Origin: Microbacterium esteraromaticum
GTDB taxonomy: Bacteria > Actinomycetota > Actinomycetes > Actinomycetales > Microbacteriaceae
Length of the DNA: 64,000 bases
Direction: 5' to 3'
Assembly: GCF_028747645.1 (NCBI RefSeq)
Contig: NZ_CP118100.1
Span: 1,116,001-1,180,000, forward strand
The notes beneath the pieces were generated by a model. The model had not been told where the DNA came from. It saw only the letters and a program-made list of their open reading frames with translations, and did not search any database. The position numbers were made by a program, and so were the translations under genes. Each line of letters begins with the position of its first letter. Within the stretch, counting starts at the first letter, position 1. Below are positions 1-64,000 of this stretch, one piece after another.

Positions 1-371
1 CGGGCGCGGGCGACTACGGGGTTCGGGGACCGCGCCGCTGGGCGATGCGTCTGCTGGCAGCGGTGATCAGCCGTGTCGCGCGGACCCCGCTCACCGATGT
101 GACCAGCGGGTTCAAGGTTGCCGGGCCCCGGGCCGTCGACCTCTTCGCAGACGAGTTCCCCGCCGAGTACCTCGGCGACACCATCGAGGCGCTCGTGATC
201 GCGGCACGTGCGGGCCTTCGCATCCGGCAGGTGCCGGTGGCCATGCGCGTACGACAGGGCGGTGAGCCATCGCACAGACCTCTCAAAGCCGCCGCGTATC
301 TTTTCCGGGCCTGCGCTGCGTTCGGGCTTGCGATGATCCGCCCTCGGGCACGAGTGGGGAGCGACGCATGA
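1..371 (+). CDS. Glycosyltransferase family 2, C-terminal part (5' end outside window)
   Basis: The reading frame is open from the first bases (frame 3) and ends with TGA at 369-371, so only about the last 122 residues are here. The segment has the GDYGVRGPRRW / VTSGFKV / FPAEYLGD pattern of the C-terminal half of dolichyl-phosphate-mannose-synthase-like GT2 enzymes, which transfer a sugar from a nucleotide donor on the cytoplasmic membrane face. The catalytic DxD region lies upstream of the window. The stop overlaps the next start (ATGA). The following DUF2304 protein is a frequent partner of this GT2 class, which supports the call. Substrate unknown. Confidence 0.85.
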   Translation, partial: GAGDYGVRGPRRWAMRLLAAVISRVARTPLTDVTSGFKVAGPRAVDLFADEFPAEYLGDTIEALVIAARAGLRIRQVPVAMRVRQGGEPSHRPLKAAAYLFRACAAFGLAMIRPRARVGSDA

Positions 372-787
372 ACATGAGCATCATCACCTACATCTTCGGG
401 ATCGTCGCGGCGGTGCTGGCGCTGATCGCGATCATTGAACTGATGCGGCGCGGCACGCTGCGCGAGCGCCATGCGGGCTGGTGGTTCGTCGGAGGGGTGC
501 TGGCACTGGTCATCGCCGTGTTCCCGCAGATGCTGGGGTGGGCGGCTTCGGCCCTGGGCATCGTCGTGCCGGTCAACCTGGTGTTCTTCGTCGCGATCGC
601 GCTGCTGTTCCTGGTCAGCCTGCAGTACGGTGCCGAGCTGACCCGCATCGAGGAGAAGCTGCGGGTGCTCGCCGAGCAGTCGGCATTCCATGAGCGCAGG
701 ATCGCGCAGATCGAGCAGCGCCTCGACATTCGCGAGGATGCGATCACTGACGAAACCCCTCCGCGACCGGACGGAGAGGAGTCATGA
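368..787 (+). CDS. DUF2304 family membrane protein
   Basis: A 139-residue protein with three predicted membrane helices in the first about 80 residues and a polar, probably coiled-coil C-terminus (about 90-125). Size and layout fit DUF2304 proteins, which often sit directly after a polyprenyl-phosphate GT2 gene and may work with it. Start ATG overlaps the preceding stop and its own stop overlaps the next ATG, so it is translationally coupled on both sides. Function is inferred from context only. Confidence 0.8.
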   Translation: MNMSIITYIFGIVAAVLALIAIIELMRRGTLRERHAGWWFVGGVLALVIAVFPQMLGWAASALGIVVPVNLVFFVAIALLFLVSLQYGAELTRIEEKLRVLAEQSAFHERRIAQIEQRLDIREDAITDETPPRPDGEES

Positions 788-2016
788 CCGCTCCTGTGCG
801 GGTCGTCATCGCCTCAAGACTCTTTCCCCCCGAGGTCAGCGCCGGCGCCTTCCGGCTGGGAGCGCTCGCCCGCCTGCTCGCGGAGCAGGGTGATGACGTC
901 GTCGTGCTCACCACCACACCGCCGGCCCATGCCCCGGCGACCCCGGATGCACCTGGGGTCGATGTTCGGCGCTGGCCCGTGCTGCGCGACTCCGGCGGCA
1001 ACGTGCGCGGCTACATGCAGTACATGAGCTTCGACATCCCGCTGCTGGCGCGACTGATCGGCACGCGATTCGACGTGGCTGTCGCGGAGTCGCCGCCCAC
1101 CACGGGGCTCGTCGCTGCGATCATCGCGGCCATCAAACGGCGGCCGCTCGTCTATTACGCGGCCGATGTGTGGACCGACGGAGTCATTTCGATGGGGGCC
1201 CCTGGCATCGTCGTGTCCGTCATGCGCTGGATGGAGCGCGCGGTGCTCAGGCGCGCGCGCTCGATCATCTCGGTCTCCGACGAGGTGACTGAGCGGCTCG
1301 TGCTGCTCGGCGCCGCGGCCGACCGCATCGTCACGGTCGGCAACGGCATCGACACCGAGATCTTCAGCCCCGATGTCGAGCCGGCCTCGAACGATGAGTA
1401 CTTCGTCTACACCGGCACCATGTCGGAGTGGCAGCAGCCCGACATATTCATTCGCGCCTTCGCGCAGATCGCGAAGGAGAACCCTGGCGTCCGCCTTCGA
1501 TTCTTCGGTCAGGGCGCAGTAGAAGCGCAGCTGAAGCAGGTCGCAGAGGAACTCGCTCCCGGTCGTGTCGAGTTCGGCGGCGTGGTCAGCCCCGCTGAAT
1601 CGACGTCGTGGATCCGTGGCGCGGCTGCGGCGCTCGTAAGCATCGTCCCCGGGATCGGCTACGACTTCGCCAAGCCGACCAAGACCTATGCGGCAGCCGC
1701 GACCGGGACCCCGGTTCTCTTCGCGGGCCCCGCAGCCGGGGCCGATCTCGTGCGCACCGGCGAGCTCGGCCTCGCGGTCGACTTCACACCTGAGGCCGTC
1801 GCCGACGCGATGCGGCAGTTGCTGTCTGAGGCGCACGACGGCACGACCGCGCTGATGCGGCCCCGCCGCGCAGCGTGGGCCCAGCAGAACGTCTCCCTCC
1901 GTGCTGTCGCCGAGCGGGTCGCGAGGGCGGTCACCCAGGCCGCAGCGGCGCGTGAGCGTAAACTCGAAACCAGTTCCCGCCGATCATCATCCGGCACCGA
2001 AAGGCCAACTCAGTGA
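784..2016 (+). CDS. Glycosyltransferase family 4 (WcaI-like)
   Basis: A 410-residue GT-B fold transferase. The N-terminus has the FPPE...GAFRLG pattern of WcaI-type GT4 enzymes (about residues 13-25). The C-terminal half carries a VGNGID segment and the donor-site region KPTKTYAAAATGTPVLF that replaces the classic EX7E stretch. It should add one sugar to a lipid-linked oligosaccharide in the cytoplasm. ATGA overlap with the upstream DUF2304 gene and GTGA overlap with the downstream acetyltransferase place it in one operon. Donor and acceptor cannot be read from sequence. Confidence 0.85.
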   Translation: MTAPVRVVIASRLFPPEVSAGAFRLGALARLLAEQGDDVVVLTTTPPAHAPATPDAPGVDVRRWPVLRDSGGNVRGYMQYMSFDIPLLARLIGTRFDVAVAESPPTTGLVAAIIAAIKRRPLVYYAADVWTDGVISMGAPGIVVSVMRWMERAVLRRARSIISVSDEVTERLVLLGAAADRIVTVGNGIDTEIFSPDVEPASNDEYFVYTGTMSEWQQPDIFIRAFAQIAKENPGVRLRFFGQGAVEAQLKQVAEELAPGRVEFGGVVSPAESTSWIRGAAAALVSIVPGIGYDFAKPTKTYAAAATGTPVLFAGPAAGADLVRTGELGLAVDFTPEAVADAMRQLLSEAHDGTTALMRPRRAAWAQQNVSLRAVAERVARAVTQAAAARERKLETSSRRSSSGTERPTQ

Positions 2017-2624
2017 AATCTTCGATCAGTGTGCGGGTCGTCGACTCCGCTGATGTCTCGCCCGATGCCTCGATCGGCGATGGCTCGTCGATCTGGCACC
2101 TCGCGCAGGTGCGCGAGGGCGTGCGGATGGGGCAGAACTGCATCGTCGGACGCGGCGCGTACATCGGCACCGGGGTCGAGATGGGCGACAACTGCAAGGT
2201 GCAGAACTACGCACTCGTCTACGAGCCCGCCAAGCTCGCCGACGGCGTGTTCATCGGTCCAGCGGTGGTGCTCACCAACGACACCTATCCGCGGGCGATC
2301 AACGCCGACGGCTCGCTGAAGAGCGCCCACGACTGGGAGCCGGTGGGCGTCACGATCGAGAAGGGCGCGGCGATCGGCGCGCGCTCGACCTGCGTCGCAC
2401 CGGTCACGATCGGCGCATGGGCGACGGTCGCCGCCGGCGCTGTGGTCGTGAAGGATGTGCCTGCGCATGCGCTTGTCGCGGGTGTTCCTGCTCGGCGGAT
2501 CGGCTGGGTGGGGGAGTCGGGTGTTCCGCTCACCCGTGGCGATGACGAATCGACCTGGATCTGCCCGGTGACGGGTGATCGCTTCATTGAGAACAACGAA
2601 ACCCTGACCAAGGAGTCCGCGTGA
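2013..2624 (+). CDS. wbpD: Left-handed beta-helix N-acetyltransferase, WbpD/WlbB-like
   Basis: A 203-residue protein made mostly of hexapeptide repeats (about residues 10-165), the trimeric left-handed beta-helix of sugar N-acetyltransferases. Composition and neighbours match WbpD/WlbB, which acetylates the 3-amino group of UDP-2-acetamido-3-amino-2,3-dideoxy-glucuronate from acetyl-CoA. GTG start overlaps the preceding stop. It is followed immediately by the aminotransferase (WbpE-like) and oxidoreductase (WbpB-like) that make its substrate, which decides between this and other hexapeptide acyltransferases. A short tail with a WICPVTGDRF segment follows the helix domain. Confidence 0.85.
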   Translation: MKSSISVRVVDSADVSPDASIGDGSSIWHLAQVREGVRMGQNCIVGRGAYIGTGVEMGDNCKVQNYALVYEPAKLADGVFIGPAVVLTNDTYPRAINADGSLKSAHDWEPVGVTIEKGAAIGARSTCVAPVTIGAWATVAAGAVVVKDVPAHALVAGVPARRIGWVGESGVPLTRGDDESTWICPVTGDRFIENNETLTKESA

Positions 2625-3718
2625 GCGAGTTCATTCCCCCGGCAAAGCCGATCATCGGTGACGACGAGCGGGCGGCGGTTGACCGTGTGCTGCGCAGTGG
2701 CATGGTGGCGCAGGGCCCTGAGGTGGCGGCGTTCGAGGCGGAGTTCTCGGCGCATTTCGTGTCGGGTCGGCCGTCGGTGGCGGTGAACTCGGGCACGGCT
2801 GGTCTGCACCTGGGCCTGCTGGCCGCGGGTGTCGGGCCGGGGGATGAGGTCATCGTGCCGTCGTTCACCTTCGCGGCGACGGGCAACTCGGTGGCGTTGA
2901 CGGGTGGGACGCCGGTGTTCGTCGACATCGAGCCGGAGACGTTCACTCTGGATCCGGAGGCGGTTGCTGCGGCGATCACCCCGAGGACGAAGGGCATCCT
3001 TCCAGTGCACCTGTATGGTCACCCGGCCCGGATGCGGGAGCTGGAGAAGGTGGCCGCTGAGCGGGGGGTGGCGTTGTATGAGGATGCCGCTCAGGCGCAC
3101 GGGGCGGCGTTGGATGGTCGCCCGGTGGGCTCGTTCGGTGATTTCGCGATGTTCAGCCTGTATCCGACGAAGAACATGACCAGTGGTGAGGGTGGTATGG
3201 TCACCTGCGCCACGGATGAGATCGCGCGTCGGGTGAAGCTGCTGCGCAACCAGGGCATGGAGCGGCAGTACGAGAACGAGATCGTGGGGTTCAACGCCCG
3301 GATGACTGACATCCACGCGGCGATCGGCCGCGTGCAGCTGACCAAGGTTGACGCGTGGACGGCGCAGCGGCAGGCGAATGCGGCGTTCTTGGACGCGAAC
3401 CTGCAGGGTGTCGTGGTGCCCCCGGTCGCCGAGGGTGCGGTGCACGTGTACCACCAGTACACGATCCGCGTGCCGGAGGATCGGGACGGGTTCGTTGCGG
3501 CGTTGAAGGAGGAGCACAACGTCGGCGCGGGTGTGTATTACCCGATCCCGAACCACCGACTGCCGTCGCTGGCCCCGTACGCTCCCGGACTGGAGTTGCC
3601 GGAGACGGAGCGCGCGGCGCGTGAGGTCGCATCGCTGCCGGTGCACCCGTCACTGTCCCAGGCGGATCTGGACCGGATCGTGGCCGCGGTGAACGCGGCG
3701 GCGGGGGCGGGCGCCTGA
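2621..3718 (+). CDS. wbpE: DegT/DnrJ/EryC1/StrS aminotransferase, WbpE/WlbC-like
   Basis: A 365-residue PLP-dependent sugar aminotransferase. Visible features are the N-terminal NSGTAGLHLGL (56-66), the PLP-ring aspartate in EDAAQAHG (D155) and the internal-aldimine lysine in YPTKNMTSGEGG (K184). Within this cluster it should convert the UDP-3-keto-GlcNAcA made by the WbpB-like enzyme into the 3-amino sugar, using glutamate. GTG start in a GTGA overlap with wbpD; stop overlaps the next ATG. The alternative is another 3-keto-sugar aminotransferase, but the wbpD and wbpB neighbours favour WbpE. Confidence 0.88.
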   Translation: MSEFIPPAKPIIGDDERAAVDRVLRSGMVAQGPEVAAFEAEFSAHFVSGRPSVAVNSGTAGLHLGLLAAGVGPGDEVIVPSFTFAATGNSVALTGGTPVFVDIEPETFTLDPEAVAAAITPRTKGILPVHLYGHPARMRELEKVAAERGVALYEDAAQAHGAALDGRPVGSFGDFAMFSLYPTKNMTSGEGGMVTCATDEIARRVKLLRNQGMERQYENEIVGFNARMTDIHAAIGRVQLTKVDAWTAQRQANAAFLDANLQGVVVPPVAEGAVHVYHQYTIRVPEDRDGFVAALKEEHNVGAGVYYPIPNHRLPSLAPYAPGLELPETERAAREVASLPVHPSLSQADLDRIVAAVNAAAGAGA

Positions 3719-4725
3719 TGGCCGAGAACCTGCGTGCCGGTCTGCTCGGCGTCGGCATGATGGGCCGCCACCACGCCCGGGTGCTGCGGGAGCTGGACGG
3801 GGTGGACCTGGTCGCGATCGCCGACCCGGGCGGTGACCCGCACGGGGTGGCCGGTGACCTGCAGGTGCTGCCGGACATCGACGCGCTGATCGCGGAGGGC
3901 CTGGACATCGCGGTGGTGGCCGTGCCGACCCGGTTCCATGAGGATGCGGCGTTGAAGCTGGCTTTGGCCGGCGTGCACACCCTGGTGGAGAAGCCGATTG
4001 CGCACAGCCTGGAGGCCGGGCAGCGGATGGTCGACGCATTCACCGCTGCGGGGCTGGTCGGCGCGGTCGGGCACATCGAACGGTTCAACCCCGCGCTGCA
4101 GGAGCTGCGCCGGCGGATCGAGGCGGGCGAGCTGGGCGCGGTGTATCAGGTGGTCACCCGCCGGCAGGGCCCGTTCCCATCTCGGATCGCCGACGTCGGG
4201 GTCGCGAAAGACCTCGCCTCCCATGACGTGGACCTGACCGCGTGGGTGGTGCAGTCCGACTACGACCGGCTGTTCGCGCAGACCGCGTTCAAGTCCGGCC
4301 GCGAGTACGAGGACATGATCACCATCACCGGGCGGACCAAGTCCGGGGTGATCGTGAACAACATCGTCAACTGGCTGAGCCCGATGAAAGAACGGCTCAC
4401 GGTCGTCACGGGGGAGAAGGGCGCGTTCGTCGCCGACACTTCCACCGGGGACCTGACTTTCTACGCCAACGGCACCATCCCGTTGGAATGGGAATCCGTC
4501 TCCTCGTTCCGCGGCGTCTCCGAAGGCGACGTCACCCGGTACGCGTTCCCCAAGCGCGAGCCGCTGCGCGTCGAGCACGAAGCGTTCCGCGACGCCGTTC
4601 TCGGACAGCAGACCGACCTCGTCACCATGGAACAGGGCCAGCGCACCCTCACCGTCGTCGAAGCCGCACTCGAATCAGCCCGCACGCACACGTCGATCGA
4701 GCTCGCGGACTTCGCAGACCGATGA
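3718..4725 (+). CDS. wbpB: Gfo/Idh/MocA oxidoreductase, WbpB/WlbA-like
   Basis: A 335-residue NAD(P)-dependent oxidoreductase with the Rossmann motif GVGMMG (11-16), the family EKP motif (91-93) and the catalytic-region DLASHDVDL with H169/D170. Expected to oxidise the C3 hydroxyl of UDP-GlcNAcA to the 3-keto sugar for the WbpE-like aminotransferase. It overlaps wbpE by one base (TGATG) and the next ABC transporter start by four, so transcription and translation are coupled. Length is normal for the family. Confidence 0.87.
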   Translation: MAENLRAGLLGVGMMGRHHARVLRELDGVDLVAIADPGGDPHGVAGDLQVLPDIDALIAEGLDIAVVAVPTRFHEDAALKLALAGVHTLVEKPIAHSLEAGQRMVDAFTAAGLVGAVGHIERFNPALQELRRRIEAGELGAVYQVVTRRQGPFPSRIADVGVAKDLASHDVDLTAWVVQSDYDRLFAQTAFKSGREYEDMITITGRTKSGVIVNNIVNWLSPMKERLTVVTGEKGAFVADTSTGDLTFYANGTIPLEWESVSSFRGVSEGDVTRYAFPKREPLRVEHEAFRDAVLGQQTDLVTMEQGQRTLTVVEAALESARTHTSIELADFADR

Positions 4726-6512
4726 AGCAGATCACCGTCCTGCTGCGGCGTCTGCTTCCGTACCTTCCGCCGTCGGCGCGCCGCTTCCTGCTCTGGTACT
4801 CGATCGTCGCAGCCCTGCTGTCGATCGTCGATGTGCTGGCGTTGATGCTGCTCGCACTGACACTGGCTGCGGCCGCGACCGGGAGCGCGATCTCGCTGCC
4901 GATCGTCGGTTCCATGCCCGAGTCGGCGCTGGTCTGGATGATCGCGGGACTGTCGGCGCTCGTGATCGCCAAGTCCGCTGCGAACGTCGGTCTGCAGTGG
5001 ATCGCGACCCGCCGCTTCGCCGAATTCGAGGTGCGGGTCGGCGCGCAGCTGCTCGCCGCCTACCTGCGTGCACCCTGGACCGATCGTCTCGGCCGCAACT
5101 CTGCTCAGGTCGTTCAGATGGCCAATACGGGCGTGGCGAACGTGACCAGCGGCTTCCTGCTGCCCATCACGACCCTGCCGGGCTTGCTGGTCACGTCGAT
5201 CGGCGTGCTGGCAGTGATCGTCGTCGCGCAGCCCCTGACCGCGCTGATCACGGCCGTGTACCTGGTGGGAATCGCTGCGCTCCAGTACTATGTGCTGGGC
5301 GGGCGCACCCGCCAGGCGGCTCGGGTCGCGCGTGATTCGCAGATGGCTGCCGCCGCCCTGATCTCCGGCATGGTGTCGGCTCTGAAGGAGATCACCCTTC
5401 GCGACAAAGCCGCCGAGGTCGAGGTCGTCGTCGAGAAGCAGCGTTCGCTGTCGGCACGCGCCCGGTCGAACTCGAACTTCCTCTCAGCAGTGCCTCGCTT
5501 CATCTTCGACTCGGCCGTCATCGGCGGCTTCCTGCTCACCGGCGGTGTCGCCTACTTCGTCGGCGGTCCGGTCAATGGCCCTCAGGATGCCATCGGCGCA
5601 GTGGCGCTGTTCGGCATCGCGGGCTTCCGGCTGGTGCCTGCACTCACCGGATTCCAGTCGGTGATCACCCGCACCGTCACCACCGCGCCCTACGTCGACA
5701 CGGTCATCGCCGACATCGAATCGGCCGACGACTATCTCAAGGCGCAGGAGCGGCTCGGCCGCGAGCCGCTGCCGTCAGCACCGCAGGTGCTCACTCTCGA
5801 CAACGTCGGGTTCACGTTCCCAGGCTCGTCCACGCCTGCAGTCGAAGCATTGAGCCTCGACATCCGCATGGGGACGACCGTCGGCATCGCCGGACCGTCC
5901 GGCGCCGGCAAGTCGACTCTCGTCGACCTGCTGCTCGGGCTCATCTCGCCGAGCTCAGGACAGATCCTCATCGACGACAAGCCCCTGCAGGACGTGCTCG
6001 CGGCCTGGCGCCAGCATGTCGGCTACGTCCCGCAGGACGTCGCGTTGTTCGACGGCACCATCGCACAGAACATCGCTCTGGTGTGGGACGACAGCTACGA
6101 CCTCGAGCGGGTCGAGCGCGCAGCGCGTCGTGCGCAGCTTTGGGACGTGATCTCGGATCGTGACGGCGGCGTGCACTCGACTGTCGGCGAACGCGGCATG
6201 ACACTCTCCGGAGGGCAGCGACAGCGTCTCGGCATCGCTCGCGCGCTGTACACCGACCCGCTGATCCTCGTCCTCGACGAGGCCACGAGCGCGCTCGACA
6301 GCAAGACCGAGGCGAACGTGACCGAGGCGATCCACGAGCTGCACGGCGAAGTCACGGTCATCGCCGTCGCCCACCGTCTGTCGACGATCCGCGCCTCTGA
6401 TCAGGTGCTCTTCATGCAGGACGGCCGGATCGCGGCGACAGGCACCTTCGATGAGGTCGTCGCCGAACACGAGGACTTCGCGCTCCAGGCGCGGCTCTCA
6501 GGGCTGGCATGA
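4722..6512 (+). CDS. ABC exporter/flippase, fused membrane and ATPase domains (MsbA/PglK type)
   Basis: A 596-residue half-transporter. Residues about 1-330 hold six predicted membrane helices. The ATPase domain has Walker A GPSGAGKST (about 391-399), signature LSGGQ (about 495-499) and Walker B LILVLDEA (about 514-521). Such proteins flip lipid-linked oligosaccharides (PglK/WlaB) or lipids. Its position after the three wbp genes and before transferase genes suggests it flips the lipid-linked glycan of this operon. Start ATG overlaps the wbpB stop (ATGA); the same frame runs open further upstream but that part is antigenically meaningless overlap with wbpB, so 4722 is chosen. Confidence 0.87.
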   Translation: MKQITVLLRRLLPYLPPSARRFLLWYSIVAALLSIVDVLALMLLALTLAAAATGSAISLPIVGSMPESALVWMIAGLSALVIAKSAANVGLQWIATRRFAEFEVRVGAQLLAAYLRAPWTDRLGRNSAQVVQMANTGVANVTSGFLLPITTLPGLLVTSIGVLAVIVVAQPLTALITAVYLVGIAALQYYVLGGRTRQAARVARDSQMAAAALISGMVSALKEITLRDKAAEVEVVVEKQRSLSARARSNSNFLSAVPRFIFDSAVIGGFLLTGGVAYFVGGPVNGPQDAIGAVALFGIAGFRLVPALTGFQSVITRTVTTAPYVDTVIADIESADDYLKAQERLGREPLPSAPQVLTLDNVGFTFPGSSTPAVEALSLDIRMGTTVGIAGPSGAGKSTLVDLLLGLISPSSGQILIDDKPLQDVLAAWRQHVGYVPQDVALFDGTIAQNIALVWDDSYDLERVERAARRAQLWDVISDRDGGVHSTVGERGMTLSGGQRQRLGIARALYTDPLILVLDEATSALDSKTEANVTEAIHELHGEVTVIAVAHRLSTIRASDQVLFMQDGRIAATGTFDEVVAEHEDFALQARLSGLA

Positions 6513-7720
6513 GTATGTCCGAAATGTCGTCGATGGTGGCTGCACGCTGGCGCATGGCGAAGCGCCTGGTGCGCTCCCGCATGCCGGAGGCGATCACCTC
6601 TCGAATCGGACCGGCGACGGCGCGCTACCGCCCGCAGGACGTGCCCGCACCCGTGGCCGCTCCGGCCACGGACGTTCGACTGCTTGTCGGACCGCGCAAC
6701 TTCGCGGGACAGGGAGATCGCTGGGCGCGCGCAGCCGAGCGGCTGCCGGGCGTCGGCGCGGTCTCGATGATCGCGGGTGACAACGGCGGGCTCGACTTCC
6801 CCGTGGACTACGGGGTGCCGGATGCTGTCTACACGAACTCGCGGCGTTGGGGCATCCGGCAGCGCGGCGCCGTCGGCGCCGGGTTCACGCACGTGATGAT
6901 CGAGGCGGTGTCGTCGATGTTCGGCGCGGCCAGCGACAAGGTCGTCGCACGCGAAGTCGAATGGCTGCGTGCCCAGGGCGTGCAGGTCGCGATGCTGTGC
7001 CATGGCACTGACATCCGGCTGCCCGACCGTCATGCGCAGCTCGATGAATGGTCGCCCTTCCGAGACGCCCCGGCCGACTGGGTGAACCGGCTCCAGACCC
7101 GCGCCTCGTTCAATCAGCAGGTCCTGGACCGCGTCGCTGCACCGGTCTTCGTGTCGACGCCGGAGATGCTGCTGGATCGCCCCGGTGCGCAGTGGCTGCC
7201 GATCGTGGTGGACATCGAGCGGTGGGCGACGTCGACAGAGATCCTCACCAGTGATCGACCGGTCGTACTGCACGCCCCGACGAACCCCCTCGTCAAGGGC
7301 ACCGCTCTGATCGAGCCGATCGTGCAGCGGCTGCACGAGGCTCGACAGATCGATTACCGTCGCGTGGTCCGCGTGCCCTCCGGAGAGATGCCCGCGCTGT
7401 ACGCCGGCGCGGACGTGGTGCTCGAGCAGTTCGCGCTGGGGATGTACTCGGTCACTTCGGTCGAGGCGATGGCCGCCGGGCGCATCGCCATCGCGCACGT
7501 GCACGACCAGGTGCGCGACCACGTCCGTGAGACGACCGGACTGGAGCTGCCCGTGGTCGAAGCGACGCCGGATACGCTGCATGACGTGCTCGACGACATC
7601 CGCACTCGCCCCGAGCATTACCGCGAGGTGGCGCGCCGCGGACCCGACTTCGTGCGGGCTGTCCACGACGGAGCGCTTTCGGCGCGAGTGCTCGCGCCTT
7701 TTCTGGGGGTGACGGCATGA
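6509..7720 (+). CDS. Glycosyltransferase, GT-B fold (family 1/4-like)
   Basis: A 403-residue protein with a basic N-terminus (about 1-50) and a GT-B type core. The C-terminal half has the pattern HAPTNPLVKG...YAGADVVLEQFALGMYSVTSVEAMAAGR, which corresponds to the donor-binding EX7E-like region of GT4 enzymes. It is coupled by ATGA overlaps to the flippase upstream and the next transferase downstream. Close ATG codons at 6509 and 6515 make the exact start uncertain by two codons. Sugar specificity unknown. Confidence 0.8.
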   Translation: MSMSEMSSMVAARWRMAKRLVRSRMPEAITSRIGPATARYRPQDVPAPVAAPATDVRLLVGPRNFAGQGDRWARAAERLPGVGAVSMIAGDNGGLDFPVDYGVPDAVYTNSRRWGIRQRGAVGAGFTHVMIEAVSSMFGAASDKVVAREVEWLRAQGVQVAMLCHGTDIRLPDRHAQLDEWSPFRDAPADWVNRLQTRASFNQQVLDRVAAPVFVSTPEMLLDRPGAQWLPIVVDIERWATSTEILTSDRPVVLHAPTNPLVKGTALIEPIVQRLHEARQIDYRRVVRVPSGEMPALYAGADVVLEQFALGMYSVTSVEAMAAGRIAIAHVHDQVRDHVRETTGLELPVVEATPDTLHDVLDDIRTRPEHYREVARRGPDFVRAVHDGALSARVLAPFLGVTA

Positions 7721-9048
7721 GCAGGCACCTGCTTCTCACCGCGTGGGCGTTCCCGCCAGCTCGGACGAGCGGCGTGTACCGCGCCGCCGGAATCGCCGAC
7801 GCATTCGTTCGTGCGGGCTGGCACGTGACGGTTCTCACCGGACCCGCATCGCTGTTCCGGGCGAACGAGGTGGCCGACGAGACGCTGCTCGAGACCGTCG
7901 ATCCGCGCATCGAGATCGTCGAGGTGCCGCTGGAGCATCACGAGCTCTCCACAGACATCACCACATGGTCGCGCACCCGCGCCCGCCAGCCTGAGCTGTG
8001 GACGCGCCGCAGGCTTCAGCGGGATCGTCATGAGTTCCCCGAGGCCTGGTATGGATCGTGGGCGCCTGCCTTGCGCGAGGCAGCGGATGCTGTGCACCAG
8101 AGCCGACCGGTCGATCTCGCACTGGGCACAGCCGCACCGTACGTCGACTTCGTCCCGGGGGAGCACCTGCGTGCCCAGCACGGCGTACCTTACATCCTCG
8201 ACTACCGGGATGCGTGGACGTTCCTGACCTTCACCGGCACGCCGCCGGCTGGGCTCACCGATGCGGTCCGTGATCGAGAGCGCGCCCTGATGAGCGAGGC
8301 GTTCCAGGTGTGGTTCGTGAACGACCCGATCCGCGGCTGGCACGCCGGGCAGTATCCCGACTCCGCCGCGAAGATGCGCACGGTGCGCAACGGATTCGAT
8401 CTGCCCGCTCAGGCCACCGACGCGGCGGCGTTCGGCGTTCCGCTTCGCGATGCCGCAGACGGTCCACTGACCTTCGGATACATCGGAACCATCAACTTCG
8501 GAGCCTTTCCGCTCGACGAGGTCGTCGAGGCTTGGCGGATTGCTCGGATGCAGCTCCCCGAGGGGTCTCGTCTCGTGCTGCGCGGTCACCTGGGCCGCAC
8601 GGGCGAGGGCAGCCCCCAGCTCCTCGCGGCGTTGGCCGAGGCTGAACCTCTTGGCATCGTCTACGAGGGGCCGGTGAGTCGGAGCCGGCTCACCGAGGTC
8701 TATCGACAGTTCGACGCACTGCTGCTGGCGCTGCCCAGCGGCCCTGGCGTGACCAGCGGCAAGGTGTACGAGTACGCGGCCACGGGTCTGCCGATCGTCT
8801 CGGTGCACACGCCGGAGACCCCTGTGGCAGAGGTGCTGGGCGACACGGATCACTGGCATGCACCCCGCTCGCTCGAGCCTGAAGCGATCGCTGAATCGCT
8901 GATCGATGCCGCGCGCCAGGTGCAGTTGAGCACCGTGGGCGTCCGTCAGCGCGCGATCGCCGCCGGCCTCCGCTGGGAGCGGCTGGGCATCCTGGCGACG
9001 GCCGTCGCCGATATCGAGACCGAGTTCGGCATGGAGGCGCGCGCATGA
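7717..9048 (+). CDS. Glycosyltransferase family 4, copy A of a mirrored pair
   Basis: A 443-residue GT4-like enzyme. The N-terminus has WAFPPARTSGVYR (about 10-22), the middle DYRDAWTF and WFVNDPI, the C-terminal donor region TSGKVYEYAATGLPIVSVH. The - strand protein at 9882-11210 shares the same landmarks in the same order (GFPPSRSGGAYR, DYRDTW, WFVNEPI, TSGKVFEYMATGLPIVSVH), so the two are paralogues. ATGA overlaps join it to the preceding transferase and the following small gene. It probably acts on a similar acceptor to its partner. Confidence 0.85.
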   Translation: MSRHLLLTAWAFPPARTSGVYRAAGIADAFVRAGWHVTVLTGPASLFRANEVADETLLETVDPRIEIVEVPLEHHELSTDITTWSRTRARQPELWTRRRLQRDRHEFPEAWYGSWAPALREAADAVHQSRPVDLALGTAAPYVDFVPGEHLRAQHGVPYILDYRDAWTFLTFTGTPPAGLTDAVRDRERALMSEAFQVWFVNDPIRGWHAGQYPDSAAKMRTVRNGFDLPAQATDAAAFGVPLRDAADGPLTFGYIGTINFGAFPLDEVVEAWRIARMQLPEGSRLVLRGHLGRTGEGSPQLLAALAEAEPLGIVYEGPVSRSRLTEVYRQFDALLLALPSGPGVTSGKVYEYAATGLPIVSVHTPETPVAEVLGDTDHWHAPRSLEPEAIAESLIDAARQVQLSTVGVRQRAIAAGLRWERLGILATAVADIETEFGMEARA

Positions 9049-9476
9049 GAATCGTCGTCTTCGCACCGTCTGCCGGCGACATCGCCGGCGGCCTCAAGTC
9101 TCTCGCCGCCCATGCGGAGGTGACCGTCGTCTCGACTATGCCGGCGCAGTGGCCCGATGCCGATTCGCTGGCGGTAGGCACTTCGCCGCTTCGCCTGCGA
9201 TTGTCGGAGTTCGCGCGCCGCACGCCCCCGGGCCGCGCACTCAGGCGGCTGACACCGCTCGATCCCGGAGCCATGTTCGCGCATCGCGCGCGTCGGTCTG
9301 CGCAGGCGCAGGCCGCGATCTCCGCGGCGGACCTGCTGGTATCGGTCGAGCGCGACGCCCACTACGCCGTGTGGCGGGAGGCCAGGCGCCGCAGACGGCA
9401 AGGGGCCCCCGTGCCGGCGGTCGTTGGATTTCCGGCGGCGCGAGTGACGGCGGGCCGGTTCAGCCGCGATTCGTGA
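9045..9476 (+). CDS. Uncharacterised small protein, copy A of a mirrored pair
   Basis: A 143-residue protein of unknown function that starts in an ATGA overlap with the upstream transferase. It resembles the 140-residue product on the opposite strand at 9460-9882: both begin MR(I/V)V, carry an AEV segment near residue 25, a (T/S)PLD segment near 75 and then an AD(L/V)(L/V)V..(E/D)RDA....VW stretch near 100-115. The first 30 residues look like the first beta-alpha unit of a GT-B Rossmann domain without the rest of the enzyme. The last 17 bases overlap the last 17 of the convergent gene. No signal peptide or membrane helix is seen. Confidence 0.7.
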   Translation: MRIVVFAPSAGDIAGGLKSLAAHAEVTVVSTMPAQWPDADSLAVGTSPLRLRLSEFARRTPPGRALRRLTPLDPGAMFAHRARRSAQAQAAISAADLLVSVERDAHYAVWREARRRRRQGAPVPAVVGFPAARVTAGRFSRDS

Positions 9477-9882
9477 GGGCGAACAACGCGGCGGAGCCTC
9501 CGTAGACGGCGTCCCAGGAATCGCCGAGATCTCGCATCCTCGAGAGCTTCCACACCGTCAGGATCGCGTCCCGATCGAGAGCGACGACCACGTCCGCATC
9601 GCGCACCAGCGCGTGTAGCACACGGTCCCGCTTCGCAGCTCGCCACAGTCGGCGCGACCGGTCGAGCGGAGAGATGCGGATCGCATTCCGCCCGACGGCG
9701 GACCGCCAGGCCAGGCGTTCGATGCGCTGTGAAAGCCCGCGGGGGGCAGCGGGCGTCAGCACGTGCGTCACGGAGTGCGCGCCCTTCGACGCGGGTCCAA
9801 CGCGGACGACCTCGGCTCGTGCGGCCAGATCGGCGAGAGCGGGCGTCTCGTGATCGCTGGACATGATCGCCACCACGCGCAT
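9460..9882 (-). CDS. Uncharacterised small protein, copy B of a mirrored pair
   Basis: A 140-residue protein starting at ATG 9880-9882, which overlaps the stop of the upstream transferase (ATGA), exactly as in copy A. The frame is open 12 codons further upstream, but the coupled ATG and the match to copy A from residue 1 decide the start. It shares the MRVV start, SPLD segment and DADVVVALDRDAILTVW stretch with copy A. It has a soluble, Arg-rich composition and no recognised domain. Its job is presumably linked to the adjacent GT4 enzyme because the pairing is conserved in both copies. Confidence 0.7.
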   Translation of the reverse strand: MRVVAIMSSDHETPALADLAARAEVVRVGPASKGAHSVTHVLTPAAPRGLSQRIERLAWRSAVGRNAIRISPLDRSRRLWRAAKRDRVLHALVRDADVVVALDRDAILTVWKLSRMRDLGDSWDAVYGGSAALFALTNRG

Positions 9883-11210
9883 CAGGCACCCCCGACTTCG
9901 ACGAGGCGCTCGCGCCACTGCCGAGCGATCGGCTCCAGGACGCGCGCTCGTTCATAGCGATTCGCCCATTCCCGCGCGGCTCGCCGGTCGGCGACGGTCT
10001 GCTGTGCCGCGATATCGGCGGCGCGGATGAGCGCGTCAGCGACGTCCTCCGACTCGAGCGAAGCGGCCGGAGCCCACGCGGGATAGCCGCGCAGGGTGTC
10101 GCTGACTGCGTTCACCGGGTCGTGGACCGACACGATCGGAAGCCCGGTGGCCATGTACTCGAAGACCTTTCCGCTGGTCATGAAGCGGCTGGTGCCAAGT
10201 GGCAGGATCAGCGCGTCGAGACCGGCGTAGGTGTCTGCGATCTCGGCCTTGGACACCGGGCCGTTGTAACGCACCGAACCGTCGACGGCAGCGGCGATCG
10301 TACCCAGGACGTTCCCCTCATCGTCGCCCTGATGACCGAGATAGCCGTAGAGGTCTATCCGGGCATCCGACAGCGCGCCCCTGGCTCTGGCCGACAGCCA
10401 CCCGTCGACGAGCTGCGGGATCGGCGTCTGCGACGTCATCGTGCCGATGTTCCCGAAGACCAGCTCGGCGTCGCGATCGGCGCGAGGGGCGGCGACGTCG
10501 CCCACGAACTCCGGGTCGAACCCGTTCGAGACGACCCGGATGCGCTCTGCCGCCTGCGGGTACAGGTCGCGATGCCACTGCGCGATGGGCTCGTTCACGA
10601 ACCACGCCTCATCTGCCGACTCGATCAGCCGCTTCTCCCACTGCGCCCCGGGATGGCGGTCGGTGAGCGTGCGCCGCCCTGAGTACATGTCCAGCTGCCA
10701 GGTGTCGCGATAATCCATGACGAACGGGACGTTCGCAGTGTTCTTCAGATGAAAGCCGGCGGTGTGCACGACGTTCGGGTTCCCCGAGCCGATCGTGAGC
10801 GTGACCGGGTGATCGCGATGGATGCGTGTCGCGGCCTGCTCCAGATTCGTGCGCCACAGCCCATAGCGCGGTTCGGGGAACACCCGGGAGGTGCGCCAGC
10901 CGCGCCAGCCGTTCCACAGTTCGGGCGCATGTGCGCGAAAGCTGCCCCAGGTGCGCAGATCCAGGACGGTCTCATCGTGCGGGAACGGGATGCGCTCGAT
11001 GCGAATCCTCGGATCCACACGCTCTTCCATCGACGGGTCGACTCCGGTGCTGCGCAGGAAGACCTCGCGCGGCACGGTCAGAACCGTGACATCCCAGCCC
11101 TCGCGAGCGAACGCGTTCGCTGTCGCCAGCAGGCGGTACGCGCCGCCGCTGCGTGACGGCGGGAAGCCCCAGGCGACATAGAGTAGGTGAGGCGGTGATA
11201 CGTGCGACAA
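9882..11210 (-). CDS. Glycosyltransferase family 4, copy B of a mirrored pair
   Basis: A 442-residue GT4-like enzyme, paralogous to the + strand gene at 7717-9048: the GFPPSRSGGAYR, VTVLTVPREVFLRS, DYRDTW, WFVNEPIAQWH and TSGKVFEYMATGLPIVSVHDP landmarks line up along the length. The frame starts at a TTG (11208-11210) and no ATG or GTG gives a complete N-terminal beta strand, so the start is less sure. It is divergent from the next gene (73 bases between starts) and coupled by ATGA to the small gene downstream. Donor and acceptor unknown. Confidence 0.83.
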   Translation of the reverse strand: MSHVSPPHLLYVAWGFPPSRSGGAYRLLATANAFAREGWDVTVLTVPREVFLRSTGVDPSMEERVDPRIRIERIPFPHDETVLDLRTWGSFRAHAPELWNGWRGWRTSRVFPEPRYGLWRTNLEQAATRIHRDHPVTLTIGSGNPNVVHTAGFHLKNTANVPFVMDYRDTWQLDMYSGRRTLTDRHPGAQWEKRLIESADEAWFVNEPIAQWHRDLYPQAAERIRVVSNGFDPEFVGDVAAPRADRDAELVFGNIGTMTSQTPIPQLVDGWLSARARGALSDARIDLYGYLGHQGDDEGNVLGTIAAAVDGSVRYNGPVSKAEIADTYAGLDALILPLGTSRFMTSGKVFEYMATGLPIVSVHDPVNAVSDTLRGYPAWAPAASLESEDVADALIRAADIAAQQTVADRRAAREWANRYERARVLEPIARQWRERLVEVGGA

Positions 11211-11283
11211 AGGCGAACCTGCTGAGAAGTGGCGATCAGAGGGCGAGAACGCCTAACCATAACACCGGTCCTTGGAGGGGCAG

Positions 11284-12438
11284 ATGCGCATAGCGGTGAC
11301 GAAAGCATCCATCCTCATACCGCCGACGTACTTCGCGGTCTCGCACGCGCGGCTTCTGGGAGCAGCGCACGACGTGAGAATATTCGCCGGTGCGGCCAGG
11401 GTCACCGACCCGCATGCCCTCGACGGAATCGAACTGGACGAGACTCTCCCGCAGGTGCTGCCGTTCACGGATCGCTGGCCCATCCGCAGGCGGGAGCAGG
11501 TCGGGGCTCTGCTGTGGGGCGCCACGTCCCGGCGCATCAGACGATGGGCGCCGGACGTCATCCATCAGCATTTCGCGTATGGGGCGCGGGCAGCGGTATC
11601 GGCCGCGAAGCGAGCGCGACGGCCGCTGGCCGTCACTGTGCACGGCGGAGACGCATTCGTCCCGCTCACCCCGCTGCGCGAGCGGGGCCTGCGGGCGCGT
11701 CCGGCGCTGTTCGCGATGCAGCGCGAGGTCAGGGCGGTGTACCGGAGGGCCGATCTGATCCTCGCGGTGAGTGAGTACATCGCGGGCATCGCGGTGCAGG
11801 GCGGAGCGGATCCCGCACGCGTTCGCGTGCACTATCAGGGGATCGACACGGATGTCTTCACACCCCCCGAAGAGCCGATGACCGCGAGCGTGCGCCGGGT
11901 GCTCTTCGTCGGTCGGCTGGTCGACGCCAAGGGCGTGTTCGATCTGCTCGAGGCGTCGGCTGCTCTCGTGGAAGAGCAGCCACACGAACTGGTCTTCGTC
12001 GGCGATGGACCCGCACGCACACGCCTGGAATCCGCGGCGCAGGCGTCGCCGCATATTCGCGTGGCGGGTTCCCTGCCGAGCTCGGAGGTGCGGGACCTGC
12101 TGCGCACTGCGCACGCGCTCGTGCTTCCCACCCGGCTCAACGGCCGCGCGCGGGAAGCCGCCGGGCTCGTCCTGCTCGAAGCCCAGGCATGCGGAGTCCC
12201 GGTGATCGCATACGACAGTGGCGGCACTGCCGAGATGATGAACGTCGGGGAGACCGGTTGGCTCGCCCCCGAAGGCGATGTGGAGTCTCTGCAGGCGCGG
12301 CTCTCCGAGTCCCTTTCGCAGACCGCGTCGAGTCGCGCGGATATGGGGCGTCGCGCCCGGGCCTTCGTCGTCGAACATCGAAGCCTGACGGCGAGCGCTC
12401 GTCAGCTTTCCGCCATCTACGAGGAGATCCGCCGGTGA
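11284..12438 (+). CDS. Glycosyltransferase family 4 (WcaL-like)
   Basis: A 384-residue retaining GT-B enzyme. It shows HQHFAYGA and VHGGDAF in the acceptor domain, VGRLVDAKGVFDLLEA at the start of the donor domain and REAAGLVLLEAQACGVPVIA with the EX7E-type motif near the C-terminus. ATG 11284 is preceded by a strong Shine-Dalgarno GGAGGGG (11274-11280), preferred over a TTG at 11272. It is the first gene of a + operon running to 18253 and its stop overlaps the next GTG. WcaL-type enzymes are often galactosyl- or glucosyltransferases in exopolysaccharide synthesis; specificity here is not known. Confidence 0.87.
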   Translation: MRIAVTKASILIPPTYFAVSHARLLGAAHDVRIFAGAARVTDPHALDGIELDETLPQVLPFTDRWPIRRREQVGALLWGATSRRIRRWAPDVIHQHFAYGARAAVSAAKRARRPLAVTVHGGDAFVPLTPLRERGLRARPALFAMQREVRAVYRRADLILAVSEYIAGIAVQGGADPARVRVHYQGIDTDVFTPPEEPMTASVRRVLFVGRLVDAKGVFDLLEASAALVEEQPHELVFVGDGPARTRLESAAQASPHIRVAGSLPSSEVRDLLRTAHALVLPTRLNGRAREAAGLVLLEAQACGVPVIAYDSGGTAEMMNVGETGWLAPEGDVESLQARLSESLSQTASSRADMGRRARAFVVEHRSLTASARQLSAIYEEIRR

Positions 12439-13574
12439 CCCGCATCCTCTGCATCTCCCTGTCGCCCATCCGCCGCGATGCGCGAGTGCTGCGCCAGATC
12501 AGTGTGCTTCGCGAGTTGGGTGACGTCGTCACCGTCGGCTACGACGAGCAGCCCGATGGCGTCATCGAGCACATCCGCGTGCCGGATGATCGACTGTCAC
12601 TGCCCCAGACTCCGGGGGGAGTGCTGAATCTCGGTCTGCGCAGATTCTCTGCGGTCGAGTTGGCGGCGCCGGGAGTGTCGTATGCGCTCGAGCAGCTGCG
12701 CGGACGGGAATTCGATCTGGTCGTCGCCAACGACGCGCGCGTGCTGGGTCTTGCCTTCGAGGTCGCCGGCGACGCGCCCGTCTGGGCGGATATGCACGAG
12801 TGGGCTCCTGAGGAGCGCACGCATGTGCTGTCCTGGCGGCTTCTCGTCGCCCCGTTCATGGTTCATCTCTGCCGTAAGTATCTTCCGCGCGCCGCCGCGG
12901 TGACCACGGTCGGTGGGGAGATCGCTGAGCTCTACCAGCGCGACTTCGGGGTCACGCCTCAAGTGATGCGCAACGCGGCGCCGTTCGCGGACCTGAACCC
13001 GAGTGAGATGGTGGCCGGTCGGATCCGGCTCGTGCACAGCGGGGGAGCGGTCCACGGCCGCAACCTCGAGGCGATGATCGACGCGGTGAAGGAACTCGAC
13101 GACCGCTTCTCGCTCGATCTGTACCTCGTGCCGGCTGCGGACGGGGGCAAGTATCTCCGCTCGCTGAAGGAGCGTGCCGGCGGAGACCCCAGGGTCGTGT
13201 TTCACGAGCCGGTGGCACCGTCGATGCTGCCCGCCACTCTCAACGCGTATGACGTGGGCGTGTTCTGGATCCCGCCCGTGCACACGAACGCGCGTCTGAC
13301 GCTGCCGAACAAGCTGTTCGACTACGTGCAGGGACGTCTGGCGCTGGCGATCGGCCCGACCATCGAGATGGAGCGCGTCGTGCGAGAGCACGAACTCGGC
13401 GTGATCAGCGCCGGGTTCGACGTGCAGAGCTGCGTCGAATCGCTCCGAGCCCTGACCCCCGACGACATCATGCGTTTCAAGCGGGCATCGGACGCGAGCG
13501 CTGAAGAACTGAGCTTCGAGCACGAGGGTGCGGCCGCGTTGGCGATGCTCCGCACCGTGCTCTCCACTTCGTAG
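12435..13574 (+). CDS. Glycosyltransferase (GT-B fold)
   Basis: A 379-residue protein whose GTG start sits in a GTGA overlap with the preceding transferase. It has SPIRRDARVLRQI near the N-terminus, a mid-protein ADMHEWAPEERTH segment and a donor-domain pattern LVHSGGAVHGRNLEAMIDAV ... FDYVQGRLALAIGP. This is the layout of GT4-like enzymes in capsule and exopolysaccharide loci. The frame runs open 82 codons further upstream but that overlaps the preceding gene. Substrates unknown. Confidence 0.8.
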   Translation: MTRILCISLSPIRRDARVLRQISVLRELGDVVTVGYDEQPDGVIEHIRVPDDRLSLPQTPGGVLNLGLRRFSAVELAAPGVSYALEQLRGREFDLVVANDARVLGLAFEVAGDAPVWADMHEWAPEERTHVLSWRLLVAPFMVHLCRKYLPRAAAVTTVGGEIAELYQRDFGVTPQVMRNAAPFADLNPSEMVAGRIRLVHSGGAVHGRNLEAMIDAVKELDDRFSLDLYLVPAADGGKYLRSLKERAGGDPRVVFHEPVAPSMLPATLNAYDVGVFWIPPVHTNARLTLPNKLFDYVQGRLALAIGPTIEMERVVREHELGVISAGFDVQSCVESLRALTPDDIMRFKRASDASAEELSFEHEGAAALAMLRTVLSTS

Positions 13575-13586
13575 ACTGGAGCCACT

Positions 13587-14654
13587 GTGAAGATCGTCAG
13601 TGTGGTGGGCGCGCGCCCGCAGTTCGTGAAGCTTGCTCCCATTCACAAGGCGGCACTCGCCGCCGGTGTGGAGCATGTCATCGTGCATACCGGGCAGCAT
13701 TATGATCCGATGCTCTCGGACGTCTTCTTCGAGGATCTGGGCATCGGCGCTCCTGATGTGCATCTTGGGGTCGGCAGTGGTTCGCATGGGGTGCAGACCG
13801 GTGCGATGCTGGCGGCTCTGGATGCCGTCTTCGATGAGCACCGTCCCGACTGGGTGCTGGTGTACGGCGACACAAACTCGACGGTTGCTGCCGCGTTGAG
13901 CGCGGTGAAGATGCACATCCCCGTCGCGCATCTCGAGGCGGGGCTGCGCAGCTTCAACCGCCGGATGCCGGAAGAGCACAACCGGGTGATGACCGATCAT
14001 GCGGCGGATCTGCTGCTGGCGCCGACGCAGGTGGCGGTGGAGCACCTGGCATCCGAGGGTCTTGAGAAGCGCACCGTGCAGGTAGGTGACGTGATGACCG
14101 ACGTGCTGTATGAAGTGCGCGATCAGGTCGCCGGCAGCCCGTCGGCGCTGCTGTCGGAGCTGGGGCTGCAGCCGGGCGGGTTCTACGTGGCGACGATCCA
14201 TCGTGCCGAGAACACCGACGACCCGGCCCGGCTGGCGGAGGTGGCGGGCAGTCTTGCCGGCCTGGACAAGCCGGTGGTCCTGCTCGCTCATCCTCGGGTG
14301 GTCGCCAAGGCGGCGGCCCATGGCATCTCTCTCACGCAGGGCTCGCTGATCGCTCACGCCCCGCTCGCCTATGCCGATCTGATCGCCGCGGCGCTTTCCA
14401 GCGCCGGCGTCGTCACGGACTCTGGCGGCCTGCAGAAGGAGGCCTTCCTGCTCGGGGTGCCGTGCACGACGGTGCGCACCGAGACGGAGTGGGTCGAGAC
14501 GGTGGAGTTGGGCTGGAATGTGCTGGCGAACACGGCGGCCGAGATCGCTGCGGGGGTCACCCGCCCCATCCCCGCGCCCGCGGATGCCGCGCCGTACGGC
14601 GACGGCCACGCCGCCGATCGCGTCGTCCAGGCGCTGTTCGCCTGGCAGCGCTGA
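13587..14654 (+). CDS. wbpI: UDP-sugar 2-epimerase, WbpI-like (UDP-GlcNAc3NAcA 2-epimerase)
   Basis: A 355-residue non-hydrolysing UDP-GlcNAc-type 2-epimerase with GARPQF (8-13), VYGDTNST around D95, HLEAGLRSFNRRMPEE with E117 and E129/E130, and ATIHRAEN. The RSFN(x)RMPEE(x)NR stretch and QVGDVMTD segment are closer to WbpI than to WecB. WbpI epimerises C2 of UDP-2,3-diacetamido-2,3-dideoxy-glucuronate to UDP-ManNAc3NAcA, the step after WbpD. GTG start with GGAG (13578-13581) five bases upstream; a TAGACT hexamer overlaps the preceding stop. Alternative: an ordinary WecB acting on UDP-GlcNAc. Confidence 0.85.
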   Translation: MKIVSVVGARPQFVKLAPIHKAALAAGVEHVIVHTGQHYDPMLSDVFFEDLGIGAPDVHLGVGSGSHGVQTGAMLAALDAVFDEHRPDWVLVYGDTNSTVAAALSAVKMHIPVAHLEAGLRSFNRRMPEEHNRVMTDHAADLLLAPTQVAVEHLASEGLEKRTVQVGDVMTDVLYEVRDQVAGSPSALLSELGLQPGGFYVATIHRAENTDDPARLAEVAGSLAGLDKPVVLLAHPRVVAKAAAHGISLTQGSLIAHAPLAYADLIAAALSSAGVVTDSGGLQKEAFLLGVPCTTVRTETEWVETVELGWNVLANTAAEIAAGVTRPIPAPADAAPYGDGHAADRVVQALFAWQR

Positions 14655-14711
14655 TCGCAGCCGAAGCGCGGCTGAGAGGCCGGGCACCGCGAGAACCGTA
14701 GAATAGGGATC

Positions 14712-16007
14712 ATGCGTATCGCTGTTGTGGCCCTTGGGAAGATCGGCCTGCCTCTTGCTGTCCAGTTCGCTTCGTCTGGTCATGAGGTGATCGGGGTGGA
14801 CGTCAATCAGAAGGCGGTGGACTCGATCAACGCCGCCAGGGAGCCGTTCCCGGGCGAGGCGGAGCTGCAGGAGCGTCTGGAGGAGTTGATCCCGGCGGGG
14901 CGGCTGCGGGCGACGACAAACTACGCGGAGGCGATTCCGGGTGCTGATGCCGTGGTGCTTGTGGCACCGGTGTTCGTGAACGATGAGACCTGGGAGCCGG
15001 ATTTCAAGTACATGGACGCCGCGACGAAGTCGCTGGCGGAGCACCTCACTCCGGGCACGCTGGTCTCGTACGAGACCACCCTTCCGGTGGGCACGACCCG
15101 TACGCGCTGGAGGCCGATGCTCGAAGAGGGGTCGGGCCTGACCGAGGGCGTGGACTTCCATGTGGTCTACTCGCCCGAGCGAGTGCTGACCGGCCGGGTC
15201 TTCGAAGACCTGCGCAAGTACCCCAAGCTCATCGGCGCGCTCTCTGATGAGGGCACCCGACGGGCGCGGGAGTTCTACGAGGCGGTGCTGCAGTTCGACG
15301 AGCGCCCCGACCTCGCGCAGCCGAACGGCGTGTGGGACCTCGGCTCGACCGAGGCATCCGAGATGGCGAAGCTTGCCGAGACGACCTATCGCGACGTGAA
15401 CATCGGGCTGGCGAACCAGTTCGGCCTGTTTGCGGCATCGCACGGCATCGACGTGTACAAGGTGATCGAGGCATGCAACTCGCAGCCCTACAGTCACATC
15501 CACCGTCCCGGCATTGCCGTCGGCGGACACTGCATCCCGGTGTACCCGCGGCTGTACCTGTCGACGGACCCCGACGCTGACATCGTGCGCGTCGCCCGTC
15601 AGCTCAACGCGTCGATGCCGGAGCGTCTGGTCGCCCAGGCCGAGGGGATCCTGGGGGATCTCACCGGCCGGCGGGCAGTTGTGCTGGGAGCGGCGTACCG
15701 CGGGGGAGTGAAGGAGACCGCGTTCTCGGGCGTCTTCCCGACCGTCGACGCGCTGCGCTCGCGCGGTGCGGAGGTGCTCGTGCACGACCCGCTGTACACC
15801 GACGACGAGCTGCGCGGTCTCGGCTTCGAGCCGTACGCGATCGGCGGGGCCGCCGACCTGGCTATCCTGCAGACCGACCACGCCGACTACAAGACCCTGA
15901 CACCGGCCGACATCCCCGGGGTGAAGCTGCTCGTCGACGGGCGCAACGCCAGCGACGCAGGCCTGTGGGCCGGCACCCCCCGCATCGTCGTCGGCACCGC
16001 CGGCTGA
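14712..16007 (+). CDS. wbpA: Nucleotide-sugar 6-dehydrogenase, WbpA/WecC family
   Basis: A 431-residue NAD-dependent UDP-sugar dehydrogenase. The N-terminal Rossmann motif is ALGKIGLPLA (7-16); the catalytic cysteine is C274 in GGHCIPVYP, where most relatives have VDP. It oxidises C6 of UDP-HexNAc to the uronic acid in two steps. With wbpB, wbpE, wbpD and wbpI in the same locus, UDP-GlcNAc to UDP-GlcNAcA is the most economical role; a WecC role on UDP-ManNAc is the alternative. A TAGAAT hexamer (14699-14704) lies 7 bases before the ATG, so transcription may start at the initiation codon. Confidence 0.86.
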   Translation: MRIAVVALGKIGLPLAVQFASSGHEVIGVDVNQKAVDSINAAREPFPGEAELQERLEELIPAGRLRATTNYAEAIPGADAVVLVAPVFVNDETWEPDFKYMDAATKSLAEHLTPGTLVSYETTLPVGTTRTRWRPMLEEGSGLTEGVDFHVVYSPERVLTGRVFEDLRKYPKLIGALSDEGTRRAREFYEAVLQFDERPDLAQPNGVWDLGSTEASEMAKLAETTYRDVNIGLANQFGLFAASHGIDVYKVIEACNSQPYSHIHRPGIAVGGHCIPVYPRLYLSTDPDADIVRVARQLNASMPERLVAQAEGILGDLTGRRAVVLGAAYRGGVKETAFSGVFPTVDALRSRGAEVLVHDPLYTDDELRGLGFEPYAIGGAADLAILQTDHADYKTLTPADIPGVKLLVDGRNASDAGLWAGTPRIVVGTAG

Positions 16008-16016
16008 GCCGAGCCC

Positions 16017-17150
16017 TTGGTCGCCGTCTCCGTCATCGTCCCCACCTACAATGAGGGGCCGAACGTCGCACCCCTCGTGGCGCGGCTCAGCGTTCTCCCG
16101 CACATCGCGGAGATCATCTTCGTCGACGACTCCACTGACGACACCCCCGCTGAGATCGAGCGGATCGCAGCCGAAGCGGACGTACACGTGCAGTTGCTGC
16201 ACCGTGAGGAGGCCACCGGAGGGCTGGGTGGTGCGGTGCTGTGCGGCTTCGATGCCGCGACGTCGGATGTGTGCGTCGTCATGGACGGCGATTTGCAGCA
16301 TCCGCCTGAGGTCATCCCGCAGCTGATCGGACGCTACGACCAGGGCGAGACCGATGTGGTGGTCGCTTCGCGCTACGCCGGCGAGGGCTCCGCCGCCGGG
16401 CTGGCCGGCTTCACGCGGGTCGCAGTGTCCCGTGGATCGACGCTGCTCACGAAGGCGATGTTCCCGCGGCGCCTGTACGGCTGCAGTGATCCGATGACCG
16501 GGTTCTTCCTGGTGGACCTGAAGAGCATCGATCGCAGCGTGCTGCGTCCGCAGGGGTTCAAGATCCTCCTTGAGATCCTCGCCCGCCACACGCTGCGCAT
16601 CGCCGAGGTCTCCTTCGACTTCGCAGATCGGAACGCGGGAGAATCTAAGGCGTCGCTGAAGCAGGGCATCCGATTCCTGCGTCAGCTCTCGTCATTGCGC
16701 TTCGGCAAGATGCCGGCGTTCGCGCTCGTCGGTGGGATCGGCGCGGTCGTCAACGTCTTCATCGTCTGGCTGCTCACCGCCCTCGAAGTCGGTTACCTGT
16801 GGGCCGCGATCGTCGGCGCCGAGATCACCATCGTCGGGAACTTCCTCATCCTCGACCGCTACGTGTTCTCCGAACTGAAGGCCGAGGCGGCGCCGTTCTG
16901 GCGTCGGTTCAGCCAGTCGTTCCTGTTCAACAACGCCGAGGCGATGATCCGGATCCCCGTGATGGCTCTGCTGGTAGAGAGCTGGCACATCTCCGCGGCT
17001 CTGGCCACAGCTGCGACGCTGGCCGTCGCCTTCGTCGTGCGGTTCGTCTTCCATTCGCTTGTGGTCTACCGGCCGCGTCCCTCCGACCGAACCGGACGCG
17101 CCCTGAAGGAGACCGCGGCGGCAACGACCCCGTCCGGCGCCGAAGCATGA
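16017..17150 (+). CDS. GT2 glycosyltransferase fused to GtrA-type membrane domain
   Basis: A 377-residue fusion. Residues about 1-225 are a DPM1-like GT2 domain with VPTYNEG, a DDS and the catalytic VVMDGDLQHPPE; residues about 235-350 are four predicted helices of the GtrA/DPMS family. Such enzymes build polyprenyl-phosphate sugars used by membrane transferases outside the cytoplasm. The next gene, a PIG-V-like GT-C mannosyltransferase, is a plausible user of that donor. Start is a TTG nine bases after the wbpA stop; it gives a full first beta strand. The stop overlaps the next ATG. Confidence 0.85.
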   Translation: MVAVSVIVPTYNEGPNVAPLVARLSVLPHIAEIIFVDDSTDDTPAEIERIAAEADVHVQLLHREEATGGLGGAVLCGFDAATSDVCVVMDGDLQHPPEVIPQLIGRYDQGETDVVVASRYAGEGSAAGLAGFTRVAVSRGSTLLTKAMFPRRLYGCSDPMTGFFLVDLKSIDRSVLRPQGFKILLEILARHTLRIAEVSFDFADRNAGESKASLKQGIRFLRQLSSLRFGKMPAFALVGGIGAVVNVFIVWLLTALEVGYLWAAIVGAEITIVGNFLILDRYVFSELKAEAAPFWRRFSQSFLFNNAEAMIRIPVMALLVESWHISAALATAATLAVAFVVRFVFHSLVVYRPRPSDRTGRALKETAAATTPSGAEA

Positions 17151-18253
17151 TGTCGGCGTCGTCCTTCCGGACGGCCCTCCGGGGTGCCATGCCGGCCTTG
17201 GCCGGCTACCTCGCCATTCGGATGCTCGGCCTCGCAGCGCTCTGGTGGGCGCTCGGCCGATCGTGGCCCGAGCTGTGGCATTCTCTGACCGCTCGCTACG
17301 ACGCGGGGCCGCTGCTGCGCATCGCGGCCGAGGGCTATGAAGGCGGTGACGTCGTCCCCAGCAACCTCGCCTTCTTCCCGCTGTACCCGATGCTGGTGCG
17401 CCTGATCGGCGGTGCGGTCGGCGTACCCGCAGCGGGCCTGATCGTGAGCTGGGCCGCCGGTGCGGCATGTGCGATCGCTCTGTATGCCATCGGACGGCGG
17501 CTGGGCGATGCCCGCATGGGAACCATCCTCGCTGTGCTCTGGGGTGCTCTGCCACACGGTGTGACCGAGTCGATGGCGTACACCGAGACGACGTTCACCG
17601 CCCTCGCCGCCTGGGCGCTGTTCGCCCTGCTCGGCAGGCAATGGGTGCTGGCGGGGACGCTCACGTTCTTCGCGGGGCTCACGCGCCCGACAGCGATGGC
17701 ACTCATCGCTGTCGTCGGGATCGCTGCGATCGGCGAACTCGTGCGGGTGCGGGGCCGCTCCTGGCGGGCATGGGTGGGCGGTGCGATCTCGCCGCTGGGC
17801 TGGTTGGGATACATCGCCTGGGTCGCCGCCCAGACCGGGGGCATCGACGGCTGGCTGGCCGTGCAGCGAGGATGGGGCGCCTCCTTCGACGGCGGTCTGT
17901 ACACCATGCGCACATTCGCGGGCCTGCTGGACGGTCAGACCACGCTCCAGCTGATGATGGTCTCGGCGGTGCTCGCCGCGGCGATCGGCTTGGTCGCGAT
18001 CTCAGCAGTCGAGCGGGTTCGATGGGAGCTCCAGCTCTACGGTGTGCTGGTGCTGTTCATGACCGTCGGAACGGCCGGCTACTACCAGTCCAAGGCACGG
18101 CTGCTCGTTCCCGCATTCACGCTGCTGATCCCCGTCGCGATGGGGCTGGCGCGTGCACGCCGCGGCACCTGTCTGATCATCATCACCGCTCTGGCACTGG
18201 TCTCGGCCTGGTATGGCGCATATCTGCTGGTGCGTGCGCCGTACTCGCCCTGA
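17147..18253 (+). CDS. GT-C membrane mannosyltransferase, PIG-V-like
   Basis: A 368-residue membrane protein with about 9-10 predicted helices. Near the N-terminus, after the first helix, is an ARYDAGPLLRIAAEGYE segment, the place where PIG-V/GT-C enzymes keep their catalytic acidic residue, followed by SNLAFFPLYPMLVR, a PIG-V-family signature. It should use a polyprenyl-phosphate sugar on the outer face. ATGATG at 17147 gives two adjacent possible starts; the first overlaps the stop of the GT2-GtrA gene. It ends the operon; 87 bases separate it from glf. Confidence 0.8.
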   Translation: MMSASSFRTALRGAMPALAGYLAIRMLGLAALWWALGRSWPELWHSLTARYDAGPLLRIAAEGYEGGDVVPSNLAFFPLYPMLVRLIGGAVGVPAAGLIVSWAAGAACAIALYAIGRRLGDARMGTILAVLWGALPHGVTESMAYTETTFTALAAWALFALLGRQWVLAGTLTFFAGLTRPTAMALIAVVGIAAIGELVRVRGRSWRAWVGGAISPLGWLGYIAWVAAQTGGIDGWLAVQRGWGASFDGGLYTMRTFAGLLDGQTTLQLMMVSAVLAAAIGLVAISAVERVRWELQLYGVLVLFMTVGTAGYYQSKARLLVPAFTLLIPVAMGLARARRGTCLIIITALALVSAWYGAYLLVRAPYSP

Positions 18254-19489
<1,236 letters not shown>

Positions 19490-19490
19490 G

Positions 19491-20306
19491 GTGGCGACGA
19501 CGGCAGGAGCGCCGGGGACGACCCGGCGCTACTTCCACTCGCTCTGGCTGCTGTCGGCGCGAGACCTCAAGGTGCGCTACTCGACCAGCGCCCTCGGATA
19601 TCTCTGGTCGGTGCTCGATCCCCTGGTGATGAGCGCGATTTACTGGTTCGTGTTCACCCAGGTGTTCCAGCGGACGGTCGGTGAGCAGCCCTACATCATC
19701 TTCTTGATCAGCGCCCTGTTGCCGTGGGTGTGGTTTAACTCCGCGGTGGGCGACTTCACTCGTGCATTCAAGAAAGATGCTCGACTCGTGCGTTCGACCG
19801 CGATACCGCGGTCGATCTGGGTCAACCGGATCGTCCTCAGCAAAGGGCTCGAGTTCGTCTTCTCGATGCCCGTTCTGCTGATCTTCGTTCTGGTCAATCG
19901 ACTCACAGAGACCGATCCGGCCCAGATTGCGCAGATCAGCTGGGGTGTGCTCTGGCTTCCGGTCGCGATCATCCTGCAGGCAACCCTGCTGATCGGCCTT
20001 GGGTTGCTGGTCGCGCCGCTGTGTGCGCTGTACACCGATCTCGAACGCACCACGGCACTCATCCTGCGTGCCATGTTCTACGCCACGCCTATCATCTACA
20101 GCGTCAAGGATCTGCCCGGCCCATTCGAGACCATCGGAATGTTCAATCCCCTCGCGGGCATCATGACCCTGTACCGGATGGCGTTCTTCCCCAGCCAATG
20201 GGACCTGGCCCCCGTGGTCATCAGTGCTGTGATGAGCCTGATCATCCTCGCGCTCGGCGTCTGGGTCTTCCGTTCCCTGGAGCGTCCCGTCCTGAAGGAG
20301 CTGTGA
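19491..20306 (+). CDS. wzm: Polysaccharide ABC exporter, permease (Wzm)
   Basis: A 271-residue ABC-2 type permease with about six membrane helices. The N-terminal region RDLKVRYSTSALGYLWSVLDPL is the typical amphipathic entry of Wzm/RfbD/TagG permeases. With Wzt it should export a lipid-linked polysaccharide across the membrane. GTG 19491 starts one base after the glf stop; the frame is open upstream but inside glf. The wzt start overlaps its stop. The Wzm/Wzt pair next to glf and GlfT-like genes parallels the mycobacterial Rv3783/Rv3781 exporter of lipid-linked galactan. Confidence 0.9.
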   Translation: MATTAGAPGTTRRYFHSLWLLSARDLKVRYSTSALGYLWSVLDPLVMSAIYWFVFTQVFQRTVGEQPYIIFLISALLPWVWFNSAVGDFTRAFKKDARLVRSTAIPRSIWVNRIVLSKGLEFVFSMPVLLIFVLVNRLTETDPAQIAQISWGVLWLPVAIILQATLLIGLGLLVAPLCALYTDLERTTALILRAMFYATPIIYSVKDLPGPFETIGMFNPLAGIMTLYRMAFFPSQWDLAPVVISAVMSLIILALGVWVFRSLERPVLKEL

Positions 20307-21043
20307 TGTCTGCTGCCATCGAAGTGCAGGGTCTGGGAGTGCGTTTCCGGCGCAATCGCCGCGGTTCCCGCACGTTCAAGGATCTCTTCGCCGGCGTGAG
20401 TCGCAGGTCCCGCCCGGGGGAGTTCTGGGCGTTGCGCGATGTCTCGTTCACTGTCGCGCCCGGTGAGTCGATCGGCGTGGTCGGCCGCAACGGGCAGGGA
20501 AAGTCGACGTTGCTTCGGCTCGTCGCCCAGGTGCTGCTGCCCGATGAAGGCGGCGTGCGCGTCAACGGCGGCGTCGCGCCACTGATCGAGCTGACGGGCG
20601 GTTTCGTTGGCGACCTCACCGTGCGTGAGAACGTGCGCCTCACCGCGGGCCTGCACGGCATGTCGAAGGCTGAAGTCGCTCGGCGCTACGACGAGATGAT
20701 CGCTTTCGCCGAGCTGGAAGACTTCCAGGACACGCCCTACAAGCACCTGTCGAACGGAATGAAGGTGCGCCTGGCGTTCTCGGTGGTATCGCAGCTCGAT
20801 GAGCCGATCATGCTCGTCGACGAAGTGCTGGCCGTCGGCGACAAGGCGTTTCGCGACAAGTGCTATACGCGTATCGACGAGCTACTCGCCTCAGGGCGCA
20901 CGCTGTTCTTCGTCAGTCACAACGAACGCGACCTGCGCAGGTTCTGCGATCGTGGACTCTACCTCGACAAGGGAGAGCTTGTGCTCGACGGTCCGATCAG
21001 TGACGTGCTCGAGCGCTACAACACCGACCACAACAGAGGCTGA
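20306..21043 (+). CDS. wzt: Polysaccharide ABC exporter, ATPase (Wzt)
   Basis: A 245-residue ABC ATPase with Walker A GRNGQGKST (60-68), signature region LSNGMKVRLAF and Walker B IMLVDEVLAVGD. The LSNGM signature and the VDEVLAVGD stretch are typical of Wzt/TagH polysaccharide exporters. It ends about where the ATPase domain ends, so it lacks the C-terminal carbohydrate-binding domain of Wzt proteins that recognise a chain cap. Export therefore probably does not depend on recognising a chain terminus. ATG overlaps the wzm stop (TGATG). A convergent gene ends 30 bases downstream. Confidence 0.92.
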   Translation: MSAAIEVQGLGVRFRRNRRGSRTFKDLFAGVSRRSRPGEFWALRDVSFTVAPGESIGVVGRNGQGKSTLLRLVAQVLLPDEGGVRVNGGVAPLIELTGGFVGDLTVRENVRLTAGLHGMSKAEVARRYDEMIAFAELEDFQDTPYKHLSNGMKVRLAFSVVSQLDEPIMLVDEVLAVGDKAFRDKCYTRIDELLASGRTLFFVSHNERDLRRFCDRGLYLDKGELVLDGPISDVLERYNTDHNRG

Positions 21044-21072
21044 TCCGCGGCTCGAACCGCATCATCGCGCGC

Positions 21073-21696
21073 TCAGCGGTCGAGGAGCTGCTGCAGCCGC
21101 TTCTGAGCCGACTCCGCCGTCGCCAGGGGGGATCCGATCGAGGTCCCGGTCTCGAAAGCCGCGCGCAGTTTGTCCAGCGCCGCACCATAGGCGCTGACAC
21201 GGTCTGCCCACTCGTTCGCGATGGAACGCGGTGCGACAGCATCCGACATGCGCCCGGCGTCACCCTGCAGCTGATCGACCAGCTGCACACCCTCTGCGCC
21301 TGTGGAGTCGCCGGCGAAGGAGAGGCCCCGAGCCGCATCGTCTAGCAGCGGTTGCATTTTGCCGCGGAAGACCCCCAGCTCGGGATCCGCAGGTGTCGGG
21401 GGAGCGGCTGTCGTCGGCGGTGGGAGCGGAGCCGTCGGAAGGGGCGTCGGCGTGCTCGTCGGGGTCGGTATCGGGGTCGGCGTGAGAGACTCCGAGGCGG
21501 TTGGCGTAGGCATCGGCGTCACAGAGGACGTCGCAGCCGGTGCGGGGGCATCATTCCACGGTCGAATCAGCATCAGAGCGACGGCCCCGGCGAGCACGAC
21601 TGCCGCGACGACGAGTACCCCGATCAGCCAGCCTCGGCCTCCGCGACGCTTCTCTGGCGGAAACGCCCAGACGTACTCGGGCTGCTGCTCGCTCAT
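21073..21696 (-). CDS. Uncharacterised membrane-anchored protein with Pro/Thr-rich stalk
   Basis: A 207-residue protein of unknown function: short cytoplasmic basic N-terminus (1-21), one membrane helix (about 22-44), a Pro/Thr/Ser-rich linker (about 49-103) and a mainly helical, probably extracytoplasmic domain (about 104-207). ATG 21694-21696 overlaps the stop of the GlfT1-like gene (ATGA), so it is made with the galactan transferases. The stalk would place the helical domain in the wall, suggesting a structural or anchoring role; this is inference. No cysteine lipobox or sorting motif is seen. Confidence 0.75.
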   Translation of the reverse strand: MSEQQPEYVWAFPPEKRRGGRGWLIGVLVVAAVVLAGAVALMLIRPWNDAPAPAATSSVTPMPTPTASESLTPTPIPTPTSTPTPLPTAPLPPPTTAAPPTPADPELGVFRGKMQPLLDDAARGLSFAGDSTGAEGVQLVDQLQGDAGRMSDAVAPRSIANEWADRVSAYGAALDKLRAAFETGTSIGSPLATAESAQKRLQQLLDR

Positions 21697-22652
21697 GCGG
21701 TCTCCAGCGCAGGCATCGGCCGCCACGTGCGGTCGCGGCCGATCCGGCCGCCGTCGCGCAACCCGCGGAACAAGTTGCTGGTGCCACGCACGGTACGCTC
21801 GACGAACACCAACCGGATGAGCTCCTTGAAGAACGTCGCGGCAGTACCGAGCCCGAAAAGTACCGGGTTGTAGTTGTCGTGCACCCGGTAGTACTGCTTG
21901 ATGAAGGCGCGGTTGCGCATGATGTAATACCGGTAGGCGTTGCTCGACGCATTGAGGTGGCGTATTCCCATGTCCCACTGCCGGATCTCGCGCGTGCGGC
22001 GCAGCACGAACTCGTCGACGATGACGGCGGTGGTCAATCGCGAGGCCAGCCAGCCGTACATCTGGTCATCCCAGTAGATGAAGAAGCGCGGGTCGGGTAG
22101 TCCTACCTGCTGCACAATGGAGCGGTGGATGAACATACCCTCGAAGCAGCCGCTGTTCATCTCGCGGTAGCCTGCGGCGTCGAACTTCGACGGCGCGAAG
22201 GGGATCGGGATTCCCATGCGTTCGGCAATGCGGTACTGCCAGTAGAACTCGCTGCCATCGTAGTCATAGCGGCGGCCCTGGATGCTCTTGAAGCGACGTG
22301 ACCAGCGGCCCATCTTCGCCAAGCCGTCGGGCAGTACTTCCACGTCATCGTCCATCAGCCAGATCCACTCCGAGCCGAGGTCGTACGCCGTTCGCATGCC
22401 TTCGCTGAAGCCGCCGGATCCGCCGGTGTTGGTTTCGAGGCGACGGTAGACGATCTCGGTGCCGATGTCGGCACGGAAGCCCTCGACGACCGCGGTGGTG
22501 TCGTCGGCGGAGTCGTTGTCGATGATCACGACGCGGCCCGGCTTCGGGTCCATCGCTCGGATGCTGGTGAGTAGGCCGCTCAGCAAGTGTGAGCGGTTGT
22601 ACGTCACGATGACGATCGTTGCGGACCGGGGATCGAATTGGTCCGCAGTCAT
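21693..22652 (-). CDS. glfT1: GT2 galactofuranosyltransferase, GlfT1-like
   Basis: A 319-residue GT2 enzyme. It shows VTYNR (17-20), DNDS, the ETNTGGSGGF pattern (73-82) shared by galactofuranosyl- and rhamnosyltransferases, and a DDD metal site at 101-103. In mycobacteria GlfT1 adds the first galactofuranose units and lies between the two ABC exporter genes; here it is between wzt and the GlfT2-like gene. A strong Shine-Dalgarno GGAGG precedes ATG 22650-22652, whose codon overlaps the upstream stop; the longer frame was therefore not used. A rhamnosyltransferase is the main alternative. Confidence 0.8.
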   Translation of the reverse strand: MTADQFDPRSATIVIVTYNRSHLLSGLLTSIRAMDPKPGRVVIIDNDSADDTTAVVEGFRADIGTEIVYRRLETNTGGSGGFSEGMRTAYDLGSEWIWLMDDDVEVLPDGLAKMGRWSRRFKSIQGRRYDYDGSEFYWQYRIAERMGIPIPFAPSKFDAAGYREMNSGCFEGMFIHRSIVQQVGLPDPRFFIYWDDQMYGWLASRLTTAVIVDEFVLRRTREIRQWDMGIRHLNASSNAYRYYIMRNRAFIKQYYRVHDNYNPVLFGLGTAATFFKELIRLVFVERTVRGTSNLFRGLRDGGRIGRDRTWRPMPALETA

Positions 22653-24559
22653 GCGTCCTCCTTGAAGATCTGCTTCCACGAGGCCTCCGAGACGAGGTCG
22701 GGCAGCGCCTTGCGGTACTCGGCCTGCAGGCGGGGCCAATGCCGCTTCAACCTTCGGTGCAACCTGATCGTGTCAATCAGCATGCGACGGTACTTGGCGC
22801 GGTCACGCGTGTACACGTTCTTGCCCGACCCATCGGCGGAGCTGACCAGCGCACTGTCAAAGGCTGGGACCCGCCACCACAGGGCGTCGTTCTTGCCGAA
22901 CTCGACCTCGGGCTGCGCGACGTTCGCGGGGTCGGGCCGGCGCATCCAGTGCGTGACCAGAGTGCGCAGGGTGAACCAGCGCAGGCGCATGCCGGTGGGG
23001 CTGTCGTACTCGTGTTGCTTGGTGTGCTTGTACACCTGGCGCCCCCGACGAGAATGCAGCACGCGGCTCGGATCGCGGTGGACCACCGTCTCGGGGTAAC
23101 CGGCGGCAAGTGCACGCGCCGCGGGCATGGCGGTGGCCAGATTGGCACGCATATGGGCCGGCCCCGCCAGCACGTCACGCAGGGCCTGCGCGCGCAGCGC
23201 CACTGGGTAGTACTGCATCATCATGAGGTGCTTCAGATCTACCCTGCGGCTGTGCGTCAACAGCCGACCGCCGTGCGGGGCATTCGAGTGCAGTAGTGCG
23301 GCGACGATGCGGTTGCGGGCGTGGAAGTACGCCTGCCAGTCGATGGTGTCGTCCTTGTTCACCCACGAGACATGCCACAGCGCTACTCCGGGCAGCGACA
23401 CCGTGGCAAACCCCGCTTCGCCTGCACGCAGACAGAACTCGGCATCGTCCCACTTGATGAACGCCGGCAGCGATAGGCCCACTTTGCGGATCGCGTCGAG
23501 TGGGATCAGGCACATCCACCAGCCGTTGTAGTCGGCGTCCATGCGCATGTGCAGCAGGGGCGACTGACGCAGATTCGCGACACCGAAGTCGTGCGGCATT
23601 CGCTCCTGGTACAGGTTGCGCCACATGAACGGGTGCTCGTCGACCACCTCGGCCCAACCGTGCAGTCTTGGGCGATCGAGCAGATCGAACATGTGGCCGC
23701 CGACGAGCACGGGCGTCGTCGCGTAGCGACCGAAGACCACCGAGCGGCGCAACGACTCCGGCTCGATCAGCACATCGTCGTCGAGCAGCTGCACGAAGTC
23801 GCTGTCCGGACGCTGCAGGGTCTCGTGCATGGCGCGCGCGAAGCCGCCGGAGCCGCCGAGGTTCGGCTGACGGATGACCTGCAACGTCGCCCCGAGGCTC
23901 GCGGCTACCTCGTCGAAGCCGTCCTGCTCTGCGACGAGCTGCGTGCCCTGATCGATCAGGAAGACACGGTCGACGACTTCGAGCAGATCCGTGGCATCCG
24001 ACAACGCGCGCAGCGTGTCGACGCAGTAGTCGGGTTTGTTGTACGTGGTGATTCCGAGCGAGGCCTTGCCGTGGCGCGCCGGATCCTGCTCGGTGGTCCA
24101 CTCCGCGCCCTCGAGCGTTGCGTTCTTCTCGTCGGCGACGATGTCGAACCAGACCCATCCGCCGTCGCTGTACTCGGTGAGCGCGAGGGGGATCGAGGTC
24201 GTCGCGTCTCCGGTTACCTCGCGTGTGTCGATGCGCTGTCGGATGCCCGATCCGTTCGACCGGTACACGAGGATGGTCGCCGGTCCCGAGGTGCGCACCG
24301 TGAGGGTGACCTCGCGCACGCTGGTCCAGTGCTGCCAGTACGACGCGGGGAAGGCGTTGAAGTAGGTGCCGAACGATACGCGTCGCCCCGACACAATGCG
24401 CACGCGGCGACGATCGAGAATGTTGCCCAGCTGCGCCCGGCTCGATACACGCACCGGCTCCTCATCGATCACGGACCAAGTCTCGGGATCGGCGTAAAGG
24501 GGGAGCAGATCGGGGTCCCTGTCAAGGGGGAAGACGACGTTCTGCAGTACGTGAGTCAC
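22649..24559 (-). CDS. glfT2: Galactofuranosyltransferase GlfT2-like (galactan polymerase)
   Basis: A 636-residue protein, the length of mycobacterial GlfT2. It has an N-terminal beta-sandwich-like region (about 1-160), then a GT-A domain with the PNLGGSGGFARAM pattern (232-244), a DDD metal site (260-262), WDDAEF (370-375) and WHVSW with H396, in the same order and near the same positions as the catalytic residues of GlfT2. The helical C-terminus (about 430-636) is typical. It should extend a galactan with UDP-Galf from Glf. Start GTG 24557-24559; AGGA lies 7 bases upstream inside a TAGGAT hexamer. Confidence 0.9.
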   Translation of the reverse strand: MTHVLQNVVFPLDRDPDLLPLYADPETWSVIDEEPVRVSSRAQLGNILDRRRVRIVSGRRVSFGTYFNAFPASYWQHWTSVREVTLTVRTSGPATILVYRSNGSGIRQRIDTREVTGDATTSIPLALTEYSDGGWVWFDIVADEKNATLEGAEWTTEQDPARHGKASLGITTYNKPDYCVDTLRALSDATDLLEVVDRVFLIDQGTQLVAEQDGFDEVAASLGATLQVIRQPNLGGSGGFARAMHETLQRPDSDFVQLLDDDVLIEPESLRRSVVFGRYATTPVLVGGHMFDLLDRPRLHGWAEVVDEHPFMWRNLYQERMPHDFGVANLRQSPLLHMRMDADYNGWWMCLIPLDAIRKVGLSLPAFIKWDDAEFCLRAGEAGFATVSLPGVALWHVSWVNKDDTIDWQAYFHARNRIVAALLHSNAPHGGRLLTHSRRVDLKHLMMMQYYPVALRAQALRDVLAGPAHMRANLATAMPAARALAAGYPETVVHRDPSRVLHSRRGRQVYKHTKQHEYDSPTGMRLRWFTLRTLVTHWMRRPDPANVAQPEVEFGKNDALWWRVPAFDSALVSSADGSGKNVYTRDRAKYRRMLIDTIRLHRRLKRHWPRLQAEYRKALPDLVSEASWKQIFKEDA

Positions 24560-24569
24560 ATACGAAATC

Positions 24570-25889
24570 CTACCCGCCGAAGTCTGACCGGCCGTTCTCG
24601 GGGCGCAACGTGGGGATGGTTCCGGTCTGAGCAGCGTCGATGTTCTCGCGCCACGACCGGCTTTGGCCGGCACGCAGCACACACAGCACCAGCAGCAGCC
24701 AGCCGGCTCCGGTGAGGGTGAAGCTCTCGAACATCGACTCCACTGCCAGGGTGATCAACACGAGCGGTGTCCACGCGTACACCACCGAGTGCCGCACGCT
24801 CGCCATCAGCCAGGAGCGCACGATGGCGACCCCGCCCATCATCAGGAACAGCACCAGCCCGATCCAGCCGAGCTGCAGAAGGATGTCGAAGTAGGCGTTC
24901 AACGCCGAGCGGTGGTGGTCCGAGAGCAGGAAGTTGATGTACGTGAACGGATACTCGCCACGCTCCCAGGAGCCGAACCACCCGTATCCCGTGACCGGTT
25001 GTTGTGCGACGAAGTCGAGGATGACGTTCCACAGATCGGCGCGGGTCGAGAAGTCACTGCCGGCGTCCAGGAAGCGGATGATCTGATGACGTAGCGCGAA
25101 CGCCACCGCCAGTGCAATGGCCACCATCGCACCGAGAACCCACTGCGCCGTGAGTCGACGAGCCGGACGTGTATGCCGCACGATGGTCAGCGCACTCGTG
25201 GCGACGCCGACGGCCGCGGCCAGCACAAGCACGGTGGGCGATGCCGAGAAGAGCGCGAGAAAAGCTCCCAGCGACACCGACAGCACTCCCACGACCCGCG
25301 TGATCGACTGGGTCCGCCATTCGATCACGAACGTGATCAGGGCGAGGACGGCGATGAAGCCAAGCATGTTGCGGGTGCCGAAGAGCCCCTGGATCGGCCC
25401 GCCCACGGCGAGGTTGCCCTCGATACCGAGGATCGCGAAAGGGGTGTCGAGCAGCACCCCCGACAGGATCTCGATCCCGAGCGATATCGTCAGCAGCCAG
25501 CGCAAGGTATCACCGATCGCGCGCACCGTCTGCAGGGTGTCGCGCACGTGCCCGATCGTGATGGCGATGATCGCGTACCCGAACAGCGTGAACCAGCCAG
25601 TCAGTGTGTCCCAACGGTTCTCGCTCCAGACCACGCTCACCAACCCGAGCGCGATGAACCCCAGCAGCGAGGTCGGTGCAAGGCGCAGCAGCGAGAGCTC
25701 ATCGCGGCGGGCGAGCAGCATCGCCAGTCCGATGATCGACAGTGCACTGATGATCGTCGCCAACGTCACCGGCGACATCAACCGCGCGATCACGAACGAC
25801 AGAAATGCGGCCGTCAGGGCCGTGAGGGTGTAGGCGCGGGCGAACTCGGCCGAGGCGAGTAGCGAGAGCAGCTGGCGCCGCGGCGTCAT
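24570..25889 (-). CDS. O-antigen ligase family membrane protein (WaaL/Wzy-like), copy 1
   Basis: A 439-residue membrane protein with about 11-12 helices and the large extracytoplasmic loop of the Wzy_C/WaaL family; the segment GYGWFGSWE followed by NAYFDILLQLGWIGL is the conserved loop-to-helix region. Such proteins polymerise or ligate lipid-linked glycans outside the membrane. Its ATG overlaps the stop of copy 2, so the pair is a tandem duplication within one operon. Which glycan it handles is not known. Confidence 0.82.
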   Translation of the reverse strand: MTPRRQLLSLLASAEFARAYTLTALTAAFLSFVIARLMSPVTLATIISALSIIGLAMLLARRDELSLLRLAPTSLLGFIALGLVSVVWSENRWDTLTGWFTLFGYAIIAITIGHVRDTLQTVRAIGDTLRWLLTISLGIEILSGVLLDTPFAILGIEGNLAVGGPIQGLFGTRNMLGFIAVLALITFVIEWRTQSITRVVGVLSVSLGAFLALFSASPTVLVLAAAVGVATSALTIVRHTRPARRLTAQWVLGAMVAIALAVAFALRHQIIRFLDAGSDFSTRADLWNVILDFVAQQPVTGYGWFGSWERGEYPFTYINFLLSDHHRSALNAYFDILLQLGWIGLVLFLMMGGVAIVRSWLMASVRHSVVYAWTPLVLITLAVESMFESFTLTGAGWLLLVLCVLRAGQSRSWRENIDAAQTGTIPTLRPENGRSDFGG

Positions 25890-27295
25890 GGAGTCCGCCG
25901 GGTGGGCGTCGTCGTCATTTCGGGGGCGTGCTCACCAACGCCGATCAGCGGTGCCGACTTCATCTTGAACGACAGCAGCACCAGCAGCAGCCAACCCCAG
26001 AGCATGATCGGAGCGGACTCGACCAACCCTTCGAAGAGCAGCACGGTGACGAACAGCAATGGCAGCAGAGAGACGGGGGAATACGGGCGCTTCGCATCGA
26101 GATCCCAACGGGGGCGGTCGACCGCGAAGAACCACGCGCGCCAGGTGAGTGCGAGCCAGGCGAGCGCCATCAACACCACGCCGACGACGCCGAGCTGAAG
26201 GAACACGTCGAGCCACATATCGTGCGCGTGGAAGACGGTCAGCCCATGATCCACGATCCACCCGTCGAAGCCGGGCGCCCAGGGGACCCAGGGAGAGGAG
26301 AACCCATTGCCGAAGATCGGGCGTGTCACCGCGCGCTCCCAGACCGCCTGCCAGATGTCCAGGCGTCCGGTCAGGTCGCCGCTTTTGCCGAACATCGACA
26401 GCAGCTGGTCGCGTAGCAGGAGCGCGGCGGTGACGCCGATGACGGCGACGGCCGTGAACGCGGCGTACATCAGCCGTCGTTGTCCTGGGCCGGAGGCCGC
26501 GCGAGCGATGAGCGCCGCGGCGAGCACGACGAGGACGACGATGATGCTCAGGTACACCGTCGTTGAGGCCGCTTTGATGAGCAGAACCGCAGCGAGTGCG
26601 CTCCAGAGCACGAGCATCGTTCGACGTCGTGCGTGCGCGGCGAACAACACGGCGAAGACGATCAGCGCGAACAGGCACATCACGGCGAGGGAATGGGCAT
26701 TGCCGACGATGCCTTGGATGCGCCCGTCGTTGAAGAGGTTGCCGCGCACCCAGTACAGGTGGGGGTCGATCCCGCTCTCGGGGATCTCGACGAAGTTTGG
26801 CAACAGGGGTTCGTGTCGCACCAGTGCCACCCACAGCTCGATCAGCAGCGACAGCCCGAGGATGAGCTTCATCGTCGTGCTCAGTGCGCGCGCGATCTCG
26901 TTCCAGGTGAGCACTGTCGCCACGAACAGCGCCGTCACCGTCACCGCGGCGAGCAACAACCACGTCAAGAGGGTCGCACCCGGCCACCGCGACCAGAAGG
27001 TCGACACCAGCGCGAGCGCGCCGTACGCCAGCGCCACCCAGGGCAGGCGTCGCCACCGGAAGACGCTCGGCTGCCCCCGGACGATCGCGGGGATCCAGAT
27101 CGCCAGCGCCGCGAGCGTCAGAACGATCATGACGATCACTGCACCGACGGGGCCCACGAGGTTGTAGATGGCGGTGTGTGCGAAGACCGAGAACAGCAGA
27201 AGTACGCTGAACGCGCGCACCATCAGGTGCCGCGTCGTCTCGCGGGCGGGTGCGGCGGGAGGCGTCGCGGCAGGATGCTTGGTGTACACGGCCAT
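25886..27295 (-). CDS. O-antigen ligase family membrane protein (WaaL/Wzy-like), copy 2
   Basis: A 469-residue membrane protein with about 11-12 helices. It has the family loop GNGFSSPWVPWAP and then HDMWLDVFLQLGVVGVVL, aligning with the same region of copy 1. First gene of the - operon 27295-21073. ATG 27293-27295 is preferred over an upstream frame extension because TAGCCT lies exactly seven bases upstream. The N-terminal 30 residues are Pro/Ala-rich and cytoplasmic. Polymerase versus ligase cannot be told from sequence. Confidence 0.82.
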   Translation of the reverse strand: MAVYTKHPAATPPAAPARETTRHLMVRAFSVLLLFSVFAHTAIYNLVGPVGAVIVMIVLTLAALAIWIPAIVRGQPSVFRWRRLPWVALAYGALALVSTFWSRWPGATLLTWLLLAAVTVTALFVATVLTWNEIARALSTTMKLILGLSLLIELWVALVRHEPLLPNFVEIPESGIDPHLYWVRGNLFNDGRIQGIVGNAHSLAVMCLFALIVFAVLFAAHARRRTMLVLWSALAAVLLIKAASTTVYLSIIVVLVVLAAALIARAASGPGQRRLMYAAFTAVAVIGVTAALLLRDQLLSMFGKSGDLTGRLDIWQAVWERAVTRPIFGNGFSSPWVPWAPGFDGWIVDHGLTVFHAHDMWLDVFLQLGVVGVVLMALAWLALTWRAWFFAVDRPRWDLDAKRPYSPVSLLPLLFVTVLLFEGLVESAPIMLWGWLLLVLLSFKMKSAPLIGVGEHAPEMTTTPTRRTP

Positions 27296-27335
27296 TGGGA
27301 TCAGGCTACCGCGCGGCACGTCCTACGCTGGGAGC
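27296..27335. promoter_or_regulatory. Back-to-back leaderless promoters for O-antigen ligase operon and manA
   Basis: In a 40-base gap, TAGCCT on the - strand (27303-27308) lies 7 bases before ATG 27295 and TACGCT on the + strand (27324-27329) lies 6 bases before ATG 27336. The -35 region of the + promoter would fall on the -10 of the - promoter, so polymerase binding at one may exclude the other. Confidence 0.45.
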
Positions 27336-28454
27336 ATGCTGCTGACCATCACCAACGCACCGCGTGACTACGCCTGGGGATCGACCTCGCTGATCGCGAG
27401 TCTGGAAGGGCGCGCACCCTCCGGGACGCCCGAGGCGGAGGTGTGGTTCGGCGATCACCCCGGTGACCCCTCCGACGTCGCGGGGGGTGGCACGCTCGAC
27501 GAGGTGACCGGCGGGACTCTCCCGTACCTGCTCAAGCTGCTCGCCGCGGCTGCGCCGCTGTCGATCCAGGTGCATCCAACACGTGCGCAGGCGCGGGAGG
27601 GCTTCGCGCGCGAGGCGGGGATGGATGCCGGTGACCCGACCCGCAACTACCGCGACGACAATCACAAGCCTGAACTGATCGTGGCGCTCAGCGATCGCTT
27701 CGAGGCTCTCGCCGGGTTGCGCCCGCTGGCGGATACCCGTCGTCTGCTCGCGGTGCTGCCGGATGCGCCCGGTGTCATCGCGCTGCGCGCGCGGCTGGCA
27801 TCCGATGACGACGCGGTCGCGTTGCGCGACGCGATCGCGTGGGTTCTGTCGGGAGACGCCCAGGCAGAGGTGGATGACATCATCGCGGCGGTCTCGCAGG
27901 CACGCTCGGAGGAGTTCTCAGAGCCGCTGGCCGCCGTGCGCTCCATCGCCGGGCGCAACCCGGGCGACGCCGGCGTGGTGGTGGCACTGCTGATGAACTT
28001 TGTGGTGCTGCGTCCCGGTGAGGCGATCTTCCTGCGTGCCGGTCTGCTGCACGCGTACGTCTCTGGCCTGGGGGTCGAGATCATGGCGGCGAGTGACAAC
28101 GTGTTGCGTGGTGGCCTGACGCCCAAACACATCGACGTCGATGAGCTGCTTGCAATCGTCGACACCACGCCCGGCCCGGTCCCCGTGCAGGCCGGGACTG
28201 GTTCCGTGACCGACTACACCGTGCCGGTTGAGGACTTCGCGCTGCGCCGTGTGCAGGTTGACGGCGCCGCGGCGTTCGACGTGACGGGACCGACCATGGT
28301 GCTGGCCACGTCTGGCCTGGTGTCCGTCGAGTCGGCGCTTGGCGGCACCGCGCCGATCGCCGTCGGTTCCGCCGCCTTTATCACGGCGGATGAAGGGAAG
28401 ATCACCCTGCGCGGTCATGGCGAGGCGTTCATCGCGCAGCCCGGTCGCGTCTGA
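27336..28454 (+). CDS. manA: Mannose-6-phosphate isomerase, class I
   Basis: A 372-residue type I phosphomannose isomerase, interconverting fructose-6-P and mannose-6-P for GDP-mannose supply. Landmarks: N-terminal PRDYAWGS, the zinc-site QVHPT...AR region (SIQVHPTRAQAREGF), DDNHKPEL, and the C-terminal LHAYVSGLGVEIMAASDNVLRGGLTPKHIDVDELL. Start ATG 27336 follows a TACGCT hexamer by six bases; upstream frame extension would run into the divergent gene. It links the polysaccharide locus to the whiB block. Confidence 0.95.
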   Translation: MLLTITNAPRDYAWGSTSLIASLEGRAPSGTPEAEVWFGDHPGDPSDVAGGGTLDEVTGGTLPYLLKLLAAAAPLSIQVHPTRAQAREGFAREAGMDAGDPTRNYRDDNHKPELIVALSDRFEALAGLRPLADTRRLLAVLPDAPGVIALRARLASDDDAVALRDAIAWVLSGDAQAEVDDIIAAVSQARSEEFSEPLAAVRSIAGRNPGDAGVVVALLMNFVVLRPGEAIFLRAGLLHAYVSGLGVEIMAASDNVLRGGLTPKHIDVDELLAIVDTTPGPVPVQAGTGSVTDYTVPVEDFALRRVQVDGAAAFDVTGPTMVLATSGLVSVESALGGTAPIAVGSAAFITADEGKITLRGHGEAFIAQPGRV

Positions 28455-28507
28455 CCCTCAAGGCCCCACGCGGCTCCGCGACACGCCGACAGTGCGCAAT
28501 GAACCTT

Positions 28508-28527
28508 AAACGCCCTCTTGAGGGTTT
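28508..28527. other. Small inverted repeat between manA and whiB
   Basis: CCCTC and GAGGG (28513-28517, 28520-28524) flanked by AAA and TTT form a short hairpin with a TT loop and a bulge. It could be a weak manA terminator or an operator just upstream of the whiB promoter. There is no long U tract. Confidence 0.3.
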
Positions 28528-28539
28528 ACGATCTGCGAC

Positions 28540-28568
28540 TTGACCATGGCGAATGACACGGGTGTAAT
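28540..28568 (+). promoter_or_regulatory. Sigma70-type promoter of whiB
   Basis: TTGACC (28540-28545) and TGTAAT (28563-28568) each match the consensus at five of six positions with an optimal 17-base spacer. Predicted start near 28575 leaves a leader of about 43 bases, and GGGAG (28607-28611) lies six bases before ATG 28618. This is the best -35/-10 pair in the window. Confidence 0.65.
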
Positions 28569-28617
28569 TAGGTGAAGAACGGCCCGAGGGGGGCTTAAGC
28601 AGGGTTGGGAGATCGAG

Positions 28618-28935
28618 ATGACGGGTTACCGCTCAGACGTTCCCGAGAATTGGTTCGTCGATCCGGTTGATCTGGGAGTACCAGGAGTACGCCGGGTCGA
28701 GCAGGAGGACGATGGCGCACTCGCCTGGCAGGCGGATGCGCTGTGCGCACAGACGGATCCGGAGGCGTTCTTCCCCGAGAAGGGCGGCTCGACTCGGGAT
28801 GCCAAGCGCATCTGCACGTCGTGCGACGTGCGCGGGGAGTGCCTGGAATACGCATTGAACAATGACGAGCGCTTCGGGATCTGGGGTGGCCTCAGTGAAC
28901 GCGAGCGCCGCAAGCTCAAGCGTCGCGCAAGTTGA
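28618..28935 (+). CDS. whiB: WhiB-family iron-sulfur transcription regulator
   Basis: A 105-residue Wbl protein. The four cluster cysteines are C43, C66, C69 and C75 (CxxC then C after five residues), followed by the beta-turn GIWGG (87-91) and a basic DNA-binding tail SERERRKLKRRA. It binds a [4Fe-4S] cluster and normally acts with the primary sigma factor. Its neighbours (GT/DUF5719/zincin/DUF3499) match those of Streptomyces whiB and mycobacterial whiB2/whmD, which act in cell division, so orthology to that group is likely. Transcribed alone from its own promoter. Confidence 0.93.
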   Translation: MTGYRSDVPENWFVDPVDLGVPGVRRVEQEDDGALAWQADALCAQTDPEAFFPEKGGSTRDAKRICTSCDVRGECLEYALNNDERFGIWGGLSERERRKLKRRAS

Positions 28936-28998
28936 TCGCGGGCGCGCCGGACGCCCTGTCCGGCGCGTCGCCCGCACCTGCCTAGGCTGACAAGTGCC

Positions 28999-31950
28999 AT
29001 GCCAGCACGAGTCCATGCCATCGCCGTCGTGCGCACCGGAGAATCCGCCAGCGCACAGCTACTGCACACCCTGGATGCGATCCGCGACCAGACAACCCGC
29101 CCGACCGCTGTGACCGTTGTGGTCCTGGGGGACGGTTCCGCCGTGCGCGCAGCATCCGGACTCGGCGACATCGTCGAGAGCGTGATCGAGGCGCGCCCCA
29201 CGACCACGTACGCCGAGGCTGTCGCGCTCGCCGGGCCTCGCATCGCCGAGGGGGCCGCTGTGTGGCTGCTCGCGCAGGACACCGTTCCCCGCCGCAACGC
29301 ACTCCAGCTTCTGATCGGCGCCCTGGAGCGCTCGCCGTCCGCCGCGATCGCCGCGCCCAAGCTCGTCCGCCAGGATGACGACCGCGAGATTCAGTCCCTC
29401 GGGGTCAGCATGACCCGTTTCGGGCGCTCGGTCGAGCTGACCGCGGGCGAGCTCGACCAGGGCCAGCACGACGCCACCGAAGACGCCCTTGGCGCGGACG
29501 TCCGTGGCATGCTCATTCGGGCCGAGGCCCCGGCCGTGCTGCGCCCGGATGTTGCGCTCCGAGGCGCTGATGAGGGGCTTGACCTGGGCGTGCGCGCCCG
29601 ACTCGGCGGCGCACGTGTCGTGCTCGTTCCGAAAGCCAGGGTTGGCGTCCGCCCGCACGGCCCCGCTGCCCTGCCGCGCAGTGCCGTCAGCCGCGCGTGG
29701 GCCACCCGGCGTGCGCAGCTACACCGGCGTCTTGCGTACGCGCCGGCACTCGCGCTGCCGCTGCACTGGGTGAGTCTGCTGCCGCTCGCGCTGTGGCGCT
29801 CGATCCTGCACCTGATCGGCAAGCGTCCCGGCGACGTGGCCCCGGAGTGGGGTGCCGCTCTGGCCGCCATGGTGGCGTTCGGAGGCGTCTTCCGTTCGCG
29901 CTCCGCCATCCGCTCGTTCCGTCGCGGGTCATGGGCATCTATCGCGCCGTTGCGCGTCACTCACGATCAGCTGCGTCAACGTCTCGACGACGGACATGGC
30001 AGCGAACGCGGCGCGGTCAGTGAGCTTCGGTTCTTCGGCGGTGGTGCCTGGGTTGTGCTCGGGGCCCTGCTGGTGAGCCTCGTCGTGTTCGTTCCGATGC
30101 TCGCCTGGCCCGCGATCGGCGGCGGCGGGTTGCTGCCGATGCGCGATACCGTGGCAGCGCTGTGGTCGGACACGGCGTGGGGGCTCCGCGACCTCGGCCT
30201 CGGCGTGGTCGGCCCCGCCGACCCGTTCACCGCCGTGCTCGCACTGCTCGGCTCGCTGTGGCCGGGATCGCCGTCCTACGCGCTCGTGCTGCTCTGGTTG
30301 CTGGCCCTGCCGCTGGCTGTGCTCGGCGGCTGGTTCGCCGCCACCCGTGTCACCGATCGTTCAGGTCTGCGGATTCTCGGGGGAGTCCTGTGGGCGCTGG
30401 CGCCGACCTTCCTCGACGCGCTGGTGCAGGGGCGGCCGGCCGCCGTCCTGCTGCACCTGCTGCTGCCCTGGGTCTTCCACACCGCCTCAGTCGCACACCG
30501 TTCCTGGGGGGCATCCGGCGCAGCATCCCTGCTCATCGCCGCGGCGCTCGCGTGCGCACCATCGCTCGCCCCCGCGTTGGTGCTGCTGTGGGCCGTGGCG
30601 CTCATCTTCGCATTCTCGCTCCGGCGCCTGCGTGCAGCGGCTCGCTTGGCGTGGTTGCTCGTGCCCACCGTCATCATGTTCGCGCCGCTGATCATCTGGC
30701 AGATCCGTCAGGGCGACCCGTGGGCGCTGCTCGCCGATCCCGCCGTGGTGCGCGTGCTCGATCAGGTCGGTGCGGATGCCGCCGGACGCGCAGCGATCGC
30801 CGGTGGCTTCCCGACTGCCGACCTGGCCGGCTGGGAGTGGTTCATCGGTGCCGAGATGGCGGTCTGGGCGCCGTTGCTCTTGGCCCCGGTCGCGGTCCTC
30901 GCCCTGGCCTCCGCGCTGTCGCCGCGCTGGCGCGCGGGATACGCGTTGCTGCTCGTCGCCGTACTGGGAACCGCGACCGCCATGATCTCGGTCGGCGTGG
31001 TCGTGTCGTTCGTACACGGAAGTGGGGTTGCGCTGTGGCCCGGAAGCGGCCTGAGCCTCGCCTGGCTCGGAGTGGTGGGCGCGGCACTGATCACCCTCGA
31101 CACGGTCGTCGCGCTCGCACCGTTGCGCATCGGCGCGGCTCTCGTCGCGGGTCTCGGCGTCGCGGCGTGCGCACTTCCCGCACTGCTCGCGGTCAACACC
31201 GGGCACAGCGAGGTACGCAACGCTTCGCCCAGCACCCTGCCGGCTCTCGTCGCGGCTCAAGCCACCAGCGAACCAGACCGTGCCACCCTGGTGATCACTC
31301 CGCAGAACGACGGATCGCTTGCCGCGCAGGTCATCTGGGGAGCCAGCGCCACGCTTGGCGCGCAGACCACCATGCTGAGCACCGCTACGCAGCCACCTGC
31401 AGGCAGCGTCGCTCAGGACGCCGTCGACCTGGTCTCGGCGCGTGACTTCGACGCCGCGGCGGCGCTCGGCGAAGAGGCGATCAGCTTCGTGCTGCTCGAG
31501 CAGGAACCCGGTGCGAATGATATCGCGCACGGCATGCACGACGACGCCGTCGAGGCCATCGACGAACGTACGGGGTTTGTGAAGGCCGGTGAGACCGCAC
31601 ACGGCGTGCTCTGGAGCATCGACGTCCCGATTGCGGAGCGCACCCGCGCAGACGCAACACAACAGAGTATCGCCCGGGTCGTCGGCATCGCGCAGATCAT
31701 CGTCGTGTTCGCGGCTCTGCTGCTGGCGATTCCGACGCGTGCATCTCGGCGCGCGGCGAGAGCCCGATCCCGCGTCGTCGGACGCGCTCCAGACGAGCCG
31801 CCGCTACCGCCCCGGCGGCGATGGCGGGAAGAAGAGCCGTACACAGGGCAGGTCACCGTCGCACCGCAGTCATCGGCACCGCAGCCGTCGGCACCGGAAG
31901 GTGCGGCCGCGTTGGCAGAACCCGACATCGACGCGGAGGGACGACGATGA
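28999..31950 (+). CDS. Giant membrane glycosyltransferase-like protein
   Basis: A 983-residue protein. Residues about 1-250 resemble a GT2 domain (AVVRTGESASAQLLHTLDAIRDQ, LLAQDTVP), but the usual DDD metal site reads AQD, so catalysis is doubtful. Residues about 255-880 hold about 12 helices interspersed with loops; the C-terminal about 70 residues are Pro-rich and cytoplasmic. In actinobacteria this gene sits between whiB and the DUF5719 gene, as here; the stop overlaps the next ATG. Likely in cell-envelope glycan synthesis; substrate unknown. A TAGGCT hexamer is ten bases upstream of the ATG. Confidence 0.8.
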   Translation: MPARVHAIAVVRTGESASAQLLHTLDAIRDQTTRPTAVTVVVLGDGSAVRAASGLGDIVESVIEARPTTTYAEAVALAGPRIAEGAAVWLLAQDTVPRRNALQLLIGALERSPSAAIAAPKLVRQDDDREIQSLGVSMTRFGRSVELTAGELDQGQHDATEDALGADVRGMLIRAEAPAVLRPDVALRGADEGLDLGVRARLGGARVVLVPKARVGVRPHGPAALPRSAVSRAWATRRAQLHRRLAYAPALALPLHWVSLLPLALWRSILHLIGKRPGDVAPEWGAALAAMVAFGGVFRSRSAIRSFRRGSWASIAPLRVTHDQLRQRLDDGHGSERGAVSELRFFGGGAWVVLGALLVSLVVFVPMLAWPAIGGGGLLPMRDTVAALWSDTAWGLRDLGLGVVGPADPFTAVLALLGSLWPGSPSYALVLLWLLALPLAVLGGWFAATRVTDRSGLRILGGVLWALAPTFLDALVQGRPAAVLLHLLLPWVFHTASVAHRSWGASGAASLLIAAALACAPSLAPALVLLWAVALIFAFSLRRLRAAARLAWLLVPTVIMFAPLIIWQIRQGDPWALLADPAVVRVLDQVGADAAGRAAIAGGFPTADLAGWEWFIGAEMAVWAPLLLAPVAVLALASALSPRWRAGYALLLVAVLGTATAMISVGVVVSFVHGSGVALWPGSGLSLAWLGVVGAALITLDTVVALAPLRIGAALVAGLGVAACALPALLAVNTGHSEVRNASPSTLPALVAAQATSEPDRATLVITPQNDGSLAAQVIWGASATLGAQTTMLSTATQPPAGSVAQDAVDLVSARDFDAAAALGEEAISFVLLEQEPGANDIAHGMHDDAVEAIDERTGFVKAGETAHGVLWSIDVPIAERTRADATQQSIARVVGIAQIIVVFAALLLAIPTRASRRAARARSRVVGRAPDEPPLPPRRRWREEEPYTGQVTVAPQSSAPQPSAPEGAAALAEPDIDAEGRR

Positions 31951-33326
31951 AGCAGCGCACGCTGAGACTCGCGGCGACGGGCGCACGCGTTGCGACGGGG
32001 GCGGCTGTGGCCGTCGCCTGTGTGATCGGTGTCATCGCAGCCGTTGCGGCACCCTGGCCGAGCCTGCACAATGAACCCGCCACGACGATCGTGACGCCCG
32101 TGCCCGGCGACACCACGCTGGTGTGCAATGGGTCGTTCCGCGCGCTCGGGAGGGAATCCGGGCAGGCAGACCTGATGGTGTCGGCCGGCCTGCCCGACCT
32201 GGTTGTCGATGCGCAGCAGGATGCGGTCGATACTGATCCGCTGCGCATGCCAGAAGTCGTCGGTGGCGAAGGAGCGCAGGCGGTGACCGCTCGCGTTCAG
32301 GACCGCGATGTTCCGCTGGTGGCGGCGGGCGAGTCGATCCGTCTACAAGAGGATGACCTGCGCGGCTTCGCGGCCGCACCGTGCCGTCCGGCCGGAATGC
32401 GCCACTGGCTTGTCGGCGGGGACATCTCCACCGGCGCCTCCGACATCATTCTGCTGAGCAATCCGGGCAGCGTCCCCGCGACCGTCGACTTCACCGTCTA
32501 CGGCGTGCAGCGCGCGACCTCGACCACGATCGTGCCGCCGCTCACTCAGATCGGTCTGCCACTGGCATCCGTCGCGTCGGGACAGCAGCGCCCCGTCGTC
32601 GAAGTCGTGTCCACCGGGGCCCCGGTGCGTGCGACGCTGCAGTCGGCGCTCACCCGCACGCTGGAGCCCGCCGGAATCGACCTGCAGGACGGCCTCGGCG
32701 CTCCGCAGTCGCAATTGACGATCGTCGGAGTGCGCGCCGTGCCCGACGCCACCGGCGACGACGCCACCGGCGTCGTGCTGCGGATGCTCGCTCCCGACGA
32801 CGAAGCGCAGGCGACTGTCCGCGTGTACGCCGAAGGCGCCGTCGCGGCGAGTGATGAGTACACTGTCGACCTCTCCGCGGGCATTCCCAACGAGATCGCT
32901 CTGACGAACCTGCCTGGCGGTGCCTACGACATCCACATCGAGGCCACGGAGCCCGTCGTAGCGGCTGCGCGGCAGACCCAGCGGTCGGGCCGAAACCAGG
33001 ACTTCTCGTGGATGCTGCCCGCGCCGCGTCTACAGGGCGATGTGATGTTCGAGGTGCCGCGCGGGGCGCCCGGGGTTCTGTTCCTGCGGAACGCGGAGGC
33101 CGAATCGGTGACGGTTACAGTGGAGGGTGCCGACGATCCCACGATCGAGCTCGCTGCCGGCGGCACCGCAAAGGTTCCGTTGAACGCCGGTTCCTACACG
33201 CTGAAAGCACCCTCGGCGGTGCACGCCGCTGTGAGCCTGCTCAGCGAGTCCGATGAACCGGCGATCGCGGGATGGCCCCTGTGGTCACCGCCGGCGACGC
33301 AGCAGCCGATCATCGTGCACCACTGA
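31947..33326 (+). CDS. DUF5719 family protein
   Basis: A 459-residue protein with one N-terminal membrane helix (about 12-36) and a long extracytoplasmic part made of repeated beta-rich units, some resembling cell-adhesion-type domains (PVVEVVSTGAPVRATLQSA, QDFSWMLPAPRL). DUF5719 proteins are found directly after the large GT-like gene in many actinobacteria; function unknown. ATG 31947 overlaps the upstream stop. The gene ends inside a 16-base tandem repeat. Confidence 0.78.
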   Translation: MKQRTLRLAATGARVATGAAVAVACVIGVIAAVAAPWPSLHNEPATTIVTPVPGDTTLVCNGSFRALGRESGQADLMVSAGLPDLVVDAQQDAVDTDPLRMPEVVGGEGAQAVTARVQDRDVPLVAAGESIRLQEDDLRGFAAAPCRPAGMRHWLVGGDISTGASDIILLSNPGSVPATVDFTVYGVQRATSTTIVPPLTQIGLPLASVASGQQRPVVEVVSTGAPVRATLQSALTRTLEPAGIDLQDGLGAPQSQLTIVGVRAVPDATGDDATGVVLRMLAPDDEAQATVRVYAEGAVAASDEYTVDLSAGIPNEIALTNLPGGAYDIHIEATEPVVAAARQTQRSGRNQDFSWMLPAPRLQGDVMFEVPRGAPGVLFLRNAEAESVTVTVEGADDPTIELAAGGTAKVPLNAGSYTLKAPSAVHAAVSLLSESDEPAIAGWPLWSPPATQQPIIVHH

Positions 33327-33358
33327 CATCGTGCACCACTGACCTCGTGCACCACTGA
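33311..33358. repeat. Three tandem copies of a 16-base unit
   Basis: Three head-to-tail copies of (c)(a/c)tcgtgcaccactga at 33311-33326, 33327-33342 and 33343-33358. The first two are identical; the third differs by one base. The TGA closing copy 1 is the DUF5719 stop codon. Each unit contains the palindrome GTGCAC. Confidence 0.85.
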
Positions 33359-33372
33359 GTTCGGATGGCTGG

Positions 33373-33798
33373 TCAGTGATCGCGACCGTCGGGGCCGAGC
33401 TCCCAGGGCTCGCGACCGATGTACTCCGCGGCGGCATGGAACACGGCGCTCTCGATCGCCATCCGGCGGTGTAGCGCGTCGTCGTGCCCCTTTGGCAGCA
33501 ACCGTTCGATGGGCACACGGTAGAGCGTCACCCGGCGGCCCAGATGATCCACACGCCACAGGGGGATGCCGTCTCCGCGGTCGTGAGTGGGCATCGCGGC
33601 CATTTCGAAGCGCACGTCGCGCAGTTCCTCCCAGGAGCCGCGCAGGAACTCCACGGCACTGCCGACCGTGATCTCGAAGCGATCGAGACGGCCGTCGAGC
33701 GGAGGCAGGGGCGGACGCACCACCTCACTGCGCCCGAGGCGCCCGTGGCGGCCGTGGCGCGCACCGCGTCGGACGGGCGTCTGGCGAGAGCGAGGCAT
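33373..33798 (-). CDS. Zincin-like metallopeptidase-family protein, catalytic motif absent
   Basis: A 141-residue protein that by size, position beside DUF3499/DUF5719 and the segments PPLPPLDGRLDRFE, DGIPLWRVDHLGRRVTLYRVPIERL fits the PF06262-like group encoded here in other actinobacteria. The HExxH zinc motif of active members is not present; the corresponding helix reads AIESAVFHAAAEYIGREPW. It is therefore probably not a protease. The N-terminus is basic. ATG 33798 follows TAGACT on its strand by six bases. Confidence 0.72.
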   Translation of the reverse strand: MPRSRQTPVRRGARHGRHGRLGRSEVVRPPLPPLDGRLDRFEITVGSAVEFLRGSWEELRDVRFEMAAMPTHDRGDGIPLWRVDHLGRRVTLYRVPIERLLPKGHDDALHRRMAIESAVFHAAAEYIGREPWELGPDGRDH

Positions 33799-33865
33799 CC
33801 CGAAAGTCTAGGCCGTGCCGCGCGCCCGCGGGTGAACGTCTGCGCTCAGCCCTACGCTGAGGGGG
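33799..33865. promoter_or_regulatory. Divergent leaderless promoters, zincin-like gene and DUF3499
   Basis: On the - strand TAGACT (33805-33810) is six bases before ATG 33798. On the + strand TACGCT (33853-33858) is seven bases before ATG 33866. The + start also has a purine run GAGGGGG immediately before the ATG, too close for a normal Shine-Dalgarno. Confidence 0.45.
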
Positions 33866-34090
33866 ATGAACGACAGCTTCGATGTGCACGAGCGGCTCTG
33901 CTCGAAAGTGGCGTGCGCGCGTGAAGCCGCAGCGACGCTGACCTATGACTACGGCGATCAGATGGCCGCGCTCGGTCCACTCGGCCCGGCTGGCGATCCG
34001 CACGCCCACGATCTCTGCGCACAGCACGCCGATCGACTGTCGGTTCCGGCCGGGTGGCTGGTCGTGCGGCACGCGACGCTACGCGGCTGA
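33866..34090 (+). CDS. DUF3499 family protein
   Basis: A 74-residue protein with the conserved start RLCSKVACAREAAATLTYDYGDQMAALGPL and the C-terminal HDLCAQHADRLSVPAGW, the pattern of DUF3499. The three cysteines and histidines (C at about 12, 17 and in DLCAQH) could bind a metal. Found next to whiB and manB in many actinobacteria; function unknown. It is shorter than many relatives, which carry a C-terminal extension. Here the next gene is the convergent RDD gene and not a phosphomannomutase. Confidence 0.85.
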   Translation: MNDSFDVHERLCSKVACAREAAATLTYDYGDQMAALGPLGPAGDPHAHDLCAQHADRLSVPAGWLVVRHATLRG

Positions 34091-34102
34091 ACGGCTGATC
34101 GG

Positions 34103-34912
34103 TCAGACGCGGATCCGCGTCCGGCTCAGGTGTTCGGCACGGTCATCGGAGAGCGTCAGTGCCCGGCGCTCACGCTCGCGCCGCAGCACCGTGACCGCAC
34201 GCAGCATCTCCTCGGGCCCCGCATCCGGGATGGGGGAGATGAACGGTGCAGCCTCGGCCGCCAGTTCCCGGCCCACGCTGAGTCGCGCAGCCGGCGAGAG
34301 CCGGTCGGCGTTGACGAGGAACTGCGAGATCCGCCGGGCCAGACGGTCCGGCATCCGCGCGACGTCCGCGACCGTCGCCCACCCGGTGAGCGACGGCGGC
34401 ATGACGGGCTCTTGCTGCACCAGGTGTGGCGTGCGCACGCGTTGCGAGTACGTGCCGGCAACGAGATCACCAAGGCGTTGCGAACGGGCCGTGAGTGCGC
34501 CCGTGATGACGGCGATGCCGCCGACCGTGATGTAGATCTCCAGCACGCCGAGCAGAGCCCGGATGAACGTGTGCCGGAACGTGATCGCGCCGCCGTCGAT
34601 GCGCACGATGCGGCCCCCGACGGCGAGCTTTCCCAGGCTGCGGCCACGGGTCGCCATCTCGACGGTGATCGGCAGCACGAGAAAACTGACGACAGCGGCC
34701 CAGATGGACAGGATCCGAGCGGTGTGCTCGTCCAAGACCCCCAGCGTCAGCAGCCACACCTGCACCAGGACGAACCCGGTGAATACGGCGAAGCCCAACA
34801 GCATGTCGATCAGCGCTCCCGCCGCGCGCAACACGAACCCCACCGGCTGCACATCGATGGCGACGGCCTCTCCAGACAGGATCTCCTGTTCATCGGCGAT
34901 CTCGGCAGACAT
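34103..34912 (-). CDS. RDD family membrane protein
   Basis: A 269-residue protein. After a short cytoplasmic start come the RDD domain helices (about 22-150) with AAGALIDMLLGF (the R of the usual R-D-D pattern at position about 27) and the family segment RGRSLGKLAVGGRIVR. The C-terminal about 110 residues are soluble and helical. RDD proteins are linked with ion exchange or membrane stress in other bacteria; role here unknown. Its ATG shares two bases with the in-frame ATG 34911 of the divergent SpoIIM gene. Confidence 0.87.
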   Translation of the reverse strand: MSAEIADEQEILSGEAVAIDVQPVGFVLRAAGALIDMLLGFAVFTGFVLVQVWLLTLGVLDEHTARILSIWAAVVSFLVLPITVEMATRGRSLGKLAVGGRIVRIDGGAITFRHTFIRALLGVLEIYITVGGIAVITGALTARSQRLGDLVAGTYSQRVRTPHLVQQEPVMPPSLTGWATVADVARMPDRLARRISQFLVNADRLSPAARLSVGRELAAEAAPFISPIPDAGPEEMLRAVTVLRRERERRALTLSDDRAEHLSRTRIRV

Positions 34913-34915
34913 GAG

Positions 34916-34922
34916 TACAGTA
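34916..34922. promoter_or_regulatory. Symmetrical -10 shared by RDD and SpoIIM genes
   Basis: TACAGTA reads as TACAGT on + (34916-34921), seven bases before GTG 34929, and as TACTGT on - (34922-34917), four bases before ATG 34912. One seven-base element could thus place RNA polymerase in either direction, with both transcripts starting at or next to the initiation codon. Confidence 0.45.
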
Positions 34923-34928
34923 AATCAG

Positions 34929-35918
34929 GTGGATGCCGATGCTCTTGCCGACGCACGCCGCCCCGAGTGGGAACGGCTCGATGAACTCAGCCGACGACGC
35001 CGGTTGTCCGGCGCTGAGGTCGATGAGCTGATCGTGCGCTATCGGGCGGCATCCGCCGACCTCGCCGAACTCAAGACCTCGGTGGGCACCTCCCCACAGG
35101 GCGACTACCTTTCGACCATCCTCGCAACCGCCCGGCTGCGCTTCACCGGCGCCGGCGACAACGTGATCGCCCAGGCGGCACGGTTCTTCACTCGGCAGCT
35201 GCCTGCGGCCCTGTACCGGATCCGTTGGACCACCGGCGTCATTGCGGTGCTGTTCGTCCTGATCGGAGCCCTGACCGCGGCATGGATCGCGTCCGACCCG
35301 TCGCGCATCGCCGCTCTCGGGGCGCCCGAGGTGCTGCAGCAGTACGCCGAGGAGGACTTCGTCGAGTACTACGAGCCGATGGCGTCCTTCGCGGGCATGG
35401 TGTGGTTCAACAACGCGTGGATCGCTATGCAGTGCGTGCTCTTCGGCGTCACCGGCCTGTGGCCGATCTGGATGCTGGTGCAGAACGCTGTCGGACTGGG
35501 TGTCGCCGCGGCAGTGATGGCGGCCTACGGCCACCTCGACACCATGATCTTGCACATCCTGCCGCACGGCCTGTTGGAGCTGACGGCGATCTTCGTGGCC
35601 GCTGCTGCGGGACTGCACGTGTTCTGGGCGTGGGCCGTCCCCGGCCCTCGCTCGCGTGGACGCGCGCTCGCGTCGGAGGGACGCGCGCTGGCGACCGTCG
35701 CCATGGGCCTGATCTTCGTGCTGTTGCTGTCGGGCCTCGTCGAGGGATTCATCACCGGCTCGGCGCTGCCGTGGCCGGTGAAGATCGGGATCGGAGCACT
35801 AGCGCTGGCCGTCTTCCTGGTCTACATGCTCGTCATCGGGCGGCGTGCCGCCCGCCAGGGTGAGAGCGGCGACCTCGTCGAGTACGAAGCCGGCACTCCC
35901 ACTCTGACAGCCGGGTAG
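34929..35918 (+). CDS. SpoIIM/DUF95-like stage II sporulation protein M family membrane protein
   Basis: A 329-residue protein with a helical N-terminal segment (EWERLDELSRRRRLSGAEVDELIVRYRAASADLA), then about six helices spanning 90-320 that include the SpoIIM-like GMVWFNNAWIAMQCVLFG and HILPHGLLELTAIFVAA. Despite the name it occurs in non-sporulating actinobacteria with RDD, DUF58 and MoxR genes. GTG 34929 is preferred because it lies seven bases after TACAGT; ATG 34911 (335 residues) is the alternative. Function unknown, possibly membrane remodelling or a transporter. Confidence 0.82.
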   Translation: MDADALADARRPEWERLDELSRRRRLSGAEVDELIVRYRAASADLAELKTSVGTSPQGDYLSTILATARLRFTGAGDNVIAQAARFFTRQLPAALYRIRWTTGVIAVLFVLIGALTAAWIASDPSRIAALGAPEVLQQYAEEDFVEYYEPMASFAGMVWFNNAWIAMQCVLFGVTGLWPIWMLVQNAVGLGVAAAVMAAYGHLDTMILHILPHGLLELTAIFVAAAAGLHVFWAWAVPGPRSRGRALASEGRALATVAMGLIFVLLLSGLVEGFITGSALPWPVKIGIGALALAVFLVYMLVIGRRAARQGESGDLVEYEAGTPTLTAG

Positions 35919-35927
35919 CGCCTCCGA

Positions 35928-36716
35928 TCAGCGCCGGGCAGCGGCGTCCGTGCCGTCGAACAACGCACGGTAGGCGAAGCCGGCGAGCAGGGCACCGATG
36001 ACGGGGAAGACCAGGAACACCCACAGTTGAACCAGCGCCTCGGGACCACCGTAGATGGCTGCGGCGATCGAGCGAGCGGGGTTCACCGAGGTGTTGTCCA
36101 CCGGGATCGAGATGAGGTGGATCAGGGTCAGTGCGAGGCCGATCGCGACTCCGGCGAAGGCCGTGCCGCGCTTCGGGTGCGTCGCACCGAGGATCACCAG
36201 CAGGAAGAACCCGGTCAGGATGACCTCGATGATCATGGCCGCGGGCATGCCGAAGCCGCTCGGTGAGAGGGCATCCCAGCCGTTGCTGGCAAAGCCCGCG
36301 TCTTGCGCGGCCGGGAGCCAGCCCTGCGGTCCGAACAGCCCGATCAGCGTCAGCGCTGTCGAGGCGATCACCCCGCCGACGACCTGCGCCACGATGTACG
36401 GGCCGACATCGCGCCACGGCGTGCGCCCCGCGGCAGCGGCCCCCAGCGTCACAGCCGGGTTGAAGTGCCCACCAGAGATCGGGCCGAAGGCGTACACGCC
36501 CACGAGCACGGTGAGTCCGAACGCGAGGGCGATGGCGACGTACACGGCCGATTCGGTGCCCGGCTCGGTGAAGTGGTTCGACGCGAACACGGCGGTGCCG
36601 ACGCCGCCGAACACGAGCAGGAAGGTGCCGAAGCCCTCGGCGGCGAGGCGTGTTCCCAGCGGTGCGGTCAGTGGGCCACCCGGTTCGGGGGTGGCTTCAA
36701 TCGAGGAATCGGTCAT
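35928..36716 (-). CDS. aqpZ: Aquaporin Z-like MIP channel
   Basis: A 262-residue six-helix channel with both NPA boxes, GGHFNPAVTLG and NTSVNPARSI, and the arginine after the second NPA plus the helix-5 histidine in LIHLISIPV, which form a water-selective filter. The N-terminal 22 residues are an extra polar tail. It lies downstream of furA-katA on the same strand but beyond a strong terminator, so it is likely transcribed separately. A role in hydrogen peroxide passage alongside the catalase is possible but unproved. Shine-Dalgarno AAAGG precedes the ATG. Confidence 0.93.
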   Translation of the reverse strand: MTDSSIEATPEPGGPLTAPLGTRLAAEGFGTFLLVFGGVGTAVFASNHFTEPGTESAVYVAIALAFGLTVLVGVYAFGPISGGHFNPAVTLGAAAAGRTPWRDVGPYIVAQVVGGVIASTALTLIGLFGPQGWLPAAQDAGFASNGWDALSPSGFGMPAAMIIEVILTGFFLLVILGATHPKRGTAFAGVAIGLALTLIHLISIPVDNTSVNPARSIAAAIYGGPEALVQLWVFLVFPVIGALLAGFAYRALFDGTDAAARR

Positions 36717-36802
36717 TGCCCTGGCCTTTCGTCGTCGAGCGGCGCGGCGCCGTCCGTGCTCCGATGATCCAGCATCCCGCGCACGGGAGCCGGGTACACA
36801 CG

Positions 36803-36841
36803 CCGAAACCCCTCCATCGCGCGGCGACGGAGGGGTTTCGG
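36803..36841 (-). terminator. Rho-independent terminator of katA
   Basis: A perfect 13-base-pair stem (36803-36815 with 36829-36841) around a 13-base loop, ending in three T-like pairs within the stem. It lies ten bases after the katA stop and upstream of aqpZ. Confidence 0.8.
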
Positions 36842-36850
36842 AGGCGGATG

Positions 36851-38323
36851 CTACGCGTTGACCTGCGCAGCGGTACGGGCGCGCAGCTGCTCGCCCAGAG
36901 CCTGGTCGACCTGGCCCCAGTACCAGAAGAAGCGCTCCTGGATCGCGGGCACCGTCAGGCCGCTGTACTGCCCGACGAGGGTCTCGACGAAGCGCTCGCG
37001 CTCCTCGTCCGAGAAGACCTCGCGGTACAGGATGCCGGCCTGGACGAAATCACCGTCGTCCTGGCGCAGCGTCGCGGCCGAGCGCACGAGCTCGCCGTCG
37101 GACTCCCAGCTGGCTTCGACACCGAGCAGCGGGTCGGCCTCGGGGCCGCCGACGGCACCGTACGAGTTGGGGGTGTAGACGCGGTGCTCGGCGGGGTTGA
37201 AGTGGTACTGCATCTGACCCTCGTGCATGTAGTTGCGCACTTCAGCTGCGTGCGGCTGGTTCACCGGCAGCTGGTTGTAGTTCGCGCCGATGCGGTAGCG
37301 CTGCGCGTCGGGGTACGAGAACACGCGGGCCATGAGCATCTTGTCGGGCGAGATGCCGGTGCCGGGAACCTGGTTGCCGGGCGAGAAGGCGGCCTGCTCG
37401 ATCTCGGCGAAGAAGTTCTGCGGGTTGCGATTCAGCGTGAACGTGCCCACCTTGATGCGCGGGTAGTCGGCCTTTGGCCACGTCTTGGTGAGGTCGAACG
37501 GGTTGAAGCGGTACGTCTTGGCGTCCTCGTAGGGCATGACCTGCACGTAGACGTCCCACTTCGGGAAGTCGCCGTTCTCGATGGCCTGGTACAGGTCGCG
37601 ACGGTAGTAGTCGGCGTCCGCGCCGGCGATGCGCTCGGCCTCGTCGGCGAACATCGGCTCGACGCCCTGCTGGGACAGGAAGTGGTACTTGACCCAGAAG
37701 CGCTCGCCGGCGGCGTTGACCCACTGGTAGGTGTGCGAGCCGTAGCCGTTGACGTGACGCCACGAGCGCGACAGGCCGCGGTCGCCCATGAGGTAGGTCA
37801 CCTGGTGGGCCGACTCGGGCGAGAGGGTCCAGAAGTCCCACTGCATGTCAGCGTTGCGCAGGCCCGAACCGCCCAGGCGCTTCTGCGAGTGGATGAAGTC
37901 GGGGAACTTGATGCCGTCGCGGATGAAGAACGTCGGGGTGTTGTTGCCGACGATGTCGAGGTTGCCCTCGGTGGTGTAGAAGCGCAGCGAGAAGCCGCGC
38001 ACGTCGCGCCAGGTGTCGGGCGAGCCCTGCTCACCGGCGACCGACGAGAAGCGCAGCAGCGTCTCGCTCTTGGCTCCGGGCTGGAAGACCGCGGCGCGGG
38101 TGTACGCCGAGACGTCCTCGGTGACCTCGAACTCACCGAAGGCACCGCCGCCCTTGGCATGCGGGTTGCGCTCCGGAACGCGCTCGCGGTTGAACGACGC
38201 GAGCTTCTCGACCAGGTAGCGGTCGTGCAGCGCGGTGACGCCGTCGGCGCCCACGGTGAGCGAGTGCGCGTCGCTGGCGACCGGGGTTCCTGTCTGAGTG
38301 GTGGTTGCGGGCTTGTCAGCCAT
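36851..38323 (-). CDS. katA: Monofunctional haem catalase
   Basis: A 490-residue clade-3-sized catalase that breaks hydrogen peroxide into water and oxygen. Catalytic H55 lies in [13 protein letters not shown] and N128 in VGNNTP; the haem-ligand tyrosine is in [12 protein letters not shown] near residue 338. ATG 38321-38323 is preceded by AAGGA and overlaps the last eight bases of furA, so the two are co-transcribed and probably repressed by FurA. The stop is followed by a strong terminator. Confidence 0.96.
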
Positions 38324-38756
38324 TGCCGTTCCTTTCGCATTCGGGACAGAGGGCTCGGTAGGTGACCGCGGCTTCGAGGATTCGCATGCCGTGGTCGTGA
38401 GAGGGATGAAGGCAGGGGGCCGCGCCGATCGCACAGGGGACGTCCTCGACACGACCGCACTGCACGCATTGCAGGTGGTGGTGGTTGTCGTCGCCCTGCA
38501 GTTCGTAAAGGGCGCTGCCGACGTCGGGCAGGCTGACACGGCGGACGACGCCGGCGTCGGTCAGGTCGTTCAGGATGCCGTGAACGGTGCCTGCGGCGAT
38601 GCCGGGAAGGCTGTCGCGGATGCCGGCGAAGATCGTGTCGGCGGAGGAGTGCGGATGCCGACGAAGAGCGTCGAGTACGTGCACCCGTTGCGTCGTCACG
38701 CGCAGGCCGGCGCCGCGCAGCAGCGCGGGGAAGTCGGCGAGCGCGGGGGAGGACAT
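38316..38756 (-). CDS. furA: Fur-family regulator (FurA/PerR-like)
   Basis: A 146-residue Fur-family repressor. It has an N-terminal winged helix (about 10-85, with [20 protein letters not shown]), the metal-site stretch [10 protein letters not shown] with C97 and C100, and a C-terminal CPEC that completes a structural zinc site. Placement directly upstream of and overlapping a catalase gene is the usual arrangement for the peroxide-sensing FurA/CatR group. A palindrome just upstream and a TACGAT hexamer six bases before the ATG indicate autoregulated, leaderless transcription. Confidence 0.92.
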
Positions 38757-38762
38757 GACTCC

Positions 38763-38768
38763 ATCGTA
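38763..38768 (-). promoter_or_regulatory. Candidate leaderless -10 for furA
   Basis: On the - strand TACGAT occupies 38768-38763 and ends six bases before ATG 38756. It lies immediately next to the Fur-type palindrome. Confidence 0.5.
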
Positions 38769-38774
38769 CCTTAT

Positions 38775-38789
38775 TCTGAATCATTCAGA
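38775..38789. promoter_or_regulatory. Fur/PerR-type operator upstream of furA-katA
   Basis: TCTGAAT-C-ATTCAGA is a perfect 7-1-7 palindrome, extended outward by TTAT and TAA. Its A+T richness stands out from the surroundings. It falls in the -35 to -10 region of the furA promoter, where repressor binding would block transcription. Confidence 0.65.
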
Positions 38790-38816
38790 TAAAGGAACCA
38801 TTCGGTTAAATGCAGG

Positions 38817-40124
38817 TTACAGGCGTCCGGCGGCCTTCAGCTCCAGATAGCGGTCGGCGATTCGGGGTGGTAGCGCTTCGGGGTCGGCGGCGATCGCCTC
38901 GCTGCCGGCACGGCGGATGGCATCCGACACGGTCCGCGCGTCTCGCAGTGTCTGCTCGGCGGCGGCGGCCAGGTAGACATCGGCGCGCGACGCTCGTTGC
39001 CGAGCGAGCTGTTCGACTTCTTCATCGGTGACTGAACCGACCAACACCGTCGTCGCGCGCGAGGGGGTGGGGAAGGCACCGAGGAAACCACGGGCCGACT
39101 CGGCTGCATCCTGCGCGGTGAGCACGACGATCAGCGACGGGCGCGTCGTCAGCGAACGCACAGCGGCGAACGCGCTCGCCCAGTCGGTGTCAACCAGACG
39201 GGGGTGCACCGGCGCCATGGCGTCCGTGAGCGCGGGGAGCAGGCTCGCACCATCGACACCGCTCACGCGCGCCCGGGCGACGCGGTCGTACATCAGCAGA
39301 TGCACATGGTCACCGGCACGGCTCGCGAGAGCGGCCAGCAGCAGAGCGGCCTCGATAGAGGCATCCAGGCGCGTCCCGTCGCCGACGCGAGCCGCTGCCG
39401 TGCGGCCGGTGTCGATCACGATCACCACCTGGCGGTCGCGCTCGGGACGCCACGTGCGCAGCATGGTGGTGCCGGCGCGCGCCGTTGCCCGCCAATCGAT
39501 CGAGCGGATGTCGTCACCGCGCACATACTCGCGCAGCGAGTCGAACTCGGTGCCCTGCCCGCGCACCTGGATTGACGTGTTCCCATCCAGTTCGCGCAGA
39601 CGAGCGAGGCGTGACGGTAGGTGCTTGCGCGACGTGAAGGCGGGGAGCACCCGCAGCGCGCCGGGCACGTCGTGCCGGGACTGGCGACCGCCCAGCCCCA
39701 GCGGGCCTCGCGAACGCACCACGACGAACTCGCTGCGCAGTTCGCCACGTCGCCGAGGATGCAACTCGATGTGCACGCGGCGACGCTCACCCGGCGGGAT
39801 GCTCAGGGGGGAACGGCTGTCCGGGGCGCCCGCGGTGGGCTGCCAGGCATCCCGCAACCAGCCGTGCACCGTGCGAGTGCCGAGGTTCTGCACCGCGACG
39901 CTCGCCGTGACCGGCTCGCCGAGGCGCGCCCGCTCCGGCACCCGCCGGGTGATCGCGACAGCGCGCGGGGCGGCGGACAGCACAACGTCCGTCGCGACCA
40001 GCGCGGCGCATAGCAACAACCACCCCAGTGTCGACAGCCAGGGGGAGACGCCGATGCTGCTCAGCAGCACGACCGGGACGACGCCCAGCGCGATCAGCGG
40101 AGCGAGCAGTGCAGAGACGAACAT
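38817..40124 (-). CDS. DUF58 domain protein
   Basis: A 435-residue protein with two N-terminal membrane helices (about 4-55), a beta-rich region and the DUF58 core GNTSIQVRGQGTEFDSLREYVRGDDIRSIDWRATAR followed by a von Willebrand-like fold with DTGRT. It lies directly after a MoxR ATPase gene (one base between stop and start), the usual pairing; MoxR-DUF58 pairs are thought to help assemble or activate protein complexes. ATG 40122-40124 is the first start giving the membrane helix. Confidence 0.87.
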   Translation of the reverse strand: MFVSALLAPLIALGVVPVVLLSSIGVSPWLSTLGWLLLCAALVATDVVLSAAPRAVAITRRVPERARLGEPVTASVAVQNLGTRTVHGWLRDAWQPTAGAPDSRSPLSIPPGERRRVHIELHPRRRGELRSEFVVVRSRGPLGLGGRQSRHDVPGALRVLPAFTSRKHLPSRLARLRELDGNTSIQVRGQGTEFDSLREYVRGDDIRSIDWRATARAGTTMLRTWRPERDRQVVIVIDTGRTAAARVGDGTRLDASIEAALLLAALASRAGDHVHLLMYDRVARARVSGVDGASLLPALTDAMAPVHPRLVDTDWASAFAAVRSLTTRPSLIVVLTAQDAAESARGFLGAFPTPSRATTVLVGSVTDEEVEQLARQRASRADVYLAAAAEQTLRDARTVSDAIRRAGSEAIAADPEALPPRIADRYLELKAAGRL

Positions 40125-40125
40125 G

Positions 40126-41105
<980 letters not shown>

Positions 41106-41109
<4 letters not shown>

Positions 41110-42320
41110 GGGAGGTTCCTTTCGGTGTGGACGGCTGCGTCGACAGCCGTCTCGAGGTCGGCGAGTCTGCGGGCGATATCGACGAGGTCATGATCGCTGT
41201 GCGGTGGGGAGCCGGCGAGCAGCTCGTGCAGCGAGCCGCGGGGCACCCGCAACCGGTCGGCGGCGGCATCCGCGACCTCGTGTGCTCCTGCTGTCGGGCT
41301 CAGTGAGAGTCGGGCGGCGAGGCGACGCCGGCTGCCGTCACGGATCGCGGATGCCGCGTGCGCGGCGTCTGCGGACTTCGCGGTCAGGCGCGCGCGCCCG
41401 TGCATGGTCTCCGACACCCGCACCGTCACCGGCAGGGATTCGGTGACCAGCGGCCCGAACCGGCGCCCGCGCCACACCACCACGGCGACGCCCGCGAGCA
41501 GCAACAGCAGGATCACGGGGGTCAGCCAGTCCGGGGTCAGGTCACCGAGGTCTGCGGGGCCACCGTCGGTACGGTCGCCGTCCTCGAAGGTGGGGACGTA
41601 CCAGACGACCTCATCGGTCTGGGCGAGCAGCGCCAGCCCGAGGGCGGCGTTGCCGTTCTCTGCCAGATGCTGATTGGTGAGCAGGCCACTGGCATCGACC
41701 ATGGTGACAGACCGGCCGGTCTGGGTATCCGTGCTGCGCAGCACAGCCGCGTCTCCGCTGGTGTCGGCGAAGCAGCCGATCACGCCGGACGCGGGCGTGA
41801 ACGCACGGTCGGCGTCGATCGATCCGACGCGCGCGAACTCGGCGAGGTCGCAACCGGCTGACACGAGCCCCGTCGGGAGGCCCCGCTCGCCGAGGTCGAG
41901 CAGGCGCAGCATCCGCGCGCTGCTGGTGAGAAGGACGACGCGATCCGCGCTCTCGATCAGCTCCAGCGCCGCGGCATCGCTGAGCGCGGCCGGATCGGTG
42001 AGCACGAGCGTGCTGTCCGGCCCGACCTCGGCCGCGGCGACGGCGCGGCTGCGCGTGATCTCGATCTGCACGCCCTCCTGCCGGGTCAACTCGGCGATCG
42101 CCTTGGCGCCGTTCGGGCCGGGGCTCTCGGGGTTGAGCGGGCCACTCAGGTCGGGGGCAATGGTCAGCAGCCGCAGGGTCATGAGGGTGAGGACAACCAC
42201 CATGACGACGATCGACAACCACGCCAGGGCGCGCCCCACACGACCTCGCGGTGGTACGGCAGCGGTGGAATGCCCGACGGCGTCTTCCGCCGTGTTCGTG
42301 TCGTCGGTCATCGCGCTCAT
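41106..42320 (-). CDS. DUF4350 family membrane protein
   Basis: A 404-residue protein with a membrane helix near 30-52, an extracytoplasmic alpha/beta domain (about 60-255, SPGPNGAKAIAELTRQEGV and TLVLTDPAALS, glutamine-amidotransferase-like in shape) and a second helix near 270-290 (PVILLLLLAGVAVVVWRGRRFGPL). The cytoplasmic C-terminus is helical. DUF4350 genes sit between DUF4129 and MoxR genes in actinobacteria. Start and stop both overlap neighbours. Function unknown. Confidence 0.85.
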
Positions 42321-42973
42321 GCCGGAACCGCCGGGGCAGCGGCATCCGTCGGTGCGTTCGCACGCACGTCGTCGTCAGTCTCGGCGAGCACCCGGTACGC
42401 CGTGGCATCGCTGGGGCGGTCGAGGTAGCGCACCGCGTCGAACGCCGTTGCGGCGGAGTGCAGCCGATCGCCGAAGCCAGGGAAGGCGACACTGGCTTCG
42501 CGCGCGATGGCCTGTGCCGTGGCGCCGGGTGCGGGCTCGATCACGTCGCGTTCGATCAGGCTGCGGGCCAGAGCACGGAACCGCAGCACGACCGCGCCGT
42601 CCCAGTCGTGTGCCTTCGCGCGGCGTTCGGCTTCGGCACGTAGCTGAGCGGCCGTGCGGTCATCCTGCTCGCCGAGCAGCTCGGCGCGGCGACGCACCGA
42701 GCGAGAGGCCCTCGGGCGACCCCAGATCGCGAGTGCGACGAGGAGGGCTGCAACGATGATGATGACGATGATCGTCACCGCGACCGGAGCGACCGCACCC
42801 GCGCCGTCGCCGCGGAACAGGCCGAAGAACCACTCGGCCACGTCTGCGGCCAGCCGATCGAACCAGGTCGGCGTGGCGGCCTGGTACTCCGCGCGAGACA
42901 GCTCATCTTGTGCTCGCTCGCGGGCTTCGTCGCCGTCGGGGACGAGGACGTCACTGGCGAACAGCAGGTTCAT
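42317..42973 (-). CDS. DUF4129 domain protein
   Basis: A 218-residue protein with a short N-terminal segment, one membrane helix (about 65-87, VAVTIIVIIIVAALLVALAIWG) and a C-terminal DUF4129 region containing HDWDGAVVLRFRALARSLIERDVIEPAPGATAQAIA. In this family the C-terminal domain follows transglutaminase or membrane parts; here it stands alone. GTG 42976 directly before the ATG is an alternative start. Coupled to both neighbours by overlaps. Confidence 0.87.
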   Translation of the reverse strand: MNLLFASDVLVPDGDEARERAQDELSRAEYQAATPTWFDRLAADVAEWFFGLFRGDGAGAVAPVAVTIIVIIIVAALLVALAIWGRPRASRSVRRRAELLGEQDDRTAAQLRAEAERRAKAHDWDGAVVLRFRALARSLIERDVIEPAPGATAQAIAREASVAFPGFGDRLHSAATAFDAVRYLDRPSDATAYRVLAETDDDVRANAPTDAAAPAVPA

Positions 42974-44265
42974 CACTCCGAGCCGCCGGGCGCCGCCCAG
43001 CTCTGCGGCGGTGCCGAGGGCGGCTGCGGGGCGGGTGCCGGGGGCGCCGGGGGAGCGGGCGGCGGTGGCGGCGTAGCGGACGCGGCGGGAGCGTTTCCGT
43101 GCTGCGGTGCATACCCGGGCTGAGGTGCGTATCCGGGCTGAGGCGTCGGATATGCCACGTACCCCGGTGCCGGGGCCGGCTGGGCAAGCGGCGGGTTCTT
43201 CGAGACCGCTCGAGTCGGATCGACCGCGTAGGGGTCGCCCTGGTCCTCATCGGCCACCCCGACAGACGAACGCTCGACATGGCGGATCAGGGTCTGGTCC
43301 AGCCCCTCGTAGCGCATGCGGCTGTCGAGGTAGATAAGCGTCGCCCCGGTGCCCTGCACGACCAGGGTGATGGCCTGCAATGCCAAGACGAGTGCCTGCG
43401 GCAGGATCGTCGCCGCCACGAGCACGATGACCGCAGTCGCGTCTTGGGCTCCGGTCGGTGCCAGCACGCCGCCGAGAAGAGTGCTGAGCACGCTACCGGG
43501 AATGCTGACGATCTGAGCGGCGAGACCCATGATCGCGCCGATCAGGAACATGACACCGAGCGCTGGCCAGAACCGACCGCGGATGAGCCGCCACGAGCGC
43601 ACCATCGCCTGCGGGATGCTTGCGCGCTCGAGGACGAGCGCGGCGGGAACGACCAGCAGCTTCGTGCCCAACCAGACCAGGAGGGGGATGCTGCCGAGCA
43701 CGAGCAGCACAGCCACCAGGACGCCGATCGCAATGCCGGCACCCTCGAATCCGGTGCTCGCCATCACTCCGATCACGACCCCGGTCAGCGCGAGCAACCA
43801 GATGAACACCGCGAAGCCCTGCAGCAGGGCGAAGGCGAACAGTCGCCAGAACGACGGGCGCATTCGGTGCCACAGCGGACGCAGGGGAGCCTTGCGGCCG
43901 AGCGCGGCGAAAGACACGTCGGCGGCCACCAGTCCCTGCACGATGACGGTGAAGGCGACGCTGGCCAGGGTGACCACGATCGCCACCACGATGCCCAGCG
44001 CGATCGAACCGGCGATGATCGGGCCCCGATCCGGCGAGCCGGCCGGCACGCTCTCGATGCGCGCGGCGGTGAAGAACGTCACCAGCAGGGTCACGGCGAT
44101 CGCCACGAGAGTGATGCCGAACTGCACGCCCACCGCGAAACCGAACAACACCTTGGGGTTGTGACGAAGCGCGGCGAACGAGCGACCCAGGATCGTCCCG
44201 AACGTCATTGGATGCAGCGGTATGGCGCCCTTCTTCGGTGCCGGGGTCCAGGTCTGACCACTCAT
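42973..44265 (-). CDS. GPDPase membrane-domain-like protein
   Basis: A 430-residue protein: a cytoplasmic start with HPMTFGTILGRSFAALRHNPKVLFGF, then about six to eight helices (35-350) of the kind annotated as glycerophosphoryl diester phosphodiesterase membrane domain, and a Pro/Gly/Tyr/Gln-rich C-terminal tail with repeated QPGYAPQ units. No phosphodiesterase catalytic domain is attached. First gene of the - operon running to 38817; ATG 44263-44265 is preceded by a strong AGGGAGGGAG. Divergent from mtrA. Confidence 0.82.
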   Translation of the reverse strand: MSGQTWTPAPKKGAIPLHPMTFGTILGRSFAALRHNPKVLFGFAVGVQFGITLVAIAVTLLVTFFTAARIESVPAGSPDRGPIIAGSIALGIVVAIVVTLASVAFTVIVQGLVAADVSFAALGRKAPLRPLWHRMRPSFWRLFAFALLQGFAVFIWLLALTGVVIGVMASTGFEGAGIAIGVLVAVLLVLGSIPLLVWLGTKLLVVPAALVLERASIPQAMVRSWRLIRGRFWPALGVMFLIGAIMGLAAQIVSIPGSVLSTLLGGVLAPTGAQDATAVIVLVAATILPQALVLALQAITLVVQGTGATLIYLDSRMRYEGLDQTLIRHVERSSVGVADEDQGDPYAVDPTRAVSKNPPLAQPAPAPGYVAYPTPQPGYAPQPGYAPQHGNAPAASATPPPPPAPPAPPAPAPQPPSAPPQSWAAPGGSE

Positions 44266-44352
44266 GCGCACTCCCTCCCTGTGCCTGTCCCATCGTGGCA
44301 CACGTCCGATCACGCCGTGCGCGGGCTCCTGGGAGCCGGAACGAATCTCAAG

Positions 44353-44358
44353 TAGGCT
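44353..44358 (+). promoter_or_regulatory. Candidate -10 for mtrA
   Basis: TAGGCT at 44353-44358 would start a transcript near 44365, giving a leader of about 64 bases before ATG 44429. GGAGG (44412-44416) is 12 bases before the ATG, rather far for a Shine-Dalgarno. Confidence 0.35.
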
Positions 44359-44428
44359 GAACGGCGTTGCGGCAGCATGGGGATCCCGCCGTCCGCACGA
44401 ACAGAGAAAGCGGAGGCAGGGTAGAAAT

Positions 44429-45109
44429 ATGACCTCGCGAATCCTGGTCGTCGATGACGACACGGCGCTGGCCGAGATGATCGGTATCGTCCTGCGCACT
44501 GAAGGGTTCGACGTGCTCTTCTGTGCCGATGGTGCGCAAGCCGTCGACGAATGGCGCACCGCGCGTCCCGACCTGGTCCTTCTCGATCTGATGCTGCCGG
44601 GCATGGACGGCATCGAGATCTGCACCCGGATCCGAGGCGAGTCGGGCGTACCGATCATCATGCTCACCGCTCGCAGCGACACGGCCGACGTCGTGCGCGG
44701 CCTCGAGGTCGGCGCTGATGACTACATCGTCAAGCCGTTCAATCCCAAAGAGCTCGTCGCCCGCATCCGCACGCGGCTTCGCCCCACGCCCGACAGCGTT
44801 TCCGAGGTGCTGCGCATCGGCGATCTCACGATCGACGTCGACGCGCACGAGGTGCGGCGCGGCACCGCGCCGATCGCGCTGACGCCGCTGGAGTTCCAGC
44901 TGCTGGTGGCATTGGCGTCCAAGCCGCAGCAGGTCTTCTCGCGCGAGATGCTGCTCGAACAGGTGTGGGGCTATCACTACAAGGCTGACACCCGGCTGGT
45001 CAACGTGCACGTGCAGCGCCTGCGCGCCAAGGTGGAACTGGATCCGGACAACCCTCGGATCGTCATGACGGTGCGGGGCGTGGGCTACCGGGCCGGGAGC
45101 GTCGGATAG
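44429..45109 (+). CDS. mtrA: Response regulator MtrA
   Basis: A 226-residue OmpR-family regulator. The receiver domain has the acidic pocket DDD (9-11) and phospho-acceptor D53 in LLDLMLPGMD; the winged-helix domain (about 130-226) has LTPLEFQLLVALASKPQQVFSREMLLEQVWGYHYKADTRLVNVHVQRLRAK. MtrA controls cell-wall and division genes and is partnered by MtrB, encoded 11 bases downstream. Synteny with mtrB-lpqB confirms the name. Confidence 0.95.
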   Translation: MTSRILVVDDDTALAEMIGIVLRTEGFDVLFCADGAQAVDEWRTARPDLVLLDLMLPGMDGIEICTRIRGESGVPIIMLTARSDTADVVRGLEVGADDYIVKPFNPKELVARIRTRLRPTPDSVSEVLRIGDLTIDVDAHEVRRGTAPIALTPLEFQLLVALASKPQQVFSREMLLEQVWGYHYKADTRLVNVHVQRLRAKVELDPDNPRIVMTVRGVGYRAGSVG

Positions 45110-45119
45110 GGGACCGCGG

Positions 45120-46796
45120 GTGACCGCGACGAATCCGACGCCGGTGCCGCCATCGTTGTGGCGGGCTCCGCGCCGGTGGCAGATCGCACTCGGACTGGAG
45201 TGGCGGCGTTCGGTGCGGTTCCGTGCGACGGCGATCACCATGCTGCTCACGGCACTGGCGATCTTCATCACCTGTGTGGCCATGGCGCTGGTCATCCGCA
45301 ATGACCTGTTCGAATCGCGCAAAGACGAAGCGCTGCACAATGCGCAGGTGTCGGTGCTGCAGGCGCAGAAGCTCCTCGACTCCGCGCAGGTCGGCGATGA
45401 TCGTGCGGCGACCGCCGCCCTGTGGGGCGAGGCGCAGCGCGTGCTCGGACGCGCCGCCTCCACCGACCGGATCGTCGGGTTCTTCGCCGAGAGTGCAGGC
45501 GACGGGTTCGCCCCGTCGGGGTTCCGCAGCCTGCGGCCGTTCCCGACACTGAGCAACGAACTGCGCACGCGCGTCGTGACGGTGCCTGGCCGCCAGGCGT
45601 GGCAGTCGGTGGCGTTACCTCAGGACGATGGGACCACGACCGCGGGCATCGTCGTCGGGCAGATGCTGACCATCCGCGATGTCGGGTCGTACGACATCTA
45701 TCTCGCGTACGATCTCGCTGACGCCGATGAGACGCTGCTGTTCGTTCAACGCACGCTGTGGCTGGCGGGGATCACACTCGTGGCGATCATCGCGGGCATT
45801 TCGTGGCTCGTGCTGCGGTCGGTGTCTCGGCCGATCATCGAAGCGGCCGAGACCAGTGCGCGCCTGGCGTCCGGCGATCTCGAAGTACGGCTGCCCGTCC
45901 GTGGTGAGGACGAACTGGCGACGCTTGGACGTTCGTTCAACGCTATGGCCGACAGCATCGAGAGTCAGATCCGCGAGCTGGCGGAGCTCTCGCTCGTGCA
46001 GCAGCGGTTCGTCTCGGACGTCTCGCACGAGCTGCGCACTCCGTTGACGACGATCCGGTTGGCGGCCGAGATGATCAACGATCAGAAGGATGAGTTCGAT
46101 CCCACGACGGCGCGCACCGCAGAGCTCCTGCACACCCAGGTGCAGCGCTTCGAGCTGCTGCTCTCCGATTTGCTCGAGATCAGCCGGTACGACGCCGGTT
46201 CGGTGCAACTGGAGGTCGAGGCGACGAGCCTCGCACAGCTGGCCGAGGAGATCGTCGATGAGCTGCGTCCGCTCGCGACGGCGCACGACACCGAACTGCG
46301 CATGGTGGCTCCCGGTGGGTACTCACCGGTCGATCTCGACCCGCGACGGGTTCGCCGTGTGCTGCGAAACCTCATCGGCAACGCGGTCGAGCACGGCGAA
46401 GGGCGGCCCGTCGTGATCACGGTGGACAGCAATCAATATGCCGTCGCCGTCGGCGTGCGTGACTTCGGACTCGGGATGCGCTCCGAAGACGCCGAACGCG
46501 TCTTCGACCGGTTCTGGCGCGCCGATCCGTCGCGCAGGCGCACCATCGGCGGCACCGGGCTCGGCCTGTCGATCGCCCTGGGCGACGCCAAACTGCACGG
46601 CGGCAACCTGGAGGTCTGGTCCGAGCTCGGCGTGGGAACAAACTTCGTCCTCACGATTCCGCGCTCCGGCGATTCGATGCCCACCGGACAGGGACCCGTG
46701 CCGCTGGAGCCGCAGGAGACGCTGCCGGGACTGGGAGACGTTACGCAGCCGATCGTCATACCGCCGACACCGGACATCGAGGGGGGACGACTATGA
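45120..46796 (+). CDS. mtrB: Sensor histidine kinase MtrB
   Basis: A 558-residue membrane kinase: helix near 40-63, extracytoplasmic sensor (about 64-205), second helix (about 210-235), HAMP (about 236-288), HisKA with H303 in SDVSHELRTPLTT, and HATPase with NLIGNAVEHGEG and GTGLGLSIA. It phosphorylates MtrA. GTG start; stop overlaps the lpqB ATG (ATGA). Normal length and domain order. Confidence 0.95.
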   Translation: MTATNPTPVPPSLWRAPRRWQIALGLEWRRSVRFRATAITMLLTALAIFITCVAMALVIRNDLFESRKDEALHNAQVSVLQAQKLLDSAQVGDDRAATAALWGEAQRVLGRAASTDRIVGFFAESAGDGFAPSGFRSLRPFPTLSNELRTRVVTVPGRQAWQSVALPQDDGTTTAGIVVGQMLTIRDVGSYDIYLAYDLADADETLLFVQRTLWLAGITLVAIIAGISWLVLRSVSRPIIEAAETSARLASGDLEVRLPVRGEDELATLGRSFNAMADSIESQIRELAELSLVQQRFVSDVSHELRTPLTTIRLAAEMINDQKDEFDPTTARTAELLHTQVQRFELLLSDLLEISRYDAGSVQLEVEATSLAQLAEEIVDELRPLATAHDTELRMVAPGGYSPVDLDPRRVRRVLRNLIGNAVEHGEGRPVVITVDSNQYAVAVGVRDFGLGMRSEDAERVFDRFWRADPSRRRTIGGTGLGLSIALGDAKLHGGNLEVWSELGVGTNFVLTIPRSGDSMPTGQGPVPLEPQETLPGLGDVTQPIVIPPTPDIEGGRL

Positions 46797-48499
46797 GATT
46801 GCGCATCGGCATCCGCCTGATCGCGGTACTCGCGGCGGGGCTGCTTCTGGCGGGATGCGCCGGGTTGCCCACATCCGGACCTCCCAACGCCGGGCTTCCC
46901 GTCGGCGAGGACGGTGACGCCACCAGCTTCACGCCGATCGCGCGCGGTCCCGAACCGGGGGCTGGACCCGAGGAGATCGTCTCGCGCTTCCTGGAGGCGT
47001 CGATGACGCCGCGGAACAACTGGGAGATCGCGCATCAGTTCCTGACTGAGGAGTTCTCTCCCGAGTGGGATCCTGACAGCGGAGTCGCGATCGACTCGTC
47101 CATCCTCACGAGAGAGTTCACCTCGACGGTGGACGCGGACGACGAGTCGGCGACGACGGCGGAGGTCACGGTTCAGCTCGAGCAGATCGCCGGCGTGGAC
47201 GGCGATGGCGCGTACACGGCCGCAGACGGCACGGCCAAGGCCACCTACCGGCTCGTCCGGCCCGAAGGCGGTGAGTGGCGCATCTCCGAGGCACAGGACG
47301 GCATCACGCTGGATATCGGGACGTTCGGTCAGGTCTATGAGAAGTTCTCACTGAAGTACTTCGACCCGAATTGGAATCACCTCGTCCCCGACGTGCGCTG
47401 GTTCCCACGGCTAGAAGCGATGGCCAGCACTGTTACCCGCTCGCTGATCTCGGGAACGCCCAGTGACTGGCTCGACCCCGCAGTGCGCACGGCGTTCCCG
47501 GCCGATGTGTCGCTCGTCGGTGACGCCGTACCGATCGACTCTTCGAGGGTCGCTTCGGTGTCGCTGTCCCGGTCGGCGCTGTCGGCATCCGGCACCGTGC
47601 TCGCGCGGATGCGGACGCAACTGGAAGAGAGCCTCTCCGGAACCGGTGTCGCCGAGGTCAGGTTCTTCGTCGAGGGCGCGCCGTTGGATGCCGGCACCGT
47701 GTCGCTTGACCAACCGATCACCGACCCGGGCGTGATGGTGCAGACCTCTGATGCGTTCGGCACGGCCTCTGCTGGCGAGGTCGCTCCCGTGACGGGCCTC
47801 AGCGCGCAGATCGACGCGATCGCCTCACCGTTGCGCTCGATCGACGTGTCGCTCGATGCGCTGCTCGCGGCGACGCAGCTGCAGGACGGGCACGTGTACG
47901 CCGTGCGCGATGGGCGCACGACCGAGCTTGACAGCCGAACAGGGCTGATCGTGCCGTCGCTCGACCCGTACGGCTACGCGTGGTCGGTACCGCGCGGTAC
48001 TCCCGCCGATCTGCAGGCCTGGAGCACCGATGTCGTCCCGCACTCCGTCGCGGGTGCGTGGCCGGGGGCGGAGCAGATCAGCCACGTGCGCGTGGCCGCG
48101 GACGGCGCGAGGGTCGCCGCGATCGTCACGAACGGTGGGCAACACCGCCTGCTGGTCGCGTCGATCATCCGCGATGAAGTCGGGGTGCCGCTCGCACTCT
48201 CGTCAGAGATACCCGAGATCGCGGTGCTCAACGGTCCGGGCCGTGGGCTGGCATGGGTCGGCTCGGACTCGGTCGCCGTGCTCACCACTGCGCCGGATTC
48301 CACGCTGACCACGTATGTGATCGGTGGTCCGGCCTCGTCCTCACCAGCTCCGGTGGACGCCGTCTCGCTGGCGGGGGCACGGACGACGACCGGCCTGCGT
48401 GTGCTGTCCGACGACGGATCCGTGTACGCGTTGCGCGGTTCGTCCTGGCAGAAGGCCGTGGAAGACGTGCTCGTGCTGGGAACCCGCGCCGGGTACTGA
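46793..48499 (+). CDS. lpqB: Lipoprotein LpqB
   Basis: A 568-residue lipoprotein with lipobox LLAGC, cysteine C22, then the LpqB N-terminal region (GLPTSGPPNAGLP, FLEASMTPRNNWEIAHQFLTEEFSPEWDP) and a beta-propeller-like C-terminal half. LpqB interacts with the MtrB sensor domain and modulates MtrA signalling in relatives. ATG overlaps the mtrB stop. Confidence 0.94.
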   Translation: MRLRIGIRLIAVLAAGLLLAGCAGLPTSGPPNAGLPVGEDGDATSFTPIARGPEPGAGPEEIVSRFLEASMTPRNNWEIAHQFLTEEFSPEWDPDSGVAIDSSILTREFTSTVDADDESATTAEVTVQLEQIAGVDGDGAYTAADGTAKATYRLVRPEGGEWRISEAQDGITLDIGTFGQVYEKFSLKYFDPNWNHLVPDVRWFPRLEAMASTVTRSLISGTPSDWLDPAVRTAFPADVSLVGDAVPIDSSRVASVSLSRSALSASGTVLARMRTQLEESLSGTGVAEVRFFVEGAPLDAGTVSLDQPITDPGVMVQTSDAFGTASAGEVAPVTGLSAQIDAIASPLRSIDVSLDALLAATQLQDGHVYAVRDGRTTELDSRTGLIVPSLDPYGYAWSVPRGTPADLQAWSTDVVPHSVAGAWPGAEQISHVRVAADGARVAAIVTNGGQHRLLVASIIRDEVGVPLALSSEIPEIAVLNGPGRGLAWVGSDSVAVLTTAPDSTLTTYVIGGPASSSPAPVDAVSLAGARTTTGLRVLSDDGSVYALRGSSWQKAVEDVLVLGTRAGY

Positions 48500-48603
48500 A
48501 CACTCGCTGACCGTCCGTGCACATCGGACGGGATCGGGCAGGTTGTGCACGGAATGCGCGTTGGCGGCCTCTGCGGTGTGTGCATGTGCGCCAGTGTCAA
48601 CGC

Positions 48604-49251
48604 ATGGACGCCGATGGTTGGGCCCGGCTCGGGCGGGAGGCACTTGCCTTCCTTCTGGCGGCGACGTGCCCAGGATGCGATCTTCCCGGCGCGCTCCTGT
48701 GCGATTCGTGCCGGTCGCTGTTGGCGCCGCAGCCGATCCTCGTATCGACCCCGCAAGGCCTTGCTGTGCGGGCAGCACTGACGTACGAAGGTGTGGCGGC
48801 GCGGAGCATCCGACGTCTCAAGGAGGACGGCGCGACGATGCTCGCGCATCCGCTCGGAGCCGCCGTCGCCGGCATCCTCGCCGAAGCCGATGCCGCCGTC
48901 GTGCCCGTCCCCACCAGCCGCGCCGCGTACCGGCGGCGCGGATACCGCGTGCCGGAGCTGCTCGTGCGCAGAGCGGGACTCCGTGCGCATCGGATGCTGG
49001 CATCCGCACGTCGCACCCGGGATCAGCGCGCGCTCGACCGCGAGGCACGCGCGCGCAACGTCGCCGGCAGCCTGCGTGTGCGCGGCGGTGCTGCGCCTGG
49101 CACCCGGGTGGTGATCTTCGACGACGTCGTGACCACCGGGGCCACGCTGGATGAGGCCGCGCGGGCGTTGCGTGCGGCCGGGCTGAACCCGATCGGAGCG
49201 GTTGCGCTCGCCGCGACACCACGTCGAATCGAGCTCACCGGAAACTTCTGA
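48604..49251 (+). CDS. comF: ComF family phosphoribosyltransferase-like protein
   Basis: A 215-residue protein with an N-terminal zinc ribbon CPGCDLPG...CDSC and a phosphoribosyltransferase domain ending in the PRPP loop RVVIFDDVVTTGAT. ComF proteins act in DNA uptake in naturally competent species; here it is a standard neighbour between lpqB and hpf, and competence is not implied. ATG 48604 places the zinc ribbon close to the N-terminus; the frame is open further upstream but without a ribosome site. Confidence 0.9.
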   Translation: MDADGWARLGREALAFLLAATCPGCDLPGALLCDSCRSLLAPQPILVSTPQGLAVRAALTYEGVAARSIRRLKEDGATMLAHPLGAAVAGILAEADAAVVPVPTSRAAYRRRGYRVPELLVRRAGLRAHRMLASARRTRDQRALDREARARNVAGSLRVRGGAAPGTRVVIFDDVVTTGATLDEAARALRAAGLNPIGAVALAATPRRIELTGNF

Positions 49252-49320
49252 AAAGACACGGCTCGCGGGTAGTGACATGAGCCGGAACGGGGACTAGCGT
49301 AGGGGGTCACAAGGCGACCG

Positions 49321-49346
49321 CGGTCCGCCCTTGGCCGGGTGGACCG
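49321..49346 (+). other. Leader hairpin immediately before hpf ribosome site
   Basis: A ten-base-pair stem (49321-49330 with 49337-49346, one G.U pair) and a six-base loop ends four bases before the Shine-Dalgarno AAGGAGG (49351-49357) of hpf. It lies in the probable hpf leader and may modulate ribosome access. Confidence 0.45.
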
Positions 49347-49362
49347 GGACAAGGAGGCAGTG

Positions 49363-50016
49363 ATGGAAACGAGCATCGTCGGCGTCGGAGTGAGCATCTC
49401 CGATCGGTTCCGGACGGTTGTCGAGGAGAAGACAGCGCGTATCCAGACGCTCGCACCGCGAGCGATGCGACTCGAGATCAAGGTCACGCACCGCGCCTAC
49501 CGCAACGGTCGTCGTCCCGATGAGACGGTCGAGCTCACCCTGCTCGGCAAGGGACCGGTCGTTCGTGCCGAGGCGATCGACCCCGACAAGTTCACGGCGC
49601 TGGACATGGCACTCGACAAGCTGGCCGAGCAGCTGCGACGCGCCAAGGAGAAGCGCATCGACAGCCGCAACCAGAGCCGCGGGCCGCACTTCGAGAAGGG
49701 CATCGGCGCACTCGCGGGAATCGACGTGCAGCCGGCATCCGTCGACGTGCTGCAGGCCGTCGCGACCGGCGCAGTGCCCGTGGCTGAGGAAGAGGAGGAG
49801 TACTCGCCCGTGGTCATCCGCACGAAGAACTTCGATGCGGAGTGGATGACGGTCGAAGAAGCCGTCGACCGCATGGAGCTCGTGGGCCACGACTTCTTCC
49901 TGTTCGTGGACGCCCGCACCGACCACCCCAGCGTCGTCTACCGGCGCAAGGGCTGGGACTACGGCGTGATCTCGCTCACGACCGCGGCACCACCCGCCGA
50001 GGCACTCGCGTCCTGA
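49363..50016 (+). CDS. hpf: Long-form ribosome hibernation promoting factor
   Basis: A 217-residue long HPF. Residues about 1-105 are the ribosome-binding domain (METSIVGVGVSISDRF, RLEIKVTHRAYRNGRR); residues about 155-215 the dimerisation domain (IRTKNFDAEWMTVEEAVDRMELVGHDFFLF). It dimerises 70S ribosomes in stationary phase. AAGGAGG precedes ATG 49363; an upstream GTG at 49339 is not supported. A strong terminator follows. Confidence 0.95.
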   Translation: METSIVGVGVSISDRFRTVVEEKTARIQTLAPRAMRLEIKVTHRAYRNGRRPDETVELTLLGKGPVVRAEAIDPDKFTALDMALDKLAEQLRRAKEKRIDSRNQSRGPHFEKGIGALAGIDVQPASVDVLQAVATGAVPVAEEEEEYSPVVIRTKNFDAEWMTVEEAVDRMELVGHDFFLFVDARTDHPSVVYRRKGWDYGVISLTTAAPPAEALAS

Positions 50017-50095
50017 CAGCGGGATCCCGACCGGCGGGCGGCGCCCCGCACTCCGAGATGTCGTCCGGACGGGAAGGTCCCGCACAGCACGTCTG

Positions 50096-50131
50096 AAAGG
50101 CCCCGGTGAGCACTCGCTCACCGGGGCCTTT
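50096..50131 (+). terminator. Rho-independent terminator after hpf
   Basis: A perfect 16-base-pair stem (50096-50111 with 50116-50131), four-base loop, AAA before and TTT after the G+C core. It separates hpf from the downstream surface-protein gene and could work in both directions. Confidence 0.85.
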
Positions 50132-50277
50132 CGTGTGCGCGAACGCCCGGTCATCTGTGGTTCATCCCGGCGTCACCGGGCATGAGTAGCTTCGCCGTGG
50201 CGCCCCGGCGTGGCCGTTCAGGCCGTCACCGGACTTCCCCGTACGGCGCTTGACAACTCGAAAGGTGAACTGTTCTC

Positions 50278-53200
50278 GTGGCTTCGTCGTCGTTATCCCG
50301 TCTTAAATCCACGGTGGTTGTTGGGCTCGCATTGGGGCTCACCGTCGGTGTGGTGGCCGTACCCCCGCAGCCCGCAGCCTATGCGGCCCCGGACACCGGA
50401 GGGCTCGATCTCGACAACGGCGAGTCCAGCCTGCTGCGGGCTGATACACGCCGTATCGCCCCCGGTCTGGAGGCGACCAGCTTCGATCGTCTGCAGCCGG
50501 AGGGCTGGGTCACCGGCGACGTGTTGGTCGCCGACCTGTCCACCTCGACGCTGCAGATGGACATCAGTGACTCGGGCGCGTTGAGCCGGCCCGCACCGCT
50601 GACGGAGCATGCGCTGGGAGAGAGCGCTGTCGCAGCGGTCAACGGCTCGTTCTTCGACATCAACAACTCCGGTGTCGCGCAGGGCACCAATATCTCGGTG
50701 GCGGATGGTCTGAAGACCACGAGCCCGGCACCGACCGAGAGCCTCACGCTCTCTGCCGGCATCGCGGCTGTGCAGCGGTTGAGCTCGGCGGCCACGGTCG
50801 AGATCGGCGAGGTGACGCACGCCGTCGCGGGGGTGAACAGTATCTCGATCCCGGCTGGCGGGCTGGGGTACTTCACGTCCATCTGGGGGGAGTATCCACT
50901 GGCGCGGGCGATCGGCGGACCGGCCAACATCGACCCTTCCTTCCTGCGCGTCGAGATCCGCGACGGGCAGGTTGCCCGCTTCAGCTCCGATCTGACTGAG
51001 ATCACCGAACCGGCCGCCATCCCCACCGGCACCGGGATCCTGCTCGCGCGGGGAGCGGCCGTCGATCTGCTCGCCGGTGTCGCCGTCGGCGACCCGCTAC
51101 CTGTGACGGTGCGCGCGGATGCTGACGTGGACATGGCGATCAGCGGCAACCAGCGACTCGTCGTCGACGGCACGGTCGTCGGTCAGAACGGCTCGAGCGA
51201 GCCGCGCACGGCCGCGGGGGTGAGCGCCGACGGAACGACGGTCTACATCGTCTCGATCGATGGCCGACAGAGCCACTCTCGCGGAATGCGGTTGGATGAG
51301 CTCGGTGAGTTCCTCGTCGAGCTCGGCGCGCACAACGCCGTCAACCTCGACGGCGGCGGCTCCAGCTCGCTGCTGCTGCGTGAACCGGGAACGACCGCGC
51401 TGAGTGTCGCCAACGCTCCCTCCGATGGAGTGCTGCGCAGCGTACCCAACAGCCTGGTGTTCTCGTCGACGGCGCCGGAGGGCGGCGTCGAGGGCGTGGC
51501 GGTCACGCCCGTGATCGACGCGGATACCGCGACGAACGTCTTCCCCGGCCTGTCGCGCACGCTCTCCGCCACGGGGTTGGACGCCAACCTGACGGCTGTT
51601 CCCGCGACGGGAGAGTTCGACGTGACCGGTGATCATGCTGAACTGACCCTGCTCGATGGCGCGACCGCGGTCGTGACGGGGATCACCGCCGGACGAGCGC
51701 CCGTCACGTTCGCCGCCGAGGGGCACTCGTCCACGGTCTCGCTGCGCGTGCTCGGTGCTCTGCACCAGTTGCGGGCGAGCAGCAGCGTGATCGCGTTGGA
51801 GGACGCCGCGTCCACGGCGACGGTGCGGATCACGGGTGTGGATGCCGATGGGTTCACCGCGCCCATGGAAGCGCGCGACATCACCGTCACCTCGGGTGCA
51901 GATGTGCGGGTGGAGTCCGATGGTCGGGACGCCTTCACGATTGTGCCGGAGACGGCCTCCGGAGCCGCCACCGTGAGCTTCTCGGTCGGTGAGCATCGCG
52001 TTGATGTCGCCGTGACCGTCGGCCTGGAAGAGCGGGGGATCACCGATCTGGCCGACGCGACCGAGTGGATCTTCCGCTCGGACCGCGCCACGGGCACGCT
52101 GAGCACGGCCGAGGGGCCGGACGGTCTGACGGCGCTGAAGCTCACCTACGACTTCGCCAGTTCGACGGGCACGCGCGGTGCCTATGCCGTAGCACCGGAG
52201 GGCATCGAGGTGCCGGGGCAGCCGCAGGCGATCACGATGTGGCTTCATGGTGACGGCAACGCGACGTGGCCGCGGCTGCAGGTCAAGACGGGCAATGGCA
52301 CCACCATGAACCTCGACGGCCCCCACACCGGCTGGACGGGGTGGCAGCAGGTCAGGTTCCCGGTGCCGACCGGAACCGCGTTCCCGCTCTCGATCCAGCG
52401 GGTGCGGATGATGGAGACCTCCGGGGCGCGCCAGTATCAGGGTGAGACGATGTTCGCCGGGCTGACCGCTGTCGTGGCACCTGATGTCGAACAGCCCGTC
52501 GCACAAGCGGTTCACGACGCGGTGATCGTCACCAACGGCACGGTCGATGACCGCACGCAGCGGATCGCGGTGATGAGCGACGCCCAGTTCGTCGCGCGCA
52601 ACCCGGATGGGCCGAATGTGCAGGGCGCTCGGCAGACGCTCCGCGAGATCCTCGCCGCGGAACCGGAGATGTTCATCATCACCGGAGACTTCGTCGATGA
52701 GGCCGCGCCTGAGGACTTCGACCTCGCGCGCCGGATCCTCGACGAGGAGATCGGCGACAGGTTGCCGTGGATCTATGTGCCGGGAAACCACGAGGTGATG
52801 GGCGGTCCGATTCAGAACTTCATCGACGAGTTCGGTCCGACGCGACACAGCACACGCGTGGGCAGCACACTCATCGTGACGCTGGACACCTCACACGGGT
52901 CGTTCAACCGGTCCGATCCGACGCAGCTGCGATTCCTGGAGCAGGCTCTGGCCACGGCCGGCAATGACGATGACATCACCGGCGTGCTGGTCTTCGCGCA
53001 CCATCCTGTCGATGACCCGAAGCCCAGCAAGGACAGCCAGATCTCGGATCGCCTGGAGGCGCGCCGGTTCGCGGAGCGTCTCGCCGAGTTCCGCGCGGAC
53101 ACGGGCAAGTCGATCGCTGCCGTGAGCGCGCACGCTGGGGTGTTCCACGCGTCGAGTTTCGACGGCGTGTCGAACCTGCTCACCGGAAACAGCGGCAAGT

Positions 53201-53937
53201 CGCCCTCCGGTCTGCCGGAGAACGGTGGTTTCACCGGCTGGGCGATGCTCGGCATCGAGCCCGGGGCGGGTGTCGTCGGCGACGCGCCTGATCCGGTGGT
53301 CAGCCGCACCGACTGGATGCGGGCAGAGGTCACGCCGCGCGTCGATGCGGTCACCCTCGGGGCGAGTGTGCCGATCCCTGCGGCGATGACGGTCGGCGAG
53401 AGCGTGTCGATCGATGCGACGATCTCGCAGGACGGCGGCCGCATCGTGCCGGTGGGGTGGCCGATGAGCGCCCAGTGGGGCGGCGATGCGGTGGTCGTCG
53501 ATGACGGCTCGGTCGTGCCCAGCGGGGCACGGGCGTTCAGCGCCGCTGAGGCTGTGCCGGCGGCTGTGCTGCGAGTGAACCCGGTCACGGGAATGCTCAC
53601 GGCGACCGGCGAGGGAACCGCGACGATCCGGTTGACGGTGGGCGGCGAGCAGGTCGAGCACATCATCACCGTCCGCGCTGATCCGGAGGTGCCGACCGAT
53701 CCGGAGGTTCCGACGGACCCCGAGGTCCCGACCGATCCGGAGAAGCCCGTCGATCCGGAGCAGCCGACCGATCCGGAGGAGCCGATCGATTCCGGCGATG
53801 GCGCGGCGGATGCCGGCTCGGACGGCGAACTGGCCACGACGGGTGCTGACACCCTGCGCGTGCTTGGTGTGCTGCTCGTCGCGTTCGTCCTGACGGCCGC
53901 AGGCGCGCTGATGGTGGTGCGCCGCCGCACGGCCTGA
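50278..53937 (+). CDS. Sortase-anchored phosphodiester glycosidase / metallophosphoesterase fusion
   Basis: A 1219-residue exported protein. Signal peptide 1-36 (cleavage near YAA). Residues about 110-395 are a phosphodiester-glycosidase (NAGPA-like) domain: AVAAVNGSFFDINNSG and NLDGGGSSSLLL. About 400-750 are Ig-like or carbohydrate-binding-like beta domains. About 760-1005 are a calcineurin-like phosphoesterase with MSDAQF, ITGDFVDE, PGNHE and FAHHP. Then an Ig-like part, a PEVPTD-type repeat spacer (about 1136-1170) and a LATTG sorting signal (about 1185-1189), hydrophobic stretch and RRR. Likely acts on phosphodiester-linked sugars at the wall. GTG start with AAAGGTGA upstream. It separates hpf from secA. 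Confidence 0.88.
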   Translation: MASSSLSRLKSTVVVGLALGLTVGVVAVPPQPAAYAAPDTGGLDLDNGESSLLRADTRRIAPGLEATSFDRLQPEGWVTGDVLVADLSTSTLQMDISDSGALSRPAPLTEHALGESAVAAVNGSFFDINNSGVAQGTNISVADGLKTTSPAPTESLTLSAGIAAVQRLSSAATVEIGEVTHAVAGVNSISIPAGGLGYFTSIWGEYPLARAIGGPANIDPSFLRVEIRDGQVARFSSDLTEITEPAAIPTGTGILLARGAAVDLLAGVAVGDPLPVTVRADADVDMAISGNQRLVVDGTVVGQNGSSEPRTAAGVSADGTTVYIVSIDGRQSHSRGMRLDELGEFLVELGAHNAVNLDGGGSSSLLLREPGTTALSVANAPSDGVLRSVPNSLVFSSTAPEGGVEGVAVTPVIDADTATNVFPGLSRTLSATGLDANLTAVPATGEFDVTGDHAELTLLDGATAVVTGITAGRAPVTFAAEGHSSTVSLRVLGALHQLRASSSVIALEDAASTATVRITGVDADGFTAPMEARDITVTSGADVRVESDGRDAFTIVPETASGAATVSFSVGEHRVDVAVTVGLEERGITDLADATEWIFRSDRATGTLSTAEGPDGLTALKLTYDFASSTGTRGAYAVAPEGIEVPGQPQAITMWLHGDGNATWPRLQVKTGNGTTMNLDGPHTGWTGWQQVRFPVPTGTAFPLSIQRVRMMETSGARQYQGETMFAGLTAVVAPDVEQPVAQAVHDAVIVTNGTVDDRTQRIAVMSDAQFVARNPDGPNVQGARQTLREILAAEPEMFIITGDFVDEAAPEDFDLARRILDEEIGDRLPWIYVPGNHEVMGGPIQNFIDEFGPTRHSTRVGSTLIVTLDTSHGSFNRSDPTQLRFLEQALATAGNDDDITGVLVFAHHPVDDPKPSKDSQISDRLEARRFAERLAEFRADTGKSIAAVSAHAGVFHASSFDGVSNLLTGNSGKSPSGLPENGGFTGWAMLGIEPGAGVVGDAPDPVVSRTDWMRAEVTPRVDAVTLGASVPIPAAMTVGESVSIDATISQDGGRIVPVGWPMSAQWGGDAVVVDDGSVVPSGARAFSAAEAVPAAVLRVNPVTGMLTATGEGTATIRLTVGGEQVEHIITVRADPEVPTDPEVPTDPEVPTDPEKPVDPEQPTDPEEPIDSGDGAADAGSDGELATTGADTLRVLGVLLVAFVLTAAGALMVVRRRTA

Positions 53938-53952
53938 GTAGCCGCACACAGC

Positions 53953-53985
53953 AAGGCGCCGCCGGGCTCAGCCCGGCGGCGCCTT
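53953..53985. terminator. Terminator after the surface glycosidase gene
   Basis: A 16-base inverted repeat (53953-53968 with 53970-53985) with one central base, very G+C rich and flanked by AA/TT. It lies between convergent genes and could stop both. Confidence 0.75.
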
Positions 53986-54007
53986 CGTCTGAATGCGAGT
54001 GGCGGCG

Positions 54008-55333
54008 TCAGTCGAAGATGCCGTCGAGGATGCTGCCGATGACGAGTCCGCCGAGTACGCCGCTGACGATGTCGCCGCCACCGCCGCCGCGTCGGCCGCC
54101 CGGGCCCCACCCCTGGTTGCCGCCCCAGCCCTGATCCTGCGGGCGGGCCGAGTCGATGTCGCGCTGCGCGAGCTGCAGGGCTTCGGATGCCAGCTGCGCG
54201 ACCCGGCGGGCGGCCGAGAGCGCCTGCTCGCGGGTCTCCTCGGCGGGGAGCAGCGCGGGCACATCGGTGCGCAGTCGCTCAGCCTCGGCCAGGCGGGTGC
54301 GGGCATCTGCGCCGATCCACCCGCGGTGGCCGGCGATCAGGCCGCGAGCAACCCCCAGCTGGCGGTCGGCATCGTCGAGCGAGTGCTGCACGTGCTCGAG
54401 CGAGGGGAGCGGATGCTGGGCGCGGTAGTTCGCCTTATCGATGGCCGCATCCAGCGCGGCGTTGGCCGTGCGCAGATCGCTGAGCTCGGCGAACGGATCG
54501 TTGGGCTGGCCGGTCGGCGTGAGCGCCCGCAGTGCAGCATTCAGCGCGGCGGTGGCCGCGACCACCTCGGGCGTTTGCGGAGCGTTGCGGGCCGCGGCGA
54601 TGTCCTCGCGCGAATCGGCGACGACATCGGCGAGCGTCGACTCGGCACGCAGCGCCTCGATCTCGAAATCCTCGACCGCGTCGAGGATGGCGCCGGCGCG
54701 GCGCACGGCCTCCGTCGCCGTCTCCAGCGCGAGGTTGGCCTCTTGATTCTGCTGTGCAGCACGGCGACGCTCAGAGACATCGGCGCCGTGTGTGGCGAAC
54801 GCGATCAGCTGCTCGGACTCCTCGGCGGCGGAGGAGATGCGGTGCATCGCGGACTCGGCGTATCGGGACGACAGACGCTCGATCGTGGCGCGCGCCTGCG
54901 GCACCCGGCTGCTCAGTGCGTCAGCATCCGCACGCACACGCGCGACCACTTGCGGAGCGTTGCGCACCTTCGCGATCGTGTCGGCGAGCGCCGAGGTCTT
55001 CTCGTCGAGCAGGCCGTCCGCCCACTCGCACAGCTGCACGATGCGCGCATTGCGGGTGCGCAGTTCTTCTTCAGTGTCCGGGATCTCGTCGTGGTTGAGC
55101 TGGTGCAGCTGGAACGCCTCGCGCAGATGCGTGCGCACGGCGTGCAGCGCCGCACCCAGGTCGGCCGTCAGCGAGTCGCCGAGTTCGGCCTGGGCGAATG
55201 CCAGCTCATCGCCGGCCGTGCGGATTCGCTCATCCGCCGCGACCAGCGCCTGCTGCGCCTGGCGCGCCAGATCTGCGTCCTGCGCCTGCTGCGCTTCCTG
55301 CTCACGTTTGCGTCTGCCCCAGAAACCGGCCAT
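54008..55333 (-). CDS. Uncharacterised coiled-coil protein with Gly-rich C-terminus
   Basis: A 441-residue protein of unknown function. Residues about 8-370 are almost wholly helical, with long Ala/Arg/Glu/Gln-rich coiled coils; the C-terminus has a WGGNQGWGPGGRRGGGGGD stretch then a hydrophobic GVLGGLVIGSILDGIFD. That ending resembles the tails of actinobacterial TPM-domain membrane proteins, but the TPM domain and signal peptide are missing. ATG 55331-55333 lies seven bases after TAGGAT on its strand, favouring it over GTG 55339. Could bind membranes by its tail. Confidence 0.75.
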   Translation of the reverse strand: MAGFWGRRKREQEAQQAQDADLARQAQQALVAADERIRTAGDELAFAQAELGDSLTADLGAALHAVRTHLREAFQLHQLNHDEIPDTEEELRTRNARIVQLCEWADGLLDEKTSALADTIAKVRNAPQVVARVRADADALSSRVPQARATIERLSSRYAESAMHRISSAAEESEQLIAFATHGADVSERRRAAQQNQEANLALETATEAVRRAGAILDAVEDFEIEALRAESTLADVVADSREDIAAARNAPQTPEVVAATAALNAALRALTPTGQPNDPFAELSDLRTANAALDAAIDKANYRAQHPLPSLEHVQHSLDDADRQLGVARGLIAGHRGWIGADARTRLAEAERLRTDVPALLPAEETREQALSAARRVAQLASEALQLAQRDIDSARPQDQGWGGNQGWGPGGRRGGGGGDIVSGVLGGLVIGSILDGIFD

Positions 55334-55346
55334 GCCCACGATCCTA
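55334..55346 (-). promoter_or_regulatory. Candidate leaderless -10 for coiled-coil gene
   Basis: TAGGAT on the - strand ends seven bases before ATG 55333, and no Shine-Dalgarno is visible. Confidence 0.45.
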
Positions 55347-55507
55347 CGGGGAGCAGGCGATGCCGACGCTGTGGGCGGGTGCGCCTTCGGCGAACGCCCG
55401 CGCCGACACCCCGTGCTACCGCCGACACCCCTGGGTATGGTCGTCCATAACCCGGGGTGTCGACAGCAGGTGGGGGTCTCGACGGAGTGGGTGGGGGATG
55501 CCGGGGC

Positions 55508-56101
55508 TCAGGCGACCTCGCGGACCGGTCGTCCTCGTCGGGGGCGCTCGGCGGAGAGCTCCAGCTCTCGAAGGTGCGATGGATGCCCGTGCAGTCTCTG
55601 CTCGACGTGGTCGAGCCACCGCAGCTCCGCCTCCGCAGCGAACAGCTGTGCGTCGAGGACCAGGGCGTGCGCCAGTTCTTCGGGCACCGTCGGTTCGGCA
55701 CCGCTGCGAACGCTGTCGTGAAGGCGCTGCCATCGAGCCTGCGCCGCATCGCGCTCGCCGCGGATCACGACGAAGGGATCCACCCCGGGCAGAGTCGCTG
55801 CGACCGCCAGCTTGATCGCCAGTTCGTCACGGGTGCCGGTGCCGCGCTGCACTGGTGAGTCCAGCCACGCCTGCACCTCGAGCCGGCCGGCCCCGGTGAT
55901 CTCGTAGTAGACATGGCCGTGCTCATCGGTATCGCCCTTCTCGACCAGGCCATCGCGTTCGAGTCTCTCCAGCGTGTTGTAGATCTGGCCGACGTTCAGT
56001 GGCCAGGTCGACCCGGTCCGTCGGTCGAACTCCGCGCGTAGCTGATAGCCGTAGCACGGTCCCTGGTCGAGGATGGCGAGCAGGCTCTGGCGGACGGACA
56101 T
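55508..56101 (-). CDS. PadR-family transcription regulator
   Basis: A 197-residue PadR regulator. Winged helix in the first about 85 residues (SVRQSLLAILDQGPCYGYQLRAEFDRRTGSTWPLNVGQIYNTLERLERDGLVEK) and a long C-terminal helical dimerisation part, the PadR-s2 type. PadR repressors usually control an adjacent efflux or stress gene; no such gene is adjacent, only secA divergently and the coiled-coil gene downstream. ATG 56099-56101 has GGAG upstream; the frame extends further but into the promoter. Confidence 0.9.
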   Translation of the reverse strand: MSVRQSLLAILDQGPCYGYQLRAEFDRRTGSTWPLNVGQIYNTLERLERDGLVEKGDTDEHGHVYYEITGAGRLEVQAWLDSPVQRGTGTRDELAIKLAVAATLPGVDPFVVIRGERDAAQARWQRLHDSVRSGAEPTVPEELAHALVLDAQLFAAEAELRWLDHVEQRLHGHPSHLRELELSAERPRRGRPVREVA

Positions 56102-56139
56102 GATGCGCTCCGATCGTTTGCCGGTATTGCATTTCTGCG

Positions 56140-56150
56140 TATATGTATAT
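56140..56150. promoter_or_regulatory. AT-rich palindrome upstream of padR (possible autoregulatory operator)
   Basis: TATATGTATAT is an AT-only palindrome-like run in a G+C-rich region, 39 bases before the padR start. PadR proteins often bind AT-rich inverted repeats in their own promoters. Not a confirmed site. Confidence 0.35.
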
Positions 56151-56313
56151 GGGGAAACGTGCACGGGTGCAACAGTGTGGTGCGGGGCATCCGTTCGCCC
56201 TCAGCGTTCCCGAACGTGCCCATCCACAGCATCCGCCGCGCGTCGGCCGGTAGCATGGCACGGTATGTCCGGCGTGGAACGGTCGCCGGGCCGAACATCC
56301 AAGGGAGACATCC

Positions 56314-59088
<2,775 letters not shown>

Positions 59089-59129
59089 ACCCCGAGGTAG
59101 CAGTGGACCGGGGCGCCCGCGCGCCCCGG

Positions 59130-59135
59130 TATCCT
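59130..59135 (+). promoter_or_regulatory. Candidate leaderless -10 for aminotransferase gene
   Basis: TATCCT ends six bases before ATG 59142; no Shine-Dalgarno is seen. Confidence 0.45.
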
Positions 59136-59141
59136 TGGCGG

Positions 59142-60365
59142 ATGACCCGCCGCACACTGGACCAGTCCTCCAAGCTGAAAAACGTTCTCTACGAGATCCG
59201 CGGCAAGGCACTGGTCGAGGCGGCGCGACTGGAGTCCGAGGGGCACCAGATCCTCAAACTGAACACCGGGAACCCGGCGATCTTCGGATTCGAGGCTCCG
59301 CACCAGATCGTGCGCGATATGCTCGCCGCGTTGCCCAGCGCACATGGCTACAGCGACAGCAAGGGTGTGATCTCGGCACGACGGGCCGTCGTCAGCCGCT
59401 ACGAGCAGATCGAGGGCTTCCCGCGTTTCGACCCCGATGATGTGTACCTCGGCAACGGGGTGTCCGAGCTGATCACGATGGTGATGCAGGCACTGCTCGA
59501 CGAGGATGATGAGGTGCTCATCCCCGCGCCGGACTACCCGCTGTGGACGGCGATGACCTCGCTCGCCGGCGGCACCCCGGTGCACTACCTGTGCGACGAG
59601 GAGAACGGCTGGCAGCCGGACCTCGAAGACATCCGCGCCAAGGTGACACCGAAGACCAAAGCGATCGTGATCATCAACCCGAACAACCCCACCGGCGCGG
59701 TGTACTCGCGCGAGGTGCTCGAAGGGATCGTGCAGATCGCTCGCGAGAACCAGCTGCTGCTGCTTTCCGACGAGATCTACGATCGCATCCTGTTCGACGA
59801 CGCCGAGCACATTCCGACCGCAACGCTGGCGCCGGACCTGCTCTGCCTCACCTTCAACGGGTTGTCGAAGACCTATCGCGTGGCAGGGTACCGATCGGGC
59901 TGGATGGTCATCACGGGTCCGCGCTCGCATGCCAGGGGATTCCTGGAGGGCATCACGTTGCTCGCCTCGACGCGACTGTGTCCCAACGTGCCGGCCCAGC
60001 ACGCCGTGCAGGCCGCACTCGGCGGGGTGCAGTCCATCGACGCGCTCATCGCGTCGTCGGGGCGCCTGCACGAGCAGCGCGACATCGCGTGGCAGGGGCT
60101 GGATTCGATCCCCGGGGTCAGCTGCGTCAAACCCGAAGGCGCCCTGTACGCATTCCCGCGGCTCGATCCGAACGTGCATGAGATCCGCGACGACGAGAAG
60201 CTCGTGTACGACCTGCTGGTGTCCGAGAAGATCCTGCTCGTGCAGGGCACGGGGTTCAACTGGCCGACACCCGACCACCTGCGGTTCGTGACGCTGCCCG
60301 AAGCGCGCGTGCTCAGTGAGGCTGTCGAGCGGCTCGGGAACTTCTTGGCGAGCTACCGGCAGTAA
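59142..60365 (+). CDS. PLP-dependent aminotransferase, AlaA-like
   Basis: A 407-residue class I/II aminotransferase. It shows NTGNPAIFGF near the N-terminus, the pattern SDSKGVISARRAVV, NPNNPTGAVYS, LSDEIYDRI and the PLP lysine K243 in FNGLSKTYRVAGYRSGW. The YSDSKG...R and overall pattern match alanine-synthesising AlaA enzymes (pyruvate/glutamate). ATG 59142 is used; the frame is open 13 codons further upstream, inside the probable promoter. The last 53 bases overlap the convergent next gene. Confidence 0.9.
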   Translation: MTRRTLDQSSKLKNVLYEIRGKALVEAARLESEGHQILKLNTGNPAIFGFEAPHQIVRDMLAALPSAHGYSDSKGVISARRAVVSRYEQIEGFPRFDPDDVYLGNGVSELITMVMQALLDEDDEVLIPAPDYPLWTAMTSLAGGTPVHYLCDEENGWQPDLEDIRAKVTPKTKAIVIINPNNPTGAVYSREVLEGIVQIARENQLLLLSDEIYDRILFDDAEHIPTATLAPDLLCLTFNGLSKTYRVAGYRSGWMVITGPRSHARGFLEGITLLASTRLCPNVPAQHAVQAALGGVQSIDALIASSGRLHEQRDIAWQGLDSIPGVSCVKPEGALYAFPRLDPNVHEIRDDEKLVYDLLVSEKILLVQGTGFNWPTPDHLRFVTLPEARVLSEAVERLGNFLASYRQ

Positions 60366-61524
60366 CGGGCGCCCGGGCGTCGAGAGCGTTGGCCACGCGA
60401 CGGACGGCGGCGACCAGCTGAGAGCGGGGAGCGACATCCGCGATCGCGCGTGCGTGCAGTGCAGCGGCGTCCGCAGCCCTGGCATCGTGCGGAACGAAGG
60501 CGACCTCATTGATGCCGGCGAAGCGTTCGAGAGTGCGGCGCACCTGGCCGCGCGCATCGATGCCGAGCGGACCGGGACGGACCCGGTTCGCCACGACGGT
60601 GACGGGCGTACCACCGATCAGATGTCGCAGCTCGGCATGACCGCGAATGAACCGGCTCACTCCCAGTGGGTCGGCCGAGAGTACGGCCACCACTTCATCG
60701 GCGTCGAGCAGCGCCGCCGCTGTCGCCGCGTGGCGTGCCGGGGCACCGGGGTCGAGGGGATCATCATCCTCGTCGAACTCGGCGGAGACATCGACCACGG
60801 TGTCGTCCGCCCACGTGCGACACACACTCAGGGTCGTTCGCAGACGGCCTGCGGCAAGCTCAGGCCATCGGCTTGGCCGGTTCAACCCGCTGAGCACGTC
60901 GATCGTGCCGGCCGAGGTCTCGACCATCGACGCCAGACGCGTCAGCTCGGCGACGTCGAGGCTGCCCAGCTCGGCTCGTCGGCACGCCGCGGCGAGTCCC
61001 GGCGACTCGTCACCCAGCCCGAGCTGCAGCGCGACCGAGGGTGCAACGCTGTCGGCATCCACGAGTGCGGTGCGCCGGCCCGCGCGAGCCAGCTCGACCG
61101 CGAGCTGGATCGCAACCGTCGTACGACCCGGCGCACCGTGCGGACCCCACACCGCGATCACGCGGGGCGGGCGATGCGGCGTGCTGTCGGCGGAGGCGGT
61201 GTCCGGCGGAGCCGACAGCGTCGCGACGATGTGCGCAGCGGGCGTGTCGTACGGCAGCGGAGCGGGGAGCCCGAACCGCGCAGCCAGACGCGAGTCGGCA
61301 GGTCCGATCGGCACAAGTCGCACGCCCGCGCGGTCGCAGGCGCCGACCAGATCTGCGGTGAGCAGGGTGCGACTCGGCGTCAGCAGAAGGGCATCGAAGG
61401 ATGCGAGTGAGACGGCGGAAAGCTCATCGGGGGAGACGGCACGGACGTCGCACCCCTCCAGTTCGAGATCGGATGCCAGCATCCGGGCGTCGTCGTGCGC
61501 GATGGCGATGAGCACTGAGGTCAT
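60313..61524 (-). CDS. CpaE/ParA-like ATPase-fold protein with degenerate P-loop
   Basis: A 403-residue protein: an N-terminal receiver-like domain (about 1-100, SVLIAIAHDDARMLASDLELEG) and a MinD/ParA-like domain starting near 120. The nucleotide loop reads GPHGAPGRTT (127-136), so the lysines of the deviant Walker A (KGGxGKT) are replaced. It is coupled by ATGA-type overlap to the SAF-domain (CpaB-like) gene upstream, the typical CpaB/CpaE pair of tad-like pilus or partition systems, but no pilin or CpaF gene is in the window. Its 3' end overlaps the aminotransferase gene by 53 bases. Confidence 0.82.
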   Translation of the reverse strand: MTSVLIAIAHDDARMLASDLELEGCDVRAVSPDELSAVSLASFDALLLTPSRTLLTADLVGACDRAGVRLVPIGPADSRLAARFGLPAPLPYDTPAAHIVATLSAPPDTASADSTPHRPPRVIAVWGPHGAPGRTTVAIQLAVELARAGRRTALVDADSVAPSVALQLGLGDESPGLAAACRRAELGSLDVAELTRLASMVETSAGTIDVLSGLNRPSRWPELAAGRLRTTLSVCRTWADDTVVDVSAEFDEDDDPLDPGAPARHAATAAALLDADEVVAVLSADPLGVSRFIRGHAELRHLIGGTPVTVVANRVRPGPLGIDARGQVRRTLERFAGINEVAFVPHDARAADAAALHARAIADVAPRSQLVAAVRRVANALDARAPVTAGSSPRSSRAARQPH

Positions 61525-62135
61525 GAGCCCGCTCCGGCTGGCACGAGTGAGATCGCGTCGCCGCCGGTGAGAGCGGCGAGTACATCGGAGACCGCGCTGC
61601 GTTCGATGGCAAGCTCAACGTCGGTGCGGCTGTTCGACAGCATCCCGTCCTGCTCGGCGACGGTGACGACGACGGCATCGCCGACGAGGATCCTCGGCTC
61701 GTCGTATGTGCGTCCGTCCTCCTGCGCGGGGGCATGCCACACCTCGACCTTCGTCCCCGCGGTCATCCCCTCCGACACCGCCGTGCTGCCGACGACGATG
61801 GTGGTGAAGCGGGCATCCGCCGCGTCACCGACCGCGGAGCGGGGCAGCAGCTCGCCCTCGGGGATCGTGCGCATCGCGATCGACCCGGGCTCCAGGTCGT
61901 GTGGTGCCAGGTACTCGTCGCCGAGCGCGCCGAGGCTCACCTCGACGACCTGCAGATCCGCCGAGCCGATCGTGTCGCCGGGAACGACCGTGCGGGTGGT
62001 CTGCAGCATGGGTGCGGTCTGGCGAGAAGAAGAGACGAGCAGCCAGACGCCCGCGACGGAGACGATGACCAGGACGACGCCGATCACGAATCGGATATCG
62101 CCGAACACGGGCCTGCGGGCGCGGGAGTGCATCAT
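61521..62135 (-). CDS. SAF-domain membrane protein, CpaB/FlgA-like
   Basis: A 204-residue protein with one N-terminal helix (about 14-35), then a SAF domain (QTTRTVVPGDTIGSADLQVVEV, EPGSIAMRTIPEGELL), the fold of CpaB and FlgA pilus or flagellar assembly proteins. Two adjacent ATG codons (62135 and 62132) start it. Stop overlaps the CpaE-like start. Function in Microbacteriaceae is unknown. Confidence 0.85.
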   Translation of the reverse strand: MMHSRARRPVFGDIRFVIGVVLVIVSVAGVWLLVSSSRQTAPMLQTTRTVVPGDTIGSADLQVVEVSLGALGDEYLAPHDLEPGSIAMRTIPEGELLPRSAVGDAADARFTTIVVGSTAVSEGMTAGTKVEVWHAPAQEDGRTYDEPRILVGDAVVVTVAEQDGMLSNSRTDVELAIERSAVSDVLAALTGGDAISLVPAGAGS

Positions 62136-62174
62136 GCAGACATCGTCACAGATTCCGCGGACGTGGCAGAAAAG

Positions 62175-62183
62175 TTATCCACA
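62175..62183 (+). promoter_or_regulatory. Consensus DnaA box
   Basis: TTATCCACA matches the DnaA-box consensus exactly. It lies between the SAF-domain gene and the HTH gene, 52 bases before the latter's ATG, in the same orientation as the box at 63169. Confidence 0.45.
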
Positions 62184-62234
62184 TGCCCGCGTTCCCGCTG
62201 TGCCGCCACCCGCTGGTGGGGGGAGAATGAGAGC

Positions 62235-62513
62235 ATGCCCGAAGCATCCGATCCCGCACCTCGCTTCCTCGCGCCCGCGCAGGTCGCTGAGTTGCTGAGC
62301 ATCGAGGTCGATGACGTGGTCGCGCTTGTGCACGAGGGGCAGTTGCGCGGGGCGCAGCTCGGCTCGCCTCCGCGCTGGCGCATCGAAGAATCCAGCATCG
62401 CCGAATACCTGGCCGCGCAGTCCGAGGAGGCACGGCGCATGGCGCTGTGGCGACAGGCGGACGAAGCCAGCTTTCCCGAGGTATGGGGCACCACGCCGTT
62501 CCGTCGCAACTGA
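62235..62513 (+). CDS. Small helix-turn-helix (excisionase/MerR-like) DNA-binding protein
   Basis: A 92-residue protein with a single HTH of the excisionase type (FLAPAQVAELLSIEVDDVVALVHEGQLRGAQLGSPPRWRIEESSIAEYLAAQ). Such proteins bind DNA with no separate sensor. It stands between divergent and convergent genes, so it is transcribed alone. A purine-rich GGGGGGAGAATGAGAG run precedes the ATG. No integrase is nearby, so a prophage role is unlikely. Confidence 0.87.
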   Translation: MPEASDPAPRFLAPAQVAELLSIEVDDVVALVHEGQLRGAQLGSPPRWRIEESSIAEYLAAQSEEARRMALWRQADEASFPEVWGTTPFRRN

Positions 62514-62535
62514 CGATCGTCCGTGGAGGCGTCGC

Positions 62536-63129
62536 TCACACGACGCCGGTCGCGCTCTCCAAACGCACCCAGGCGAGGGCCGCGAACGGAATGCTGCGGA
62601 AGCCGCGCACGGCGCGTGTTCGGCGGGGCTCACCCACGTCGTGCACCGCGAGATCGAGGTGATCGGCGCCGGCTCGATCAATCGTGCCCTGCATCGGATC
62701 CGCATCCGCGCGACCGATCGTCACCGGGGTGCGACGGCGCGCGACATCGCGCAACACGAACCCGAAGGTCATGCGCTCGCGCAGACCCGCCTCGCCGTGC
62801 GCGGGTGACAGGCTCGACAGCAGTACGCCGTGGTCGCTGCCGATCGTGGTGACGGCGCTCAACGGCACCAGGCGCAGACGAGGGTCTCCGCTCGAACTCA
62901 CCCCGACCCAGTCAGCGCCCATCACGCGAAGCACAGCATCCCAGTGCTCGCCGCCAGTCAGTTCCAGCAGGACGCGGTTCTCGCCCGCGGTCATCGATCG
63001 CAGCCGGTCATGCAGGGTGAGCTTGGAGATCCGCAGCCGCTCGGACTCGGCATCCAAGGCGGCGCGCTCGGACTCCCACTCCGCAGCGAGCTGTCCTTCG
63101 AGGTCATCGAAGAGGTGATCCCATTCCAC
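62536..63129 (-). CDS. Uncharacterised protein, Microbacteriaceae-type
   Basis: A 197-residue soluble protein. The first about 60 residues are a charged helix (MEWDHLFDDLEGQLAAEWESERAALDAESERLRISK), then beta-rich parts with SSSGDPRLRLVPLSAVTTIG. It has no known catalytic motif. Its ATG is 12 bases after TACTGT on its strand. It is convergent with the HTH gene (22 bases between stops). Function unknown. Confidence 0.75.
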   Translation of the reverse strand: MEWDHLFDDLEGQLAAEWESERAALDAESERLRISKLTLHDRLRSMTAGENRVLLELTGGEHWDAVLRVMGADWVGVSSSGDPRLRLVPLSAVTTIGSDHGVLLSSLSPAHGEAGLRERMTFGFVLRDVARRRTPVTIGRADADPMQGTIDRAGADHLDLAVHDVGEPRRTRAVRGFRSIPFAALAWVRLESATGVV

Positions 63130-63168
63130 GGGAACGACAGTAGGCCACCGGCGCCGCGCGCGGTTGAG

Positions 63169-63177
63169 TTATCCACA
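63169..63177 (+). promoter_or_regulatory. Consensus DnaA box
   Basis: TTATCCACA, a second exact DnaA box in the same direction, 994 bases after the first, in the gap before the Rv3235-like gene. Confidence 0.45.
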
Positions 63178-63284
63178 GATCTGCGGGTGCGGGTTCCGCG
63201 ATCGAGGGGGACGTGTTCTACTTTCTGGGACGTTCGCTACGCACGATTGCATCGATGACCAGCTGTATCTGGGGGGACCACGAG

Positions 63285-63677
63285 ATGACGACGACGTTGA
63301 GTGAGTACTTCGCTCCACAACCCACCTCGGTCAGCGAACTCCCCGATCCCACCACGCTGCTGCACAGCCTCACCTACGGAGTGCTCGAGGTGCTCGCGGG
63401 AGTGCGCGAGGTCGATCAGCTGGCCCGGTGGTTCGGCGAAGAAGCATTCCGCAACCTGGTGAAGCGCGCCAATCTCGCTGCGCGGGCGCGCAGCGCGCGC
63501 GGGCTCAGCCCGACGCGACCGAGCTACCAGATCCTGTCCGTGCACCAGAGTTCACCCACCGACAACGCCGTCGAGGCCGCGGTGGTCGTGGCCGGGCCCG
63601 GGCGCACCCGTGCCGTCGCGATCCGCCTCGAGGGGCTCGACGGGCGCTGGCGGGCTGCGTCGCTCGCGGTGCTGTGA
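63285..63677 (+). CDS. Rv3235-like family protein
   Basis: A 130-residue protein with VREVDQLARWFGEEAFRNLVKRANLAARARSARG in the middle and the ending VAIRLEGLDGRWRAASLAVL typical of the Rv3235 family, short actinobacterial proteins encoded near secA. Function unknown; the fold is cystatin- or NTF2-like by look. ATG 63285 has GGGGGGACCACGAG upstream. The frame is open 24 codons further upstream (TTG/GTG region) but that part overlaps the DnaA-box gap. Confidence 0.83.
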   Translation: MTTTLSEYFAPQPTSVSELPDPTTLLHSLTYGVLEVLAGVREVDQLARWFGEEAFRNLVKRANLAARARSARGLSPTRPSYQILSVHQSSPTDNAVEAAVVVAGPGRTRAVAIRLEGLDGRWRAASLAVL

Positions 63678-63713
63678 ACCGTCGCTGAACGCGGGCGGCG
63701 GGGCGCCGACCAG

Positions 63714-63719
63714 TAGGCT
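63714..63719 (+). promoter_or_regulatory. Candidate leaderless -10 for pdtaS-like gene
   Basis: TAGGCT ends six bases before GTG 63726; no Shine-Dalgarno is visible. Confidence 0.45.
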
Positions 63720-63725
63720 GAACGG

Positions 63726-64000
63726 GTGTCAACACTCAGCGATCTCGTTCACGCTCAGGGGCGTCTGACCGACGCCGACGTCGAATGGCTGCACCGGCTG
63801 GCCGGTGACGGTCAGCTGCTGGCCGACCTCGCGTCGGCCGACATGGTGATCTGGGTCGAGACCCCCGATGGCTCGTTCATCGCCGTCACCCACTCGAGGC
63901 CCAGCGGCGCCGCAACCCTCTTCTACCGGGATCTGGTCGGTGAGAAGGTGAGGCCGCAGTGGCGCACCCAGGTGCAGGCGGCCTTCGAATCCGGTGCGAT
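63726..64000 (+). CDS. pdtaS: Sensor histidine kinase PdtaS-like, N-terminal part (continues past window)
   Basis: The first about 91 residues of a longer protein. The segment from MSTLSDLVHAQGRLTDADVEWLHRL through DGQLLADLASADMVIWVETPDG matches the N-terminal GAF-like domain of PdtaS (Rv3220c), a cytosolic kinase that signals to the RNA-binding antiterminator PdtaR. The kinase domain lies beyond 64000. GTG start follows a TAGGCT hexamer. The call rests on one domain, so moderate certainty. Confidence 0.8.
   Translation, partial: MSTLSDLVHAQGRLTDADVEWLHRLAGDGQLLADLASADMVIWVETPDGSFIAVTHSRPSGAATLFYRDLVGEKVRPQWRTQVQAAFESGA

What the first reader, a model, noticed from the sequence alone, without database searches (positions are those of the whole stretch)
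7717..11210. Mirrored, tail-to-tail duplicated cassette: GT4 plus small unknown protein
On + a GT4 (7717-9048) is ATGA-coupled to a 143-residue protein (9045-9476). On - a paralogous GT4 (11210-9882) is ATGA-coupled to a paralogous 140-residue protein (9882-9460). The two cassettes converge with a 17-base overlap. An inverted duplication that diverged while keeping gene order and coupling suggests that each GT4 needs its small partner, an undescribed two-part enzyme.
Basis: partly seen in the sequence, partly recalled or inferred. Interest (0 to 1): 0.75.

Follow-up and report, generated by a model that had tools for sequence, protein, structure and literature searches.

The report
Sugar transferases with a conserved partner
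Two neighbouring sugar-adding enzymes in a bacterium's cell-surface sugar gene cluster each come with the same kind of small unnamed protein, and that small protein turns up beside, or fused to, related enzymes in many other actinobacteria, which suggests an overlooked helper subunit.

Summary
Two GT4 genes, each overlapping a small gene, converge tail to tail; the GT4s are 40% identical, the small proteins 34%. The small protein matches no Pfam or NCBIfam family, yet 57 of 68 profile matches in sampled genomes of its class lie beside a GT4 of this subfamily. In the genus, the 13 of 149 genomes with the GT4 are the same 13 with the small gene. In some genomes both are one protein. An AlphaFold model (pLDDT 89) is a Rossmann-like domain; the family has a basic helical insert, one position acidic in 41 of 41 rows and an invariant tryptophan. 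Best reading: a non-catalytic helper subunit of GT4s building a teichuronic-acid-like wall polymer. Binding and activity are untested.

The parts
7717..9048 (+). GT4 glycosyltransferase 'GTp' (443 aa)
   Evidence: PF13692 E 1e-6, above cut-off; 40% identical to 9882-11210
9045..9476 (+). small partner protein 'SMp' (143 aa)
   Evidence: no Pfam/NCBIfam family; homologues; ATGA overlap with GTp
9460..9882 (-). small partner protein 'SMm' (140 aa)
   Evidence: 34% identical to SMp; AlphaFold model pLDDT 89; TGATG overlap with GTm
9882..11210 (-). GT4 glycosyltransferase 'GTm' (442 aa, TTG start)
   Evidence: PF13439 E 1.2e-9 and PF13692 E 6e-7, both above cut-off
9460..9476 (.). 17-base overlap of the two convergent small genes
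   Evidence: coordinates
9327..9374 (+). SMp conserved motif ADLLVSVERDAHYAVW (residues 95-110; acidic residue 102 and W110)
   Evidence: E/D at 102 in 41 of 41, W110 in 41 of 41 rows of A2
9550..9597 (-). SMm conserved motif ADVVVALDRDAILTVW (residues 96-111)
   Evidence: same columns; strand 98-101 then helix 104-115 in the model
2013..2624 (+). context: hexapeptide acetyltransferase, WbpD-like
   Evidence: PF00132; name WbpD by analogy
2621..3718 (+). context: DegT/DnrJ aminotransferase, WbpE-like
   Evidence: PF01041 E 4e-121
3718..4725 (+). context: GFO/IDH/MocA oxidoreductase, WbpB-like
   Evidence: PF01408
4713..6512 (+). context: ABC transporter, ATPase domain with a weak membrane-domain match (start chosen by eye)
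   Evidence: PF00005 above cut-off, PF00664 just below it
6509..7720 (+). context: conserved protein just upstream of GTp, no Pfam family at E<=1e-5
   Evidence: 0 families; relatives in 21 of 37 loci scanned
11272..12438 (+). context: GT4 of another kind
   Evidence: PF00534, PF13692, PF13439
12435..13574 (+). context: weak GT4-like protein (start chosen by eye)
   Evidence: PF13439 E 5.5e-6, below cut-off
13587..14654 (+). context: UDP-N-acetylglucosamine 2-epimerase
   Evidence: PF02350 E 1e-92
14712..16007 (+). context: UDP-sugar dehydrogenase
   Evidence: PF03721/PF00984/PF03720

Best explanation
The small protein is a dedicated, probably non-catalytic accessory subunit of a GT4 subfamily that builds a ManNAc3NAcA-type, teichuronic-acid-like cell-wall glycan in Actinomycetes. 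Shown: conserved adjacency, co-presence, overlapping genes and natural fusions with the GT4. Predicted with high model confidence: a single Rossmann-like alpha/beta domain; its helical insert is strongly basic. Inferred: it binds its GT4; the basic insert docks on the anionic membrane or the lipid-pyrophosphate acceptor, or on the mildly acidic GT4; and the conserved acidic-x-D-A-(x4)-W motif at the end of a strand holds the acceptor or the partner. It would thus work like EryCII with EryCIII or Alg14 with Alg13: stabilise, place or activate the catalytic chain. The window simply carries two long-separated copies of this cassette, GTp-SMp and GTm-SMm, facing each other.
For: Genus: 13 of 149 genomes carry the GT4 at E<=1e-50, and the same 13 carry the small protein (a 14th small match, G132, has 3 stops and E 5.8e-4 and is taken as chance); Fisher p 6e-19. 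Class: 25 genomes with both, 7 GT4 only, 2 small only, of 296 at the call thresholds; p 8e-28. The genomes are related to one another, so both p-values overstate. Adjacency, same strand, matched parts under 700 bases apart, 57 of 68 (with 25-27, 39, 66, 84). Overlap of 1 or 4 bases at 34 of 35 junctions placed, in both gene orders. Fusions in one open frame: L082 (636 aa) and L093 (629 aa), L118, and two 636-aa database proteins standing for 6 and 1 sequences. Model pLDDT 89, pTM 0.84. Net charge median +7 for 41 small rows, with a median of +6 in the helical insert, against -3 for 31 GT4s; position 102 acidic 41 of 41, W110 41 of 41. Neighbouring genes encode the aminotransferase, oxidoreductase, acetyltransferase, 2-epimerase and dehydrogenase expected for UDP-ManNAc3NAcA, the set assigned in the Streptomyces griseus utr locus (PMC13274773 section 9).
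Against: Not every GT4 has one: 11 of 37 GT4 copies in the class sample lack a recognised small neighbour, and four genus genomes have two GT4s and one small gene. The class count from the GT4 side is biased towards pairs, since the GT4 profile A4 was built from GT4s found beside small genes. The domain also occurs beside or inside other GT genes (L173, L085, L175), so it is not exclusive to this GT4. Overlapping junctions are common in this operon anyway (coordinates), so overlap alone is weak evidence. The fusion model gave no usable placement of the small domain (pLDDT below 50 over most of it, pTM 0.65). Two of the fusions (P0030, P0032) match no Pfam family at E<=0.001, their GT4 part being recognised by similarity to GTp/GTm only. 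No catalytic or binding data exist.
Confidence: 0.6

Rival explanations
1. The small protein is an independent enzyme or binding protein acting on the same glycan intermediate as the GT4 (for example a tailoring step); genes and fusions bring two successive activities together rather than one two-part enzyme.
For: Rossmann-like model with a conserved acidic motif at a strand end, a usual ligand site. Also found beside or inside other GT types. One small gene for two GT4s in L062-L065.
Against: About 140 aa with no credible match to any family in Pfam or NCBIfam. Across 41 rows only W110 is invariant, with position 102 always E or D, little for a catalytic site.
Confidence: 0.2
2. The small protein is a relic or split-off copy of a GT-B N-terminal domain that supplies a missing half-site to the GT4.
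Confidence: 0.1
3. A passenger gene: the small gene is carried along in an exchangeable cell-wall glycan locus without working with the GT4.
For: The small gene is patchy (22 of 295 genus genomes, 20 without two chance matches), and the operon is tightly packed with overlapping genes.
Against: The pair stays together when gene order, strand and neighbours change (GT4-small, small-GT4, inverted unit, mirrored), in other families of the class, and as fusions.
Confidence: 0.07
4. The mirrored arrangement arose by an inverted duplication in this lineage that was kept because each copy needs its partner.
For: Both cassettes share gene order GT4-small and lie tail to tail in the window, G258 and G012.
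Against: GTp groups with the GTp of L060-L065 (starred 100) and GTm elsewhere; the AU test rejects one clade of the six GT4s, p 1.4e-44 (quick tree, test run after seeing it). The small tree alone is not decisive, p 0.074.
Confidence: 0.03

Closest known systems
EryCIII-EryCII (glycosyltransferase with P450-like activating partner; abstract and outline of PMC3391682 seen)
   Same: A GT with a dedicated non-GT partner, described there as stabilising the GT and activating it allosterically.
   Different: There the partner is a P450 homologue and the substrate a macrolide; here the partner is a ~140-aa Rossmann-like domain and the GTs are GT4s in a wall-glycan locus. No binding shown here.
Alg13-Alg14 bipartite GlcNAc transferase (two passages of PMC9527342 seen)
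   Same: A catalytic chain that is inactive unless bound to a second chain, membrane protein Alg14.
   Different: There the two chains together make one GT (that they are the two halves of a GT-B fold is recalled). Here the GT4 is full length. Membrane helices were not looked for in the small protein.
GtfA-GtfB O-glycosyltransferase of serine-rich repeat adhesins (recalled; only a search listing seen)
   Same: A catalytic GT with a partner that aids acceptor recognition (recalled).
   Different: Partner there is a large GT-like protein and the acceptor a protein (recalled); no sequence relation tested.
Streptomyces griseus utr locus for ManNAc3NAcA teichuronic acid (PMC13274773: section 9 whole, other passages)
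   Same: Same kind of precursor pathway genes as those flanking the cassettes.
   Different: The parts read name no small GT partner; UtrC and UtrF are compared there with TarS and TarM. Whether any Utr protein is related to our GT4 or small protein was not tested.

Membership tests
CAZy GT4 / GT-B glycosyltransferase (the two large proteins) | Match to GT4 N- and C-domain profiles | tested here: met
   GTm: PF13439 and PF13692 above cut-off; GTp: PF13692 above cut-off, PF13439 below it
CAZy GT4 / GT-B glycosyltransferase (the two large proteins) | Retaining sugar transfer activity | not testable with these tools
   no assay; no solved relative by sequence at E<=0.001
GT-B N-terminal domain (small protein) | Sequence-profile relation to GT4 N-domain | tested here: not met
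   hhalign probability 0.7% against the partner GT4s; no Pfam match for P0002/P0004 at E<=1
GT-B N-terminal domain (small protein) | GT-B Rossmann fold | tested here: inconclusive
GT with dedicated helper subunit (EryCIII/EryCII or Alg13/Alg14 kind, by mode of action) | Helper encoded with its GT and conserved with it | tested here: met
   57 of 68 matches adjacent; co-presence 13 of 13 in the genus sample
GT with dedicated helper subunit (EryCIII/EryCII or Alg13/Alg14 kind, by mode of action) | Every GT of the subfamily has a helper | tested here: not met
   11 of 37 GT4 copies without recognised neighbour; two GT4s with one small gene in L062-L065
GT with dedicated helper subunit (EryCIII/EryCII or Alg13/Alg14 kind, by mode of action) | Physical complex | tested here: inconclusive
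   natural fusions suggest it; AlphaFold on a fusion did not place the domain
GT with dedicated helper subunit (EryCIII/EryCII or Alg13/Alg14 kind, by mode of action) | GT activity depends on helper | not testable with these tools
   needs bench assay
EryCII-like P450 homologue / Alg14 family (small protein) | Sequence match to those families | tested here: not met
   no Pfam or NCBIfam match for P0002/P0004 at E<=1 nor a credible one for the 41 rows
Teichuronic-acid-like ManNAc3NAcA locus | Aminotransferase, oxidoreductase, acetyltransferase, 2-epimerase and UDP-sugar dehydrogenase genes together | tested here: met
   Pfam matches at 2013-4725 and 13587-16007

The most novel reading that the evidence does not exclude
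The small protein founds an unnamed family of helper subunits for cell-wall glycosyltransferases spread through the class Actinomycetes: an obligate part of the active enzyme that brings an acidic residue and a basic membrane- or pyrophosphate-docking surface, and is recombined as a module (separate gene before or after the GT4, one gene for two GT4s, fused behind a GT4, or, as in L175, at the front of another GT).
Probability: 0.3. Interest if true: 0.7.

Novelty: new variant of a known kind. Interest (0 to 1): 0.52.

Why it matters
Wall glycans of actinobacteria such as teichuronic acids are receptors for antibacterial particles (umbrella toxins; PMC13274773, passages). If their GT4 enzymes work only, or only properly, with a small partner, then expressing the GT4 alone would miss activity. 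The small family would also be a handle for assigning which enzymes make which polymer, and an unannotated gene in many genomes would get a testable role.

Tried and rejected
Rejected: (1) recent inverted duplication. (2) Small protein as a piece of the partner GT4: hhalign found nothing. (3) Chance profile matches G076, G228, G628, G839 and a third match in G000 (701926): weak and partial, and no GT4 of the subfamily seen beside the first four (the G000 one was judged from its row alone). These five are kept in the denominator of 68. G132 (3 stops; nothing found in its contig) and G1017 (2 stops, not examined) are outside that count.

Led nowhere: viral structure library (no match at E<=0.001). 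Solved-structure sequence searches for the small profile (two matches at E 0.43 and 1.2), for GTm and for the GT4 profile, none at E<=0.001. AlphaFold on the natural fusion P0032 with 11 rows: GT4 part confident, small part mostly pLDDT below 50, so the interface is unknown. A mixed alignment meant for that job put the small rows on the GT4 N-domain and was not used.

Paper searches: searches returned none. Searches (4 of 4 listed; 15 of 27; 10 of 731; 4 of 4; 10 of 295; 10 of 663; 8 of 9) showed nothing on this gene pair, judged by titles and abstract starts of the papers listed. Of papers opened, PMC13274773 was read in part (section 9 and passages), PMC3391682 and PMC10937113 by outline and abstract (for the latter), PMC9527342 by two passages. 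This thin search is the whole basis for saying that I found no description in print.

Motif scan: the first pattern failed its positive control and is void. A corrected pattern found 39 of 41 family rows and four of four controls, and among 14 GT4 copies tested one downstream motif, in L179.
Full report
Observation. GTp (7717-9048, +) runs into SMp (9045-9476, +) by ATGA. GTm (11210-9882, -, TTG start) runs into SMm (9882-9460, -) by TGATG, a one-base overlap rather than ATGA. The two small genes overlap by 17 bases at their 3' ends. GTp and GTm are 40% identical over 424 columns, and SMp and SMm 34% over 137. In the whole 3.2 Mb genome SMp finds only itself and SMm at E<=0.001.

What the proteins are. 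Both large proteins match GT4 profiles. Neither small protein matches Pfam or NCBIfam at E<=1. Of 41 family rows scanned later, Pfam at E<=1 gave only scattered weak matches, one of them PF13439 at E 0.036, and NCBIfam at E<=0.01 gave none. In a database of 5.8 billion proteins SMp has 12 matches and SMm 14, self included; those with a source name are 'hypothetical protein', and the organism-named ones are Microbacterium.

Co-occurrence from the small side. With SMp as query, 14 of 149 genomes of the genus match. With GTm at E<=1e-50, 13 of 149 match. These 13 are the same genomes; the 14th (G132) is a weak match with three stops. A profile of 26 small proteins (A1) hits 22 of 295 genus genomes and 15 of 297 order genomes. 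A 41-row profile (A2) hits 27 of 296 class genomes and 4 of 236 phylum genomes; three of those four are G000, G616 and G685, and the fourth, G1017, is a weak match with two stops that I did not examine. Counting each place once, searches give 68 matches: 25, then 14 new, then 29 new (28 in other genomes and a third one in G000). In 57 a GT4 of this subfamily lies on the same strand with the matched parts under 700 bases apart: 23 of 25, 12 of 14, and 22 of 29 (L115 and L116 only). Of the 11 others, five look like chance (G076, G228, G628, G839, the third G000 match). Six carry the motif but sit elsewhere. Three from family f32 (L172-L174) are separate genes; in L173, the one I compared, the small gene follows a GT4 of another kind, which matches PF13439 and is 28% identical to the window's 12435-13574 protein. 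Two (L085, L088) are separate genes; in L085 the neighbour on the other strand resembles the same window protein, 29% over 198 columns. One (L175) is the front part of a 738-residue open frame whose later part matches the GT profile PF13692 (residues 551-699).

Co-occurrence from the GT4 side. 32 of 296 class genomes have the GT4 at E<=1e-80; 25 of these are among the 27 with a small match. This count leans towards pairs, because the GT4 profile was built from GT4s found beside small genes. Of the 37 GT4 places listed, 26 have a recognised small gene beside them, two of these (G696 and a second copy in G672) seen only on a second look. Eleven do not: G651, G757, G685, G635 (second copy), G728, G672 (first copy), G737 (first copy, not examined), G818, G593 (contig ends soon after), G607 and G656. 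In G607 and G656 the overlapping next gene encodes a protein of over 800 residues, with GT domains later on, that begins with a similar-looking stretch; the family profile does not score it and the motif pattern finds it only in G607, so I treat it as a lead.

Arrangement. The pair keeps together while much else changes: mirrored in the window, G258 and G012; one small gene between two GT4s in L062-L064; small gene upstream of the GT4 in L065, L070-L073 and L075-L078; GT4 then small as a unit inverted against its neighbours in L066-L069 and L074. Of 35 junctions that I placed (26 from the genus, the window's two included, and nine from other loci; class loci and L082, L084, L091, L092 were left out), 30 overlap by 4 bases, 4 by 1, and one is 11 bases apart (starts were chosen as those nearest the expected residue). 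This is weaker evidence than it looks, since several other junctions of the window operon overlap by 1 or 4 bases too. Three genomes hold GT4 and small domain in one open frame: L082 (636 aa), L093 (629 aa) and L118. A search with the small part of the L082 fusion found two 636-residue database proteins, standing for 6 and 1 sequences, so this fusion is not a single sequencing error. P0030 and P0032 themselves match no Pfam family at E<=0.001; their GT4 part is recognised by similarity to this subfamily (P0032 is 36% identical to GTp and 35% to GTm in the alignment).

History. A tree of 48 of the 72 GT4 matches places the window's GTp in a group of seven with the GTp of L060-L065 (starred 100) and GTm in another group of three (starred 100). 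Forcing the six GT4s of the three mirrored loci into one clade is rejected (p-AU 1.4e-44; a quick tree, tested after seeing it). A tree of 27 small proteins groups like with like, but its own AU test is not decisive (p 0.074). The mirror therefore most likely came from two old cassettes placed tail to tail, not from a recent inverted duplication.

Setting. The flanking genes encode an aminotransferase, oxidoreductase, acetyltransferase, 2-epimerase and UDP-sugar dehydrogenase, the set that the Streptomyces griseus utr study assigns to UDP-ManNAc3NAcA for teichuronic acid (PMC13274773 section 9). The wall-polymer assignment here is by that analogy.

Mechanism. I commit to a non-catalytic helper subunit (0.6): it binds its GT4 and places or stabilises it at the membrane-bound, pyrophosphate-carrying acceptor. 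Adjacency, co-presence and fusion are shown; binding, membrane docking and dependence are inferred. Known systems that work this way are EryCIII-EryCII (PMC3391682, abstract) and Alg13-Alg14 (PMC9527342, passage); the small protein matches neither family by sequence. Novelty: a new variant of a known kind, resting on the database and paper searches named.

Noticed in passing
window 6509-7720: Protein upstream of GTp has no Pfam family at E<=1e-5 although relatives sit in 21 of 37 loci scanned.
   Followed up: no
GT4 pair 7717-9048 and 9882-11210: This GT4 subfamily has no sequence relative among solved structures at E<=0.001, even by profile.
   Followed up: partly
L179 and L181 (G607, G656): After the GT4, an overlapping gene of over 800 residues with further GT domains.
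   Followed up: partly
L172-L174: In family f32 a copy of the small gene sits away from this GT4; in L173 it follows a different kind of GT4.
   Followed up: partly
L175:2115-4328 (-): The small domain is the front of a 738-residue frame with a later GT domain; L098 and L099 of the same genus show the domain in long frames too, not examined further.
   Followed up: partly
window 784-16007: The cassette is patchy: the small gene is found in 22 of 295 genomes of the genus, 20 without two chance matches, as expected for exchange of surface-sugar loci.
   Followed up: no
L116 (G626): A GT4-small open frame appears broken into two pieces in this draft genome, against one frame in L118.
   Followed up: no
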